From positions 221,607,234-221,671,233 of the forward strand of contig OY757010.1 in NCBI GenBank assembly GCA_963580285.1: a stretch of DNA of 64,000 nucleotides. The letters are read 5' to 3'. The position numbers and the translations under genes are program-made. Shown here in pieces: positions 1 through 64,000 of this stretch; positions within the stretch are counted from its first letter, which is position 1, and every line of letters starts with the position of its first letter. The notes under the pieces are model-generated. The model ran no database searches. It was not told the DNA's origin and saw nothing but the letters and a program-made list of their open reading frames with translations. This DNA comes from Lucinisca nassula. Taxonomy: Eukaryota > Mollusca > Bivalvia > Lucinida > Lucinidae.

Positions 1-7
1 TAGACTT
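1..7 (+). rRNA. 5S rRNA, 3' end only
   Basis: The window opens in the last bases of a 5S gene (TAGAC plus two T). They match the 3' end of the complete 5S copies further on, and a T-run terminator follows. The body of the gene lies outside the window. Confidence 0.85.
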
Positions 8-137
8 TTTTTTTTTCTTTTTTCTTTTTCTTTTGCTTCTGGCATTTTTTTTTTTTTTTTTTTTCTTCTTCTTCTTTCTTCTAAACAACAACAACAACAA
101 CGACGACGACAGTAGCAGCAGCAGCAGCAGCAGCAGC

Positions 138-166
<29 letters not shown>
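8..166. repeat. Poly-T and trinucleotide microsatellites behind 5S
   Basis: T-rich runs are followed by CAA, CGA, CAG and AAT trinucleotide runs. The first T-run serves as the RNA polymerase III terminator of the preceding 5S gene. The same block follows every 5S gene here with small length changes, for example a shorter AAT run after the last 5S. Reading frames over it (poly-Asn, poly-Leu, poly-Lys) are low-complexity artefacts. The 167-455 stretch that follows is unique spacer repeated in every unit; I see no gene in it. Confidence 0.9.
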
Positions 167-168
<2 letters not shown>

Positions 169-451
169 GTGAGGTACCACGAGAGGAGATGTCTAATTCC
201 TTCCAACACATGATAGAAAGGAAATCCAATGAGTCGCGTTCAGCTGCTTAAATCTCGTGCACGATTAAAGCATGATTATTCCCTACACCTCTGGGGTGAC
301 TGGCTAGTGGGGATTAGCTTTGTGTGTCTTTTTAGTTGGCAGTGGTGTTGTGTTAAAATGGTATTTTGCATGATGAACCTGCATGCGTGCATTTGCTAAT
401 GCACTTGTGGTTTAATGATGTGGTAAATCGGGATTTTGTTCCTTGTTGTGC

Positions 452-455
<4 letters not shown>

Positions 456-517
<62 letters not shown>
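456..517. repeat. (CT)n microsatellite
   Basis: A pure CT dinucleotide tract of 31 repeats. It recurs at the same place in all ten units with varying length (for example 52 bp at 9511-9562), so it is a slipping marker that distinguishes otherwise near-identical units. Confidence 0.97.
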
Positions 518-519
<2 letters not shown>

Positions 520-553
520 GAGCAGAGTTTATTGTACATAATAAGGAAAGTTT

Positions 554-588
554 TCTTTCTTGACAAGTTGGCGGCTCTTAGAAGGGCC
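554..588 (-). promoter_or_regulatory. Histone-type mRNA 3' end signal
   Basis: On the - strand, GGCCCTTCTAAGAGCC (588-573) fits the metazoan replication-dependent histone stem-loop consensus GGYYCUUHUHARRGCC. Ten nucleotides later CAAGAAAGA (562-554) matches the U7 snRNA-binding downstream element known from sea urchin histone genes. The stem-loop starts 29 nt after the stop codon of the 618-956 gene, typical histone mRNA spacing. The fourth stem pair is C-A, a mismatch present in every copy. A possible backup AATAAA lies further downstream near 526-531. Cleavage about 5 nt after the stem-loop is inferred. Confidence 0.85.
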
Positions 589-617
589 ATTTTTTAACGG
601 CATGCAGTTTATTACTT

Positions 618-956
618 TTAATCAGACTCAGACATATAGTCCGAGTCAGAACCAGAAACTATTTCAACAGACTCGTTGAACAGTTCTCTTCGTAGCTCGG
701 CGACGTGGTCAGCTTTTGTATATGCGTAGTCGTAGAACATGTTGCGAGCCCCTTCGATGACGGCAAGCTTTAATCTTAGGTTGTAGCGGAACGAGCGGTT
801 GTTGTTGAGTCTTGCCTTCTTGTAGCGCTTCTGAACTTCTCCTAGTTTCTGATTCAGTAGGACGATCTGGTCACAGGCCCTTCTAAATCGGCGCTCTGCA
901 TCACACAACGTGAATCGCTTGTCGAGAGATGCTTTCATTTTGGAATGATGTTGCAT
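618..956 (-). CDS. Small helical protein with acidic tail, histone-type mRNA (unit 1)
   Basis: A 112-residue protein I cannot assign to a named family. The frame is open upstream to 992, but that first codon is TTG. The first ATG after the TATA box is at 956, and a second in-frame ATG lies six codons later. The protein is charged and probably mostly helical or coiled-coil (residues about 10-98, with the patch NNNRSFRYNLRLKLAVIEGA), and ends in an acidic serine-rich tail (SGSDSDYMSESD) that resembles casein kinase 2 sites. Codons are mixed and not repeat-derived. The compact layout (TATA, short leader, no intron, histone stem-loop and U7-type element) is that of a replication-dependent histone gene, yet the protein is not a core or linker histone. 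It lies between U1 (same strand) and 5S (opposite strand) and is repeated unchanged in all ten units. S-phase expression is inferred from the 3' end only. Confidence 0.8.
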   Translation of the reverse strand: MQHHSKMKASLDKRFTLCDAERRFRRACDQIVLLNQKLGEVQKRYKKARLNNNRSFRYNLRLKLAVIEGARNMFYDYAYTKADHVAELRRELFNESVEIVSGSDSDYMSESD

Positions 957-1000
957 AGAAATAGTACAATGTTGTATGAGCTGCCATTTCAAACCTTTCC

Positions 1001-1008
1001 TTTAAATA
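1001..1008 (-). promoter_or_regulatory. TATA box of the small gene
   Basis: The - strand reads TATTTAAA, placing transcription start near 975-980 and leaving about 20 nt of leader before the ATG at 956. This is the main reason for choosing that start. The element is identical in the other nine units. Confidence 0.65.
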
Positions 1009-1210
1009 CTGCTTCCAAGACATACACGAGTTCAGGGTGTCTACTTCACTAACCTATTTGACACGAAAGATGATTGAGTTGACACCTGCCCGTTTAACGA
1101 GAGTCGTTAAGGAAAACAAAAGCGTGTGTTCAGTTCATTGCTCAGTGATTAGTTTAACATCAGTAATCAGACGAGGATTAACGCTGTAAACTTCAAACAA
1201 AATATAAGAC

Positions 1211-1212
1211 AA

Positions 1213-1263
<51 letters not shown>

Positions 1264-1265
1264 AT
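1211..1265. repeat. (AAAT)n microsatellite
   Basis: A tetranucleotide tract between the small gene and the U1 3' end, present in all ten units with different lengths (shortest near 43886-43926). Translations rich in Leu-Phe-Ile-Tyr over it are artefacts. The preceding 1009-1210 and following 1266-1367 stretches are unit spacer. The 20-30 bp just below 1368 should hold the U1 3' box, but no clean consensus was recognised. Confidence 0.95.
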
Positions 1266-1367
1266 ATGTGCAAAACGATAAGGGCAGGGACAGCAGCAAT
1301 ATTGGGAAGGATGATAACAAATAAGTAAACACATCAATAGATTCTCTTTTATTGTTGTCATTTATCA

Positions 1368-1492
1368 CAGGGGTTAGCGCGAACGCAGACCCCCACACAA
1401 ATAAATTGCGTACCCGAGTTACCCACATTTGGGGTAATCGCAGGCGTCAACCCAACCGAAGTGCAATGGAAGGGTCTCTTCCTGGGGGAACT
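1368..1492 (-). pseudogene. U1 snRNA 3' part, split by LINE-1
   Basis: Nucleotides 40-164 of U1: loop II ATTGCACTTCGG, stem-loop III, Sm-site region and terminal stem GGTCTGCGTTCGCGC. The break is aberrant: U1 nt 35-39 (GCCGT on the + strand), kept at all other insertions, are missing here, so the element joins directly at AACT. Confidence 0.95.
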
Positions 1493-2813
1493 TTTTTGTT
1501 TTTCATAAATTTATTATATTATCCTATTTACAATAAAAACCGGTGGGGTGTAAGGAGCCCCACACGGCCGACACCTTTAAAATAACAATATGAAACTTAA
1601 CAAAGACCTAGAAAAAACGTTACACATCGAGATATAGAAAATAAAAAATAGGAGAGAATATTGCAAAAGCCTAGATAGTATATTTATCTTGAACACTGAT
1701 ATGAGGGAAGAAAATTGGAAAGGGATAGATTTGACTGAAATGAAAATGAACCTTATGTGCACACCATTATGGTGCACAGAAATACAAATATATGAAAATT
1801 AAGTTAATAAACCCTAGCCCTAACAGGTGTCGTAATTGAAAGGTTAGTAATGATCTGACTCTTATGCAAATATAATTATATATATATATAACGAATAATG
1901 CCTACGAAAAATTAATGTGTTTTCCAAAAATACAGAAAAAATAAGGGGTGGGGATTTTTCAGTCCTTCACTGGTGATCTGGCTGATGTCGCAAGCGTCGT
2001 ACAACAATGTTGTCCGAGGCTCACGGCACCAGCGAGAAAAGCACCAACCTGGGTCTTAAAGTATTCTTAATAAATGAATCAGAGGGAAAAACCAGCAGTA
2101 ATTGTAATGAAAACAACCTTGACGATGACACTATGGATAAACGACGACAATAGACGATCACACACTGAAAAAAATGGGACACAAATTGGCTAGAATGTGA
2201 AAAGCAGTAGAAAAAGCTGGGGTTGGTATACGGTGTAATATGTGCTAGTTTGTGAACCTTTGCAATTTGTGGGGTAAAAATTCACCGTATATAGCCAGGG
2301 AGAGGAAAAAAGCAAAATTAAACCTTATCTCTTTTTTATATATTGGACCTTGGAAATCGCTCTTTGACCTATTCTGAAGGGCGGTGAAGGACTTGAAAAC
2401 TACAGCCGCACGCCCCGGTGACGAAAGACTCGGGTACCTTTCCCCACTAGGGCGCGAGACTGCGTTCATGTTAAAAAAGGAGGGGGTAATTTCAATTAAA
2501 AAATGTTATGTTGTAGATACTATTTGCAATAGAGTCAGACTCTACATATATAGGTTAGTACGGTACACGAAATATTCACAAATGACAAGTACATGTATAG
2601 TTTCTAGATCGTCAGACGGCTAGGCCAGTCTGAAACGAGAAAACTGTATTAATATATGCATATATACAATTATGGAATAAATTCAATGTGTGGTTACAGC
2701 GAAAGACGAAAATGTATATATTTTCAAAGCCTCGGACATACAGGCCAGCTGCAGTCCGGGGATGAGAAAAGATAAACAGATTTTTACAAAGAATAAATGA
2801 AATAATGAATAAT
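1493..2813 (-). other. LINE-1 3' UTR
   Basis: About 1.3 kb with no supportable gene. From the element's 3' tip inward: an A-rich tail with AATAAA about 15-20 nt from the end; a hairpin at 1540-1567 (six-pair GTGGGG/CCCCAC stem, extended by CCG/CGG across a one-base bulge); and two GC-rich blocks, 1960-2034 and 2378-2470, that are almost unchanged in all seven copies while the sequence between them varies. The 3' hairpin is a plausible recognition site for ORF2 reverse transcriptase, as in other LINEs (inference). Confidence 0.75.
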
Positions 2814-5800
2814 TTATGTTGGGCCTTTGAAATAATGACTTGGATAAAGCTGTTTATTAAAAATGACTGTTTTAGAATTTGAATCAAAATTACAAAAAAA
2901 TCCGTCCAAAATACACCAATTTTTAATAAAAGAATCCAAAGACATTAAATATTGATCAGCCAAAATTCTAAATTGTAATTTACTAAAAAATTGAGAAACC
3001 AAAGAAAAAGAAGAAATGTTTTTATTTTCATGTTTAGCTAAGTTTCGATTAATCCAGATAACATAACGCGATTCAGTAAGTAAAATTAGGCAAATTTCTG
3101 TGATACGTTTTGATAAATTTGGTAAAATATGAAATCGAAAAATAAGTTCGGAAAAAGTTATCTGGTTTTGTGTAATTCCCCTGATAAGTTTAAGTATAAT
3201 TCTGTTCAAAGGCACAACATATTTACATTCTAAAAATAAGTGATTTATGGTTTCGATTTTGGATTTACAAAGAGGACAGGTATTTACATTACTGATTTTC
3301 TTGTTAAATAAATAATAATTTACATATAAAACTTCGTGAATAATCTTCCAATAAATGTCTCTGACTTGGGGATCAATACAAGGTAAATACATATTTTTCC
3401 AAACAGTTTTAAAATTAATTTGGGGATACATATTTTGGAATTTGGGTCGGATGTTTAAATTATTCAAAAGGGTTTCATAAAAAGCTTTAGTTTTCATAGT
3501 TTTTATTGAAATATTATCATTTTTTATAGTGAAATTTTTAAAAACAGAAAGAGAAATTTCATAAAAATGGGGTAGTGTATCGCCATGGGGAGAAGAGTTG
3601 GAAGCCAAAGAAGGGTTAAATTTTCTAAGTTGAATGCCAATCCAATATTTAGCAAAATAAGTCCACTTAGCTTCATAACCATTAATCAATTTTTGTATGT
3701 GAGACAAATACATAGCTTCACATTTCAATTTGAAATTAGGGATGTTAAGGCCGCCATTTAGAAAACTAAGATACAGGGTATTTCTCGCAACAGGTTCAAA
3801 TTTTGAATTCCAAACAAATCTAAAACTAGATCTTGTCAACAGTGTAATGTAATGAGAAGGGATGATGGCTGCAGAAGCATAGAATAATATTTTCGATAAG
3901 CCAAGTGAATTCAAAACTGTAGATTTTCCTTTCAAAGACAGTTTTCTTAATTTCCAAAGATTCAGTGTTTTATCAAATCTAAGATAAACTTTGGACCAAG
4001 TTTCATCAGTGCTAACATTTTCTCCAAAATAATAACCCAGTATTTTCAAAGATTTCACCCAGCTAATACCGAAAGGATGATCTGACCTAGTTTTCCATTT
4101 ACCAAGGAATAACCCTTTTGATTTGTCATAATTAATTTTTGAGCCAGATATTCTGCCAAACTGTTTTACCCAATAGAAATATAAATGAATAGAAGTGTCA
4201 CTTGTCAATATACCAGTGCTATCATCAGCATATGCAGAGAATTTAGCTTCTAAGTTTGAACCAGGTAATTTCAGTCCTTTGATTTCCTCTAAGTTTCGAA
4301 TTTTATTTGCAAAAGGTTCAAGACAAATTACATAAAGTAAGGGAGATAAGGAGCAACCTTGTCGAACACCTCGTTTGAGTGAAAAAGATTCCGAAATAAA
4401 GTTATTTACAATAACCGAAGATGATATGTCAGTATATAACAGTTTAACCCATTTCAAGAAGTCGTTGTCAAAACCAAAAGCTGTCAAAGTATCATATAAA
4501 TAAGACCAGGATACTCTATCAAAAGCTTTTTCTTGATCCAAAGAAATGAAACATGCTGATAAGTTTTTCTGCTCGATATAATCAATAATGTTTCGTAGGA
4601 GATGAACATTGTCAAAAATCGAACGTCCTCTGACAGCACAAGTTTGATCTATATGTATAATCTTAGGTAAAACCTGACTAAGTCGATTTGAAATAACTTT
4701 CGAAATAATTTTATAGTCAATATTTAGAAGTGAAATAGGTCTATAACATTTCATTTCATCAGCCCTAGTTTCATCCTTGCAAATCAGAGTGATATAAGAA
4801 AGTTTTTGACTATCTGATAATTCACCTTTTTCATAAGCTAAGTTTATAACACTACATAGGGTATCACCAAGTATATCAAAAAATGTAACATAAAAGGAAC
4901 TGGAAAGGCCATCACTACCGGGGGATTTATGGGGTTTCATGTCTTTTAAAGCAGATAAAATTTCAGATTTATTAATTTTATGTTTCAGGTTATTATTGTC
5001 AGAGAGTTCGACTTGAGGAAGATTATCAAGAAAAAGAGAATTGAGAGATGAGTCAACAGGTTCTTCTGAGTAAAGCGATTCATAAAAAGATTTAAAACAG
5101 GTGAGTATATCTGATGATGATGAGTATGATACATTGTTATGAGTGATGTTTCTTATAGTTTTAGATTTTGAAGTAGAAACTTCTTTCTGAAAAAAATAAC
5201 TAGTAGGGTTTTCATTAGCTTCTAAATCTTTCGCCTTACTACGAATCAAAGTACCTTTCGAAAGAGAAGTTTCAATTTCTTTTACCTTAGTTTTAATTTC
5301 ATCTAAAATTTTCAAATCAGAAGCCTGCTTAAGATCCAAACGATTATATTGTTGTTTCAAAAGTTTCAATTCGCCATACAATTTCTTATTTTTAGATTTG
5401 GAGTAGTCTATACAAAACAGTTTTATATTAAGTTTCATACTATCCCACCAGTCCAAATCAACAGTTTCAGTTCTAGAAGTTATTTCCCAAAAGATTTTAA
5501 AAGCAGAGACAAAATTTTTATCTTCGAGAAGTTCGTCATTAAATTTCCAATAAGATTTACCAAAAGATACCCCAGCTCCATTTTGACAATTCAACTGCAT
5601 CATAATAAAATCGTGATCCGAGCAAACACAAGGTAAAGTATCAAAACCGATCAAATTATTTTTCATAGTAGAAGTAATATAAAATCTATCTAGTCTTGTC
5701 CCAATCATATCGTAGTTACTTACATTCTTTCTCATCCAAGTTATAGCGCGTTTTTTAGGATAAAGATGTCTAAAACAATCAACTAAGCTCATTTTTTCAA

Positions 5801-6317
5801 TCAAGGATTTAAAAGATTTCGACCCAATCGTACCTTTATCCAAGTTCCCACCAATTTTGTCCAAATTAGAATCCATAATGAAGTTAAAATCACCGCCAAT
5901 AATAATATTTTTTGCACCGCAAAGGTGTCTTGACAAGCTTTGTATAAATTCCAATCTTTCAGTTGTATCATTAGGAAAATATATATTAAGAAGTCTGAAG
6001 TTCGACAAATCTTCCCCTGAAAAATCTAAACGGATCAGTCTTCCGTAAATGTCGGTATCAAAATTCTCAACAACAAGTTTTTCATTGAAGAGAAAAATGG
6101 CTACTCCACATGAGTCAGATTTACCAAAGTTCCATATGCATCTTCTATTTAGTTTAAAATTTTGTTCGATAGATCTAGCTAAAGTTATATTATCGACATA
6201 AGTTTCTTGCAAAAGTAAAATATCAATTTTATTCTTAGTTGCAAACTCAAATATCAAATCTTGTTTAAATTTGGATCTAAATCCATTCACATTTAAACTT
6301 GCTATTTTCAGGTTCAT
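2814..6317 (-). CDS. LINE-1 ORF2: AP endonuclease / reverse transcriptase
   Basis: A 1167-residue polyprotein that should nick the U1 gene and prime reverse transcription of the element RNA there. Residues 1-240 form an APE-type endonuclease: N9 in SLNVNG, E38 in LQET, D143 and N145 in GGDFNF, and SDH at 233-235. Reverse transcriptase occupies about 450-770: YRPISLLN at 525-532, motif A with D594, RQGCSLSPLLY (motif B), YADD at 696-699, and SGSKINYDKSKG. The C-terminal region has a CX2CX8HX4C knuckle (C1014, C1017, H1026, C1031), usual in the L1/Tx1 group. No stop or frameshift. The ATG lies 15 nt below the ORFX stop, so translation by reinitiation is plausible. Confidence 0.96.
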   Translation of the reverse strand: MNLKIASLNVNGFRSKFKQDLIFEFATKNKIDILLLQETYVDNITLARSIEQNFKLNRRCIWNFGKSDSCGVAIFLFNEKLVVENFDTDIYGRLIRLDFSGEDLSNFRLLNIYFPNDTTERLEFIQSLSRHLCGAKNIIIGGDFNFIMDSNLDKIGGNLDKGTIGSKSFKSLIEKMSLVDCFRHLYPKKRAITWMRKNVSNYDMIGTRLDRFYITSTMKNNLIGFDTLPCVCSDHDFIMMQLNCQNGAGVSFGKSYWKFNDELLEDKNFVSAFKIFWEITSRTETVDLDWWDSMKLNIKLFCIDYSKSKNKKLYGELKLLKQQYNRLDLKQASDLKILDEIKTKVKEIETSLSKGTLIRSKAKDLEANENPTSYFFQKEVSTSKSKTIRNITHNNVSYSSSSDILTCFKSFYESLYSEEPVDSSLNSLFLDNLPQVELSDNNNLKHKINKSEILSALKDMKPHKSPGSDGLSSSFYVTFFDILGDTLCSVINLAYEKGELSDSQKLSYITLICKDETRADEMKCYRPISLLNIDYKIISKVISNRLSQVLPKIIHIDQTCAVRGRSIFDNVHLLRNIIDYIEQKNLSACFISLDQEKAFDRVSWSYLYDTLTAFGFDNDFLKWVKLLYTDISSSVIVNNFISESFSLKRGVRQGCSLSPLLYVICLEPFANKIRNLEEIKGLKLPGSNLEAKFSAYADDSTGILTSDTSIHLYFYWVKQFGRISGSKINYDKSKGLFLGKWKTRSDHPFGISWVKSLKILGYYFGENVSTDETWSKVYLRFDKTLNLWKLRKLSLKGKSTVLNSLGLSKILFYASAAIIPSHYITLLTRSSFRFVWNSKFEPVARNTLYLSFLNGGLNIPNFKLKCEAMYLSHIQKLINGYEAKWTYFAKYWIGIQLRKFNPSLASNSSPHGDTLPHFYEISLSVFKNFTIKNDNISIKTMKTKAFYETLLNNLNIRPKFQNMYPQINFKTVWKNMYLPCIDPQVRDIYWKIIHEVLYVNYYLFNKKISNVNTCPLCKSKIETINHLFLECKYVVPLNRIILKLIRGITQNQITFSELIFRFHILPNLSKRITEICLILLTESRYVIWINRNLAKHENKNISSFSLVSQFFSKLQFRILADQYLMSLDSFIKNWCILDGFFCNFDSNSKTVIFNKQLYPSHYFKGPT

Positions 6318-6331
6318 CTTGCCAAGTTGAA

Positions 6332-7240
6332 TTATCTAAGATGTAAAAAGGTAAAAAGGAAGTGTACAAATACCGAATCTACACGATCTGATTTCCGAAG
6401 ACATCCGAAGACGAAGTTAACCGAGCAATTCAAGTCATAAAAGTACAAAGTTTCTGCAGGTATATTTTCCGATAATGTAATACCGAGAGAACAATTGAAG
6501 CGATTTAAGTAAGTTGAAAGATTTATACAGGTAGATTGTAAAATCGAAAAATCAGTGAAGCGAGAAACAGAGTAGATTAAAATCAGACAGGTAAAATAAA
6601 CCCGACACACTGCACCGCAGTGTATCAGGTATATTTTACCAGCCCTAGGCATAATACAAAACACAGGTAAAACGAAGAATTGAGACAACATGTGAGCGAA
6701 TTTATGTACATGTAGTGAGATGTTTTTACAAATATACATGTATAAATGTGGATTTTGAAAAAAGAGAGTAAATCTAGAGCGAAAAAGGACTCTGTTTCCG
6801 CCGCCCCCCGCCATTAAAGGCGAGGGATGACAAAAACAGAGAACCTCTATAACAAGAAAACAGTATTTAACATGTGATTTTTTCTTTTTCAGATGTATGT
6901 GTATGTCAGGTAAGTATTTGAAGACCAAGAATAAGACGAGAAAATAGTAAGAAAAGACTCTCTCCCTGTTGTCTCTTGTCCTCAAGGGCAAAAGACAACA
7001 GGGACAGAGAAACAAATATTTCTTTTTCAGGGACAAGCTAACAGGTAAGTATAGAAGACGGAAAAGAAATATAGAAAGAGGAGAAAGGTTCTCAGAAAGT
7101 GTAAGAAGAATAAGACAAAGACGGGCAATAAAAAAATATTTTATTGCCCTAGAAGAGCCAGAATCCAAAGTCGTTGTCGATATTCGGTCCATGTTCGAAT
7201 CTCCATTAGCATGTCTTAACCAGTCCATATCCATAAACAT
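6332..7240 (-). CDS. LINE-1 ORFX: inter-ORF frame of unknown function
   Basis: An uninterrupted 302-codon frame from a true ATG, filling the gap between ORF1 and ORF2. Related frames of 302-359 codons stay open in all six complete copies, with indels in multiples of three. The product would be hydrophobic and rich in Phe, Leu, Tyr and Cys, with possible membrane segments near residues 35-47, 97-108, 126-136 and 214-224. Two internal modules start with YLP (64 and 109), followed by LKKK and Cys-rich patches. No known domain was recognised. Caution: the sense strand here is T-rich, unlike ORF1 and ORF2, which alone favours such residues. The same DNA carries a long hairpin and splice-like motifs on the opposite strand, so its role may not be coding. 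Confidence 0.5.
   Translation of the reverse strand: MFMDMDWLRHANGDSNMDRISTTTLDSGSSRAIKYFFIARLCLILLTLSENLSPLSIFLFRLLYLPVSLSLKKKYLFLCPCCLLPLRTRDNRERVFSYYFLVLFLVFKYLPDIHIHLKKKKSHVKYCFLVIEVLCFCHPSPLMAGGGGNRVLFRSRFTLFFQNPHLYMYICKNISLHVHKFAHMLSQFFVLPVFCIMPRAGKIYLIHCGAVCRVYFTCLILIYSVSRFTDFSILQSTCINLSTYLNRFNCSLGITLSENIPAETLYFYDLNCSVNFVFGCLRKSDRVDSVFVHFLFTFLHLR
6590..6640. other. LINE-1 inter-ORF 51-nt hairpin
   Basis: Inverted repeat with 24-nt arms (GGTAAAATA at one end, TATTTTACC at the other) and a 3-nt loop; 21 of 24 positions pair. A hairpin of exactly this length lies at the same place in every complete element, so the fold is probably selected in RNA or DNA form. Confidence 0.8.
6876..7055 (+). 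other. LINE-1 antisense splice-like modules
   Basis: On the strand opposite the element, TTTCTTTTTCAG is followed by a 17-nt segment (6893-6909) and then GTAAGTAT. A second module has TTTCTTTTTCAG, 14 nt (7031-7044), then GTAAGTAT. Both contain CAGGTAAGTAT, a perfect 5' splice site and the exact complement of the U1 5' end. Whether antisense RNA is made and spliced cannot be seen. Confidence 0.6.
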
Positions 7241-7302
7241 AATCCATTTAACAGTTCCGGTCGATAAGATTCATAAGTTGAGGAATCCATGAGACAGTGA
7301 TC

Positions 7303-8304
7303 TCATGAATTCCCCTCCTTGTAAATCGGGTTAAACCCAACTACTAACCTCAGAGGGTCCGGAGACAAGGACCTGGCTCTCGCCGTCTTAGACGGCTTGA
7401 TCCAGGTACTCTCCTCTCCGGACTCCCTGTCCCTCTTCAGACTAGCATCTCCCTCCTCCTCCATGGGGAGCTGCTGCTCCGGATCCGGCGACCCACCCCC
7501 AGAAGATCCAGTGTCCCCCTGAGGGGGAATCTCCCCAGCATCTGGGTCCGAAGACCCAGAAGCTGTGGCAGCATCCGGGTCCGAAGACACAGAAGCTGTG
7601 GCCACCGGCTCCTCTGGGGCAGGGGGCGACGCCGGACCGGGATCAGCAGCCCTACCAGGAACACCTGACACAGACTGACTGACAACATTTGAGTAGGCAG
7701 AGTTTGGGCACCTTTGCCTTACGTGACCTATGTGCCTGCATTTTAGGCAGTACGGCGGCCGGCCGGCCATCGTGAGTAAGACAGACTGGCCCGAATTAAA
7801 CCGGACAAGGTGCGGAATCTGTTGTTTCCGCAACTCGTCCGTTTTAATTCGGACCTCCCTCGCGCCGTTTAGCGTCACTAACTTTTCATGTGAAGTTTTC
7901 AGCATGGTAATATCCAGTACTTCGCCATAGTCAGACATGATCTCCCTTATAATACTGTTGTCGAAATAGATGGGCAGCCAATGGACCCTGACCGTTAGGA
8001 TCTGCTCCGTCATTTTCATCACAAGAAATTGTCCGTTGTTCACTGTTATCTCTTTCAAAGCCATAAGCCTATCAACCGTGTCGTGGTATCTGAACAATAT
8101 AGAGTAAGAATTGTCCGAAGAACTAACCTTGAATATGCCTCCGATTTCATCCGGATCAATTCCACCCTGTATCAAACCATTCAGTAGTTCTCCGTATGAC
8201 ATCCTGAACCTCGGATCACTGGGTACCAGTCGCACTGTTCGTTCCAGCCTGCTTGTATTTATGTAATTGGCCTCCAAACCATGAAAACGAACTTCTGGGT
8301 TCAT
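7303..8304 (-). CDS. LINE-1 ORF1: RRM-like/CCHC nucleic-acid-binding protein
   Basis: A 333-residue ORF1 (gag-like) protein expected to coat element RNA. The N-terminal half has an alpha-beta region (about 35-95) and an RRM-like region (about 100-170, VRVHWLPIYFDNS). A single CX2CX4HX4C knuckle follows (C186, C189, H194, C199). The C-terminal third is a Pro/Ser/Asp-rich linker with a short duplicated SSDPDA unit, ending in a basic KTARARSLSPDPLRL stretch. The layout resembles ORF1 proteins of Tx1-like elements. The gap to ORFX is 62 nt. The start is the first ATG, about 120 nt from the element's 5' end. Confidence 0.88.
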   Translation of the reverse strand: MNPEVRFHGLEANYINTSRLERTVRLVPSDPRFRMSYGELLNGLIQGGIDPDEIGGIFKVSSSDNSYSILFRYHDTVDRLMALKEITVNNGQFLVMKMTEQILTVRVHWLPIYFDNSIIREIMSDYGEVLDITMLKTSHEKLVTLNGAREVRIKTDELRKQQIPHLVRFNSGQSVLLTMAGRPPYCLKCRHIGHVRQRCPNSAYSNVVSQSVSGVPGRAADPGPASPPAPEEPVATASVSSDPDAATASGSSDPDAGEIPPQGDTGSSGGGSPDPEQQLPMEEEGDASLKRDRESGEESTWIKPSKTARARSLSPDPLRLVVGFNPIYKEGNS

Positions 8305-8322
8305 GTTGAACTGGAAGGAAAA

Positions 8323-8338
8323 CTAACGCTAACGTTAG
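8323..8338 (-). other. LINE-1 5' UTR hairpin
   Basis: CTAACG and CGTTAG flank a 4-nt loop, 18 nt above the ORF1 ATG. The five outer pairs persist in all six elements although the loops differ. A TA-rich run (8345-8372) lies just upstream. Confidence 0.55.
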
Positions 8339-8423
8339 ACAACTATATATATGCAATATATATATATGTATAAAGGACTTGCCTTCGCGGTCCTGTAAAA
8401 CCTGGTTACAGAGAAAAACCGTA

Positions 8424-8455
8424 TGATCACAGTTCTCCCTGTACCAGGTAACTAT
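8424..8455 (-). pseudogene. U1 snRNA 5' part, split by LINE-1
   Basis: U1 nucleotides 1-32. The base complementary to 5' splice sites at U1 nt 4 is changed: the start reads ATAGTTACC instead of ATACTTACC (+ strand position 8452). No other copy in the window has this change. Confidence 0.95.
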
Positions 8456-8502
8456 GCTTTCCTGGTGCAGGGGTGACCTCTTACATGAGCTGCTCATCAA
8501 CG

Positions 8503-8513
8503 CTACCTGGTAG
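8503..8513 (-). promoter_or_regulatory. Candidate U1 PSE
   Basis: CTACCTGGTAG, palindromic around its central base, lies 48-58 bp upstream of the U1 start, where the proximal sequence element of Pol II snRNA genes sits. No TATA box is near, as expected for U1. It is identical in all units. The assignment rests on position only. Confidence 0.4.
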
Positions 8514-8582
8514 TAAGCCTTTCTTTTTTCTTTCTTTCCCAGCGTGATACCCAGTCTTGCATTACCACACACAGTTTACTTT

Positions 8583-8942
8583 ATGCACTACATGCTCCTT
8601 TTTCGTATGCCGCCAAAAGAGAAGGGGGAATCATGCTTTTCTCGTGAATACTCACAGTCTGACGTATTCACTACGTCACGCTGCGATAAAAATACGGCGT
8701 ATGTTGTGACGCTAGAGGAGCATAAACTTTCTCCCGTCTTTTCATGCGAGCAGGAGAACAGCAAAATCGACGAGGAAACGATAGACCGGTCTGTTCGCTT
8801 GCATGCTTCATACTGGTCGGGGTCGTTGCTGTTGCAAAAGTGTGTTTTGCAGTGCTCGGGCTCGTACATTCCGATTGAATACCATTTTCCTATGTATCGA
8901 GCACACAGTTACGTTTATATATGCTACAATTCACTCCTCTAG
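8583..8942 (+). other. U1/5S spacer with open frame of doubtful coding status
   Basis: From ATG 8583 a 119-codon frame runs to a TAG two bases before the 5S gene. It matches no family I know, and the - strand is also open. The same frame occurs in the other units (ends 17957, 20081, 29239, 31365, 33490, 42563, 51617), but the last unit has a one-base insertion that breaks it. The block holds U1 upstream control sequence and the 5S TATA-like box, so it is probably regulatory spacer. Confidence 0.4.
8660..8678. promoter_or_regulatory. CRE-like inverted repeat, candidate U1 DSE
   Basis: TGACGTA and TACGTCA face each other across 5 bp. Each contains a CRE/ATF half site. It lies 205-223 bp upstream of the U1 start, the usual distance of the snRNA distal sequence element, and 266 bp upstream of 5S. 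It is identical in every unit. Confidence 0.5.
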
Positions 8943-8943
8943 T

Positions 8944-9063
8944 GTCTACGGCCATATCACGTTGAAAACACCGGTTCTCGTCCGATCACCGAAGTTAAGC
9001 AACGTCGAGCCCGGTTAGTACTTGGATGGGTGACCGCCTGGGAATACCGGGTGCTGTAGACTT
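8944..9063 (+). rRNA. 5S rRNA (copy 1)
   Basis: A 120-nt animal 5S rRNA, transcribed by RNA polymerase III. The ends GTCTACGGCC and GGTGCTGTAGAC pair as helix I. The internal control region is present: A box AGTTAAGCAACGTCGAGCC and C box GTACTTGGATGGGTGAC. A TATA-like TATATAT lies at -28 to -22 (8916-8922). A T-run directly behind the gene is the terminator. Confidence 0.98.
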
Positions 9064-9192
9064 TTTTTTTTTCTTTTTTCTTTTTCTTTTGCTTCTGGCA
9101 TTTTTTTTTTTTTTTTTTTCTTCTTCTTCTTTCTTCTAAACAACAACAACAACAACGACGACGACAGTAGCAGCAGCAGCAGCAGCAGCAGC

Positions 9193-9223
<31 letters not shown>

Positions 9224-9506
9224 GTGAGGTACCACGAGAGGAGATGTCTAATTCCTTCCAACACATGATAGAAAGGAAATCCAATGAGTCGCGTTCAGCT
9301 GCTTAAATCTCGTGCACGATTAAAGCATGATTATTCCCTACACCTCTGGGGTGACTGGCTAGTGGGGATTAGCTTTGTGTGTCTTTTTAGTTGGCAGTGG
9401 TGTTGTGTTAAAATGGTATTTTGCATGATGAACCTGCATGCGTGCATTTGCTAATGCACTTGTGGTTTAATGATGTGGTAAATCGGGATTTTGTTCCTTG
9501 TTGTGC

Positions 9507-9564
<58 letters not shown>

Positions 9565-9598
9565 GAGCAGAGTTTATTGTACATAATAAGGAAAGTTT

Positions 9599-9633
9599 TC
9601 TTTCTTGACAAGTTGGCGGCTCTTAGAAGGGCC
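9599..9633 (-). promoter_or_regulatory. Histone-type 3' end signal (unit 2)
   Basis: Stem-loop at 9618-9633 and CAAGAAAGA at 9599-9607, unchanged from the first unit. Confidence 0.85.
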
Positions 9634-9662
9634 ATTTTTTAACGGCATGCAGTTTATTACTT

Positions 9663-10001
9663 TTAATCAGACTCAGACATATAGTCCGAGTCAGAACCAG
9701 AAACTATTTCAACAGACTCGTTGAACAGTTCTCTTCGTAGCTCGGCGACGTGGTCAGCTTTTGTATATGCGTAGTCGTAGAACATGTTGCGAGCCCCTTC
9801 GATGACGGCAAGCTTTAATCTTAGGTTGTAGCGGAACGAGCGGTTGTTGTTGAGTCTTGCCTTCTTGTAGCGCTTCTGAACTTCTCCTAGTTTCTGATTC
9901 AGTAGGACGATCTGGTCACAGGCCCTTCTAAATCGGCGCTCTGCATCACACAACGTGAATCGCTTGTCGAGAGATGCTTTCATTTTGGAATGATGTTGCA
10001 T
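9663..10001 (-). CDS. Small helical protein, histone-type mRNA (unit 2)
   Basis: Same 112-residue protein as at 618-956, with no amino-acid change. The unit's U1 locus is occupied by LINE-2. Confidence 0.8.
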   Translation of the reverse strand: MQHHSKMKASLDKRFTLCDAERRFRRACDQIVLLNQKLGEVQKRYKKARLNNNRSFRYNLRLKLAVIEGARNMFYDYAYTKADHVAELRRELFNESVEIVSGSDSDYMSESD

Positions 10002-10257
10002 AGAAATAGTACAATGTTGTATGAGCTGCCATTTCAAACCTTTCCTTTAAATACTGCTTCCAAGACATACACGAGTTCAGGGTGTCTACTTCACTAACCT
10101 ATTTGACACGAAAGATGATTGAGTTGACACCTGCCCGTTTAACGAGAGTCGTTAAGGAAAACAAAAGCGTGTGTTCAGTTCATTGCTCAGTGATTAGTTT
10201 AACATCAGTAATCAGACGAGGATTAACGCTGTAAACTTCAAACAAAATATAAGACAA

Positions 10258-10316
<59 letters not shown>

Positions 10317-10420
10317 ATATGTGCAAAACGATAAGGGCAGGGACAGCAGCAATATTGGGAAGGATGATAACAAATAAGTAAACACATCAATAGATTCTCT
10401 TTTATTGTTGTCATTTATCA

Positions 10421-10550
10421 CAGGGGTTAGCGCGAACGCAGACCCCCACACAAATAAATTGCGTACCCGAGTTACCCACATTTGGGGTAATCGCAGGCGT
10501 CAACCCAACCGAAGTGCAATGGAAGGGTCTCTTCCTGGGGGAACTGCCGT
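10421..10550 (-). pseudogene. U1 snRNA 3' part, split by LINE-2
   Basis: U1 nucleotides 35-164, ending at CTGCCGT on the + strand. This is the regular 3' junction seen at six of the seven insertions. Confidence 0.95.
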
Positions 10551-11845
10551 TTTTGTTTTTCATAAATTTATTAATTTGCCTATGTACAATAAAAACCGGT
10601 GGGGTGTAAGGAGCCCCACACGGCCGACACCTTTAAAATAACAATATGAAACTTAACAAAAGACCTAGAAAAAACGTTACACATCGAGATTGGAAAATAA
10701 AAATTAGGAGAGAATATTGCAAAAGCCTAGATAGAATTATTTAATTGAACATTGATATGAGGAAGGAAAAACTGGAAAAGGATAGAGTTGACGTTGATGA
10801 AAATTAACCTTATGTGCACACTATGATGGTGCACAAAAATACAAATATTGAAATGAAGTTATAAACCCCTAACAGGTGTCGTAATTGAAAGGTTAGTAAT
10901 GAGCTGACTCTTATGCAAATATAATTATATATATATCAAAAACTATCTACGAAAAGTTAATATGTATGTTGCAAAAGTATAGAGAAAATAAAGGGCGGGG
11001 AATTTTTCAGTCCTTCACTGGTGACCTGGCTGATGTCGCAAGCGTCGTACAACAATGTTGTCCGAGGCTCACGGCACCAGCGAGGAAAAACACCAACCTG
11101 GGTCTTAAATTTGTTCTAAATGAAACAGGGGAAAATATAAAATGTCACTTCAAACACAATGAGACTGTAGGTAAACGACGACAATAGACGATCACATATT
11201 GAAAAAATTGGAGCATAAATTGGCTAGAATGTGAATAAGCGGTTGAAAAGCTGGGTTTGGTATACGGTGTAATATTTGCTAGTTTGTGAACCTTTATAAT
11301 AATAATAATGCGGGGTAAAATACACCGTATATAGCCGGGGATACGGGAAAAAGCAAAATAAACCCCTATCTCTTTTTTATATATTGGACCTTGGACATCG
11401 CTCTTTGACCTATTTTGAAGGGCGGTGAAGGACCTGAATACTACAGCCGCACGCCCCGGTGACGAAAGACTCGGGTACCTTTCCCCACTAGGGCGCGAGA
11501 CTGCGTTCATGTTAAAAAGGAGGGTAATTTGTCTGCAGTGAAAAATATTATGTTTTATATGCTATTTGCAATAGAGTCAGACTCTACATATAAAGGTTAG
11601 TATGATACACGGAATATTCACAAATGACAAGTACATTTCTACATCGTCAGACGGCATGGCCAGTCTGAAACGAGAAAACTATATTAATATGTGCATATAT
11701 ACAATTATGGAATAAATACAATGTGCGATTTTAACGAAAGACGAAAAATTGTACATCTTTTCAAAGGTTCAGACATACAGGCCAGCTGCAGTCTGAAGAT
11801 GAGAAAAAATAGACAGGTATTTACATTAATGAAATAATCAGTAAT

Positions 11846-14800
11846 TTATGTTGGGCCTTTGAAATAATGACGCGGATATAGTTGTTGATTAAAAATGACT
11901 TTTTTAGAATTTGAATCAAAATTACAAAAAACTCCATCCAAAATACACCAGTTTTTGATAAAAGAATCCAAAGACATTAAATATTGATCAGCCAAAATTC
12001 TAAATTGTAATTTACTAAAAAATTGAGAAACCAAAGAAAAAGAAGAAATGTTTTTATTTTCATATTTAGCTAAATTTCGATTTATCCAGATAACATAACG
12101 CGATTCGGTAAGTAAAATTAGACAAATTTCTGTTATACGTTTTGGCAAATTTGGTAAAATATGAAATCGAAAAATAAGTTCTGAAAAAGTTATCTGGTTT
12201 TGTGTAATTCCCCTGATTAGTTTAATTACAATTCTGTTCAAAGGCACAACATATTTACATTCTAAAAATAAGTGATTAATGGTTTCGATTTTGGATTTAC
12301 AAAGAGGACATGTATTTACATTGCTGATTTTCTTGTTAAATAAATAATAATTTACATACAAAACTTCATGAATAATCTTCCAATAAATGTCTCTGACTTG
12401 GGAATCAATACAAGGTAAGTACATATTTTTCCAAACAGTTTTAAAATTAATTTGGGGATAAATATTTTCGAATTTAGGTCGGATGTTTAAATTATTCAAA
12501 AGGGTTTCATAAAAAGCTTTAGTTTTCATAGTTTTTATTGAGATGTTATCATTTGTACTAGTAAAGTTTTTAAAAATGGAAAGAGAAATTTCATAAAAAT
12601 GGGGTAGTGTATCGCCATGGGGAGAAGAGTTCGAAGCCAAAGAAGGGTTGAATTTTCTAAGTTGAATGCCAATCCAATATTTAGCAAAATAAGTCCACTT
12701 AGCTTCACAACCATTAATCAATTTTTGTATGTGAGACAAATACATAGCTTCACATTTCAATTTGAAATTAGGGATGTTAAGGCCGCCATTTAGAAAACTA
12801 AGATATAGAGTATTTCTCGCCACAGGTTCAAATTTTGAATTCCAAACAAATCTAAAACTAGATCTTGTCAACAATGTAAGGTAATGAGAAGGGATGATGG
12901 CAGCAGTAGCGTAAAATAATATTTTCGATAAACCAAGTGAATTCAACACGGTAGATTTCCCTTTCAAAGATAGTTTCCTTAATTTCCAAAGATTCAGTGT
13001 TTTGTCAAATCTGAGATACACTTTGGACCAAGTTTCATCGGTGCTGATATCTTCTCCAAAATAATAACCTAGTATTTTCAAAGATTTCACCCAACTTATA
13101 CCAAAAGGATGATCGGACCGAGTTTTCCATTTACCAAGAAATAATCCCTTTGATTTGTCATAATTAATTTTCGAGCCTGAGATTCTGCCAAACTGTTTTA
13201 CCCAATAGAAATATAAATGAATAGAAGTGTCACTTGTCAATATACCAGTGCTATCATCAGCATATGCAGAAAATTTAGCCTCTAAGTTTGATCCGGGTAG
13301 TTTCAATCCTTTGATTTCCTCTAAGCTTCGAATTTTATTTGCAAAAGGTTCAAGACATAATACGTAAAGTAAGGGGGATAGGGAGCAACCTTGCCTAACA
13401 CCTCGTTTGAGTGGAAACGCTTCCGAAATAAAGTTATTTACAATTACCGAAGATGATATGTCAGTATATAACAGTTTAACCCATTTCAAGAAGTCGTTGT
13501 CAAAACCAAAAGCTGTCAAAGTATCATATAAATAAGACCAGGATACTCTATCAAAAGCTTTTTCTTGATCCAAGGAAATGAAACATGCTGATAAGTTTTT
13601 CTGCTCAATATAATCAATTATATTTCGTAGGAGATGAACATTGTCAAAAATTGAACGTCCTCTGATAGCACAAGTTTGATCTATATGTATAATCTTAGGT
13701 AAAACCTGACTAAGTCGACTGGAAATAACTTTCGAAATAATTTTATAGTCAATATTTAGAAGTGAAATAGGTCTATAACATTTCATTTCATCAGCCCTAG
13801 TTTCATCTTTGCAAATCAGAGTGATATAAGAAAGTTTTTGACTATCTGATAATTCACCTTTTTCATAAGCTAAGTTTATAACACTACATAAGGTATCACC
13901 AAGTGTATCAAAAAATGTAACGTAAAAGGAACTGGAAAGGCCATCACTACCGGGGGATTTATGGGGTTTCATGTCTTTTAATGCAGATAAAATTTCAGAT
14001 TTATTTATTTTATTTTTCAGATAATTATTGTCAGAGAGATCAACTTGAGGAAGATTATCAAGAAAAAGAGAATTAAGAGATGAGTCAACAGGTTCTTCTG
14101 AGTAAAGCGATTCATAAAAGGATTTAAAACAGGTGAGTATATCAGATGAAGATGAGTATGCTACATTGTTATGAGTAATGTTTCTTATAGTCTTAGATTT
14201 AGAGGTGGAAACTTCTTTCTGGAAAAAATAACTAGAAGGGTTTTCATTAGCTTCTAAATCTTTCGCCTTACTACGAATCAAAGTACCTTTCGAAAGAGAA
14301 GTTTCAATTTCTTTTACCTTAGTTTTAATTTCATCTAAAAGTTTCAAATCAGAAGCCTGCTTAAGGTCCAAACGATTATATTGTTGCTTCAAAAGTTTCA
14401 ATTCGCCATACAGTTTCTTATTTTTAGATTTGGAGTAGTCAATGCAAAACAATTTTATATTAAGTTTCATACTGTCCCACCAGTCTAAATCAATAATTTC
14501 AGTTCTAGAAGTTATTTCCCAAAAGATTTTAAAAGCAGAGACAAAATTTTTATCTTCAAGAAGTTCGTCATTAAATTTCCAATAAGATTTACCAAAAGAT
14601 ACCCCAGCTCCATTTTGACAATTCAACTGCATCATAATGAAATCATGATCCGAGCAAACACAAGGTAAAGTATCAAAACTAATCAAATTATCTTTCATAG
14701 TAGAAGTAATATAAAATCTATCAAGTCTCGTCCCAATCATATCATAGTTTTGTACATTCTTTCTCATCCAAGTTACAGCGCGTTTTCGAGGATAAAGATG

Positions 14801-15349
14801 TCTAAAACAATCAACTAAGCTCATCTTTTCAATCAAGGATTTAAAAGATTTCGACCCAATCGTACCCTTATCCAAGTTCCCACCAATTTTGTCCAAATTA
14901 GAATCCATAATGAAGTTAAAGTCACCGCCAATAATAATATTTTTTGCACCGCAAAGGTGTCTTGACAAGTTTTGTATAAATTCCAATCTTTCAGTTGTAT
15001 CATTAGGAAAATATATATTAAGAAGTCTGAAGTTCGACAATTCTTCCCCTGAAAAATCTAAGCGGATCAGTCTTCCATAAATGTCAGTATCAAAATTCTC
15101 AACAACAAGTTTTTCATTGAAGAGAAAAATGGCTACTCCACATGAGTCAGATTTACCAAAGTTCCATATGCATCTTCTATTTAGTTTAAAATTTTGTTCA
15201 ATAGATCTAGCTAAAGTTATATTATCAACATAAGTTTCTTGCAAAAGTAAAATATCAATTTTATTCTTAGTTGCAAACTCAAATATCAAATCTTGTTTAT
15301 ATTTGGATCTAAATCCATTCACATTTAAACTTGCTATTTTCAGGTTCAT
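11846..15349 (-). CDS. LINE-2 ORF2: endonuclease / reverse transcriptase
   Basis: 1167 residues, intact, with the same catalytic set as LINE-1 (LQET, GGDFNF, SDHDF, YADD, CCHC). It differs from LINE-1 by scattered substitutions, for example YLTLLTRSS for YITLLTRSS. From about residue 110 onward it is nearly identical to LINE-5. Confidence 0.96.
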   Translation of the reverse strand: MNLKIASLNVNGFRSKYKQDLIFEFATKNKIDILLLQETYVDNITLARSIEQNFKLNRRCIWNFGKSDSCGVAIFLFNEKLVVENFDTDIYGRLIRLDFSGEELSNFRLLNIYFPNDTTERLEFIQNLSRHLCGAKNIIIGGDFNFIMDSNLDKIGGNLDKGTIGSKSFKSLIEKMSLVDCFRHLYPRKRAVTWMRKNVQNYDMIGTRLDRFYITSTMKDNLISFDTLPCVCSDHDFIMMQLNCQNGAGVSFGKSYWKFNDELLEDKNFVSAFKIFWEITSRTEIIDLDWWDSMKLNIKLFCIDYSKSKNKKLYGELKLLKQQYNRLDLKQASDLKLLDEIKTKVKEIETSLSKGTLIRSKAKDLEANENPSSYFFQKEVSTSKSKTIRNITHNNVAYSSSSDILTCFKSFYESLYSEEPVDSSLNSLFLDNLPQVDLSDNNYLKNKINKSEILSALKDMKPHKSPGSDGLSSSFYVTFFDTLGDTLCSVINLAYEKGELSDSQKLSYITLICKDETRADEMKCYRPISLLNIDYKIISKVISSRLSQVLPKIIHIDQTCAIRGRSIFDNVHLLRNIIDYIEQKNLSACFISLDQEKAFDRVSWSYLYDTLTAFGFDNDFLKWVKLLYTDISSSVIVNNFISEAFPLKRGVRQGCSLSPLLYVLCLEPFANKIRSLEEIKGLKLPGSNLEAKFSAYADDSTGILTSDTSIHLYFYWVKQFGRISGSKINYDKSKGLFLGKWKTRSDHPFGISWVKSLKILGYYFGEDISTDETWSKVYLRFDKTLNLWKLRKLSLKGKSTVLNSLGLSKILFYATAAIIPSHYLTLLTRSSFRFVWNSKFEPVARNTLYLSFLNGGLNIPNFKLKCEAMYLSHIQKLINGCEAKWTYFAKYWIGIQLRKFNPSLASNSSPHGDTLPHFYEISLSIFKNFTSTNDNISIKTMKTKAFYETLLNNLNIRPKFENIYPQINFKTVWKNMYLPCIDSQVRDIYWKIIHEVLYVNYYLFNKKISNVNTCPLCKSKIETINHLFLECKYVVPLNRIVIKLIRGITQNQITFSELIFRFHILPNLPKRITEICLILLTESRYVIWINRNLAKYENKNISSFSLVSQFFSKLQFRILADQYLMSLDSFIKNWCILDGVFCNFDSNSKKVIFNQQLYPRHYFKGPT

Positions 15350-15363
15350 CTTGTCAAGTTGAA

Positions 15364-16278
15364 TTATCTAAGATGTAAAAAGGTAAAAAGGAAGTGTACA
15401 AATACCGAATCTACACGATATGATTTCCGAAGACACCCGAAGACGAAGTTAACCGAGCAGTTAAAGTGATAAAAGTACAAAGTTACTGCAGGTATATTTT
15501 CCAATAATGTAATACCGAGAGAATAATTGAAGCGATTTAAGTAAGCTGAAAGATTTATACAGGTATATTGAAAAATCGAAAAACCAGCGAAGCGAGAAAC
15601 AGAGTAGATTAAAATCAGACAGGTAAAATAAACCCGATACACCGCACTGCAGTGTATCAGGTATATTTTACCAGCCCTAGGTATAATACAAAACACAGGT
15701 AAAACGAATAGTTGAGACAAAGTGTGAGCGAATTTATGTACATGTAATGAGATGTTTTTACAAATATACATGTATAAATGTGGGGTTTGAAGAAAGAGAG
15801 TAAATCTAGAGAGAAAAAGGACTCTGTTTCCGCCGCCCCCCGCCAATAAAGGCGAGGGATGACAAAAACAGAGAACCTCTATAACAAGAAAACAGTATTT
15901 AACATGTGATTTTTTCTTTTTCAGATGAATGTGTATGTCAGGTAAGTATTTGAAGACCAAGAACAAGACGAGAAAATAGTAAGAAAAGACTCCCTCCCTG
16001 TTGTCTCTTGTCCTCAAGGGCAAAAGACAACAGGGACAGAGAAACAAATATTTCTTTTTCAGGGACAAGCTAACAGGTAAGTATAGAAGACTGAAAGGTA
16101 CTATAGAAAGAGGAGAAAGGTTATCGGAAAAGTTAAGAAAAGCAAGACAAAGACAGGCAATAAAATAATATTTCATTGCCCTAGATAAGCCAGAGTCCAA
16201 TGCCATTATCGATATTCGGTCCATGTTCGACTCACCGGTGCATGTCTTGACCAGTCCGTATTCAAAATCAAAGTCCAT
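15364..16278 (-). CDS. LINE-2 ORFX
   Basis: 304 codons, closest to LINE-1 ORFX but with a different N-terminus. The stop is a TAA 12-15 nt upstream of the ORF2 start. On the opposite strand it carries splice-like modules with 17-nt (15925-15941) and 14-nt (16063-16076) segments. Confidence 0.5.
   Translation of the reverse strand: MDFDFEYGLVKTCTGESNMDRISIMALDSGLSRAMKYYFIACLCLAFLNFSDNLSPLSIVPFSLLYLPVSLSLKKKYLFLCPCCLLPLRTRDNREGVFSYYFLVLFLVFKYLPDIHIHLKKKKSHVKYCFLVIEVLCFCHPSPLLAGGGGNRVLFLSRFTLFLQTPHLYMYICKNISLHVHKFAHTLSQLFVLPVFCIIPRAGKIYLIHCSAVYRVYFTCLILIYSVSRFAGFSIFQYTCINLSAYLNRFNYSLGITLLENIPAVTLYFYHFNCSVNFVFGCLRKSYRVDSVFVHFLFTFLHLR
15622..15672. other. LINE-2 inter-ORF hairpin
   Basis: 51-nt inverted repeat with the same outer arms as in LINE-1. 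The inner part reads CGATACACCGCACTGCAGTG, so base changes are tolerated while most pairing is kept. Confidence 0.7.
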
Positions 16279-16330
16279 TTAACAGATCCGGTCGATTCAA
16301 TCTAAAGTGGAGGAAACCATGAGTTGCATC

Positions 16331-17311
16331 TCACGCCTTCTCTCCCTGATAAATAGGATTGAACCCAATAGCCAAATCCAGGGGGTCCGGGGAGGCAGAC
16401 CTGGCTCTCGCCGTCTTATTCGGCGTGACCCAGGACACGTCCTCCCCGGAATCCCTGGCCCGCTTCAAACTTGGATCAGAGTCTTCCTCCATAGGCTGCT
16501 GCTGCAGATCCGGGCCCGACGACCCACCCCCAGAGACAACAGCGTCCCCATTAGGGGAATCAACCCCAGCCCCTGGGTCCGGCGACACAGAAACTGGGGC
16601 CACTGACGCCTCTGGGGCAGGGGGCGACGCCGGAGCAGGATCAGCAGCCGCAGCCGCACGCTCTCTAACAGGTTCAGCACGCCTTGTGACTACTGATGCA
16701 TAACCAGAAACCGGGCACCGCTGCCTCACGTGCCCCACACGGTGACACTTGAGGCAGTAGGGCGCCCGACCTGCCATAGTCAAGAGAATACTCTGGCCCG
16801 AAGCAAAACGGACAAGATGAGGAATCTGCTGCTTCCTCAGCTCATCCGTCTTGATTCGGACCTCCCGCACACCGTTGTAGGCCGACAACTTCTCGTGTTC
16901 TGTCTTCATCATGTCGATGTCCAACACCTCACCATATGACTTGAAAATCTCCCTCAATAAACTATTGTCATAGTAAAGCGGCAACCAGTGCACCCTGACT
17001 TTTACCACCTGCTCCATCATCTTCATTGTATCAAAAACGATCGACCCCGCTCTGATCTTTCCAAGGCTCACTAAATTATCAGTTGCATCCGAAAATTTTA
17101 GAAGAACTGAGTAAGAACTGTCTAAAGCACTCACTTTGTATATTCCTTTGATCTCATCTGGGTGCACACCTGAATCTATCAGCCCGTTCAACAATTCTCC
17201 ATAAGAGCAGGTCTTGGAAGCTTCAGTAGGTACAAGGCGAACTGTTCTGGATAACCTGTCCTCGTTCACATGGTTAAACTCGAATCCATCAAAATGAACA
17301 ACTGGATTCAT
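16331..17311 (-). CDS. LINE-2 ORF1
   Basis: 326 residues from ATG 17311. The frame is open further upstream to 17395 but starts there with GTG and reads 5' UTR, so the shorter start is preferred and aligns with the MNPV start of other copies. The CCHC knuckle is PYCLKCHRVGHVRQRCP. The N-terminal half is of the FEFNHVNEDRL type shared with LINE-3 and LINE-5. The linker has an alanine run (AAAADPAPASPPAPEA). Confidence 0.88.
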   Translation of the reverse strand: MNPVVHFDGFEFNHVNEDRLSRTVRLVPTEASKTCSYGELLNGLIDSGVHPDEIKGIYKVSALDSSYSVLLKFSDATDNLVSLGKIRAGSIVFDTMKMMEQVVKVRVHWLPLYYDNSLLREIFKSYGEVLDIDMMKTEHEKLSAYNGVREVRIKTDELRKQQIPHLVRFASGQSILLTMAGRAPYCLKCHRVGHVRQRCPVSGYASVVTRRAEPVRERAAAAADPAPASPPAPEASVAPVSVSPDPGAGVDSPNGDAVVSGGGSSGPDLQQQPMEEDSDPSLKRARDSGEDVSWVTPNKTARARSASPDPLDLAIGFNPIYQGEKA

Positions 17312-17440
17312 GACTGGAAACTGCAAAGAAACTAACTCTAGGGTTAGATATATAATATATAAATATATATATAAGACAGCGGAGTTTGTCTTCACAACCC
17401 CTGATACCCGAGTAAAAGAAAAACCGTTATAAAAAGCTTA

Positions 17441-17470
17441 ATCACGGTTCTCCCTGTACCAGGTAAGTAT
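17441..17470 (-). pseudogene. U1 snRNA 5' part, split by LINE-2
   Basis: U1 nucleotides 1-30. U1 nt 25 is C (+ strand G at 17446) instead of U, which would weaken stem I. The same variant occurs only at the LINE-5 locus. Confidence 0.93.
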
Positions 17471-17958
17471 GCTTTCCTGGTGCAGGGGTGACCTCTTACA
17501 TGAGCTGCTCATCAACGCTACCTGGTAGTAAGCCTTTCTTTTTTCTTTCTTTCCCAGCGTGATACCCAGTCTTGCATTACCACACACAGTTTACTTTATG
17601 CACTACATGCTCCTTTTTCGTATGCCGCCAAAAGAGAAGGGGGAATCATGCTTTTCTCGTGAATACTCACAGTCTGACGTATTCACTACGTCACGCTGCG
17701 ATAAAAATACGGCGTATGTTGTGACGCTAGAGGAGCATAAACTTTCTCCCGTCTTTTCATACGAGCAGGAGAACAGCAAAATCGACGAGGAAACGATAGA
17801 CCGGTCTGTTCGCTTGCATGCTTCATACTGGTCGGGGTCGTTGCTGTTGCAAAAGTGTGTTTTGCAGTGCTCGGGCTCGTACATTCCGATTGAATACCAT
17901 TTTCCTATGTATCGAGCACACAGTTACGTTTATATATGCTACAATTCACTCCTCTAGT

Positions 17959-18078
17959 GTCTACGGCCATATCACGTTGAAAACACCGGTTCTCGTCCGA
18001 TCACCGAAGTTAAGCAACGTCGAGCCCGGTTAGTACTTGGATGGGTGACCGCCTGGGAATACCGGGTGCTGTAGACTT
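17959..18078 (+). rRNA. 5S rRNA (copy 2)
   Basis: Complete 120-nt gene, same sequence as copy 1. It opens a unit whose U1 gene is intact. Confidence 0.98.
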
Positions 18079-18208
18079 TTTTTTTTTCTTTTTTCTTTTT
18101 CTTTTGCTTCTGGCATTTTTTTTTTTTTTTTTTTTCTTCTTCTTCTTTCTTCTAAACAACAACAACAACAACGACGACGACAGTAGCAGCAGCAGCAGCA
18201 GCAGCAGC

Positions 18209-18239
<31 letters not shown>

Positions 18240-18522
18240 GTGAGGTACCACGAGAGGAGATGTCTAATTCCTTCCAACACATGATAGAAAGGAAATCCAA
18301 TGAGTCGCGTTCAGCTGCTTAAATCTCGTGCACGATTAAAGCATGATTATTCCCTACACCTCTGGGGTGACTGGCTAGTGGGGATTAGCTTTGTGTGTCT
18401 TTTTAGTTGGCAGTGGTGTTGTGTTAAAATGGTATTTTGCATGATGAACCTGCATGCGTGCATTTGCTAATGCACTTGTGGTTTAATGATGTGGTAAATC
18501 GGGATTTTGTTCCTTGTTGTGC

Positions 18523-18586
<64 letters not shown>

Positions 18587-18620
18587 GAGCAGAGTTTATT
18601 GTACATAATAAGGAAAGTTT

Positions 18621-18655
18621 TCTTTCTTGACAAGTTGGCGGCTCTTAGAAGGGCC
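18621..18655 (-). promoter_or_regulatory. Histone-type 3' end signal (unit 3)
   Basis: Stem-loop 18640-18655 and downstream element 18621-18629. Confidence 0.85.
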
Positions 18656-18684
18656 ATTTTTTAACGGCATGCAGTTTATTACTT

Positions 18685-19023
18685 TTAATCAGACTCAGAC
18701 ATATAGTCCGAGTCAGAACCAGAAACTATTTCAACAGACTCGTTGAACAGTTCTCTTCGTAGCTCGGCGACGTGGTCAGCTTTTGTATATGCGTAGTCGT
18801 AGAACATGTTGCGAGCCCCTTCGATGACGGCAAGCTTTAATCTTAGGTTGTAGCGGAACGAGCGGTTGTTGTTGAGTCTTGCCTTCTTGTAGCGCTTCTG
18901 AACTTCTCCTAGTTTCTGATTCAGTAGGACGATCTGGTCACAGGCCCTTCTAAATCGGCGCTCTGCATCACACAACGTGAATCGCTTGTCGAGAGATGCT
19001 TTCATTTTGGAATGATGTTGCAT
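18685..19023 (-). CDS. Small helical protein, histone-type mRNA (unit 3)
   Basis: 112 residues, identical to the first copy, in a unit with no retrotransposon. Confidence 0.8.
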   Translation of the reverse strand: MQHHSKMKASLDKRFTLCDAERRFRRACDQIVLLNQKLGEVQKRYKKARLNNNRSFRYNLRLKLAVIEGARNMFYDYAYTKADHVAELRRELFNESVEIVSGSDSDYMSESD

Positions 19024-19279
19024 AGAAATAGTACAATGTTGTATGAGCTGCCATTTCAAACCTTTCCTTTAAATACTGCTTCCAAGACATACACGAGTTC
19101 AGGGTGTCTACTTCACTAACCTATTTGACACGAAAGATGATTGAGTTGACACCTGCCCGTTTAACGAGAGTCGTTAAGGAAAACAAAAGCGTGTGTTCAG
19201 TTCATTGCTCAGTGATTAGTTTAACATCAGTAATCAGACGAGGATTAACGCTGTAAACTTCAAACAAAATATAAGACAA

Positions 19280-19326
<47 letters not shown>

Positions 19327-19430
19327 ATATGTGCAAAACGATAAGGGCAGGGACAGCAGCAATATTGGGAAGGATGATAACAAATAAGTAAACACATCAA
19401 TAGATTCTCTTTTATTGTTGTCATTTATCA

Positions 19431-19594
19431 CAGGGGTTAGCGCGAACGCAGACCCCCACACAAATAAATTGCGTACCCGAGTTACCCACATTTGGGGTAA
19501 TCGCAGGCGTCAACCCAACCGAAGTGCAATGGAAGGGTCTCTTCCTGGGGGAACTGCCGTCCTGATCACAGTTCTCCCTGTACCAGGTAAGTAT
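19431..19594 (-). ncRNA. U1 snRNA, intact (unit 3)
   Basis: A complete 164-nt U1 spliceosomal RNA, the same length as human U1. It starts ATACTTACCTGG, the 5' splice-site-pairing end. Stem-loop I carries TGATCAGGACGG, corresponding to the U1-70K-binding loop. Loop II is ATTGCACTTCGG (U1A-type). Stem-loop III is ACCCCAAATGTGGGT. A U-rich Sm-site region (AATTTATTTGTG) precedes the 3' stem-loop with GGTCTGCGTTCGCGC. A candidate PSE lies at 19642-19652 and the CRE-like repeat at 19799-19817. A 12-bp inverted repeat (19576-19587 / 19600-19611) straddles the start site. This empty target defines the retrotransposon insertion point between nt 33 and 35. Confidence 0.98.
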
Positions 19595-20082
19595 GCTTTC
19601 CTGGTGCAGGGGTGACCTCTTACATGAGCTGCTCATCAACGCTACCTGGTAGTAAGCCTTTCTTTTTTCTTTCTTTCCCAGCGTGATACCCAGTCTTGCA
19701 TTACCACACACAGTTTACTTTATGCACTACATGCTCCTTTTTCGTATGCCGCCAAAAGAGAAGGGGGAATCATGCTTTTCTCGTGAATACTCACAGTCTG
19801 ACGTATTCACTACGTCACGCTGCGATAAAAATACGGCGTATGTTGTGACGCTAGAGGAGCATAAACTTTCTCCCGTCTTTTCATACGAGCAGGAGAACAG
19901 CAAAATCGACGAGGAAACGATAGACCGGTCTGTTCGCTTGCATGCTTCATACTGGTCGGGGTCGTTGCTGTTGCAAAAGTGTGTTTTGCAGTGCTCGGGC
20001 TCGTACATTCCGATTGAATACCATTTTCCTATGTATCGAGCACACAGTTACGTTTATATATGCTACAATTCACTCCTCTAGT

Positions 20083-20202
20083 GTCTACGGCCATATCACG
20101 TTGAAAACACCGGTTCTCGTCCGATCACCGAAGTTAAGCAACGTCGAGCCCGGTTAGTACTTGGATGGGTGACCGCCTGGGAATACCGGGTGCTGTAGAC
20201 TT
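20083..20202 (+). rRNA. 5S rRNA (copy 3)
   Basis: Complete 5S gene, 2124 bp after copy 2, giving the length of an insertion-free unit. Confidence 0.98.
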
Positions 20203-20332
20203 TTTTTTTTTCTTTTTTCTTTTTCTTTTGCTTCTGGCATTTTTTTTTTTTTTTTTTTTCTTCTTCTTCTTTCTTCTAAACAACAACAACAACAACGACG
20301 ACGACAGTAGCAGCAGCAGCAGCAGCAGCAGC

Positions 20333-20363
<31 letters not shown>

Positions 20364-20646
20364 GTGAGGTACCACGAGAGGAGATGTCTAATTCCTTCCA
20401 ACACATGATAGAAAGGAAATCCAATGAGTCGCGTTCAGCTGCTTAAATCTCGTGCACGATTAAAGCATGATTATTCCCTACACCTCTGGGGTGACTGGCT
20501 AGTGGGGATTAGCTTTGTGTGTCTTTTTAGTTGGCAGTGGTGTTGTGTTAAAATGGTATTTTGCATGATGAACCTGCATGCGTGCATTTGCTAATGCACT
20601 TGTGGTTTAATGATGTGGTAAATCGGGATTTTGTTCCTTGTTGTGC

Positions 20647-20706
<60 letters not shown>

Positions 20707-20740
20707 GAGCAGAGTTTATTGTACATAATAAGGAAAGTTT

Positions 20741-20775
20741 TCTTTCTTGACAAGTTGGCGGCTCTTAGAAGGGCC
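20741..20775 (-). promoter_or_regulatory. Histone-type 3' end signal (unit 4)
   Basis: Stem-loop 20760-20775 and downstream element 20741-20749. Confidence 0.85.
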
Positions 20776-20804
20776 ATTTTTTAACGGCATGCAGTTTATT
20801 ACTT

Positions 20805-21143
20805 TTAATCAGACTCAGACATATAGTCCGAGTCAGAACCAGAAACTATTTCAACAGACTCGTTGAACAGTTCTCTTCGTAGCTCGGCGACGTGGTCAGC
20901 TTTTGTATATGCGTAGTCGTAGAACATGTTGCGAGCCCCTTCGATGACGGCAAGCTTTAATCTTAGGTTGTAGCGGAACGAGCGGTTGTTGTTGAGTCTT
21001 GCCTTCTTGTAGCGCTTCTGAACTTCTCCTAGTTTCTGATTCAGTAGGACGATCTGGTCACAGGCCCTTCTAAATCGGCGCTCTGCATCACACAACGTGA
21101 ATCGCTTGTCGAGAGATGCTTTCATTTTGGAATGATGTTGCAT
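20805..21143 (-). CDS. Small helical protein, histone-type mRNA (unit 4)
   Basis: 112 residues, identical to the first copy. The U1 locus of this unit holds LINE-3. Confidence 0.8.
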   Translation of the reverse strand: MQHHSKMKASLDKRFTLCDAERRFRRACDQIVLLNQKLGEVQKRYKKARLNNNRSFRYNLRLKLAVIEGARNMFYDYAYTKADHVAELRRELFNESVEIVSGSDSDYMSESD

Positions 21144-21399
21144 AGAAATAGTACAATGTTGTATGAGCTGCCATTTCAAACCTTTCCTTTAAATACTGCT
21201 TCCAAGACATACACGAGTTCAGGGTGTCTACTTCACTAACCTATTTGACACGAAAGATGATTGAGTTGACACCTGCCCGTTTAACGAGAGTCGTTAAGGA
21301 AAACAAAAGCGTGTGTTCAGTTCATTGCTCAGTGATTAGTTTAACATCAGTAATCAGACGAGGATTAACGCTGTAAACTTCAAACAAAATATAAGACAA

Positions 21400-21458
<59 letters not shown>

Positions 21459-21562
21459 ATATGTGCAAAACGATAAGGGCAGGGACAGCAGCAATATTGG
21501 GAAGGATGATAACAAATAAGTAAACACATCAATAGATTCTCTTTTATTGTTGTCATTTATCA

Positions 21563-21692
21563 CAGGGGTTAGCGCGAACGCAGACCCCCACACAAATAAA
21601 TTGCGTACCCGAGTTACCCACATTTGGGGTAATCGCAGGCGTCAACCCAACCGAAGTGCAATGGAAGGGTCTCTTCCTGGGGGAACTGCCGT
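21563..21692 (-). pseudogene. U1 snRNA 3' part, split by LINE-3
   Basis: U1 nucleotides 35-164 with the regular 3' junction. Confidence 0.95.
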
Positions 21693-22981
21693 TTTGTTTT
21701 TCATAAATTTATTGATTTGCCTATTTACAATAAAAACCGGTGGGGTGTAAGGAGCCCCACACGGCCGACACCTTTAAAATAACAATATGAAACTTAACAA
21801 AGACCTAGAAAAAACGTTACACATCGAGATTGAAAATAAAAATTAGGAGAGAATACTGCAAAAGCCTAGATAGAATTGTTGAATTGAACATTGATATGAG
21901 GAAAGAAAAACTAGAAAAGGATAGAGTTGACGTTAATGAAATTAACCTTATGTGCACACAATAACGGTGCACAGAAATACAAATATTGAAATTAAGTTAT
22001 AAACCCCTAACAGGTGTCGTAATTGAAAGGTTAGTAATGAGCTGACTCCATGCAAATATAATTATAAATAACAAAATATACCTACGAAAAGTTAATATGA
22101 ATGTTGCAAAAGTATAGAGAAAATAAAGGGCGGGAAATTTTTTCAGTCCTTCACTGGTGACCTGGCTGATGTCGCAAGCGTCGCACAACAATGTTGTCCG
22201 AGGCTCACGGCATCAGCGAGGAAACACTAACCTGGGTCTTAAATTTGTTCTAAATGAAACAGGGGAAATTAAACAATTACATTTCAAACACAATGAGACT
22301 GTAGGTAAACGACGACAATAGACGATCACATATTGAAAAAATTGGGGCACAAATTGGTTAGAATGTGAATAAGCGGTTGAAAAAGCTGGGCTTGGTATAC
22401 GGTGTAATATTTGCTAGTTTGTGAACCTTTATAATAATAATGCGGGGTAAAGATACACCGTATATAGCCGGGGATACGGGATATGCAAAATAAACCCTTA
22501 TCTCTTTTTTATATATTGGACCTTGGACATCGCTCTTTGACCTATGCTGAAGGGCGGTGAAGGACCTGAAAACTACAGCCGCACGCCCCGGTGACGAAAG
22601 ACTCGGGTACCTTTCCCCACTAGGGCGCGAGACTGCGTTCATTTTAAAAAGGAGGGTAATTTGTCTGTGGTGAAAAATACTATGTTGCATATGCTATTTG
22701 CAATAGAGTCAAACTCTACATATAAAGGTTAATACGATACATGGAATATTCACAAATGACAAGTATATTTCTACATCGTCAGACGGCAAGGCCAGTCTGA
22801 AAAGAGAAAACTATATTAATATGTGCATATATACAATTATGGAATAAATACAATGTGCGATTTTAACAAAAGACGAAAAATGTACATCTTTTCAAAGCCT
22901 CAGACATACAGGCCAGCTGCAGTTTGAAGATTAGAAAAAATAGACAGGTATTTACAGAAAATTAATGAAATAATCAGTAAT

Positions 22982-25900
22982 TTATGTTGGGCCTTTGAAA
23001 TAATGACGCGGATAAAGTTGTTGATTAAAAATGACTTTTTTAGAATTTGAATCATAATTACAAAAAACTCCATCCAAAATACACCAGTTTTTGATAAAAG
23101 AATCCAAAGACATTAAATATTGATCAGCTAAAATTCTAAATTGTAATTTACAAAAAAATTGAGAAACCAAAGAAAAAGAAGAAATGTTTTTATTCTCATG
23201 TTTAGATAAATTTCGATTAATCCAGATAACATAACGCGATTCAGTAAGCAAAATTAGACAAATTTCTGTGATACGTTTTGGTAAATTTGGTAAAATATGA
23301 AATCGAAAAATAAGTTCGGAAAAAGTTATCTGGTTTTGTGTAATTTCCCTGATTAGTTTAAGTACAATTCTGTTCAAAGGCACAACATATTTACATTCTA
23401 AAAATAAGTGGTTTATTGTTTCAATTTTTGATTTACAAAGAGGACATTTATTTTCATTGCTGATGTTCTTGTTAAATAGATAATAATTAACATATAAAAC
23501 TTCATGGATAATCTTCCAATAAATGTCTCTGACTTCTGAATCAATACAAGGTAAGTACATATTTTTCCAAACAGTTTTAAAATTAATTTGGGGATAAATA
23601 TTTTGGAATTTTGGTCGGATGTTTAAATTATTCAAAAGGGTTTCATAAAAGGCTTTAGTTTTCATAGTTTTTATTGAAATATTATCATTTTTACTAGTGA
23701 AGTTTCTAAAAACAGAAAGTGAAATTTCATAAAAATGGGGTAGTGTATCGCCATGGGGAGAAGAGTTCGAAGCCAAAGAAGGGTTAAATTTTCTAAGTTG
23801 AATGCCAATCCAATATTTAGCAAAATAAGTCCACTTAGCTTCATAACCATTAATCAATTTTTGTATGTGAGACAAATACATAGCTTCACATTTCAATTTG
23901 AAATTAGGGATGTTAAGGCCTCCATTTAGAAAACTAAGATACAGGGTATTTCTCGCAACAGGTTCGAATTTTGAATTCCAAACAAATCTAAAACTAGATC
24001 TTGTCAACAGTGTAATGTAATGAGAAGGGATGATGGCAGCAGTAGCGTAGAATAATATTTTTGATAAACCAAGTGAATTCAGCACGGTAGATTTCCCTTT
24101 CAAAGACAGTTTCCTTAATTTCCAAAGATTCAGTGTTTTGTCAAATCTGAGATACACTTTGGACCAAGTTTCATCAGTGCTTATATCTTCTCCAAAATAA
24201 TAACCCAGTATTTTCAAAGATTTCACCCAACTTATACCAAAAGGATGATCGGACCGAGTTTTCCATTTACCAAGAAATAATCCCTTTGATTTATCATAAT
24301 TAATTTTTGAGCCTGAGATTCTGCCAAACTGTTTTACCCAATAGAAATATAAATGAATAGAAGTGTCACTTGTCAATATACCAGTGCTATCATCAGCATA
24401 TGCAGAGAATTTAGCTTCCAAGTTTGTTCCAGGTAGTTTCAGTCCTTTGATTTCTTCTAAGTTTCGAATTTTATTTGCAAAAGGTTCAAGACAAATTACA
24501 TAAAGTAAGGGAGATAGGGAGCAACCTTGTCTAACACCTCGCTTGAGTGAAAAAAATTCCGAAATAAAATTATTCACAATTACCGAAGATGATATGTCAG
24601 TATATAACAGTTTCACCCATTTCAAGAAGTCGTTGTCAAAACCAAAAGCTGTCAACGTATCATATAAATAAGACCAGGATACTCTATCAAAAGCTTTTTC
24701 TTGATCCAAGGATATGAAACATGCTGATAAGTTTTTCTGCTCAATATAATCAATTATATTTCGTAGGAGATGAACATTGTCAAAAATTGAACGTCCTCTG
24801 ATAGCACAAGTTTGATCTATGTGTATAATCTTAGGTAAAACCTGACTAAGTCGACTTGAAATAACTTTCGAAATAATTTTATAGTCAATATTTAGAAGTG
24901 AAATAGGTCTATAACATTTCATTTCATCAGCCCTAGTTTCATCTTTGCAAATCAGAGTGATATAAGAAAGTTTTTGACTGTCCGATAATTCACCCTTTTC
25001 AAAAGCCAAGTTTATAACTCTACACAAAATATCACCAAATATATCAAAAAACGTAACGTAAAAGGAACTAGAGAGGCCATCACTACCGGGGGATTTATGT
25101 GGTTTCATGTCTTTTAATGCAGATAAAATTTCAAATTTACTAATTTTATTTTTCAGATAATTATTGTCAGAGAGTTCAACTTGAGGAAGATTATCAAGAA
25201 AAAGAGAATTAAGAGATGAGTCAACAGGTTCTTCTGAAAAAAGTGATTCATAAAAGGATTTAAAACAGGTGAGTATATCAGATGAAGATGAGTATGTAAC
25301 ATTGTTATGAGTGATATTTCTTATGGTTTTTGATTTAGAAGTAGAAACTTCTTTCTGAAAAAAATAGCTAGAAGGGTTTTCATTTGTTTCTAAATCTTTC
25401 GCCTTACTACGAATCAAAGTACCTTTCGAAAGAGAAGTTTCAATTTCTTTCACCCTAGTCTTAATTTCATCTAAAAGTTTCAAATCAGAAGTCTGCTTAA
25501 GGTCCAAACGATTATATTGTTGTTTCAAAAGTTTTAATTCGCCATACAATTTCTTATTTTTAGATTTGGAGTAGTCTATGCAAAACAGTTTTATATTAAG
25601 TTTCATACTGTCCCACCAGTCCAAATCAACATTTTCAGTTCTAGAAGTTATTTCCCAAAAGATTTTAAAAGCAGAGACAAAAGATTTATCTTCGAGAAGT
25701 TCGTCGTTAAATTTCCAATAAGATTTACCAAAAGATATCCCAGCTCCATTCTGACAATTCAACTGCATCATAATGAAATCATGATCTGAGCAAACACAAG
25801 GTAAAGTATCAAAACCACTTAAATTATTTTTCATAGTAGAAGTAATATAAAATCTATCAAGTCTCGTCCCAATCATATCATAGTTTTGTACATTCTTTCT

Positions 25901-26485
25901 CATCCAAGTTATAGCACGTTTTTTAGGATAAAGATGTCTAAAACAATCAACTAAGCTCATTTTGTCAATCAGGGATTTAAAAGATTTCGATCCAATTGTA
26001 CCTTTATCCAAGTTCCCACCAATTTTGTCCAAATTAGAATCCATAATAAAGTTAAAATCACCGCCAATAATAATATTTCTTGCACCGCAAAGATGTCTGG
26101 ACAAGCTTTGTATAAATTCCAATCGTTCAGTTGTATCATTTGGAAAATAAATATTAAGAAGTCTAAAGTTCGACAATTCTTCCCCTGAAAAATCTAAACG
26201 GATCAGTCTTCCGTAAATGTCGGTATCAAAATTCTCCACAACAAGTTTTTCATTGAAGAGAAAAATGGCTACTCCACATGAGTCAGATTTTCCAAAGTTC
26301 CAGATGCATCTTCTATTCAGTTTAAAATTCTGTTCGATAGATCTAGCCAAAGTTATATTATCAACGTAAGTTTCTTGCAAAAGTAAAATATCAATTTTAT
26401 TCTTAGCTGCAAATTCCTTAATCAAGTCTTGTTTAAATTTGGATCTAAATCCATTAACATTTAAGCTAACTATTTTCATATCCAT
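22982..26485 (-). CDS. LINE-3 ORF2: endonuclease / reverse transcriptase
   Basis: 1167 residues, intact. It starts MDMKIV. The second ATG overlaps the ORFX stop as ATGA, so the third codon is an alternative start and corresponds better to the reinitiation geometry of LINE-5 and LINE-6. Catalytic motifs are unchanged. The region around the C-terminal knuckle reads NENKCPLCKSK. Confidence 0.96.
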   Translation of the reverse strand: MDMKIVSLNVNGFRSKFKQDLIKEFAAKNKIDILLLQETYVDNITLARSIEQNFKLNRRCIWNFGKSDSCGVAIFLFNEKLVVENFDTDIYGRLIRLDFSGEELSNFRLLNIYFPNDTTERLEFIQSLSRHLCGARNIIIGGDFNFIMDSNLDKIGGNLDKGTIGSKSFKSLIDKMSLVDCFRHLYPKKRAITWMRKNVQNYDMIGTRLDRFYITSTMKNNLSGFDTLPCVCSDHDFIMMQLNCQNGAGISFGKSYWKFNDELLEDKSFVSAFKIFWEITSRTENVDLDWWDSMKLNIKLFCIDYSKSKNKKLYGELKLLKQQYNRLDLKQTSDLKLLDEIKTRVKEIETSLSKGTLIRSKAKDLETNENPSSYFFQKEVSTSKSKTIRNITHNNVTYSSSSDILTCFKSFYESLFSEEPVDSSLNSLFLDNLPQVELSDNNYLKNKISKFEILSALKDMKPHKSPGSDGLSSSFYVTFFDIFGDILCRVINLAFEKGELSDSQKLSYITLICKDETRADEMKCYRPISLLNIDYKIISKVISSRLSQVLPKIIHIDQTCAIRGRSIFDNVHLLRNIIDYIEQKNLSACFISLDQEKAFDRVSWSYLYDTLTAFGFDNDFLKWVKLLYTDISSSVIVNNFISEFFSLKRGVRQGCSLSPLLYVICLEPFANKIRNLEEIKGLKLPGTNLEAKFSAYADDSTGILTSDTSIHLYFYWVKQFGRISGSKINYDKSKGLFLGKWKTRSDHPFGISWVKSLKILGYYFGEDISTDETWSKVYLRFDKTLNLWKLRKLSLKGKSTVLNSLGLSKILFYATAAIIPSHYITLLTRSSFRFVWNSKFEPVARNTLYLSFLNGGLNIPNFKLKCEAMYLSHIQKLINGYEAKWTYFAKYWIGIQLRKFNPSLASNSSPHGDTLPHFYEISLSVFRNFTSKNDNISIKTMKTKAFYETLLNNLNIRPKFQNIYPQINFKTVWKNMYLPCIDSEVRDIYWKIIHEVLYVNYYLFNKNISNENKCPLCKSKIETINHLFLECKYVVPLNRIVLKLIREITQNQITFSELIFRFHILPNLPKRITEICLILLTESRYVIWINRNLSKHENKNISSFSLVSQFFCKLQFRILADQYLMSLDSFIKNWCILDGVFCNYDSNSKKVIFNQQLYPRHYFKGPT

Positions 26486-27555
26486 CTTGCCCAGTTAAGT
26501 TCCAATGTGTAAAGACATGAAGGTAAAAATACTAAGTTGCACACTTGTCGAAAACATCCGAATATTTCACCGAAGATAGCCGAGCAGTCAAGGTCGTACA
26601 AGTACAAAGTTATTGCAAGTATATTTTCCGATAATATATTACCGAGAGAATAATTGAAGCGATTCAAGTAAGTTGAAAGATTTATACAGGTAAATAGGTA
26701 AAACGAAGAATTAGTGAAGCGAAAATCAGGGTAGATTAAAATCAGACAGGTGAAGTATACCTGATACACTGCAGCGCAGTGTATCAGGTATACTTTACCG
26801 GCACTAGGTATTCTACAAAACACAGTTACACTAGAATAATTATATACAGGTAAAACAAGCATTTGAGACAAGGTGTGATGAAATGTATGCATAAACGATG
26901 AACCAGTGAAGTGAGAAACAGGGTAGATTAAAATTAGACAGGTAAAGTATATCCGACACACTGCGCCGCAGCGTGTCAGATATATTTTACCGGGACGAGG
27001 TATTTTACAAATATACACAGGTAAAACGAGTATTTGAGACGAAGTGTGATCAAATCTATGTACATGTAGTGAGCTGTTTTCACAAAATGTATATGAAGTA
27101 AGAGAGATAGCCCGAAGTTTAGGATAGAAAGAAGAAAAGACCCCATCCCCGCCGCCCCTTACCAATAAAAGCAAGGTACGGCGGAGATCGAGATATATTT
27201 CAACATAAAAATAAAGTTTAAATATATGACTTTCTTTCTGTTTCAGGTTCAAGCTACTAGATATCAGAAGAGGCAGGATTCTGAACCCTTCGCCCCTTGC
27301 CAATAATGGCAATGGACGAAAGGCCCAGAAGGAAGAAAATGAAATGGCAATATCAGGTAAGTATTGAAACAAAAAGGAACAATAAGATATAGACAATGGT
27401 AAGTATGAAGGATAGCACAAAGTAAAGAACAGACAGGCAATAAAGGACAATTTTATTGCCTTAATTAGGTCCAAACTCATAGTCCGTAATCGCGCAGTGG
27501 TCGGTTTCCAGCTTTTTCTGTTCTTGACCATTCCGTAATCTAGCTCTTTGTCCAT
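26476..27555 (-). CDS. LINE-3 ORFX, enlarged
   Basis: 359 codons, the longest ORFX. An in-frame duplication of the hairpin-bearing segment gives two GAVCxxYFTCLILIYP-type repeats. It overlaps the annotated ORF2 start by 10 nt. The N-terminal third is strongly diverged from the other copies. The opposite strand has TTTCTTTCTGTTTCAG and, about 110 nt on, CAGGTAAGTAT, so the tiny segment seen elsewhere is replaced by a longer one. Confidence 0.5.
   Translation of the reverse strand: MDKELDYGMVKNRKSWKPTTARLRTMSLDLIKAIKLSFIACLFFTLCYPSYLPLSISYCSFLFQYLPDIAISFSSFWAFRPLPLLARGEGFRILPLLISSSLNLKQKESHIFKLYFYVEIYLDLRRTLLLLVRGGGDGVFSSFYPKLRAISLTSYTFCENSSLHVHRFDHTSSQILVLPVYICKIPRPGKIYLTRCGAVCRIYFTCLILIYPVSHFTGSSFMHTFHHTLSQMLVLPVYNYSSVTVFCRIPSAGKVYLIHCAAVYQVYFTCLILIYPDFRFTNSSFYLFTCINLSTYLNRFNYSLGNILSENILAITLYLYDLDCSAIFGEIFGCFRQVCNLVFLPSCLYTLELNWARWI
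26749..26799. other. LINE-3 inter-ORF hairpin, first copy
   Basis: The best-paired version in the window: arms ending CTGATACACTGC and GCAGTGTATCAG around AGC, with at most one mismatch in 24 positions. Confidence 0.85.
26941..26991. other. LINE-3 inter-ORF hairpin, second copy
   Basis: A second 51-nt hairpin (centre CACTGCGCCGCAGCG), about 190 bp from the first. It arose by tandem duplication of the segment from about 26640 to 27010 and has since diverged at several paired positions. Confidence 0.8.
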
Positions 27556-27604
27556 TATCCGGTCCGTATCAATTTATAATTTAACGCCGACATGAAACAG
27601 ATGT

Positions 27605-28606
27605 TCACCTCGACGTTTGCTTATAAATAGGATTGAAGCCTATGTTAAGGTCCAAGGGGTCCGGGGAGAGTGACCTTGGCCTAGCCGTCTTATACGGCGT
27701 GATCCAAGGTCCCTCATCCTCTACAGACCCCCTGTCCCTCTTTAGGCTTCCATCCGTTTCCTCAAACATGGGCTGTTGCGGTTCCGGGCCAGACAACCCA
27801 CCCCCAGAGGCATCAGTGCTCCCACCAGGGAGAGCCACCCCAGCATCTGAGTCCGAAGACACAGAAGCCGGGACAACTGGCACCCCCGAGTCTGGGACCA
27901 CCGGCACCTCCGGGCTGGGGGGCGACGTCGGACCGGGATCCGCAGTCCTGCTTCTCATACCCTCATTCTCCATATTCCGCTCTACAACATTTGAAAACCT
28001 GCCGTTCGGACACCTCTGTCTCACGTGCCCCACTTGGCGGCACTTGAGGCAGTATGGCGGTCTACCAGCTATAGTAAGTAGTATAGCTTGGCCCGAATTA
28101 AAACGGACCAAATGCGGAATCTGTTGCTTCCGCATTTCGTCCGTCTTAATTCTGACCTCGCGCACACCATTAAAAGCCACTAACTTGGCGTGTGACGTCT
28201 TCCCCATAGTAATGTCCATGACTTCTCCAAACTGTGAAAACACTTCTCTAATTAGACTGTTGTCGAAATATAAAGGCAACCAGTGCACTCGGACGTTGAC
28301 AATCTGTTGAGTCATTTTCATAATATCAAAGGTACATGAACCAGCCGTAATTTGCCCCAGACTTATAACTGTCTCTACACCATCAGTGAATTTCATCAAA
28401 ACGGAGTACGAATTATCAATCGCACTTACTTTAAAAATGCCTGAAATCTCATCTGGTTGTACGCCAGCATCCACCAAACCATTCAGAAGTTCACCATATG
28501 AGCAGGATTTCATCATCTCGGTAGGAACTAGCCGCACTGTCCGTTTCAATCTGTCTTCATTCACATGATTAAACTCAAATAGATCAGAGTGCATAACAGG
28601 ATTCAT
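27605..28606 (-). CDS. LINE-3 ORF1
   Basis: 333 residues. Knuckle PYCLKCRQVGHVRQRCP. The FEFNHVNEDRL-type N-terminus is related to LINE-5. The linker has a small duplication (VPVVPDSGVPVVPAS) and is more diverged than in LINE-1, 4, 5 and 6. Confidence 0.88.
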   Translation of the reverse strand: MNPVMHSDLFEFNHVNEDRLKRTVRLVPTEMMKSCSYGELLNGLVDAGVQPDEISGIFKVSAIDNSYSVLMKFTDGVETVISLGQITAGSCTFDIMKMTQQIVNVRVHWLPLYFDNSLIREVFSQFGEVMDITMGKTSHAKLVAFNGVREVRIKTDEMRKQQIPHLVRFNSGQAILLTIAGRPPYCLKCRQVGHVRQRCPNGRFSNVVERNMENEGMRSRTADPGPTSPPSPEVPVVPDSGVPVVPASVSSDSDAGVALPGGSTDASGGGLSGPEPQQPMFEETDGSLKRDRGSVEDEGPWITPYKTARPRSLSPDPLDLNIGFNPIYKQTSR

Positions 28607-28719
28607 GATGCTGACTGAAAAATACTAACACTAAGGTTAGGCAATATCACAAAATGATAAAGTGGCGGACCTTCGCAAGCCCAGATACCTGGGAACAGAA
28701 AAAACGGGAACCAGCAGAA

Positions 28720-28752
28720 CTGATCACAGTTCTCCCTGTACCAGGTAAGTAT
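28720..28752 (-). pseudogene. U1 snRNA 5' part, split by LINE-3
   Basis: U1 nucleotides 1-33. Only nt 34 (G) is missing compared with the empty site. Confidence 0.95.
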
Positions 28753-29240
28753 GCTTTCCTGGTGCAGGGGTGACCTCTTACATGAGCTGCTCATCAACGC
28801 TACCTGGTAGTAAGCCTTTCTTTTTTCTTTCTTTCCCAGCGTGATACCCAGTCTTGCATTACCACACACAGTTTACTTTATGCACTACATGCTCCTTTTT
28901 CGTATGCCGCCAAAAGAGAAGGGGGAATCATGCTTTTCTCGTGAATACTCACAGTCTGACGTATTCACTACGTCACGCTGCGATAAAAATACGGCGTATG
29001 TTGTGACGCTAGAGGAGCATAAACTTTCTCCCGTCTTTTCATACGAGCAGGAGAACAGCAAAATCGACGAGGAAACGATAGACCGGTCTGTTCGCTTGCA
29101 TGCTTCATACTGGTCGGGGTCGTTGCTGTTGCAAAAGTGTGTTTTGCAGTGCTCGGGCTCGTACATTCCGATTGAATACCATTTTCCTATGTATCGAGCA
29201 CACAGTTACGTTTATATATGCTACAATTCACTCCTCTAGT

Positions 29241-29360
29241 GTCTACGGCCATATCACGTTGAAAACACCGGTTCTCGTCCGATCACCGAAGTTAAGCAAC
29301 GTCGAGCCCGGTTAGTACTTGGATGGGTGACCGCCTGGGAATACCGGGTGCTGTAGACTT
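29241..29360 (+). rRNA. 5S rRNA (copy 4)
   Basis: Complete, same sequence. First of two consecutive units with intact U1. Confidence 0.98.
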
Positions 29361-29490
29361 TTTTTTTTTCTTTTTTCTTTTTCTTTTGCTTCTGGCATTT
29401 TTTTTTTTTTTTTTTTTCTTCTTCTTCTTTCTTCTAAACAACAACAACAACAACGACGACGACAGTAGCAGCAGCAGCAGCAGCAGCAGC

Positions 29491-29521
<31 letters not shown>

Positions 29522-29804
29522 GTGAGGTACCACGAGAGGAGATGTCTAATTCCTTCCAACACATGATAGAAAGGAAATCCAATGAGTCGCGTTCAGCTGC
29601 TTAAATCTCGTGCACGATTAAAGCATGATTATTCCCTACACCTCTGGGGTGACTGGCTAGTGGGGATTAGCTTTGTGTGTCTTTTTAGTTGGCAGTGGTG
29701 TTGTGTTAAAATGGTATTTTGCATGATGAACCTGCATGCGTGCATTTGCTAATGCACTTGTGGTTTAATGATGTGGTAAATCGGGATTTTGTTCCTTGTT
29801 GTGC

Positions 29805-29866
<62 letters not shown>

Positions 29867-29900
29867 GAGCAGAGTTTATTGTACATAATAAGGAAAGTTT

Positions 29901-29935
29901 TCTTTCTTGACAAGTTGGCGGCTCTTAGAAGGGCC
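29901..29935 (-). promoter_or_regulatory. Histone-type 3' end signal (unit 5)
   Basis: Stem-loop 29920-29935 and downstream element 29901-29909. Confidence 0.85.
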
Positions 29936-29964
29936 ATTTTTTAACGGCATGCAGTTTATTACTT

Positions 29965-30303
29965 TTAATCAGACTCAGACATATAGTCCGAGTCAGAACC
30001 AGAAACTATTTCAACAGACTCGTTGAACAGTTCTCTTCGTAGCTCGGCGACGTGGTCAGCTTTTGTATATGCGTAGTCGTAGAACATGTTGCGAGCCCCT
30101 TCGATGACGGCAAGCTTTAATCTTAGGTTGTAGCGGAACGAGCGGTTGTTGTTGAGTCTTGCCTTCTTGTAGCGCTTCTGAACTTCTCCTAGTTTCTGAT
30201 TCAGTAGGACGATCTGGTCACAGGCCCTTCTAAATCGGCGCTCTGCATCACACAACGTGAATCGCTTGTCGAGAGATGCTTTCATTTTGGAATGATGTTG
30301 CAT
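29965..30303 (-). CDS. Small helical protein, histone-type mRNA (unit 5)
   Basis: 112 residues, identical to the first copy. Confidence 0.8.
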   Translation of the reverse strand: MQHHSKMKASLDKRFTLCDAERRFRRACDQIVLLNQKLGEVQKRYKKARLNNNRSFRYNLRLKLAVIEGARNMFYDYAYTKADHVAELRRELFNESVEIVSGSDSDYMSESD

Positions 30304-30559
30304 AGAAATAGTACAATGTTGTATGAGCTGCCATTTCAAACCTTTCCTTTAAATACTGCTTCCAAGACATACACGAGTTCAGGGTGTCTACTTCACTAAC
30401 CTATTTGACACGAAAGATGATTGAGTTGACACCTGCCCGTTTAACGAGAGTCGTTAAGGAAAACAAAAGCGTGTGTTCAGTTCATTGCTCAGTGATTAGT
30501 TTAACATCAGTAATCAGACGAGGATTAACGCTGTAAACTTCAAACAAAATATAAGACAA

Positions 30560-30610
<51 letters not shown>

Positions 30611-30714
30611 ATATGTGCAAAACGATAAGGGCAGGGACAGCAGCAATATTGGGAAGGATGATAACAAATAAGTAAACACATCAATAGATTCTCTTTTATT
30701 GTTGTCATTTATCA

Positions 30715-30878
30715 CAGGGGTTAGCGCGAACGCAGACCCCCACACAAATAAATTGCGTACCCGAGTTACCCACATTTGGGGTAATCGCAGGCGTCAACCC
30801 AACCGAAGTGCAATGGAAGGGTCTCTTCCTGGGGGAACTGCCGTCCTGATCACAGTTCTCCCTGTACCAGGTAAGTAT
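30715..30878 (-). ncRNA. U1 snRNA, intact (unit 5)
   Basis: 164 nt, same sequence as at 19431-19594, with the same upstream candidate PSE and CRE-like repeat. Confidence 0.98.
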
Positions 30879-31366
30879 GCTTTCCTGGTGCAGGGGTGAC
30901 CTCTTACATGAGCTGCTCATCAACGCTACCTGGTAGTAAGCCTTTCTTTTTTCTTTCTTTCCCAGCGTGATACCCAGTCTTGCATTACCACACACAGTTT
31001 ACTTTATGCACTACATGCTCCTTTTTCGTATGCCGCCAAAAGAGAAGGGGGAATCATGCTTTTCTCGTGAATACTCACAGTCTGACGTATTCACTACGTC
31101 ACGCTGCGATAAAAATACGGCGTATGTTGTGACGCTAGAGGAGCATAAACTTTCTCCCGTCTTTTCATACGAGCAGGAGAACAGCAAAATCGACGAGGAA
31201 ACGATAGACCGGTCTGTTCGCTTGCATGCTTCATACTGGTCGGGGTCGTTGCTGTTGCAAAAGTGTGTTTTGCAGTGCTCGGGCTCGTACATTCCGATTG
31301 AATACCATTTTCCTATGTATCGAGCACACAGTTACGTTTATATATGCTACAATTCACTCCTCTAGT

Positions 31367-31486
31367 GTCTACGGCCATATCACGTTGAAAACACCGGTTC
31401 TCGTCCGATCACCGAAGTTAAGCAACGTCGAGCCCGGTTAGTACTTGGATGGGTGACCGCCTGGGAATACCGGGTGCTGTAGACTT
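31367..31486 (+). rRNA. 5S rRNA (copy 5)
   Basis: Complete. The unit before it is 2126 bp. Confidence 0.98.
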
Positions 31487-31614
31487 TTTTTTTTTCTTTT
31501 TTCTTTTTCTTTTGCTTCTGGCATTTTTTTTTTTTTTTTTTCTTCTTCTTCTTTCTTCTAAACAACAACAACAACAACGACGACGACAGTAGCAGCAGCA
31601 GCAGCAGCAGCAGC

Positions 31615-31645
<31 letters not shown>

Positions 31646-31928
31646 GTGAGGTACCACGAGAGGAGATGTCTAATTCCTTCCAACACATGATAGAAAGGAA
31701 ATCCAATGAGTCGCGTTCAGCTGCTTAAATCTCGTGCACGATTAAAGCATGATTATTCCCTACACCTCTGGGGTGACTGGCTAGTGGGGATTAGCTTTGT
31801 GTGTCTTTTTAGTTGGCAGTGGTGTTGTGTTAAAATGGTATTTTGCATGATGAACCTGCATGCGTGCATTTGCTAATGCACTTGTGGTTTAATGATGTGG
31901 TAAATCGGGATTTTGTTCCTTGTTGTGC

Positions 31929-31991
<63 letters not shown>

Positions 31992-32025
31992 GAGCAGAGT
32001 TTATTGTACATAATAAGGAAAGTTT

Positions 32026-32060
32026 TCTTTCTTGACAAGTTGGCGGCTCTTAGAAGGGCC
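32026..32060 (-). promoter_or_regulatory. Histone-type 3' end signal (unit 6)
   Basis: Stem-loop 32045-32060 and downstream element 32026-32034. Confidence 0.85.
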
Positions 32061-32089
32061 ATTTTTTAACGGCATGCAGTTTATTACTT

Positions 32090-32428
32090 TTAATCAGACT
32101 CAGACATATAGTCCGAGTCAGAACCAGAAACTATTTCAACAGACTCGTTGAACAGTTCTCTTCGTAGCTCGGCGACGTGGTCAGCTTTTGTATATGCGTA
32201 GTCGTAGAACATGTTGCGAGCCCCTTCGATGACGGCAAGCTTTAATCTTAGGTTGTAGCGGAACGAGCGGTTGTTGTTGAGTCTTGCCTTCTTGTAGCGC
32301 TTCTGAACTTCTCCTAGTTTCTGATTCAGTAGGACGATCTGGTCACAGGCCCTTCTAAATCGGCGCTCTGCATCACACAACGTGAATCGCTTGTCGAGAG
32401 ATGCTTTCATTTTGGAATGATGTTGCAT
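32090..32428 (-). CDS. Small helical protein, histone-type mRNA (unit 6)
   Basis: 112 residues, identical to the first copy. Confidence 0.8.
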   Translation of the reverse strand: MQHHSKMKASLDKRFTLCDAERRFRRACDQIVLLNQKLGEVQKRYKKARLNNNRSFRYNLRLKLAVIEGARNMFYDYAYTKADHVAELRRELFNESVEIVSGSDSDYMSESD

Positions 32429-32684
32429 AGAAATAGTACAATGTTGTATGAGCTGCCATTTCAAACCTTTCCTTTAAATACTGCTTCCAAGACATACACG
32501 AGTTCAGGGTGTCTACTTCACTAACCTATTTGACACGAAAGATGATTGAGTTGACACCTGCCCGTTTAACGAGAGTCGTTAAGGAAAACAAAAGCGTGTG
32601 TTCAGTTCATTGCTCAGTGATTAGTTTAACATCAGTAATCAGACGAGGATTAACGCTGTAAACTTCAAACAAAATATAAGACAA

Positions 32685-32735
<51 letters not shown>

Positions 32736-32839
32736 ATATGTGCAAAACGATAAGGGCAGGGACAGCAGCAATATTGGGAAGGATGATAACAAATAAGTAA
32801 ACACATCAATAGATTCTCTTTTATTGTTGTCATTTATCA

Positions 32840-33003
32840 CAGGGGTTAGCGCGAACGCAGACCCCCACACAAATAAATTGCGTACCCGAGTTACCCACAT
32901 TTGGGGTAATCGCAGGCGTCAACCCAACCGAAGTGCAATGGAAGGGTCTCTTCCTGGGGGAACTGCCGTCCTGATCACAGTTCTCCCTGTACCAGGTAAG
33001 TAT
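32840..33003 (-). ncRNA. U1 snRNA, intact (unit 6)
   Basis: 164 nt, the third and last intact U1 in the window, same sequence as the other two. Confidence 0.98.
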
Positions 33004-33491
33004 GCTTTCCTGGTGCAGGGGTGACCTCTTACATGAGCTGCTCATCAACGCTACCTGGTAGTAAGCCTTTCTTTTTTCTTTCTTTCCCAGCGTGATACCC
33101 AGTCTTGCATTACCACACACAGTTTACTTTATGCACTACATGCTCCTTTTTCGTATGCCGCCAAAAGAGAAGGGGGAATCATGCTTTTCTCGTGAATACT
33201 CACAGTCTGACGTATTCACTACGTCACGCTGCGATAAAAATACGGCGTATGTTGTGACGCTAGAGGAGCATAAACTTTCTCCCGTCTTTTCATACGAGCA
33301 GGAGAACAGCAAAATCGACGAGGAAACGATAGACCGGTCTGTTCGCTTGCATGCTTCATACTGGTCGGGGTCGTTGCTGTTGCAAAAGTGTGTTTTGCAG
33401 TGCTCGGGCTCGTACATTCCGATTGAATACCATTTTCCTATGTATCGAGCACACAGTTACGTTTATATATGCTACAATTCACTCCTCTAGT

Positions 33492-33611
33492 GTCTACGGC
33501 CATATCACGTTGAAAACACCGGTTCTCGTCCGATCACCGAAGTTAAGCAACGTCGAGCCCGGTTAGTACTTGGATGGGTGACCGCCTGGGAATACCGGGT
33601 GCTGTAGACTT
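33492..33611 (+). rRNA. 5S rRNA (copy 6)
   Basis: Complete. The unit before it is 2125 bp. Confidence 0.98.
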
Positions 33612-33741
33612 TTTTTTTTTCTTTTTTCTTTTTCTTTTGCTTCTGGCATTTTTTTTTTTTTTTTTTTTCTTCTTCTTCTTTCTTCTAAACAACAACAACA
33701 ACAACGACGACGACAGTAGCAGCAGCAGCAGCAGCAGCAGC

Positions 33742-33772
<31 letters not shown>

Positions 33773-34055
33773 GTGAGGTACCACGAGAGGAGATGTCTAA
33801 TTCCTTCCAACACATGATAGAAAGGAAATCCAATGAGTCGCGTTCAGCTGCTTAAATCTCGTGCACGATTAAAGCATGATTATTCCCTACACCTCTGGGG
33901 TGACTGGCTAGTGGGGATTAGCTTTGTGTGTCTTTTTAGTTGGCAGTGGTGTTGTGTTAAAATGGTATTTTGCATGATGAACCTGCATGCGTGCATTTGC
34001 TAATGCACTTGTGGTTTAATGATGTGGTAAATCGGGATTTTGTTCCTTGTTGTGC

Positions 34056-34119
<64 letters not shown>

Positions 34120-34153
34120 GAGCAGAGTTTATTGTACATAATAAGGAAAGTTT

Positions 34154-34188
34154 TCTTTCTTGACAAGTTGGCGGCTCTTAGAAGGGCC
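34154..34188 (-). promoter_or_regulatory. Histone-type 3' end signal (unit 7)
   Basis: Stem-loop 34173-34188 and downstream element 34154-34162. Confidence 0.85.
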
Positions 34189-34217
34189 ATTTTTTAACGG
34201 CATGCAGTTTATTACTT

Positions 34218-34556
34218 TTAATCAGACTCAGACATATAGTCCGAGTCAGAACCAGAAACTATTTCAACAGACTCGTTGAACAGTTCTCTTCGTAGCTCGG
34301 CGACGTGGTCAGCTTTTGTATATGCGTAGTCGTAGAACATGTTGCGAGCCCCTTCGATGACGGCAAGCTTTAATCTTAGGTTGTAGCGGAACGAGCGGTT
34401 GTTGTTGAGTCTTGCCTTCTTGTAGCGCTTCTGAACTTCTCCTAGTTTCTGATTCAGTAGGACGATCTGGTCACAGGCCCTTCTAAATCGGCGCTCTGCA
34501 TCACACAACGTGAATCGCTTGTCGAGAGATGCTTTCATTTTGGAATGATGTTGCAT
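34218..34556 (-). CDS. Small helical protein, histone-type mRNA (unit 7)
   Basis: 112 residues, identical to the first copy. The U1 locus holds LINE-4. Confidence 0.8.
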   Translation of the reverse strand: MQHHSKMKASLDKRFTLCDAERRFRRACDQIVLLNQKLGEVQKRYKKARLNNNRSFRYNLRLKLAVIEGARNMFYDYAYTKADHVAELRRELFNESVEIVSGSDSDYMSESD

Positions 34557-34812
34557 AGAAATAGTACAATGTTGTATGAGCTGCCATTTCAAACCTTTCC
34601 TTTAAATACTGCTTCCAAGACATACACGAGTTCAGGGTGTCTACTTCACTAACCTATTTGACACGAAAGATGATTGAGTTGACACCTGCCCGTTTAACGA
34701 GAGTCGTTAAGGAAAACAAAAGCGTGTGTTCAGTTCATTGCTCAGTGATTAGTTTAACATCAGTAATCAGACGAGGATTAACGCTGTAAACTTCAAACAA
34801 AATATAAGACAA

Positions 34813-34867
<55 letters not shown>

Positions 34868-34971
34868 ATATGTGCAAAACGATAAGGGCAGGGACAGCAG
34901 CAATATTGGGAAGGATGATAACAAATAAGTAAACACATCAATAGATTCTCTTTTATTGTTGTCATTTATCA

Positions 34972-35101
34972 CAGGGGTTAGCGCGAACGCAGACCCCCAC
35001 ACAAATAAATTGCGTACCCGAGTTACCCACATTTGGGGTAATCGCAGGCGTCAACCCAACCGAAGTGCAATGGAAGGGTCTCTTCCTGGGGGAACTGCCG
35101 T
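34972..35101 (-). pseudogene. U1 snRNA 3' part, split by LINE-4
   Basis: U1 nucleotides 35-164 with the regular 3' junction. Confidence 0.95.
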
Positions 35102-36394
35102 TTTTTGTTTTTCATAAATTTATTGATTTGCCTATTTACAATAAAAACCGGTGGGGTGTAAGGAGCCCCACACGGCCGACACCTTTAAAATAACAATATG
35201 AAACTTAACAAAGACCTAGAAAAAACGTTACACATCGAGATATAAAATAAAAATTAGGAGAGAATACTGCAAAAGCCTAGATAGAATTGTTTAATTGAAC
35301 ATTGATATGAGGAAGGAAAAACTGGAAAAGGATAGAGTTGACGTTGATGAAATTAACCTTATGTGCACACAATAACGGTGCACAGAAATACAAATATTGA
35401 AATAAAGTTTTAAACCCCTAACAGGTGTCGTAATTGAAAGGTTAGTAATGAGCTGACTCCATGCAAATATAATTATAAATAACAAAATATACCTACGAAA
35501 AGTTAATATGAATGTTGCAAAAGTATAGAGAAAATAAAGGGCGGGAAATTTTTCAGTCCTTCACTGGTGACCTGGCTGATGTCGCAAGCGTCGTACAACA
35601 ATGTTGTCCGAGGCTCACGGCACCAGCGAGGAAACACCAACCTGGGTCTTAAATTTGTTCTAATTAAATGAAACAGGAGAAAAATACAATTATAATTCAA
35701 ACACAGTGAGACTGTAGGTAAACGACGACAATAGACGATCACATATTGACAAAAATTGGGGCACAAATGGGTTAGAATGTGAATAAGCGGTTGAAAAAGC
35801 TGGGTTTGGTATACGGTGTAATATTTGCTAGTTTGTGGACCTTTATCATAATAATAATGCGGGGTAAAAATACACCGTATATAGCCGGGGATACGGGAAA
35901 GCAAAATAAACCCTTATCTCTTTTTTATATATTGGACCTTGGACATCGCTCTGACTTATTCTGAAGGGCGGTGAAGGATCTGAAAACTACAGCCGCACGC
36001 CCCGGTGACGAAAGACTCGGGTACCCTTCCCCACTAGGGCGCGAGACTGCGTTCATGTTAAAAAGGAGGGTAATTTGTCAGTAAAAAAATACTATGTTGC
36101 ATATGCTATTTGCAATAGAGTCAGACTCTACATATAAAGGTTAGTACGATACACGGAATATTCACAAATGACAAGTATATTTCTACATCGTCAGACGGCA
36201 AGGCCAGTCTGAAAAGAGAAAAACTATATTAATATGTGCATATATACAATTATGGAATAAATACAATGTGCGATTGTAACGAAAGTCGAAAAATGTACAT
36301 CTTTTCAAAGCTTCAGACATACAGGCCAGCTGCAGTCTGAAGATGAGAAAAAATAGACAGGTATTTACAGAAAATTGATGAAATAATCAGTAAT

Positions 36395-39300
36395 TTATGT
36401 TGGGCCTTTGAAATAATGACGTGGATATAGTTGTTGATTAAAATTGACTTTTTTAGAATTTGAATCAAAATTACAAAAAACTCCATCCAAAATACACCAG
36501 TTTTTGATAAAAGAATCTAAAGACATTAAATACTGATCGGCCAAAATTCTAAATTGTAATTTACTAAAAAATTGAGAAACCAAAGAAAAAGAAGAAATGT
36601 TTTTATTTTCATATTTAGCTAAATTTCGATTTATCCAGATAACATAACGCGATTCGGTAAGTAAAATTAGACAAATTTCTGTTATACGTTTTGGCAAATT
36701 TGGTAAGATGTGAAATCGAAAAATAAGTTCTGAAAAAGTTATCTGGTTCTGTGTAATTTCCCTGATAAGTTTAAGTACAATTCTATTCAAAGGCACAACA
36801 TATTTACATTCTAAAAATAAGTGGTTTATTGTTTCTATTTTTGATTTGCAAAGAGGACATGAATTTTCTTTACTAATTTTCTTATTAAATAAATAATAAT
36901 TTACATATATAACTTCATGAATAATCTTCCAAAAAATATCTCTGACTTCAGAATCAATACAGGGTAAATACATATTTTTGAACAAAATTTTAAAGTTAAT
37001 TTGGGGGTAAATATTTTGGAATTTGGGTCTGATATTGAGGTTATTTAAGAGGGTTTCATAAAAAGTTTTAGTTTTCATAGTTGTAATCGAAATATTATTG
37101 TTATTATTAGTGAACTTTCTAAAAACAGCAAGAGAAATTTCATAAAAATGGGGTAGTGTATCGCCATGGGGAGAAGAATTGTTAGCCAAAGAAGGGTTAA
37201 ACTTTCTAAGTTGAATGCCAATCCAATATTTAGCAAAATAAGTCCACTTAGCTTCATAACCAATAATCAATTTTTGTATGTGGGACAAATACAAAGCTTC
37301 ACATTTCAATTTAAAATTAGGAATATTAAGGCCGCCATTTAGGAAACTAAGATACAGGGTGTTTCTCGCAACAGGCTCAAATTTTGAATTCCATACAAAA
37401 CTAAAGCTAGATCTAGTTAACAGTGTAATATAATGGGAAGGGATTATGGCCGCAGAAGCGTAATACAAAATTTTCGACAAACCAAGAGAATTCAAAACGG
37501 TAGATTTCCCCTTCAAAGACAGTTTTCTTAGTTTCCAAAGATTCAATGTTTTATCAAATCTGAGATAAAGTTTGGACCAAATTTCATCACTGTCTAAATT
37601 TTCTCCAAAATGATAACCTAATATTTTCAAGGATTTCACCCAACTAATACCGAAGGGATGGTCAGACCGAGTTTTCCATTTACCTAGATACATTCCCTTC
37701 GATTTATCATAATTAATTTTTGAACCCGAAATTCTGCCAAACTGTTTTACCCAATAGAAATATAAATGAATAGAAGTGTCACTTGTCAATATACCAGTGC
37801 TATCATCAGCATAAGCAGAAAATTTTGCTTCTAAGTTTGTTCCAGGTAATTTCAGTCCTTTGATTTCCTCTAAGTTTCGAATTTTATTTGCAAAAGGTTC
37901 GAGACAAATTACATAAAGTAAAGGAGATAAGGAGCAACCTTGCCTAACACCTCGTTTGAGTGGAAATGGTTCCGAAATGAAGTTATTTACAATTACTGAA
38001 GATGAAATGTCGGTATATAATAGTTTGACCCATTTCAAGAAGTCGTTGTCAAAACCAAAAGCTGTCAAAGTGTCATATAAATAAGACCAAGATACTCTAT
38101 CAAAAGCTTTTTCTTGATCCAAAGAAATGAAGCATGCCGATAAGTTTTTCTGTTCAATATAATCAATAATGTTTCGTAAAAGGTGAACATTGTCAAAAAT
38201 CGAACGTCCTCTAATAGCACAAGTTTGATCCATATGTATAATCTTAGGTAAAACCTGACTCAGTCGACTAGATATGACTTTCGAAATAATTTTATAATCA
38301 ACATTTAGAAGTGAAATAGGTCTATAACATTTCATTTCGTCAGCCCTAGTTTCATCCTTGCAAATCAGAGTGATATAAGAAAGTTTTTGACTATCAGATA
38401 ATTCACCATTTTCAAAAGCTAAGTTTATAACTCTACATAAAGTATCACCAAGTATGTCAAAAAATGTAACGTAAAATGAACTGGAAAGGCCATCACTACC
38501 GGGGGATTTATGGGGTTTCATATCTTTCAGGGCAGATAGAATTTCAGATTTGTTTATTTTATTTTTCAGGTAGTTATTGTCAGAGGGTTCAACTTGAGGA
38601 AGATTATCAAGAAAGAGAGAGTTTAAGGAGGAGTCTACAGGTTCTTCAGTATAAAGCAGTTCATAAAATGATTTAAAACAGGTGAGTATATCTGATGATG
38701 ATGAATATGATACATTGTTATGAGTGATGTTCTTTACAGTTTTACATTTGGATGTAGATGCTTCTTTTTGAAAGAAATAACTAGATGGTTTTTCATTATT
38801 TTCCAAATTCCTTGCCTTACTACGTATCAAAGACCCTTTTGAAAGAGAAGTTTCAATTTCTTTCACCTTGATTTTAATTTCATCTAAAAGTTTCAAATCT
38901 GAAGTCTGCTTAAGGTCCAAACGGTTGTATTTTTGTTTCAGAAGTTTCAATTCACCATACAAGTTCTTATTTTTGGATTTTGAATAATCTATACAAAATA
39001 GTTTTATATTATGTTTCATACTGTCCCACCAGTTTAAATCAATACTTTCAGTTTTAGAAGTTATTTGCCAAAATATTTTGAAAGCAGAAACAAAAGTTTT
39101 ATCTTCTAGAAGTTCATCATTAAATTTCCAATAAGATTTACCAAAAGTTGTACCAGCTCCATTCTGACAATTCAACTGCATCATAATAAAATCATGATCC
39201 GAACATGCACAAGGTATAGTATCAAAGGCTATCAAATTATCTTTCATGATAGAAGAAATATAGAATCTATCTATTCTAGTGCCAATCATATCGTAGTTAG

Positions 39301-39898
39301 GAAAGTTCTTTCTCATCCAAGTTACAGCCCGTTTGTTAGGATATAGGTGTCTAAAACAATCTACCAAGCTCATTTTCTCTATTAATGATTTGAAAGATTT
39401 TGACCCAATCATGCCTTTGTCTAAGTTTCCACCAAGCTTATCTAAACTGGAGTCCATAATAAAATTAAAATCGCCACCAATGATAAGATTTTTTGCACCA
39501 CAAAGGTGTCTTGACAAACTGTGAATGAAATCCAATCTTTCTGTTGTATTAGTTGGAAAATATATATTGAGAAGTCTAAAGTTTGAAATTCCTTCCCCTG
39601 AAAAATCTAAACGAATCAATCTGCCATAAATATCAGTATCGAAGTTCTCAACAACAAGTTTTTCATTGAAGAGAAAAATGCCTACTCCACATGAGTCAGA
39701 TTTACCAAAGTTCCATATGCATCTTCTATTTAGTTTAAAATTTTGTTCAATAGATCTAGCCAAAGTTATATTATCAACATAAGTTTCTTGCAAAAGTAAA
39801 ATATCAATTTTATTCTTAGTTGCAAACTCAAATATCAAATCTTGTTTAAATTTGGATCTAAATCCATTCACATTTAAACTTGCTATTTTCAGGTTCAT
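36395..39898 (-). CDS. LINE-4 ORF2: endonuclease / reverse transcriptase
   Basis: 1167 residues, intact, and the most divergent ORF2: FPTNTTERLDFIHSL in the endonuclease, CACSDHDF before the SDH, YTEEPVDSS before the polymerase, KENSCPLCKSK at the knuckle. The fingers/palm core is nearly unchanged. From about 39665 to the start the DNA switches to LINE-1/2-like sequence, and just below that point it is LINE-5-like. Confidence 0.96.
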   Translation of the reverse strand: MNLKIASLNVNGFRSKFKQDLIFEFATKNKIDILLLQETYVDNITLARSIEQNFKLNRRCIWNFGKSDSCGVGIFLFNEKLVVENFDTDIYGRLIRLDFSGEGISNFRLLNIYFPTNTTERLDFIHSLSRHLCGAKNLIIGGDFNFIMDSSLDKLGGNLDKGMIGSKSFKSLIEKMSLVDCFRHLYPNKRAVTWMRKNFPNYDMIGTRIDRFYISSIMKDNLIAFDTIPCACSDHDFIMMQLNCQNGAGTTFGKSYWKFNDELLEDKTFVSAFKIFWQITSKTESIDLNWWDSMKHNIKLFCIDYSKSKNKNLYGELKLLKQKYNRLDLKQTSDLKLLDEIKIKVKEIETSLSKGSLIRSKARNLENNEKPSSYFFQKEASTSKCKTVKNITHNNVSYSSSSDILTCFKSFYELLYTEEPVDSSLNSLFLDNLPQVEPSDNNYLKNKINKSEILSALKDMKPHKSPGSDGLSSSFYVTFFDILGDTLCRVINLAFENGELSDSQKLSYITLICKDETRADEMKCYRPISLLNVDYKIISKVISSRLSQVLPKIIHMDQTCAIRGRSIFDNVHLLRNIIDYIEQKNLSACFISLDQEKAFDRVSWSYLYDTLTAFGFDNDFLKWVKLLYTDISSSVIVNNFISEPFPLKRGVRQGCSLSPLLYVICLEPFANKIRNLEEIKGLKLPGTNLEAKFSAYADDSTGILTSDTSIHLYFYWVKQFGRISGSKINYDKSKGMYLGKWKTRSDHPFGISWVKSLKILGYHFGENLDSDEIWSKLYLRFDKTLNLWKLRKLSLKGKSTVLNSLGLSKILYYASAAIIPSHYITLLTRSSFSFVWNSKFEPVARNTLYLSFLNGGLNIPNFKLKCEALYLSHIQKLIIGYEAKWTYFAKYWIGIQLRKFNPSLANNSSPHGDTLPHFYEISLAVFRKFTNNNNNISITTMKTKTFYETLLNNLNIRPKFQNIYPQINFKILFKNMYLPCIDSEVRDIFWKIIHEVIYVNYYLFNKKISKENSCPLCKSKIETINHLFLECKYVVPLNRIVLKLIREITQNQITFSELIFRFHILPNLPKRITEICLILLTESRYVIWINRNLAKYENKNISSFSLVSQFFSKLQFRILADQYLMSLDSFIKNWCILDGVFCNFDSNSKKVNFNQQLYPRHYFKGPT

Positions 39899-39912
39899 CT
39901 TGCCAAGTTGAA

Positions 39913-40833
39913 TTATCGAAGATGTAAAAAGGTAAAAAGGAAGTGTACAAATACCGAATCAACACGATCTGATTTCCGAAGACACCCGAAGACGAAGTTA
40001 ACCGAGCAGTTAAAGTGACAAAAGTACAAAGTTACTGCAGGTATATTTTCCGATAATGTAATACCCAAAGAATAATTGAAGCGATTTAAGTAAGCTGACA
40101 GATTTATACAGGTAGATTGGAAAATCGAAAAACCAGCGAAGCGAGAAACAGAGTAGATTAAAATCAGACAGGTAAAATAAACCCGACACACTGCACCGCA
40201 GTGTATCAGGTATATTTTACCAGCCCTAGGCACAAAACAAAACACAGGTAAAACGAATAATTGAAACAAAATGTGAGCGAATTTATGTACATGTAGTGAG
40301 ATGTTTTTACAAACTATGAAAATATACATGTATAAATGAGGGTATTGAAAAAGGAGAATAAATTTAGAGCCAAAAAGGACTCCGTTTCCGCCGCCCCCCG
40401 CCAATAAAGGCGAGGGACGACACAAACAGAGATCCTTTACAACAAGAAAACAATATTTAACAGAATGATATTTTTCCTTTTTCAGATGAATGCTACCAGG
40501 TAAGTATATGAAGACAAGATGAAAGACAAAATATAAGACAAAAGAACAGTAAGAAAAAACTCTCTCCCTGTTGCCACTTGTCCACAAGGACAAGAGACAA
40601 CAAGGACAGATAAAGAATCTTTTCAGGGGTATGTCGTCAGGTAAGTATATAAAACTGAAAGGGAGTTTAGAGAAAAGAGTAAGGGTAAGTATCTCGAAAA
40701 TCAGAAGTATAAAACAAAGACAGGCAATGAAATAACATTTCATTGCCTTAGATAAGTCGTAATTCAGTCTCATTGTCCGTATTCGGTCCATGTTCGCATC
40801 TCCGTTGGTGTTAGTTGGCCAGTCCGTATCCAT
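39913..40833 (-). CDS. LINE-4 ORFX
   Basis: 306 codons, ending in TAA upstream of the ORF2 start. The two opposite-strand splice-like modules both enclose 14-nt segments (40486-40499 and 40628-40641). A third GTAAGTAT without the CAG lies near 40685. Confidence 0.5.
   Translation of the reverse strand: MDTDWPTNTNGDANMDRIRTMRLNYDLSKAMKCYFIACLCFILLIFEILTLTLFSKLPFSFIYLPDDIPLKRFFICPCCLLSLWTSGNRERVFSYCSFVLYFVFHLVFIYLPGSIHLKKEKYHSVKYCFLVVKDLCLCRPSPLLAGGGGNGVLFGSKFILLFQYPHLYMYIFIVCKNISLHVHKFAHILFQLFVLPVFCFVPRAGKIYLIHCGAVCRVYFTCLILIYSVSRFAGFSIFQSTCINLSAYLNRFNYSLGITLSENIPAVTLYFCHFNCSVNFVFGCLRKSDRVDSVFVHFLFTFLHLR
40171..40221. other. LINE-4 inter-ORF hairpin
   Basis: 51 nt, essentially the LINE-1 version (centre CACTGCACCGCAGTG). 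Confidence 0.75.
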
Positions 40834-40881
40834 GAATCATAGTCGATAAAACAGTCCGGTTCGAGTCGATATAAAGGTCGA

Positions 40882-51738: not shown

Positions 51739-51870
51739 TTTTTTTTTTCTTTTTTCTTTTTCTTTTGCTTCTGGCATTTTTTTTTTTTTTTTTTTTTCTT
51801 CTTCTTCTTTCTTCTAAACAACAACAACAACAACGACGACGACAGTAGCAGCAGCAGCAGCAGCAGCAGC

Positions 51871-51901
<31 letters not shown>

Positions 51902-52184
51902 GTGAGGTACCACGAGAGGAGATGTCTAATTCCTTCCAACACATGATAGAAAGGAAATCCAATGAGTCGCGTTCAGCTGCTTAAATCTCGTGCACGATTA
52001 AAGCATGATTATTCCCTACACCTCTGGGGTGACTGGCTAGTGGGGATTAGCTTTGTGTGTCTTTTTAGTTGGCAGTGGTGTTGTGTTAAAATGGTATTTT
52101 GCATGATGAACCTGCATGCGTGCATTTGCTAATGCACTTGTGGTTTAATGATGTGGTAAATCGGGATTTTGTTCCTTGTTGTGC

Positions 52185-52240
<56 letters not shown>

Positions 52241-52274
52241 GAGCAGAGTTTATTGTACATAATAAGGAAAGTTT

Positions 52275-52309
52275 TCTTTCTTGACAAGTTGGCGGCTCTT
52301 AGAAGGGCC
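52275..52309 (-). promoter_or_regulatory. Histone-type 3' end signal (unit 9)
   Basis: Stem-loop 52294-52309 and downstream element 52275-52283. Confidence 0.85.
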
Positions 52310-52338
52310 ATTTTTTAACGGCATGCAGTTTATTACTT

Positions 52339-52677
52339 TTAATCAGACTCAGACATATAGTCCGAGTCAGAACCAGAAACTATTTCAACAGACTCGTTGA
52401 ACAGTTCTCTTCGTAGCTCGGCGACGTGGTCAGCTTTTGTATATGCGTAGTCGTAGAACATGTTGCGAGCCCCTTCGATGACGGCAAGCTTTAATCTTAG
52501 GTTGTAGCGGAACGAGCGGTTGTTGTTGAGTCTTGCCTTCTTGTAGCGCTTCTGAACTTCTCCTAGTTTCTGATTCAGTAGGACGATCTGGTCACAGGCC
52601 CTTCTAAATCGGCGCTCTGCATCACACAACGTGAATCGCTTGTCGAGAGATGCTTTCATTTTGGAATGATGTTGCAT
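52339..52677 (-). CDS. Small helical protein, histone-type mRNA (unit 9)
   Basis: 112 residues, identical to the first copy. The U1 locus holds LINE-6. Confidence 0.8.
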   Translation of the reverse strand: MQHHSKMKASLDKRFTLCDAERRFRRACDQIVLLNQKLGEVQKRYKKARLNNNRSFRYNLRLKLAVIEGARNMFYDYAYTKADHVAELRRELFNESVEIVSGSDSDYMSESD

Positions 52678-52933
52678 AGAAATAGTACAATGTTGTATGA
52701 GCTGCCATTTCAAACCTTTCCTTTAAATACTGCTTCCAAGACATACACGAGTTCAGGGTGTCTACTTCACTAACCTATTTGACACGAAAGATGATTGAGT
52801 TGACACCTGCCCGTTTAACGAGAGTCGTTAAGGAAAACAAAAGCGTGTGTTCAGTTCATTGCTCAGTGATTAGTTTAACATCAGTAATCAGACGAGGATT
52901 AACGCTGTAAACTTCAAACAAAATATAAGACAA

Positions 52934-52980
<47 letters not shown>

Positions 52981-53084
52981 ATATGTGCAAAACGATAAGG
53001 GCAGGGACAGCAGCAATATTGGGAAGGATGATAACAAATAAGTAAACACATCAATAGATTCTCTTTTATTGTTGTCATTTATCA

Positions 53085-53214
53085 CAGGGGTTAGCGCGAA
53101 CGCAGACCCCCACACAAATAAATTGCGTACCCGAGTTACCCACATTTGGGGTAATCGCAGGCGTCAACCCAACCGAAGTGCAATGGAAGGGTCTCTTCCT
53201 GGGGGAACTGCCGT
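53085..53214 (-). pseudogene. U1 snRNA 3' part, split by LINE-6
   Basis: U1 nucleotides 35-164 with the regular 3' junction. Confidence 0.95.
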
Positions 53215-54531
53215 TTTGTTTTTCATAAATTTATTAATTTGCCTATGTACAATAAAAAACCGGTGGGGTGTAAGGAGCCCCACACGGCCGACACCTTTAA
53301 AATAACAATATGAAACTTAACAAAAGACCTAGAAAAACCGTTACACATCGAGATTGGAAAATAAAAATTAGGAGAGAATATTGCAAAAGCCTAGATAGAA
53401 TTATTTAATTGAACATTGATATGAGGAAGGAAAAACTGGAAAAGGATAGAGTTGACGTTGATGAAATTTAACCTTATGTGCACACTATGATGGTGCACAA
53501 AAATACAAATATTGAAATGAAGTTATAAACCCCTAACAGGTGTCGTAATTGAAAGGTTAGTAATGAGCTGACTCTTATGCAAATATAATTATATATATAT
53601 ATCAAAAACTATCTACGAAAAGTTAATATGTATGTTGCAAAAGTATAGAGAAAATAAAGGGCGGGGAATTTTTCAGTCCTTCACTGGTGACCTGGCTGAT
53701 GTCGCAAGCGTCGTACAACAATGTTGTCCGAGGCTCACGGCACCAGCGAGGAAAAACACCAACCTGGGTCTTAAAGTATTCTTAATAAATGAATCAGAGG
53801 GAAAAACCAGCAGTAATTGTAATGGAAACAACGTTGACAATGACACTATGGATAAACGACGACAATAGACGATCACACACTGAAAAAAATGGGACACAAA
53901 TTGGCTTGAATATGAAAAGCAATAGAAACAGCTGGGGTTGGTATACGGTGTAATATGTGCTAGTTTGTGAACCTTTGCAATTTGTGGGGTAAAAATACAC
54001 CGTATATAGCCAGGGAGAGGAAAAAGCAAAATTAAACCTTATCTCTTTTTTATATATTGGACCCTGGAAATCGCTCTTTGACCTATTCTGAAGGGCGGTG
54101 AAGGACTTGAAAACTACAGCCGCACGCCCCGGTGACGAAAGACTCGGGTACCTTTCCCCACTAGGGCGCGAGACCGCGTTCATGTTAAAAAAGGAGGGGG
54201 TAATTTCTCAATTAAAAAATGTTATGTTGTAGATACTATTTGCAATAGAGTCAGACTCTACATATATAGGTTAGTACGGTACACGAAATATTCACAAATG
54301 ACAAGTACATGTATAGTTTCTAGATCGTCAGACGGCTAGGCCAGTCTGAAACGAGAAAACTGTATTAATATATGCATATATATACAATTATGGAATAAAT
54401 ACAATGTGTGGTTACAGCGAAAGACGAAAATGTATATATTTTCAAAGCCTCGGACATACAGGCCAGCTGCAGTCCGGGGATGAGAAAAGATAAACAGATT
54501 TTTACAAAGAATAAATGAAATAATGAATAAT

Positions 54532-57500
54532 TTATGTTGGGCCTTTGAAATAATGACTTGGATAAAGCTGTTTATTAAAAATGACTTTTTTAGAATTTGA
54601 ATCAAAATTACAAAAAAATCCGTCCAAAATACACCAATTTTTAATAAAAGAATCCAAAGACATTAAATATTGATCAGCCAAAATTCTAAATTGTAATTTA
54701 CTAAAAAATTGAGAAACCAAAGAAAAAGAAGAAATGTTTTTATTTTCATGTTTAGCTAAGTTTCGATTAATCCAGATAACATAACGCGATTCAGTAAGTA
54801 AAATTAGGCAAATTTCTGTGATACGTTTTGATAAATTTGGTAAAATATGAAATCGAAAAATAAGTTCGGAAAAAGTTATCTGGTTTTGTGTAATTCCCCT
54901 GATAAGTTTAAGTATAATTCTGTTCAAAGGCACAACATATTTACATTCTAAAAATAAGTGATTTATGGTTTCGATTTTGGATTTACAAAGAGGACAGGTA
55001 TTTACATTACTGATTTTCTTGTTAAATAAATAATAATTTACATATAAAACTTCGTGAATAATCTTCCAATAAATGTCTCTGACTTGGGGATCAATACAAG
55101 GTAAGTACATATTTTTCCAAACAGTTTTAAAATTAATTTGGGGATACATATTTTGGAATTTGGGTCGGATGTTTAAATTATTCAAAAGGGTTTCATAAAA
55201 AGCTTTAGTTTTCATAGTTTTTATTGAAATATTATCATTTTTTATAGTGAAATTTTTAAAAACAGAAAGAGAAATTTCATAAAAATGGGGTAGTGTATCG
55301 CCATGGGGAGAAGAGTTGGAAGCCAAAGAAGGGTTAAATTTTCTAAGTTGAATGCCAATCCAATATTTAGCAAAATAAGTCCACTTAGCTTCATAACCAT
55401 TAATCAATTTTTGTATGTGAGACAAATACATAGCTTCACATTTCAATTTGAAATTAGGGATGTTAAGACCGCCATTTAGAAAACTAAGATACAGGGTATT
55501 TCTCGCAACAGGTTCAAATTTTGAATTCCAAACAAATCTAAAACTAGATCTTGTCAACAGTGTAATGTAATGAGAAGGGATGATGGCTGCAGAAGCATAG
55601 AATAATATTTTCGATAAGCCAAGTGAATTCAAAACTGTAGATTTTCCTTTCAAAGACAGTTTTCTTAATTTCCAAAGATTCAGTGTTTTATCAAATCTGA
55701 GATAAACTTTGGACCAAGTTTCATCAGTGCTAACATTTTCTCCAAAATAATAACCCAGTATTTTCAAAGATTTCACCCAGCTAATACCGAAAGGATGATC
55801 TGACCTAGTTTTCCATTTACCAAGGAATAACCCTTTTGATTTGTCATAATTAATTTTTGAGCCAGATATTCTGCCAAACTGTTTTACCCAATAGAAATAT
55901 AAATGAATAGAAGTGTCACTTGTCAATATACCAGTGCTATCATCAGCATATGCAGAGAATTTAGCTTCTAAGTTTGAACCAGGTAATTTCAGTCCTTTGA
56001 TTTCCTCTAAGTTTCGAATTTTATTTGCAAAAGGTTCAAGACAAATTACATAAAGTAAGGGAGATAAGGAGCAACCTTGTCGAACACCTCGTTTGAGTGA
56101 AAAAGATTCCGAAATAAAGTTATTTACAATAACCGAAGATGATATATCAGTATATAACAGTTTAACCCATTTCAAGAAGTCGTTGTCAAAACCAAAAGCT
56201 GTCAAAGTATCATATAAATAAGACCAGGATACTCTATCAAAAGCTTTTTCTTGATCCAAAGAAATGAAACATGCTGATAAGTTTTTCTGCTCGATATAAT
56301 CAATAATGTTTCGTAGGAGATGAACATTGTCAAAAATCGAACGTCCTCTGACAGCACAAGTTTGATCTATATGTATAATCTTAGGTAAAACCTGACTAAG
56401 TCGATTTGAAATAACTTTCGAAATAATTTTATAGTCAATATTTAGAAGTGAAATAGGTCTATAACATTTCATTTCATCAGCCCTAGTTTCATCCTTGCAA
56501 ATCAGAGTGATATAAGAAAGTTTTTGACTATCTGATAATTCACCTTTTTCATAAGCTAAGTTTATAACACTACATAGGGTATCACCAAGTATATCAAAAA
56601 ATGTAACATAAAAGGAACTGGAAAGGCCATCACTACCGGGGGATTTATGGGGTTTCATGTCTTTTAAAGCAGATAAAATTTCAGATTTATTAATTTTTTG
56701 TTTCAGGTTATTATTGTCAGAGAGTTCGACTTGAGGAAGATTATCAAGAAAAAGAGAATTGAGAGATGAGTCAACAGGTTCTTCTGAGTAAAGCGATTCA
56801 TAAAAAGATTTAAAACAGGTGAGTATATCTGATGATGATGAGTATGATACATTGTTATGAGTGATGTTTCTTATAGTTTTAGATTTTGAAGTAGAAACTT
56901 CTTTCTGAAAAAAATAACTAGTAGGGTTTTCATTAGCTTCTAAATCTTTCGCCTTACTACGAATCAAAGTACCTTTCGAAAGAGAAGTTTCAATTTCTTT
57001 TACCTTAGTTTTAATTTCATCTAAAAGTTTCAAATCAGAAGCCTGCTTAAGGTCCAAACGATTATATTGTTGTTTCAAAAGTTTCAATTCGCCATACAAT
57101 TTCTTATTTTTAGATTTGGAGTAGTCTATACAAAACAGTTTTATATTAAGTTTCATACTGTCCCACCAGTCCAAATCAACAGTTTCAGTTCTGGAAGTTA
57201 TTTCCCAAAAGATTTTAAAAGCAGAGACAAAATTTTTATCTTCGAGAAGTTCGTCATTAAATTTCCAATAAGATTTGCCAAAAGATACCCCAGCTCCATT
57301 TTGACAATTCAACTGCATCATAATAATATCGTGATCCGAGCAAACACAAGGTAAAGTATCAAAACCAATCAAATTACCTTTCATAGTAGAAGTAATATAA
57401 AATCTATCAAGTCTCGTTCCAATCATATCATAGTTACTTACATTCTTTCTCATCCAAGTTATTGCGCGTTTTTTAGGATAAAGATGTCTAAAACAATCAA

Positions 57501-58035
57501 CTAAGCTCATTTTTTCAATCAAGGATTTAAAAGATTTCGACCCAATCGTACCTTTATCCAAGTTCCCACCAATTTTGTCCAAATTAGAATCCATAATGAA
57601 GTTAAAATCACCGCCAATAATAATATTTTTTGCACCGCAAAGGTGTCTTGACAAGCTTTGTATAAATTCCAATCTTTCAGTTGTATCATTAGGAAAATAT
57701 ATATTAAGAAGTCTGAAGTTCGACAATTCTTCCCCTGAAAAATCTAAGCGGATCAGTCTTCCGTAAATGTCGGTATCAAAATTCTCAACAACAAGTTTTT
57801 CATTGAAGAGAAAAATGGCTACTCCACATGAGTCAGATTTACCAAAGTTCCATATGCATCTTCTATTTAGTTTAAAATTTTGTTCAATAGATCTAGCCAA
57901 AGTTTTATTATCGACATAAGTTTCTTGCAAAAGCAAAATATCAATTTTATTCTTAGTTGCAAACTCAAATATCAAATCTTGTTTAAATTTGGATCTAAAT
58001 CCATTCACATTTAAACTTGCTATTTTCAGGTTCAT
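54532..58035 (-). CDS. LINE-6 ORF2: endonuclease / reverse transcriptase
   Basis: 1167 residues, intact and differing from LINE-1 at only a handful of positions. One change lies beside the catalytic SDH (SDHDII instead of SDHDFI); the catalytic residues themselves are kept. The ATG overlaps the ORFX TGA as ATGA. Confidence 0.96.
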   Translation of the reverse strand: MNLKIASLNVNGFRSKFKQDLIFEFATKNKIDILLLQETYVDNKTLARSIEQNFKLNRRCIWNFGKSDSCGVAIFLFNEKLVVENFDTDIYGRLIRLDFSGEELSNFRLLNIYFPNDTTERLEFIQSLSRHLCGAKNIIIGGDFNFIMDSNLDKIGGNLDKGTIGSKSFKSLIEKMSLVDCFRHLYPKKRAITWMRKNVSNYDMIGTRLDRFYITSTMKGNLIGFDTLPCVCSDHDIIMMQLNCQNGAGVSFGKSYWKFNDELLEDKNFVSAFKIFWEITSRTETVDLDWWDSMKLNIKLFCIDYSKSKNKKLYGELKLLKQQYNRLDLKQASDLKLLDEIKTKVKEIETSLSKGTLIRSKAKDLEANENPTSYFFQKEVSTSKSKTIRNITHNNVSYSSSSDILTCFKSFYESLYSEEPVDSSLNSLFLDNLPQVELSDNNNLKQKINKSEILSALKDMKPHKSPGSDGLSSSFYVTFFDILGDTLCSVINLAYEKGELSDSQKLSYITLICKDETRADEMKCYRPISLLNIDYKIISKVISNRLSQVLPKIIHIDQTCAVRGRSIFDNVHLLRNIIDYIEQKNLSACFISLDQEKAFDRVSWSYLYDTLTAFGFDNDFLKWVKLLYTDISSSVIVNNFISESFSLKRGVRQGCSLSPLLYVICLEPFANKIRNLEEIKGLKLPGSNLEAKFSAYADDSTGILTSDTSIHLYFYWVKQFGRISGSKINYDKSKGLFLGKWKTRSDHPFGISWVKSLKILGYYFGENVSTDETWSKVYLRFDKTLNLWKLRKLSLKGKSTVLNSLGLSKILFYASAAIIPSHYITLLTRSSFRFVWNSKFEPVARNTLYLSFLNGGLNIPNFKLKCEAMYLSHIQKLINGYEAKWTYFAKYWIGIQLRKFNPSLASNSSPHGDTLPHFYEISLSVFKNFTIKNDNISIKTMKTKAFYETLLNNLNIRPKFQNMYPQINFKTVWKNMYLPCIDPQVRDIYWKIIHEVLYVNYYLFNKKISNVNTCPLCKSKIETINHLFLECKYVVPLNRIILKLIRGITQNQITFSELIFRFHILPNLSKRITEICLILLTESRYVIWINRNLAKHENKNISSFSLVSQFFSKLQFRILADQYLMSLDSFIKNWCILDGFFCNFDSNSKKVIFNKQLYPSHYFKGPT

Positions 58036-58958
58036 CTTGCCAAGTTGAATTTTCTAAGATGTAAAAAGGTAAAAAGGAAGTGTACAAATACCGAATCTAC
58101 ACGATCTGATTTCCGAAGACTTCCGAAGACAAAGTTAACCAAGCAATTAAAGTCATAAAAGTACAAAGTTTCTGCAGGTATATTTTCCGATAATGTAATA
58201 CTGAGAGAACAATTGAAGCGATTTAAGTAAGTTGAAAGATTTATACAGGTATATTGTAGAATTGAAAAATTAGCGAAGCGAGAAACAGAGTAGATTAAAA
58301 TCAGACAGGTAAAATAAACCCGATACACTGCACCGCAGTGTATCAGGTATATTTTACCAGCCCTAGGCATAATACAAAACACAGGTAAAACGAATAATTG
58401 AGACAAAATGTGAGCGAATTTATGTACATGTAGTGAGATGTTTTTACAAGTAAGGAAAATATACATGTATAAGAGCGGGTATTGAAAAAGGAGAATAAAT
58501 CTAGAGCCAAAAAGGACTCTGTTTCTGCCGCCCCCCGCCAATAAAGGCGAGGGACGACACAAACAGAGATCCTTTACAACAAGAACACAATATTTAACAA
58601 AATAATATTTTTTCTTTTTCAGATGAATGGTGCCAGGTAAGTATATGAAGACAAGATGAAAGACAAAATATAAGGCGAAAGGACAGTAAGAAAAAACTCT
58701 CTCCCTGTTGCCCCTTGCCCACAAGGACAAGTGACAACAAGGACAGATAAAGAATCTTTTCAGGGGTATGTCGTCAGGTAAGTATATAAAACTGAAAGGG
58801 AGCTTAGAGAAAAGAGTAAGGGTAAGTATCTCGGAAAGCAGAGTTATAAAACAAAGACAGGCAATAATTGCCTTAGTTATGCCGAAATCCAATCTCATTG
58901 TCCGTTTCAGGTCCATGTCGAAATCTCCGTTTGCGTTAGTTTGCCAGTCCGTATCCAT
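58032..58958 (-). CDS. LINE-6 ORFX
   Basis: 308 codons with a 4-nt overlap with ORF2. The C-terminal 120 residues are LINE-1-like and the N-terminal part is LINE-4-like. Opposite-strand CAGGTAAGTAT copies occur near 58635 and 58776, and GTAAGTAT near 58823. Confidence 0.5.
   Translation of the reverse strand: MDTDWQTNANGDFDMDLKRTMRLDFGITKAIIACLCFITLLSEILTLTLFSKLPFSFIYLPDDIPLKRFFICPCCHLSLWARGNRERVFSYCPFALYFVFHLVFIYLPGTIHLKKKKYYFVKYCVLVVKDLCLCRPSPLLAGGGRNRVLFGSRFILLFQYPLLYMYIFLTCKNISLHVHKFAHILSQLFVLPVFCIMPRAGKIYLIHCGAVYRVYFTCLILIYSVSRFANFSILQYTCINLSTYLNRFNCSLSITLSENIPAETLYFYDFNCLVNFVFGSLRKSDRVDSVFVHFLFTFLHLRKFNLAR
58308..58358. other. LINE-6 inter-ORF hairpin
   Basis: 51 nt. It differs from LINE-1 by one base in the left arm (CGATACACTGC), which restores a pair with GCAGTGTATC. 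Confidence 0.75.
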
Positions 58959-59024
58959 GAATCATAGTCGATAAAACAGTCCGTTTCAGGTCTATATAAG
59001 GTCGAAGAAATCATGAGACGTGTC

Positions 59025-60035
59025 TCATGATTTCCCCGGCTTATAAATTGGATTAAATCCAACTTCCAATCTCAGAGGGTCCGGAGAGAGAGACCTGGCT
59101 CTCGCCGTCTTTTTCGGCTTGAGCCAGGCCCCATCCTCTCCGGACTCTCTGTCCCGCTTCAAACAAGAATCACCTTCCTCTTCCATGGGAAGCTGCTGCT
59201 CCGGATCCGGCGACCCACCCCCAGAAGATCCAGTGTCCCCCTGAGGGGGAATCTCCCCAGCATCTGGGTCCGAAGACCCAGAAGCTGTGGCAGCATCTGG
59301 GTCCGAAGACCCAGAAGCTGTGGTCACCGGCTCCTCCGGGGCAGGGGGCGACTCCGGACCGGGATCAGCATCTCCACCTGGACCACCTGACACAGACTGA
59401 CTGACAACATTTGAGTAAGCCCTTGAAGCCAAGTTTGGACACCTTTGTCTAACATGACCGATATGCCTACATTTTAAGCAGTACGGCGGCCGGCCGGCCA
59501 TGGTAAATAAGACAGACTGGCCCGAATTAAATCGGACAAGGTGCGGAATCTGTTGTTTCCGCAACTCGTCCGTTTTAATTCGGACCTCCCTAGCTCCATT
59601 GAAGGTCACCAACTTCTCATGGGACGTCGTTAGCATCGTTACATCCAGAACTTCGCCATAATCACTCAGGATCTCCCTTACAATGCTGTTATCAAAGTAA
59701 ATGGGTAACCAATGAACCCTAACTGTCACTATCTGTTCCGTCATTTTCATCACTAGAAACTCCCTGTTATCAATTGTTATCTTTTTCAAATTCATAAGCC
59801 TGTCAACCGTGTCGTGGAATGTAAACAAAATGGAATACGAATTGTCCGAAGAACTGACCTTAAATATGCCACCGATTTCATCCGGATCAATCCCACCTCG
59901 TATCAAACCATTGAGGAGTTCGCCATATGAAAGCCTGAACCTCGGATCACTGGGTACCAGCCGCACTGTCCGTTCCAACCTGTCTGTGTTTATGTAGTTG
60001 GCCTCTAAACCACGAAACTGAACTTCTGGATTCAT
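59025..60035 (-). CDS. LINE-6 ORF1
   Basis: 336 residues, same N-terminal type as LINE-1 (GLEANYINTDRLERTVRLVP). Knuckle PYCLKCRHIGHVRQRCP, followed by a three-residue insertion (LASRAYSN). The SGSSDPDA unit is duplicated in the linker. The stop codon sits in the perfect 59007-59034 hairpin. Confidence 0.88.
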   Translation of the reverse strand: MNPEVQFRGLEANYINTDRLERTVRLVPSDPRFRLSYGELLNGLIRGGIDPDEIGGIFKVSSSDNSYSILFTFHDTVDRLMNLKKITIDNREFLVMKMTEQIVTVRVHWLPIYFDNSIVREILSDYGEVLDVTMLTTSHEKLVTFNGAREVRIKTDELRKQQIPHLVRFNSGQSVLFTMAGRPPYCLKCRHIGHVRQRCPNLASRAYSNVVSQSVSGGPGGDADPGPESPPAPEEPVTTASGSSDPDAATASGSSDPDAGEIPPQGDTGSSGGGSPDPEQQLPMEEEGDSCLKRDRESGEDGAWLKPKKTARARSLSPDPLRLEVGFNPIYKPGKS

Positions 60036-60159
60036 GCTGATACTGGAAGTAAACTAACGCAAAACGTTAGAAAATTATATATATAGAATATATATAAAAT
60101 AGGACTTGCCTTCGCGGTCCTGTAAAACCTGGAGACAGGAAAAACGGAAACCAGCAGAA

Positions 60160-60192
60160 CTGATCACAGTTCTCCCTGTACCAGGTAAGTAT
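60160..60192 (-). pseudogene. U1 snRNA 5' part, split by LINE-6
   Basis: U1 nucleotides 1-33, same junction as LINE-3 and LINE-4. Confidence 0.95.
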
Positions 60193-60319
60193 GCTTTCCT
60201 GGTGCAGGGGTGACCTCTTACATGAGCTGCTCATCAACGCTACCTGGTAGTAAGCCTTTCTTTTTTCTTTCTTTCCCAGCGTGATACCCAGTCTTGCATT
60301 ACCACACACAGTTTACTTT

Positions 60320-60681
60320 ATGCACTACATGCTCCTTTTTCGTATGCCGCCAAAAGAGAAGGGGGAATCATGCTTTTCTCGTGAATACTCACAGTCTGAC
60401 GTATTCACTACGTCACGCTGCGATAAAAATACGGCGTATGTTGTTGACGCTAGAGGAGCATAAACTTTCTCCCGTCTTTTCATGCGAGCAGGAGAACAGC
60501 AAAATCGACGAGGAAACGATAGACCGGTCTGTTCGCTTGCATGCTTCATACTGGTCGGGGTCGTTGCTGTTGCAAAAGTGTGTTTTGCAGTGCTCGGGCT
60601 CGTACATTCCGATTGAATACCATTTTCCTATGTATCGAGCACACAGTTACGTTTATATATGCTACAATTCACTCCTCTAGT
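60320..60681 (+). other. U1/5S spacer, frame-disrupted copy
   Basis: Same spacer as 8583-8942, but an extra T near 60443 (GTTGTTGACGC) breaks the + strand frame. With the first unit it shares a G (CATGCGAGC) that is A in the other units. Confidence 0.7.
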
Positions 60682-60801
60682 GTCTACGGCCATATCACGT
60701 TGAAAACACCGGTTCTCGTCCGATCACCGAAGTTAAGCAACGTCGAGCCCGGTTAGTACTTGGATGGGTGACCGCCTGGGAATACCGGGTGCTGTAGACT
60801 T
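60682..60801 (+). rRNA. 5S rRNA (copy 9)
   Basis: Complete, same sequence; last 5S gene of the window. Confidence 0.98.
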
Positions 60802-61239
60802 TTTTTTTTTCTTTTTTCTTTTTCTTTTGCTTCTGGCATTTTTTTTTTTTTTTTTTTTCTTCTTCTTCTTTCTTCTAAACAACAACAACAACAACGACGA
60901 CGACAGTAGCAGCAGCAGCAGCAGCAGCAGCAATAATAATAATAATAATAATAACAGTGAGGTACCACGAGAGGAGATGTCTAATTCCTTCCAACACATG
61001 ATAGAAAGGAAATCCAATGAGTCGCGTTCAGCTGCTTAAATCTCGTGCACGATTAAAGCATGATTATTCCCTACACCTCTGGGGTGACTGGCTAGTGGGG
61101 ATTAGCTTTGTGTGTCTTTTTAGTTGGCAGTGGTGTTGTGTTAAAATGGTATTTTGCATGATGAACCTGCATGCGTGCATTTGCTAATGCACTTGTGGTT
61201 TAATGATGTGGTAAATCGGGATTTTGTTCCTTGTTGTGC

Positions 61240-61299
<60 letters not shown>

Positions 61300-61333
61300 G
61301 AGCAGAGTTTATTGTACATAATAAGGAAAGTTT

Positions 61334-61368
61334 TCTTTCTTGACAAGTTGGCGGCTCTTAGAAGGGCC
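61334..61368 (-). promoter_or_regulatory. Histone-type 3' end signal (unit 10)
   Basis: Stem-loop 61353-61368 and downstream element 61334-61342. Confidence 0.85.
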
Positions 61369-61397
61369 ATTTTTTAACGGCATGCAGTTTATTACTT

Positions 61398-61736
61398 TTA
61401 ATCAGACTCAGACATATAGTCCGAGTCAGAACCAGAAACTATTTCAACAGACTCGTTGAACAGTTCTCTTCGTAGCTCGGCGACGTGGTCAGCTTTTGTA
61501 TATGCGTAGTCGTAGAACATGTTGCGAGCCCCTTCGATGACGGCAAGCTTTAATCTTAGGTTGTAGCGGAACGAGCGGTTGTTGTTGAGTCTTGCCTTCT
61601 TGTAGCGCTTCTGAACTTCTCCTAGTTTCTGATTCAGTAGGACGATCTGGTCACAGGCCCTTCTAAATCGGCGCTCTGCATCACACAACGTGAATCGCTT
61701 GTCGAGAGATGCTTTCATTTTGGAATGATGTTGCAT
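61398..61736 (-). CDS. Small helical protein, histone-type mRNA (unit 10)
   Basis: 112 residues, identical to the first copy. Confidence 0.8.
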   Translation of the reverse strand: MQHHSKMKASLDKRFTLCDAERRFRRACDQIVLLNQKLGEVQKRYKKARLNNNRSFRYNLRLKLAVIEGARNMFYDYAYTKADHVAELRRELFNESVEIVSGSDSDYMSESD

Positions 61737-61992
61737 AGAAATAGTACAATGTTGTATGAGCTGCCATTTCAAACCTTTCCTTTAAATACTGCTTCCAAGA
61801 CATACACGAGTTCAGGGTGTCTACTTCACTAACCTATTTGACACGAAAGATGATTGAGTTGACACCTGCCCGTTTAACGAGAGTCGTTAAGGAAAACAAA
61901 AGCGTGTGTTCAGTTCATTGCTCAGTGATTAGTTTAACATCAGTAATCAGACGAGGATTAACGCTGTAAACTTCAAACAAAATATAAGACAA

Positions 61993-62039
<47 letters not shown>

Positions 62040-62143
62040 ATATGTGCAAAACGATAAGGGCAGGGACAGCAGCAATATTGGGAAGGATGATAACAAATAA
62101 GTAAACACATCAATAGATTCTCTTTTATTGTTGTCATTTATCA

Positions 62144-62273
62144 CAGGGGTTAGCGCGAACGCAGACCCCCACACAAATAAATTGCGTACCCGAGTTACCC
62201 ACATTTGGGGTAATCGCAGGCGTCAACCCAACCGAAGTGCAATGGAAGGGTCTCTTCCTGGGGGAACTGCCGT
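62144..62273 (-). pseudogene. U1 snRNA 3' part, split by LINE-7
   Basis: U1 nucleotides 35-164 with the regular 3' junction. The 5' part lies beyond the window. Confidence 0.95.
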
Positions 62274-64000
62274 TTTTGTTTTTCATAAATTTATTAATTT
62301 GCCTATTTACAATAAAAAACCGGTGGGGTGTAAGGAGCCCCACACGGCCGACACCTTTAAAATAACAATATGAAACTTAACAAAGACCTAGAAAAAACGT
62401 TACACATCGAGATATAGAAAATAAAAAATAGGAGAGAATATTGCAAAAGCCTAGATAGTATATTTATCTTGAACACTGATATGAGGAAAGAAAATTGGAA
62501 AGGGATAGATCTGACTGAAATGAAAATGAACCTTATGTGCACACCATTATGGTGCACAGAAATACAAATATATGAAAATTAAGTTAATAAACCCTAGCCC
62601 TAACAGGTGTCGTAATTGAAAGGTTAGTAATGATCTGACTCCTATGCAAATATAATTATATATATATATATATAACGAATAATGCCTACGAAAAATTAAT
62701 ATGTGTTTTCCAAAAATACAGAAAAATTAAGGGGTGGGGATTTTTCAGTCCTTCACTGGTGATCTGGCTGATGTCGCAAGCGTCGTACAACAATGTTGTC
62801 CGAGGCTCACGGCACCAGCGAGAAAAGCACCAACCTGGGTCTTAAAGTATTCTTAATATATGAATCATAGGGGAAAACCAGCAGTAATTGTAATGAAAAC
62901 AACCTTGACAATGACACTATGGATAAACGACGACAATAGACGATCACACACTGAAAAAATGGGACACAAATTGGCTAGAATGTGAAAAGCAGTAGAAAAA
63001 GCTGGGGTTGGTATACGGTGTAATATGTGCTAGTTTGTGAACCATTGCAATTTGTGGGGTAAAAATACACCGTATATAGCCAGGGAGAGGAAACAGCAAA
63101 ATTAAACCTTATCTCTTTTTTATATATTGGACCCTGGAAATCGCTCTTTGACCTATTCTGAAGGGCGGTGAAGGACTTGAAAACTACAGCCGCACGCCCC
63201 GGTGACGAAAGACTCGGGTACCTTTCCCCACTAGGGCGCGAGACTGCGTTCATGTTAAAAAAGGAGGGGGTAATTTCTCAATTAAAAAAATGTTATGTTG
63301 TGGATACTATTTGCAATAGAGTCAGACTCTACATATATAGGTTAGTACGGTACACGAAATATTCACAAATGACAAGTACATGTATAGTTTCTAGATCGTC
63401 AGACGGCTAGGCCAGTCTGAAACGAGAAAACTGTATTAATATATGCATATATACAATTATGGAATAAATACAATGTGTGGTTACAGCGAAAGACGAAAAT
63501 GTATATATTTTCAAAGCCTCGGACATACAGGCCAGCTGCAGTCCGGGGATGAGAAAAGATAAACAGATTTTTACAAAGAATAAATGAAATAATGAATAAT
63601 TTATGTTGGGCCTTTGAAATAATGACTTGGATAAAGCTGTTTATTAAAAATGACTTTTTTAGAATTTGAATCAAAATTACAAAAAAATCCGTCCAAAATA
63701 CACCAATTTTTAATAAAAGAATCCAAAGACATTAAATATTGATCAGCCAAAATTCTAAATTGTAATTTACTAAAAAATTGAGAAACCAAAGAAAAAGAAG
63801 AAATGTTTTTATTTTCATGTTTAGCTAAGTTTCGATTAATCCAGATAACATAACGCGATTCAGTAAGTAAAATTAGGCAAATTTCTGTGATACGTTTTGA
63901 TAAATTTGGTAAAATATGAAATCGAAAAATAAGTTCGGAAAAAGTTATCTGGTTTTGTGTAATTCCCCTGATAAGTTTAAGTATAATTCTGTTCAAAGGC
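62274..64000 (-). mobile_element. LINE-7: 3' part of a further U1-targeted element
   Basis: 3' UTR (62274-63600) and the end of ORF2; the rest runs off the right edge. Nearly identical to LINE-1 through the 3' UTR except at the extreme tip, where LINE-7 has the common form and LINE-1 is aberrant. Confidence 0.93.
63601..64000 (-). CDS. LINE-7 ORF2, C-terminal end
   Basis: The last 132 or so codons of the reverse transcriptase protein, cut by the window edge. The region matches LINE-1 and LINE-6 (FFCNFDSNSKKVIFN) and lies after the CCHC knuckle. The N-terminus is outside the window. Confidence 0.93.
   Translation of the reverse strand, partial: PLNRIILKLIRGITQNQITFSELIFRFHILPNLSKRITEICLILLTESRYVIWINRNLAKHENKNISSFSLVSQFFSKLQFRILADQYLMSLDSFIKNWCILDGFFCNFDSNSKKVIFNKQLYPSHYFKGPT

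Follow-up and report, generated by a model that had tools for sequence, protein, structure and literature searches.

Organization of the U1-5S array

The window, i.e., the whole 64-kb stretch of DNA analyzed, holds ten U1 snRNA genes on the minus strand and nine 5S rRNA genes on the plus strand, as annotated with Rfam. Three of the ten U1 genes are intact and identical to each other, while the remaining seven are split by a LINE of about 7 kb, at a point and in an orientation common to all of them. All seven LINEs are oriented as the U1 sense strand and are inserted between U1 nt 32 and the downstream U1 part. Six of them are complete (6889-7029 b), and the seventh leaves the window at its end. 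The arrangement proposed in the sequence-only reading, with seven of ten U1 loci split at one point and in one orientation beside three empty sites, was thus confirmed by the Rfam genes and by the junctions. The features are the following:

1492-8423, minus strand: LINE copy 1, complete, in U1, 3′ junction AAAAAA^GTTCC
2814-6317, minus strand: ORF2 of copy 1, 1167 aa, with AP endonuclease, reverse transcriptase and zf-RVT
6318-7302, minus strand: ORF1-ORF2 spacer of copy 1, with four covarying hairpins, 7 TACCTG and an open frame at 6332-7240
7303-8304, minus strand: ORF1 of copy 1, 333 aa, with RRM-like folds (modest model) and a CX2CX4HX4C knuckle
8424-8455, minus strand: U1 nt 1-32 (5′ part) beside LINE copy 1
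8944-9062, plus strand: 5S rRNA gene of the 5S-U1 unit (one of nine in the window)
10550-17438, minus strand: LINE copy 2, complete, in U1
19431-19594, minus strand: intact U1, empty site
21692-28720, minus strand: LINE copy 3, complete, in U1
30715-30878, minus strand: intact U1, empty site
32840-33003, minus strand: intact U1, empty site
35101-42044, minus strand: LINE copy 4, complete, in U1
44159-51098, minus strand: LINE copy 5, complete, in U1
53214-60160, minus strand: LINE copy 6, complete, in U1
62273-64000, minus strand: LINE copy 7, 3′ part only, in U1, leaving the window

The array extends beyond the window, and its wider form was followed over 206 kb (G000:C1:221525000-221731199). 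There, 29 U1 heads and 28 U1 tails resolve into 11 intact U1 genes and 16 complete two-ended elements; the two heads and one tail left over belong to a copy at the region edge, to a U1 tail deleted to about nt 104, and to an assembly gap. With one 5S-U1 unit as the query, identity to other units was 98.4-99.4% in four long comparisons. Genome-wide, at least 42 complete U1 genes were found among the best candidates scored with Rfam, 11 of them in this array, 10 on contig C56, one on C26, 12 in a second array on C4, and eight elsewhere.

Junctions and the insertion site

The insertion site lies in the stem-loop I part of U1, which, by the known U1 structure, would be the U1-70K binding loop. At the 5′ junction, the U1 sequence ends in TGATCA in five of the six complete window copies and in TGATTA in one, and the 16 complete copies of the wider array start after TGATCA (11 copies, one of them reading TGATCAGGACGG), TGATTA (three), TGATAA (one) or TGAAAA (one). 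The 3′ junction is (A)n^CGGCAG in six of the seven window copies, while copy 1 continues into GTTCC. Array-type 3′ ends in U1 were found 36 times in the genome, against none for the reversed control pattern, and none of them lies more than a few bases from a single U1 point (CGGCAG in 30, GTTCC in four, GGACGG and GCAG in one each). The A run closing the element is 4-8 long, and it measures 5 and 4 in two copies whose identity over the aligned length is otherwise complete to three decimals.

The usual loss of U1 sequence is GG or GGA, the choice between them being ambiguous because of the A run. A loss of one to four U1 nucleotides with no target duplication had been claimed, which is too narrow: copy 1 lacks 7-8 U1 bases, and one copy of the wider array has lost U1 up to about nt 104. 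Another carries GGACGG at its 5′ side and CGGCAG at its 3′ side, i.e., a 3-4 base duplication, and one copy retains GGACGG at the 3′ side. The nick proposed earlier, CTGCCGT^CC, agrees with the junctions, but CTGCCG^TCC agrees equally well, which leaves two candidate positions for the nick, one base apart.

Coding capacity and affinity of the elements

ORF2 is 1167 aa long in all six complete window copies and contains the Pfam domains Exo_endo_phos (6-235), RVT_1 (522-763) and zf-RVT (969-1034). Its dN/dS values are 0.08-0.14 at dS of 0.03-0.56 (NG86, 15 pairs of window copies). The length of 1167 codons recurs in 13 of the 16 complete array copies; two others have 1164 and 1135 codons, and in the remaining one ORF2 is broken. 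Its best solved relative is LINE-1 ORF2p (E 7.7e-82), and no ORF2 relatives were found in viral contigs. ORF1 evolves faster (dS 0.52-1.78, dN/dS 0.13-0.30). The CX2CX4HX4C motif of ORF1 is invariant in six of six copies, with a zf-CCHC match of only E 0.12 in one of four, and RRM_1 rose above the cut-off in one of the four copies scanned. The ORF1 structural model, of modest confidence (mean pLDDT 51), shows two RRM-like units, and its top Foldseek matches are tandem-RRM proteins with E of about 4e-5 and low TM-scores of about 0.2-0.5.

In the Tx1 clade, an ORF1 combining RRM and CCHC is known as type I ORF1. The order of the ORF2 domains, with an N-terminal AP endonuclease, the reverse transcriptase and a C-terminal zinc-binding part, fits the Tx1 clade; this set is also that of the L1 clade and is therefore not diagnostic of Tx1. 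Insertion at a specific site of a multicopy target, a Tx1-clade trait, is displayed by the element ends in U1 and U2, though 36 of the 113 ends read in the genome lie elsewhere. We read the element as an AP-endonuclease LINE family with U1-targeted copies, putatively Tx1-like and most similar to the Tx1/L1 group, with LINE-1 ORF2p as its nearest solved relative. Identity along the window copies is uneven, which suggests recombination or template switching.

A structured spacer with an open frame

ORF1 and ORF2 are separated by a spacer of about 1 kb. In the four long hairpins chosen from its predicted fold, both sides changed in 14 of 84 pairs, whereas shuffles gave 4.0 and slid controls 2-6; for the whole-spacer fold, the covariation term is only -0.28. 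The fold z-score of the copy 1 spacer is -7.4, and that of its antisense strand is -5.8. The motif TACCTG occurs 6-7 times per window spacer, against 0.24-0.39 expected, a number not reached in any of 2000 shuffles, and across 15 array spacers it occurs 3-9 times, the value of 3 belonging to two related copies. The longer ATACTTACCTG, which equals U1 nt 1-11, is present twice in five of the six window copies and once in the sixth. By reading, copies of both motifs stand in differing codon frames.

Furthermore, a stop-free frame of 294-376 codons runs through 14 of 15 array spacers (one of the 16 copies, having no long ORF1, was skipped). It begins at most 67 bases from the ORF1 stop and ends between -17 and +7 bases from the ORF2 start, and the exception, with 198 codons, is the copy with the broken ORF2. 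Random substitution at the observed numbers would be expected to create 2.0-9.1 stops (14 pairs), and the absence of any stop has a chance of 0.098 in the closest pair and of no more than 0.016 in each other pair. Blocks of gaps are a multiple of three in 18 of 24 cases. A constrained third protein was considered for this frame and rejected, because the three codon positions change equally and dN/dS is 0.64-0.98, even though the frame is kept. We infer that the spacer is selected for its open frame and not for a peptide; our guess at its role is a translational relay, with an IRES-like role as the alternative. Such a structured, stop-free spacer is not known from the target-specific LINEs of the Tx1 clade. 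A conserved splice acceptor before ORF2 was also considered and rejected, TTAG being present in only four of six copies.

At the other end of the element, the ORF1 start is preceded in all nine aligned lineages by CTAAC and GTTAG arms and by a T-rich tract that closes with AG, a block that looks like a branch point followed by a splice acceptor. U1 nt 25 is C in nine of the 16 complete copies, against T in all 11 intact U1 genes of the array, a difference suggesting that sequence of the donor U1 gene is carried along in element RNAs. Tandem copies on C13 have a different U1 head, which is likewise a hint of co-transcription.

Distribution of related elements in the genome

Element ends were surveyed over 2.93 Gb with the last 18 bases of the element as an exact-match query, which misses diverged ends, and gave 123 matches against four for the reversed control. 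Flanks were classed by rule for 100 of the 123 matches: 22 lay in U1, 12 in U2, 11 in a further gene termed X, 15 in the element itself (tandem or own ORF2), 36 in other sequence, and four were non-element. A further 17 U1 ends were added, five on C26 and 12 on C56, perhaps unplaced parts of the array of the window, and six of the 123 matches were left unread. In total, the 113 element ends read comprise 39 in U1, 12 in U2, 11 in gene X, 15 self-tandems and 36 elsewhere. Three of the U1 ends, on C4, C6 and C9, stand in U1 genes of different sequence, of which the 3′ half was seen, and their position is equal within one base when counted from the 3′ side; one guessed pattern for the empty site of these genes gave no matches. 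The claim of a U1-targeted family holds as far as site-specific insertion by related, complete and selected LINEs is concerned, also on other contigs, but with 39 of 113 ends the family is not confined to U1.

All 12 U2 ends stand before GTATCTG, in a flank reading GTATCTG(T/C)TCTTATCAG. U2 relatives with the same 3′ end lie on C3, before GTATCTGTTC, and the identity of U2 was confirmed by Rfam at L052, the single locus tested. Gene X, in which the insertions are known from their 3′ junctions, was recognized by a 29-base motif with 106 exact matches and none for the control. Its arrays have units of mostly 3-4 kb, and of about 9.1 kb on C16. By reading, six aligned empty X copies have upstream blocks in common, together with a TATA-like stretch and an AATTTG that resembles an Sm site. 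Against Rfam, gene X had no match at E below 0.3, the sole match being a CT-repeat at E 0.31, with none for the loci L050 and L086.

When the last 1.5 kb of the elements are placed in a midpoint-rooted tree, printed without support values, copies of the U1 array are intermixed with X and other copies. The U1 copies of C6 and C9 stand beside the U2 copies, with the array copy E606632 adjoining, and the U1 copy of C4 stands apart, while L025, from an unrelated place, and L128, an X copy, have U1 array copies as neighbors and very short branches. Because of these two, and of the 36 of 113 ends found elsewhere, the specificity would seem to be leaky, or tails would have been exchanged. Since elements sharing this 3′ end are also found in U2 and in another tandemly repeated gene, the choice of target has probably changed within the family.

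Origin of the insertions

The 16 complete copies within 206 kb form 11 groups that are mutually below 97% identical, down to 78%. Three groups contain copies 98.4-100% alike, which indicates that duplication, conversion or repeated insertion from one source also acts, and unit duplication or gene conversion may account for part of the copy number in the array. It could be supposed that this is the whole explanation, namely that a LINE without U1 preference entered a U1 unit by chance once or a few times and was then multiplied along with the array through unequal crossing-over and gene conversion. The homogenization of the array, the 99.7-100% identity of some copies and the third of read ends lying elsewhere (36 of 113) are what such a history would leave, but we consider it very improbable. 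Elements 78-97% identical stand between units 98-99% alike, and on other contigs U1 genes that differ in sequence carry, at the matching site, elements with 65-70% identity to one array copy across their last 1.5 kb, so the array is not one amplified insertion. Four kinds of 3′ junction at the U1 site and repeated same-site ends in the U2 array also speak against it. A majority of copies outside U1, which the sequence-only reading had linked to local amplification of one chance insertion, was indeed counted, as 39 of 113 ends are in U1, but a single local event is contradicted by the lineages, the junctions and the other U1 loci.

Another explanation would be a LINE of small RNA genes in general, drawn to a weak feature common to U1, U2 and X or to accessible chromatin of snRNA genes, and not a set of separate specialized lineages. 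We regard it as possible but doubtful. The mixing of U1, X and other copies on the 3′-end tree would agree with it, as would the tandem arrangement of U1, U2 and X, all adjoining the same element 3′ end. On the other hand, the two U2 copies in the tree pair up apart from most U1 copies of the array over the last 1.5 kb, a grouping limited by the C6 and C9 U1 copies and E606632, which fall next to that pair.

The reading we prefer, and hold to be likely, is that of a multi-lineage AP-endonuclease LINE family which integrates at the stem-loop I part of U1 by target-primed reverse transcription; it is probably still active. According to this model, the endonuclease would nick the U1 antisense strand next to CTGCCG, and the nicked end would serve as the primer for copying the element RNA, beginning at its short A tail. 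Cleavage of the second strand near TGATCA would then leave the loss of 2-3 bases or, in rare cases, either more missing bases or a short duplication. Transcription of the complete element RNA would begin at the U1 promoter and take in U1 nt 1-32, from which the uniform 5′ junctions and the complete copies would follow. The family is a parasite of repeated small RNA genes and seems to move between them. More tentatively, and with appreciably less confidence than in the insertion model, the elements could be parasites of U1 expression, with a U1(1-32)-LINE RNA, mimicry of the U1 5′-end through ATACTTACCTG and further TACCTG, a stop-free structured runway of 300 codons to the ORF2 start codon in which only the frame is selected, and one lineage changing its target among U1, U2 and a third small RNA gene, also arrayed, inside a single genome.

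Relation to known target-specific elements

Complete, co-oriented and co-transcribed copies in a repeated RNA gene are known from R2 in 28S rRNA genes. Our elements resemble R2 in the complete co-oriented copies, while R2 differs in its target, its restriction-like endonuclease and its single ORF. Keno has an AP-like endonuclease and targets U2 (PMC4640811). This Tx1-clade LINE, compared by description, is likewise an AP-like endonuclease LINE of an snRNA gene, and relatives with the same 3′ end stand in U2 here; the main target, however, is U1 stem-loop I, and the window copies are not in U2. Utopia is a U2 LINE with a restriction-like endonuclease, and several of its families can share one array (PMC4640811); sharing an array among families is common to both systems, whereas the AP endonuclease domain and the U1 target set our elements apart. 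Dada-U1 DNA transposons also insert in U1 genes (PMC3706591, PMC8869645), but they use a DDE transposase, another U1 site and target duplications of 6-7 bp, in contrast to the LINE ORFs and the lack of a regular duplication here.

In the accessible part of PMC4640811, the Tx1-clade target-specific LINEs are given as AP-endonuclease elements with specific targets, with no U1 target named, and the transposons of snRNA genes reported by 2015 are only Keno and Utopia (U2), Dada-U1 and Dada-U6. No U1-targeted LINE was found in the literature searched by title and the start of the abstract, a search that took in neither Repbase and Dfam nor most subscription papers.

A LINE of U1 would bring a new target within a spliceosomal RNA gene. 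As one genome harbors related copies in U1, in U2 and in another arrayed gene, it offers a direct test bed for the change of target in LINEs, and such endonucleases are of interest for targeted gene insertion. Finally, a spacer that keeps its frame free of a constrained peptide and carries copies of the U1 5′-end raises a testable question on the translation of bicistronic LINE RNA.

Further and possible targets of the LINE family

Tandem gene X, an arrayed small-RNA-like gene that carries element 3′ ends, is an additional target of the LINE family. Its motif is present in 106 copies in the genome. The gene has a TATA-like stretch upstream and an Sm-like AATTTG, and an Rfam search gave no convincing match. 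Recurrent flanks were also found among insertions outside U1, U2, gene X and self-tandems; those that were tested lacked Rfam matches, and they perhaps represent further targets or host repeats (L numbers denote loci in the genome; G000 is the assembly, followed by the contig).

G000:C7:22763533-22850579, example array of gene X (L134-L139)
L109, L115, L116; L110, L114, L117; L121, L122; L082, L107, sets of insertions with recurring flanks

Internal features of the element and of the 5S-U1 unit

Window 8305-8340 (-), splice-like signals upstream of ORF1, also in other copies
Window 6318-7302 (-), spacer between ORF1 and ORF2 in LINE copy 1, with its equivalent in other copies
Window 9663-9983 (-), reading frame of about 105 codons in the 5S-U1 unit

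In the alignment, a branch-point-like CTAAC, a T-rich tract and AG immediately precede the ORF1 start in all nine lineages; they may mark an intron in the 5′ UTR or an acceptor for trans-splicing. The spacer, in copy 1 and others, holds covarying hairpins and a recurrence of the U1 5′-end motif, and retains an open frame with no visible amino-acid constraint. The frame of about 105 codons matched no Pfam family at an E-value of 1 or lower; it recurs in the first unit, below window position 1000.

Tandem and rearranged copies

G000:C13:136860840-136887912, head-to-tail element tandem (L102-L106)
G000:C5:160510894-160520030 and C4:111600253-111604832, 4.56-kb repeats, element 3′ end fused to its own ORF2

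Elements of the C13 tandem are spaced mostly by 6962 bases, and four of the five element ends are followed by a U1 head (5′ part of U1) of a different U1 type. In the 4.56-kb repeats the junction lies near ATGAAAAAC, and they look like products of unequal crossing-over at a microhomology.
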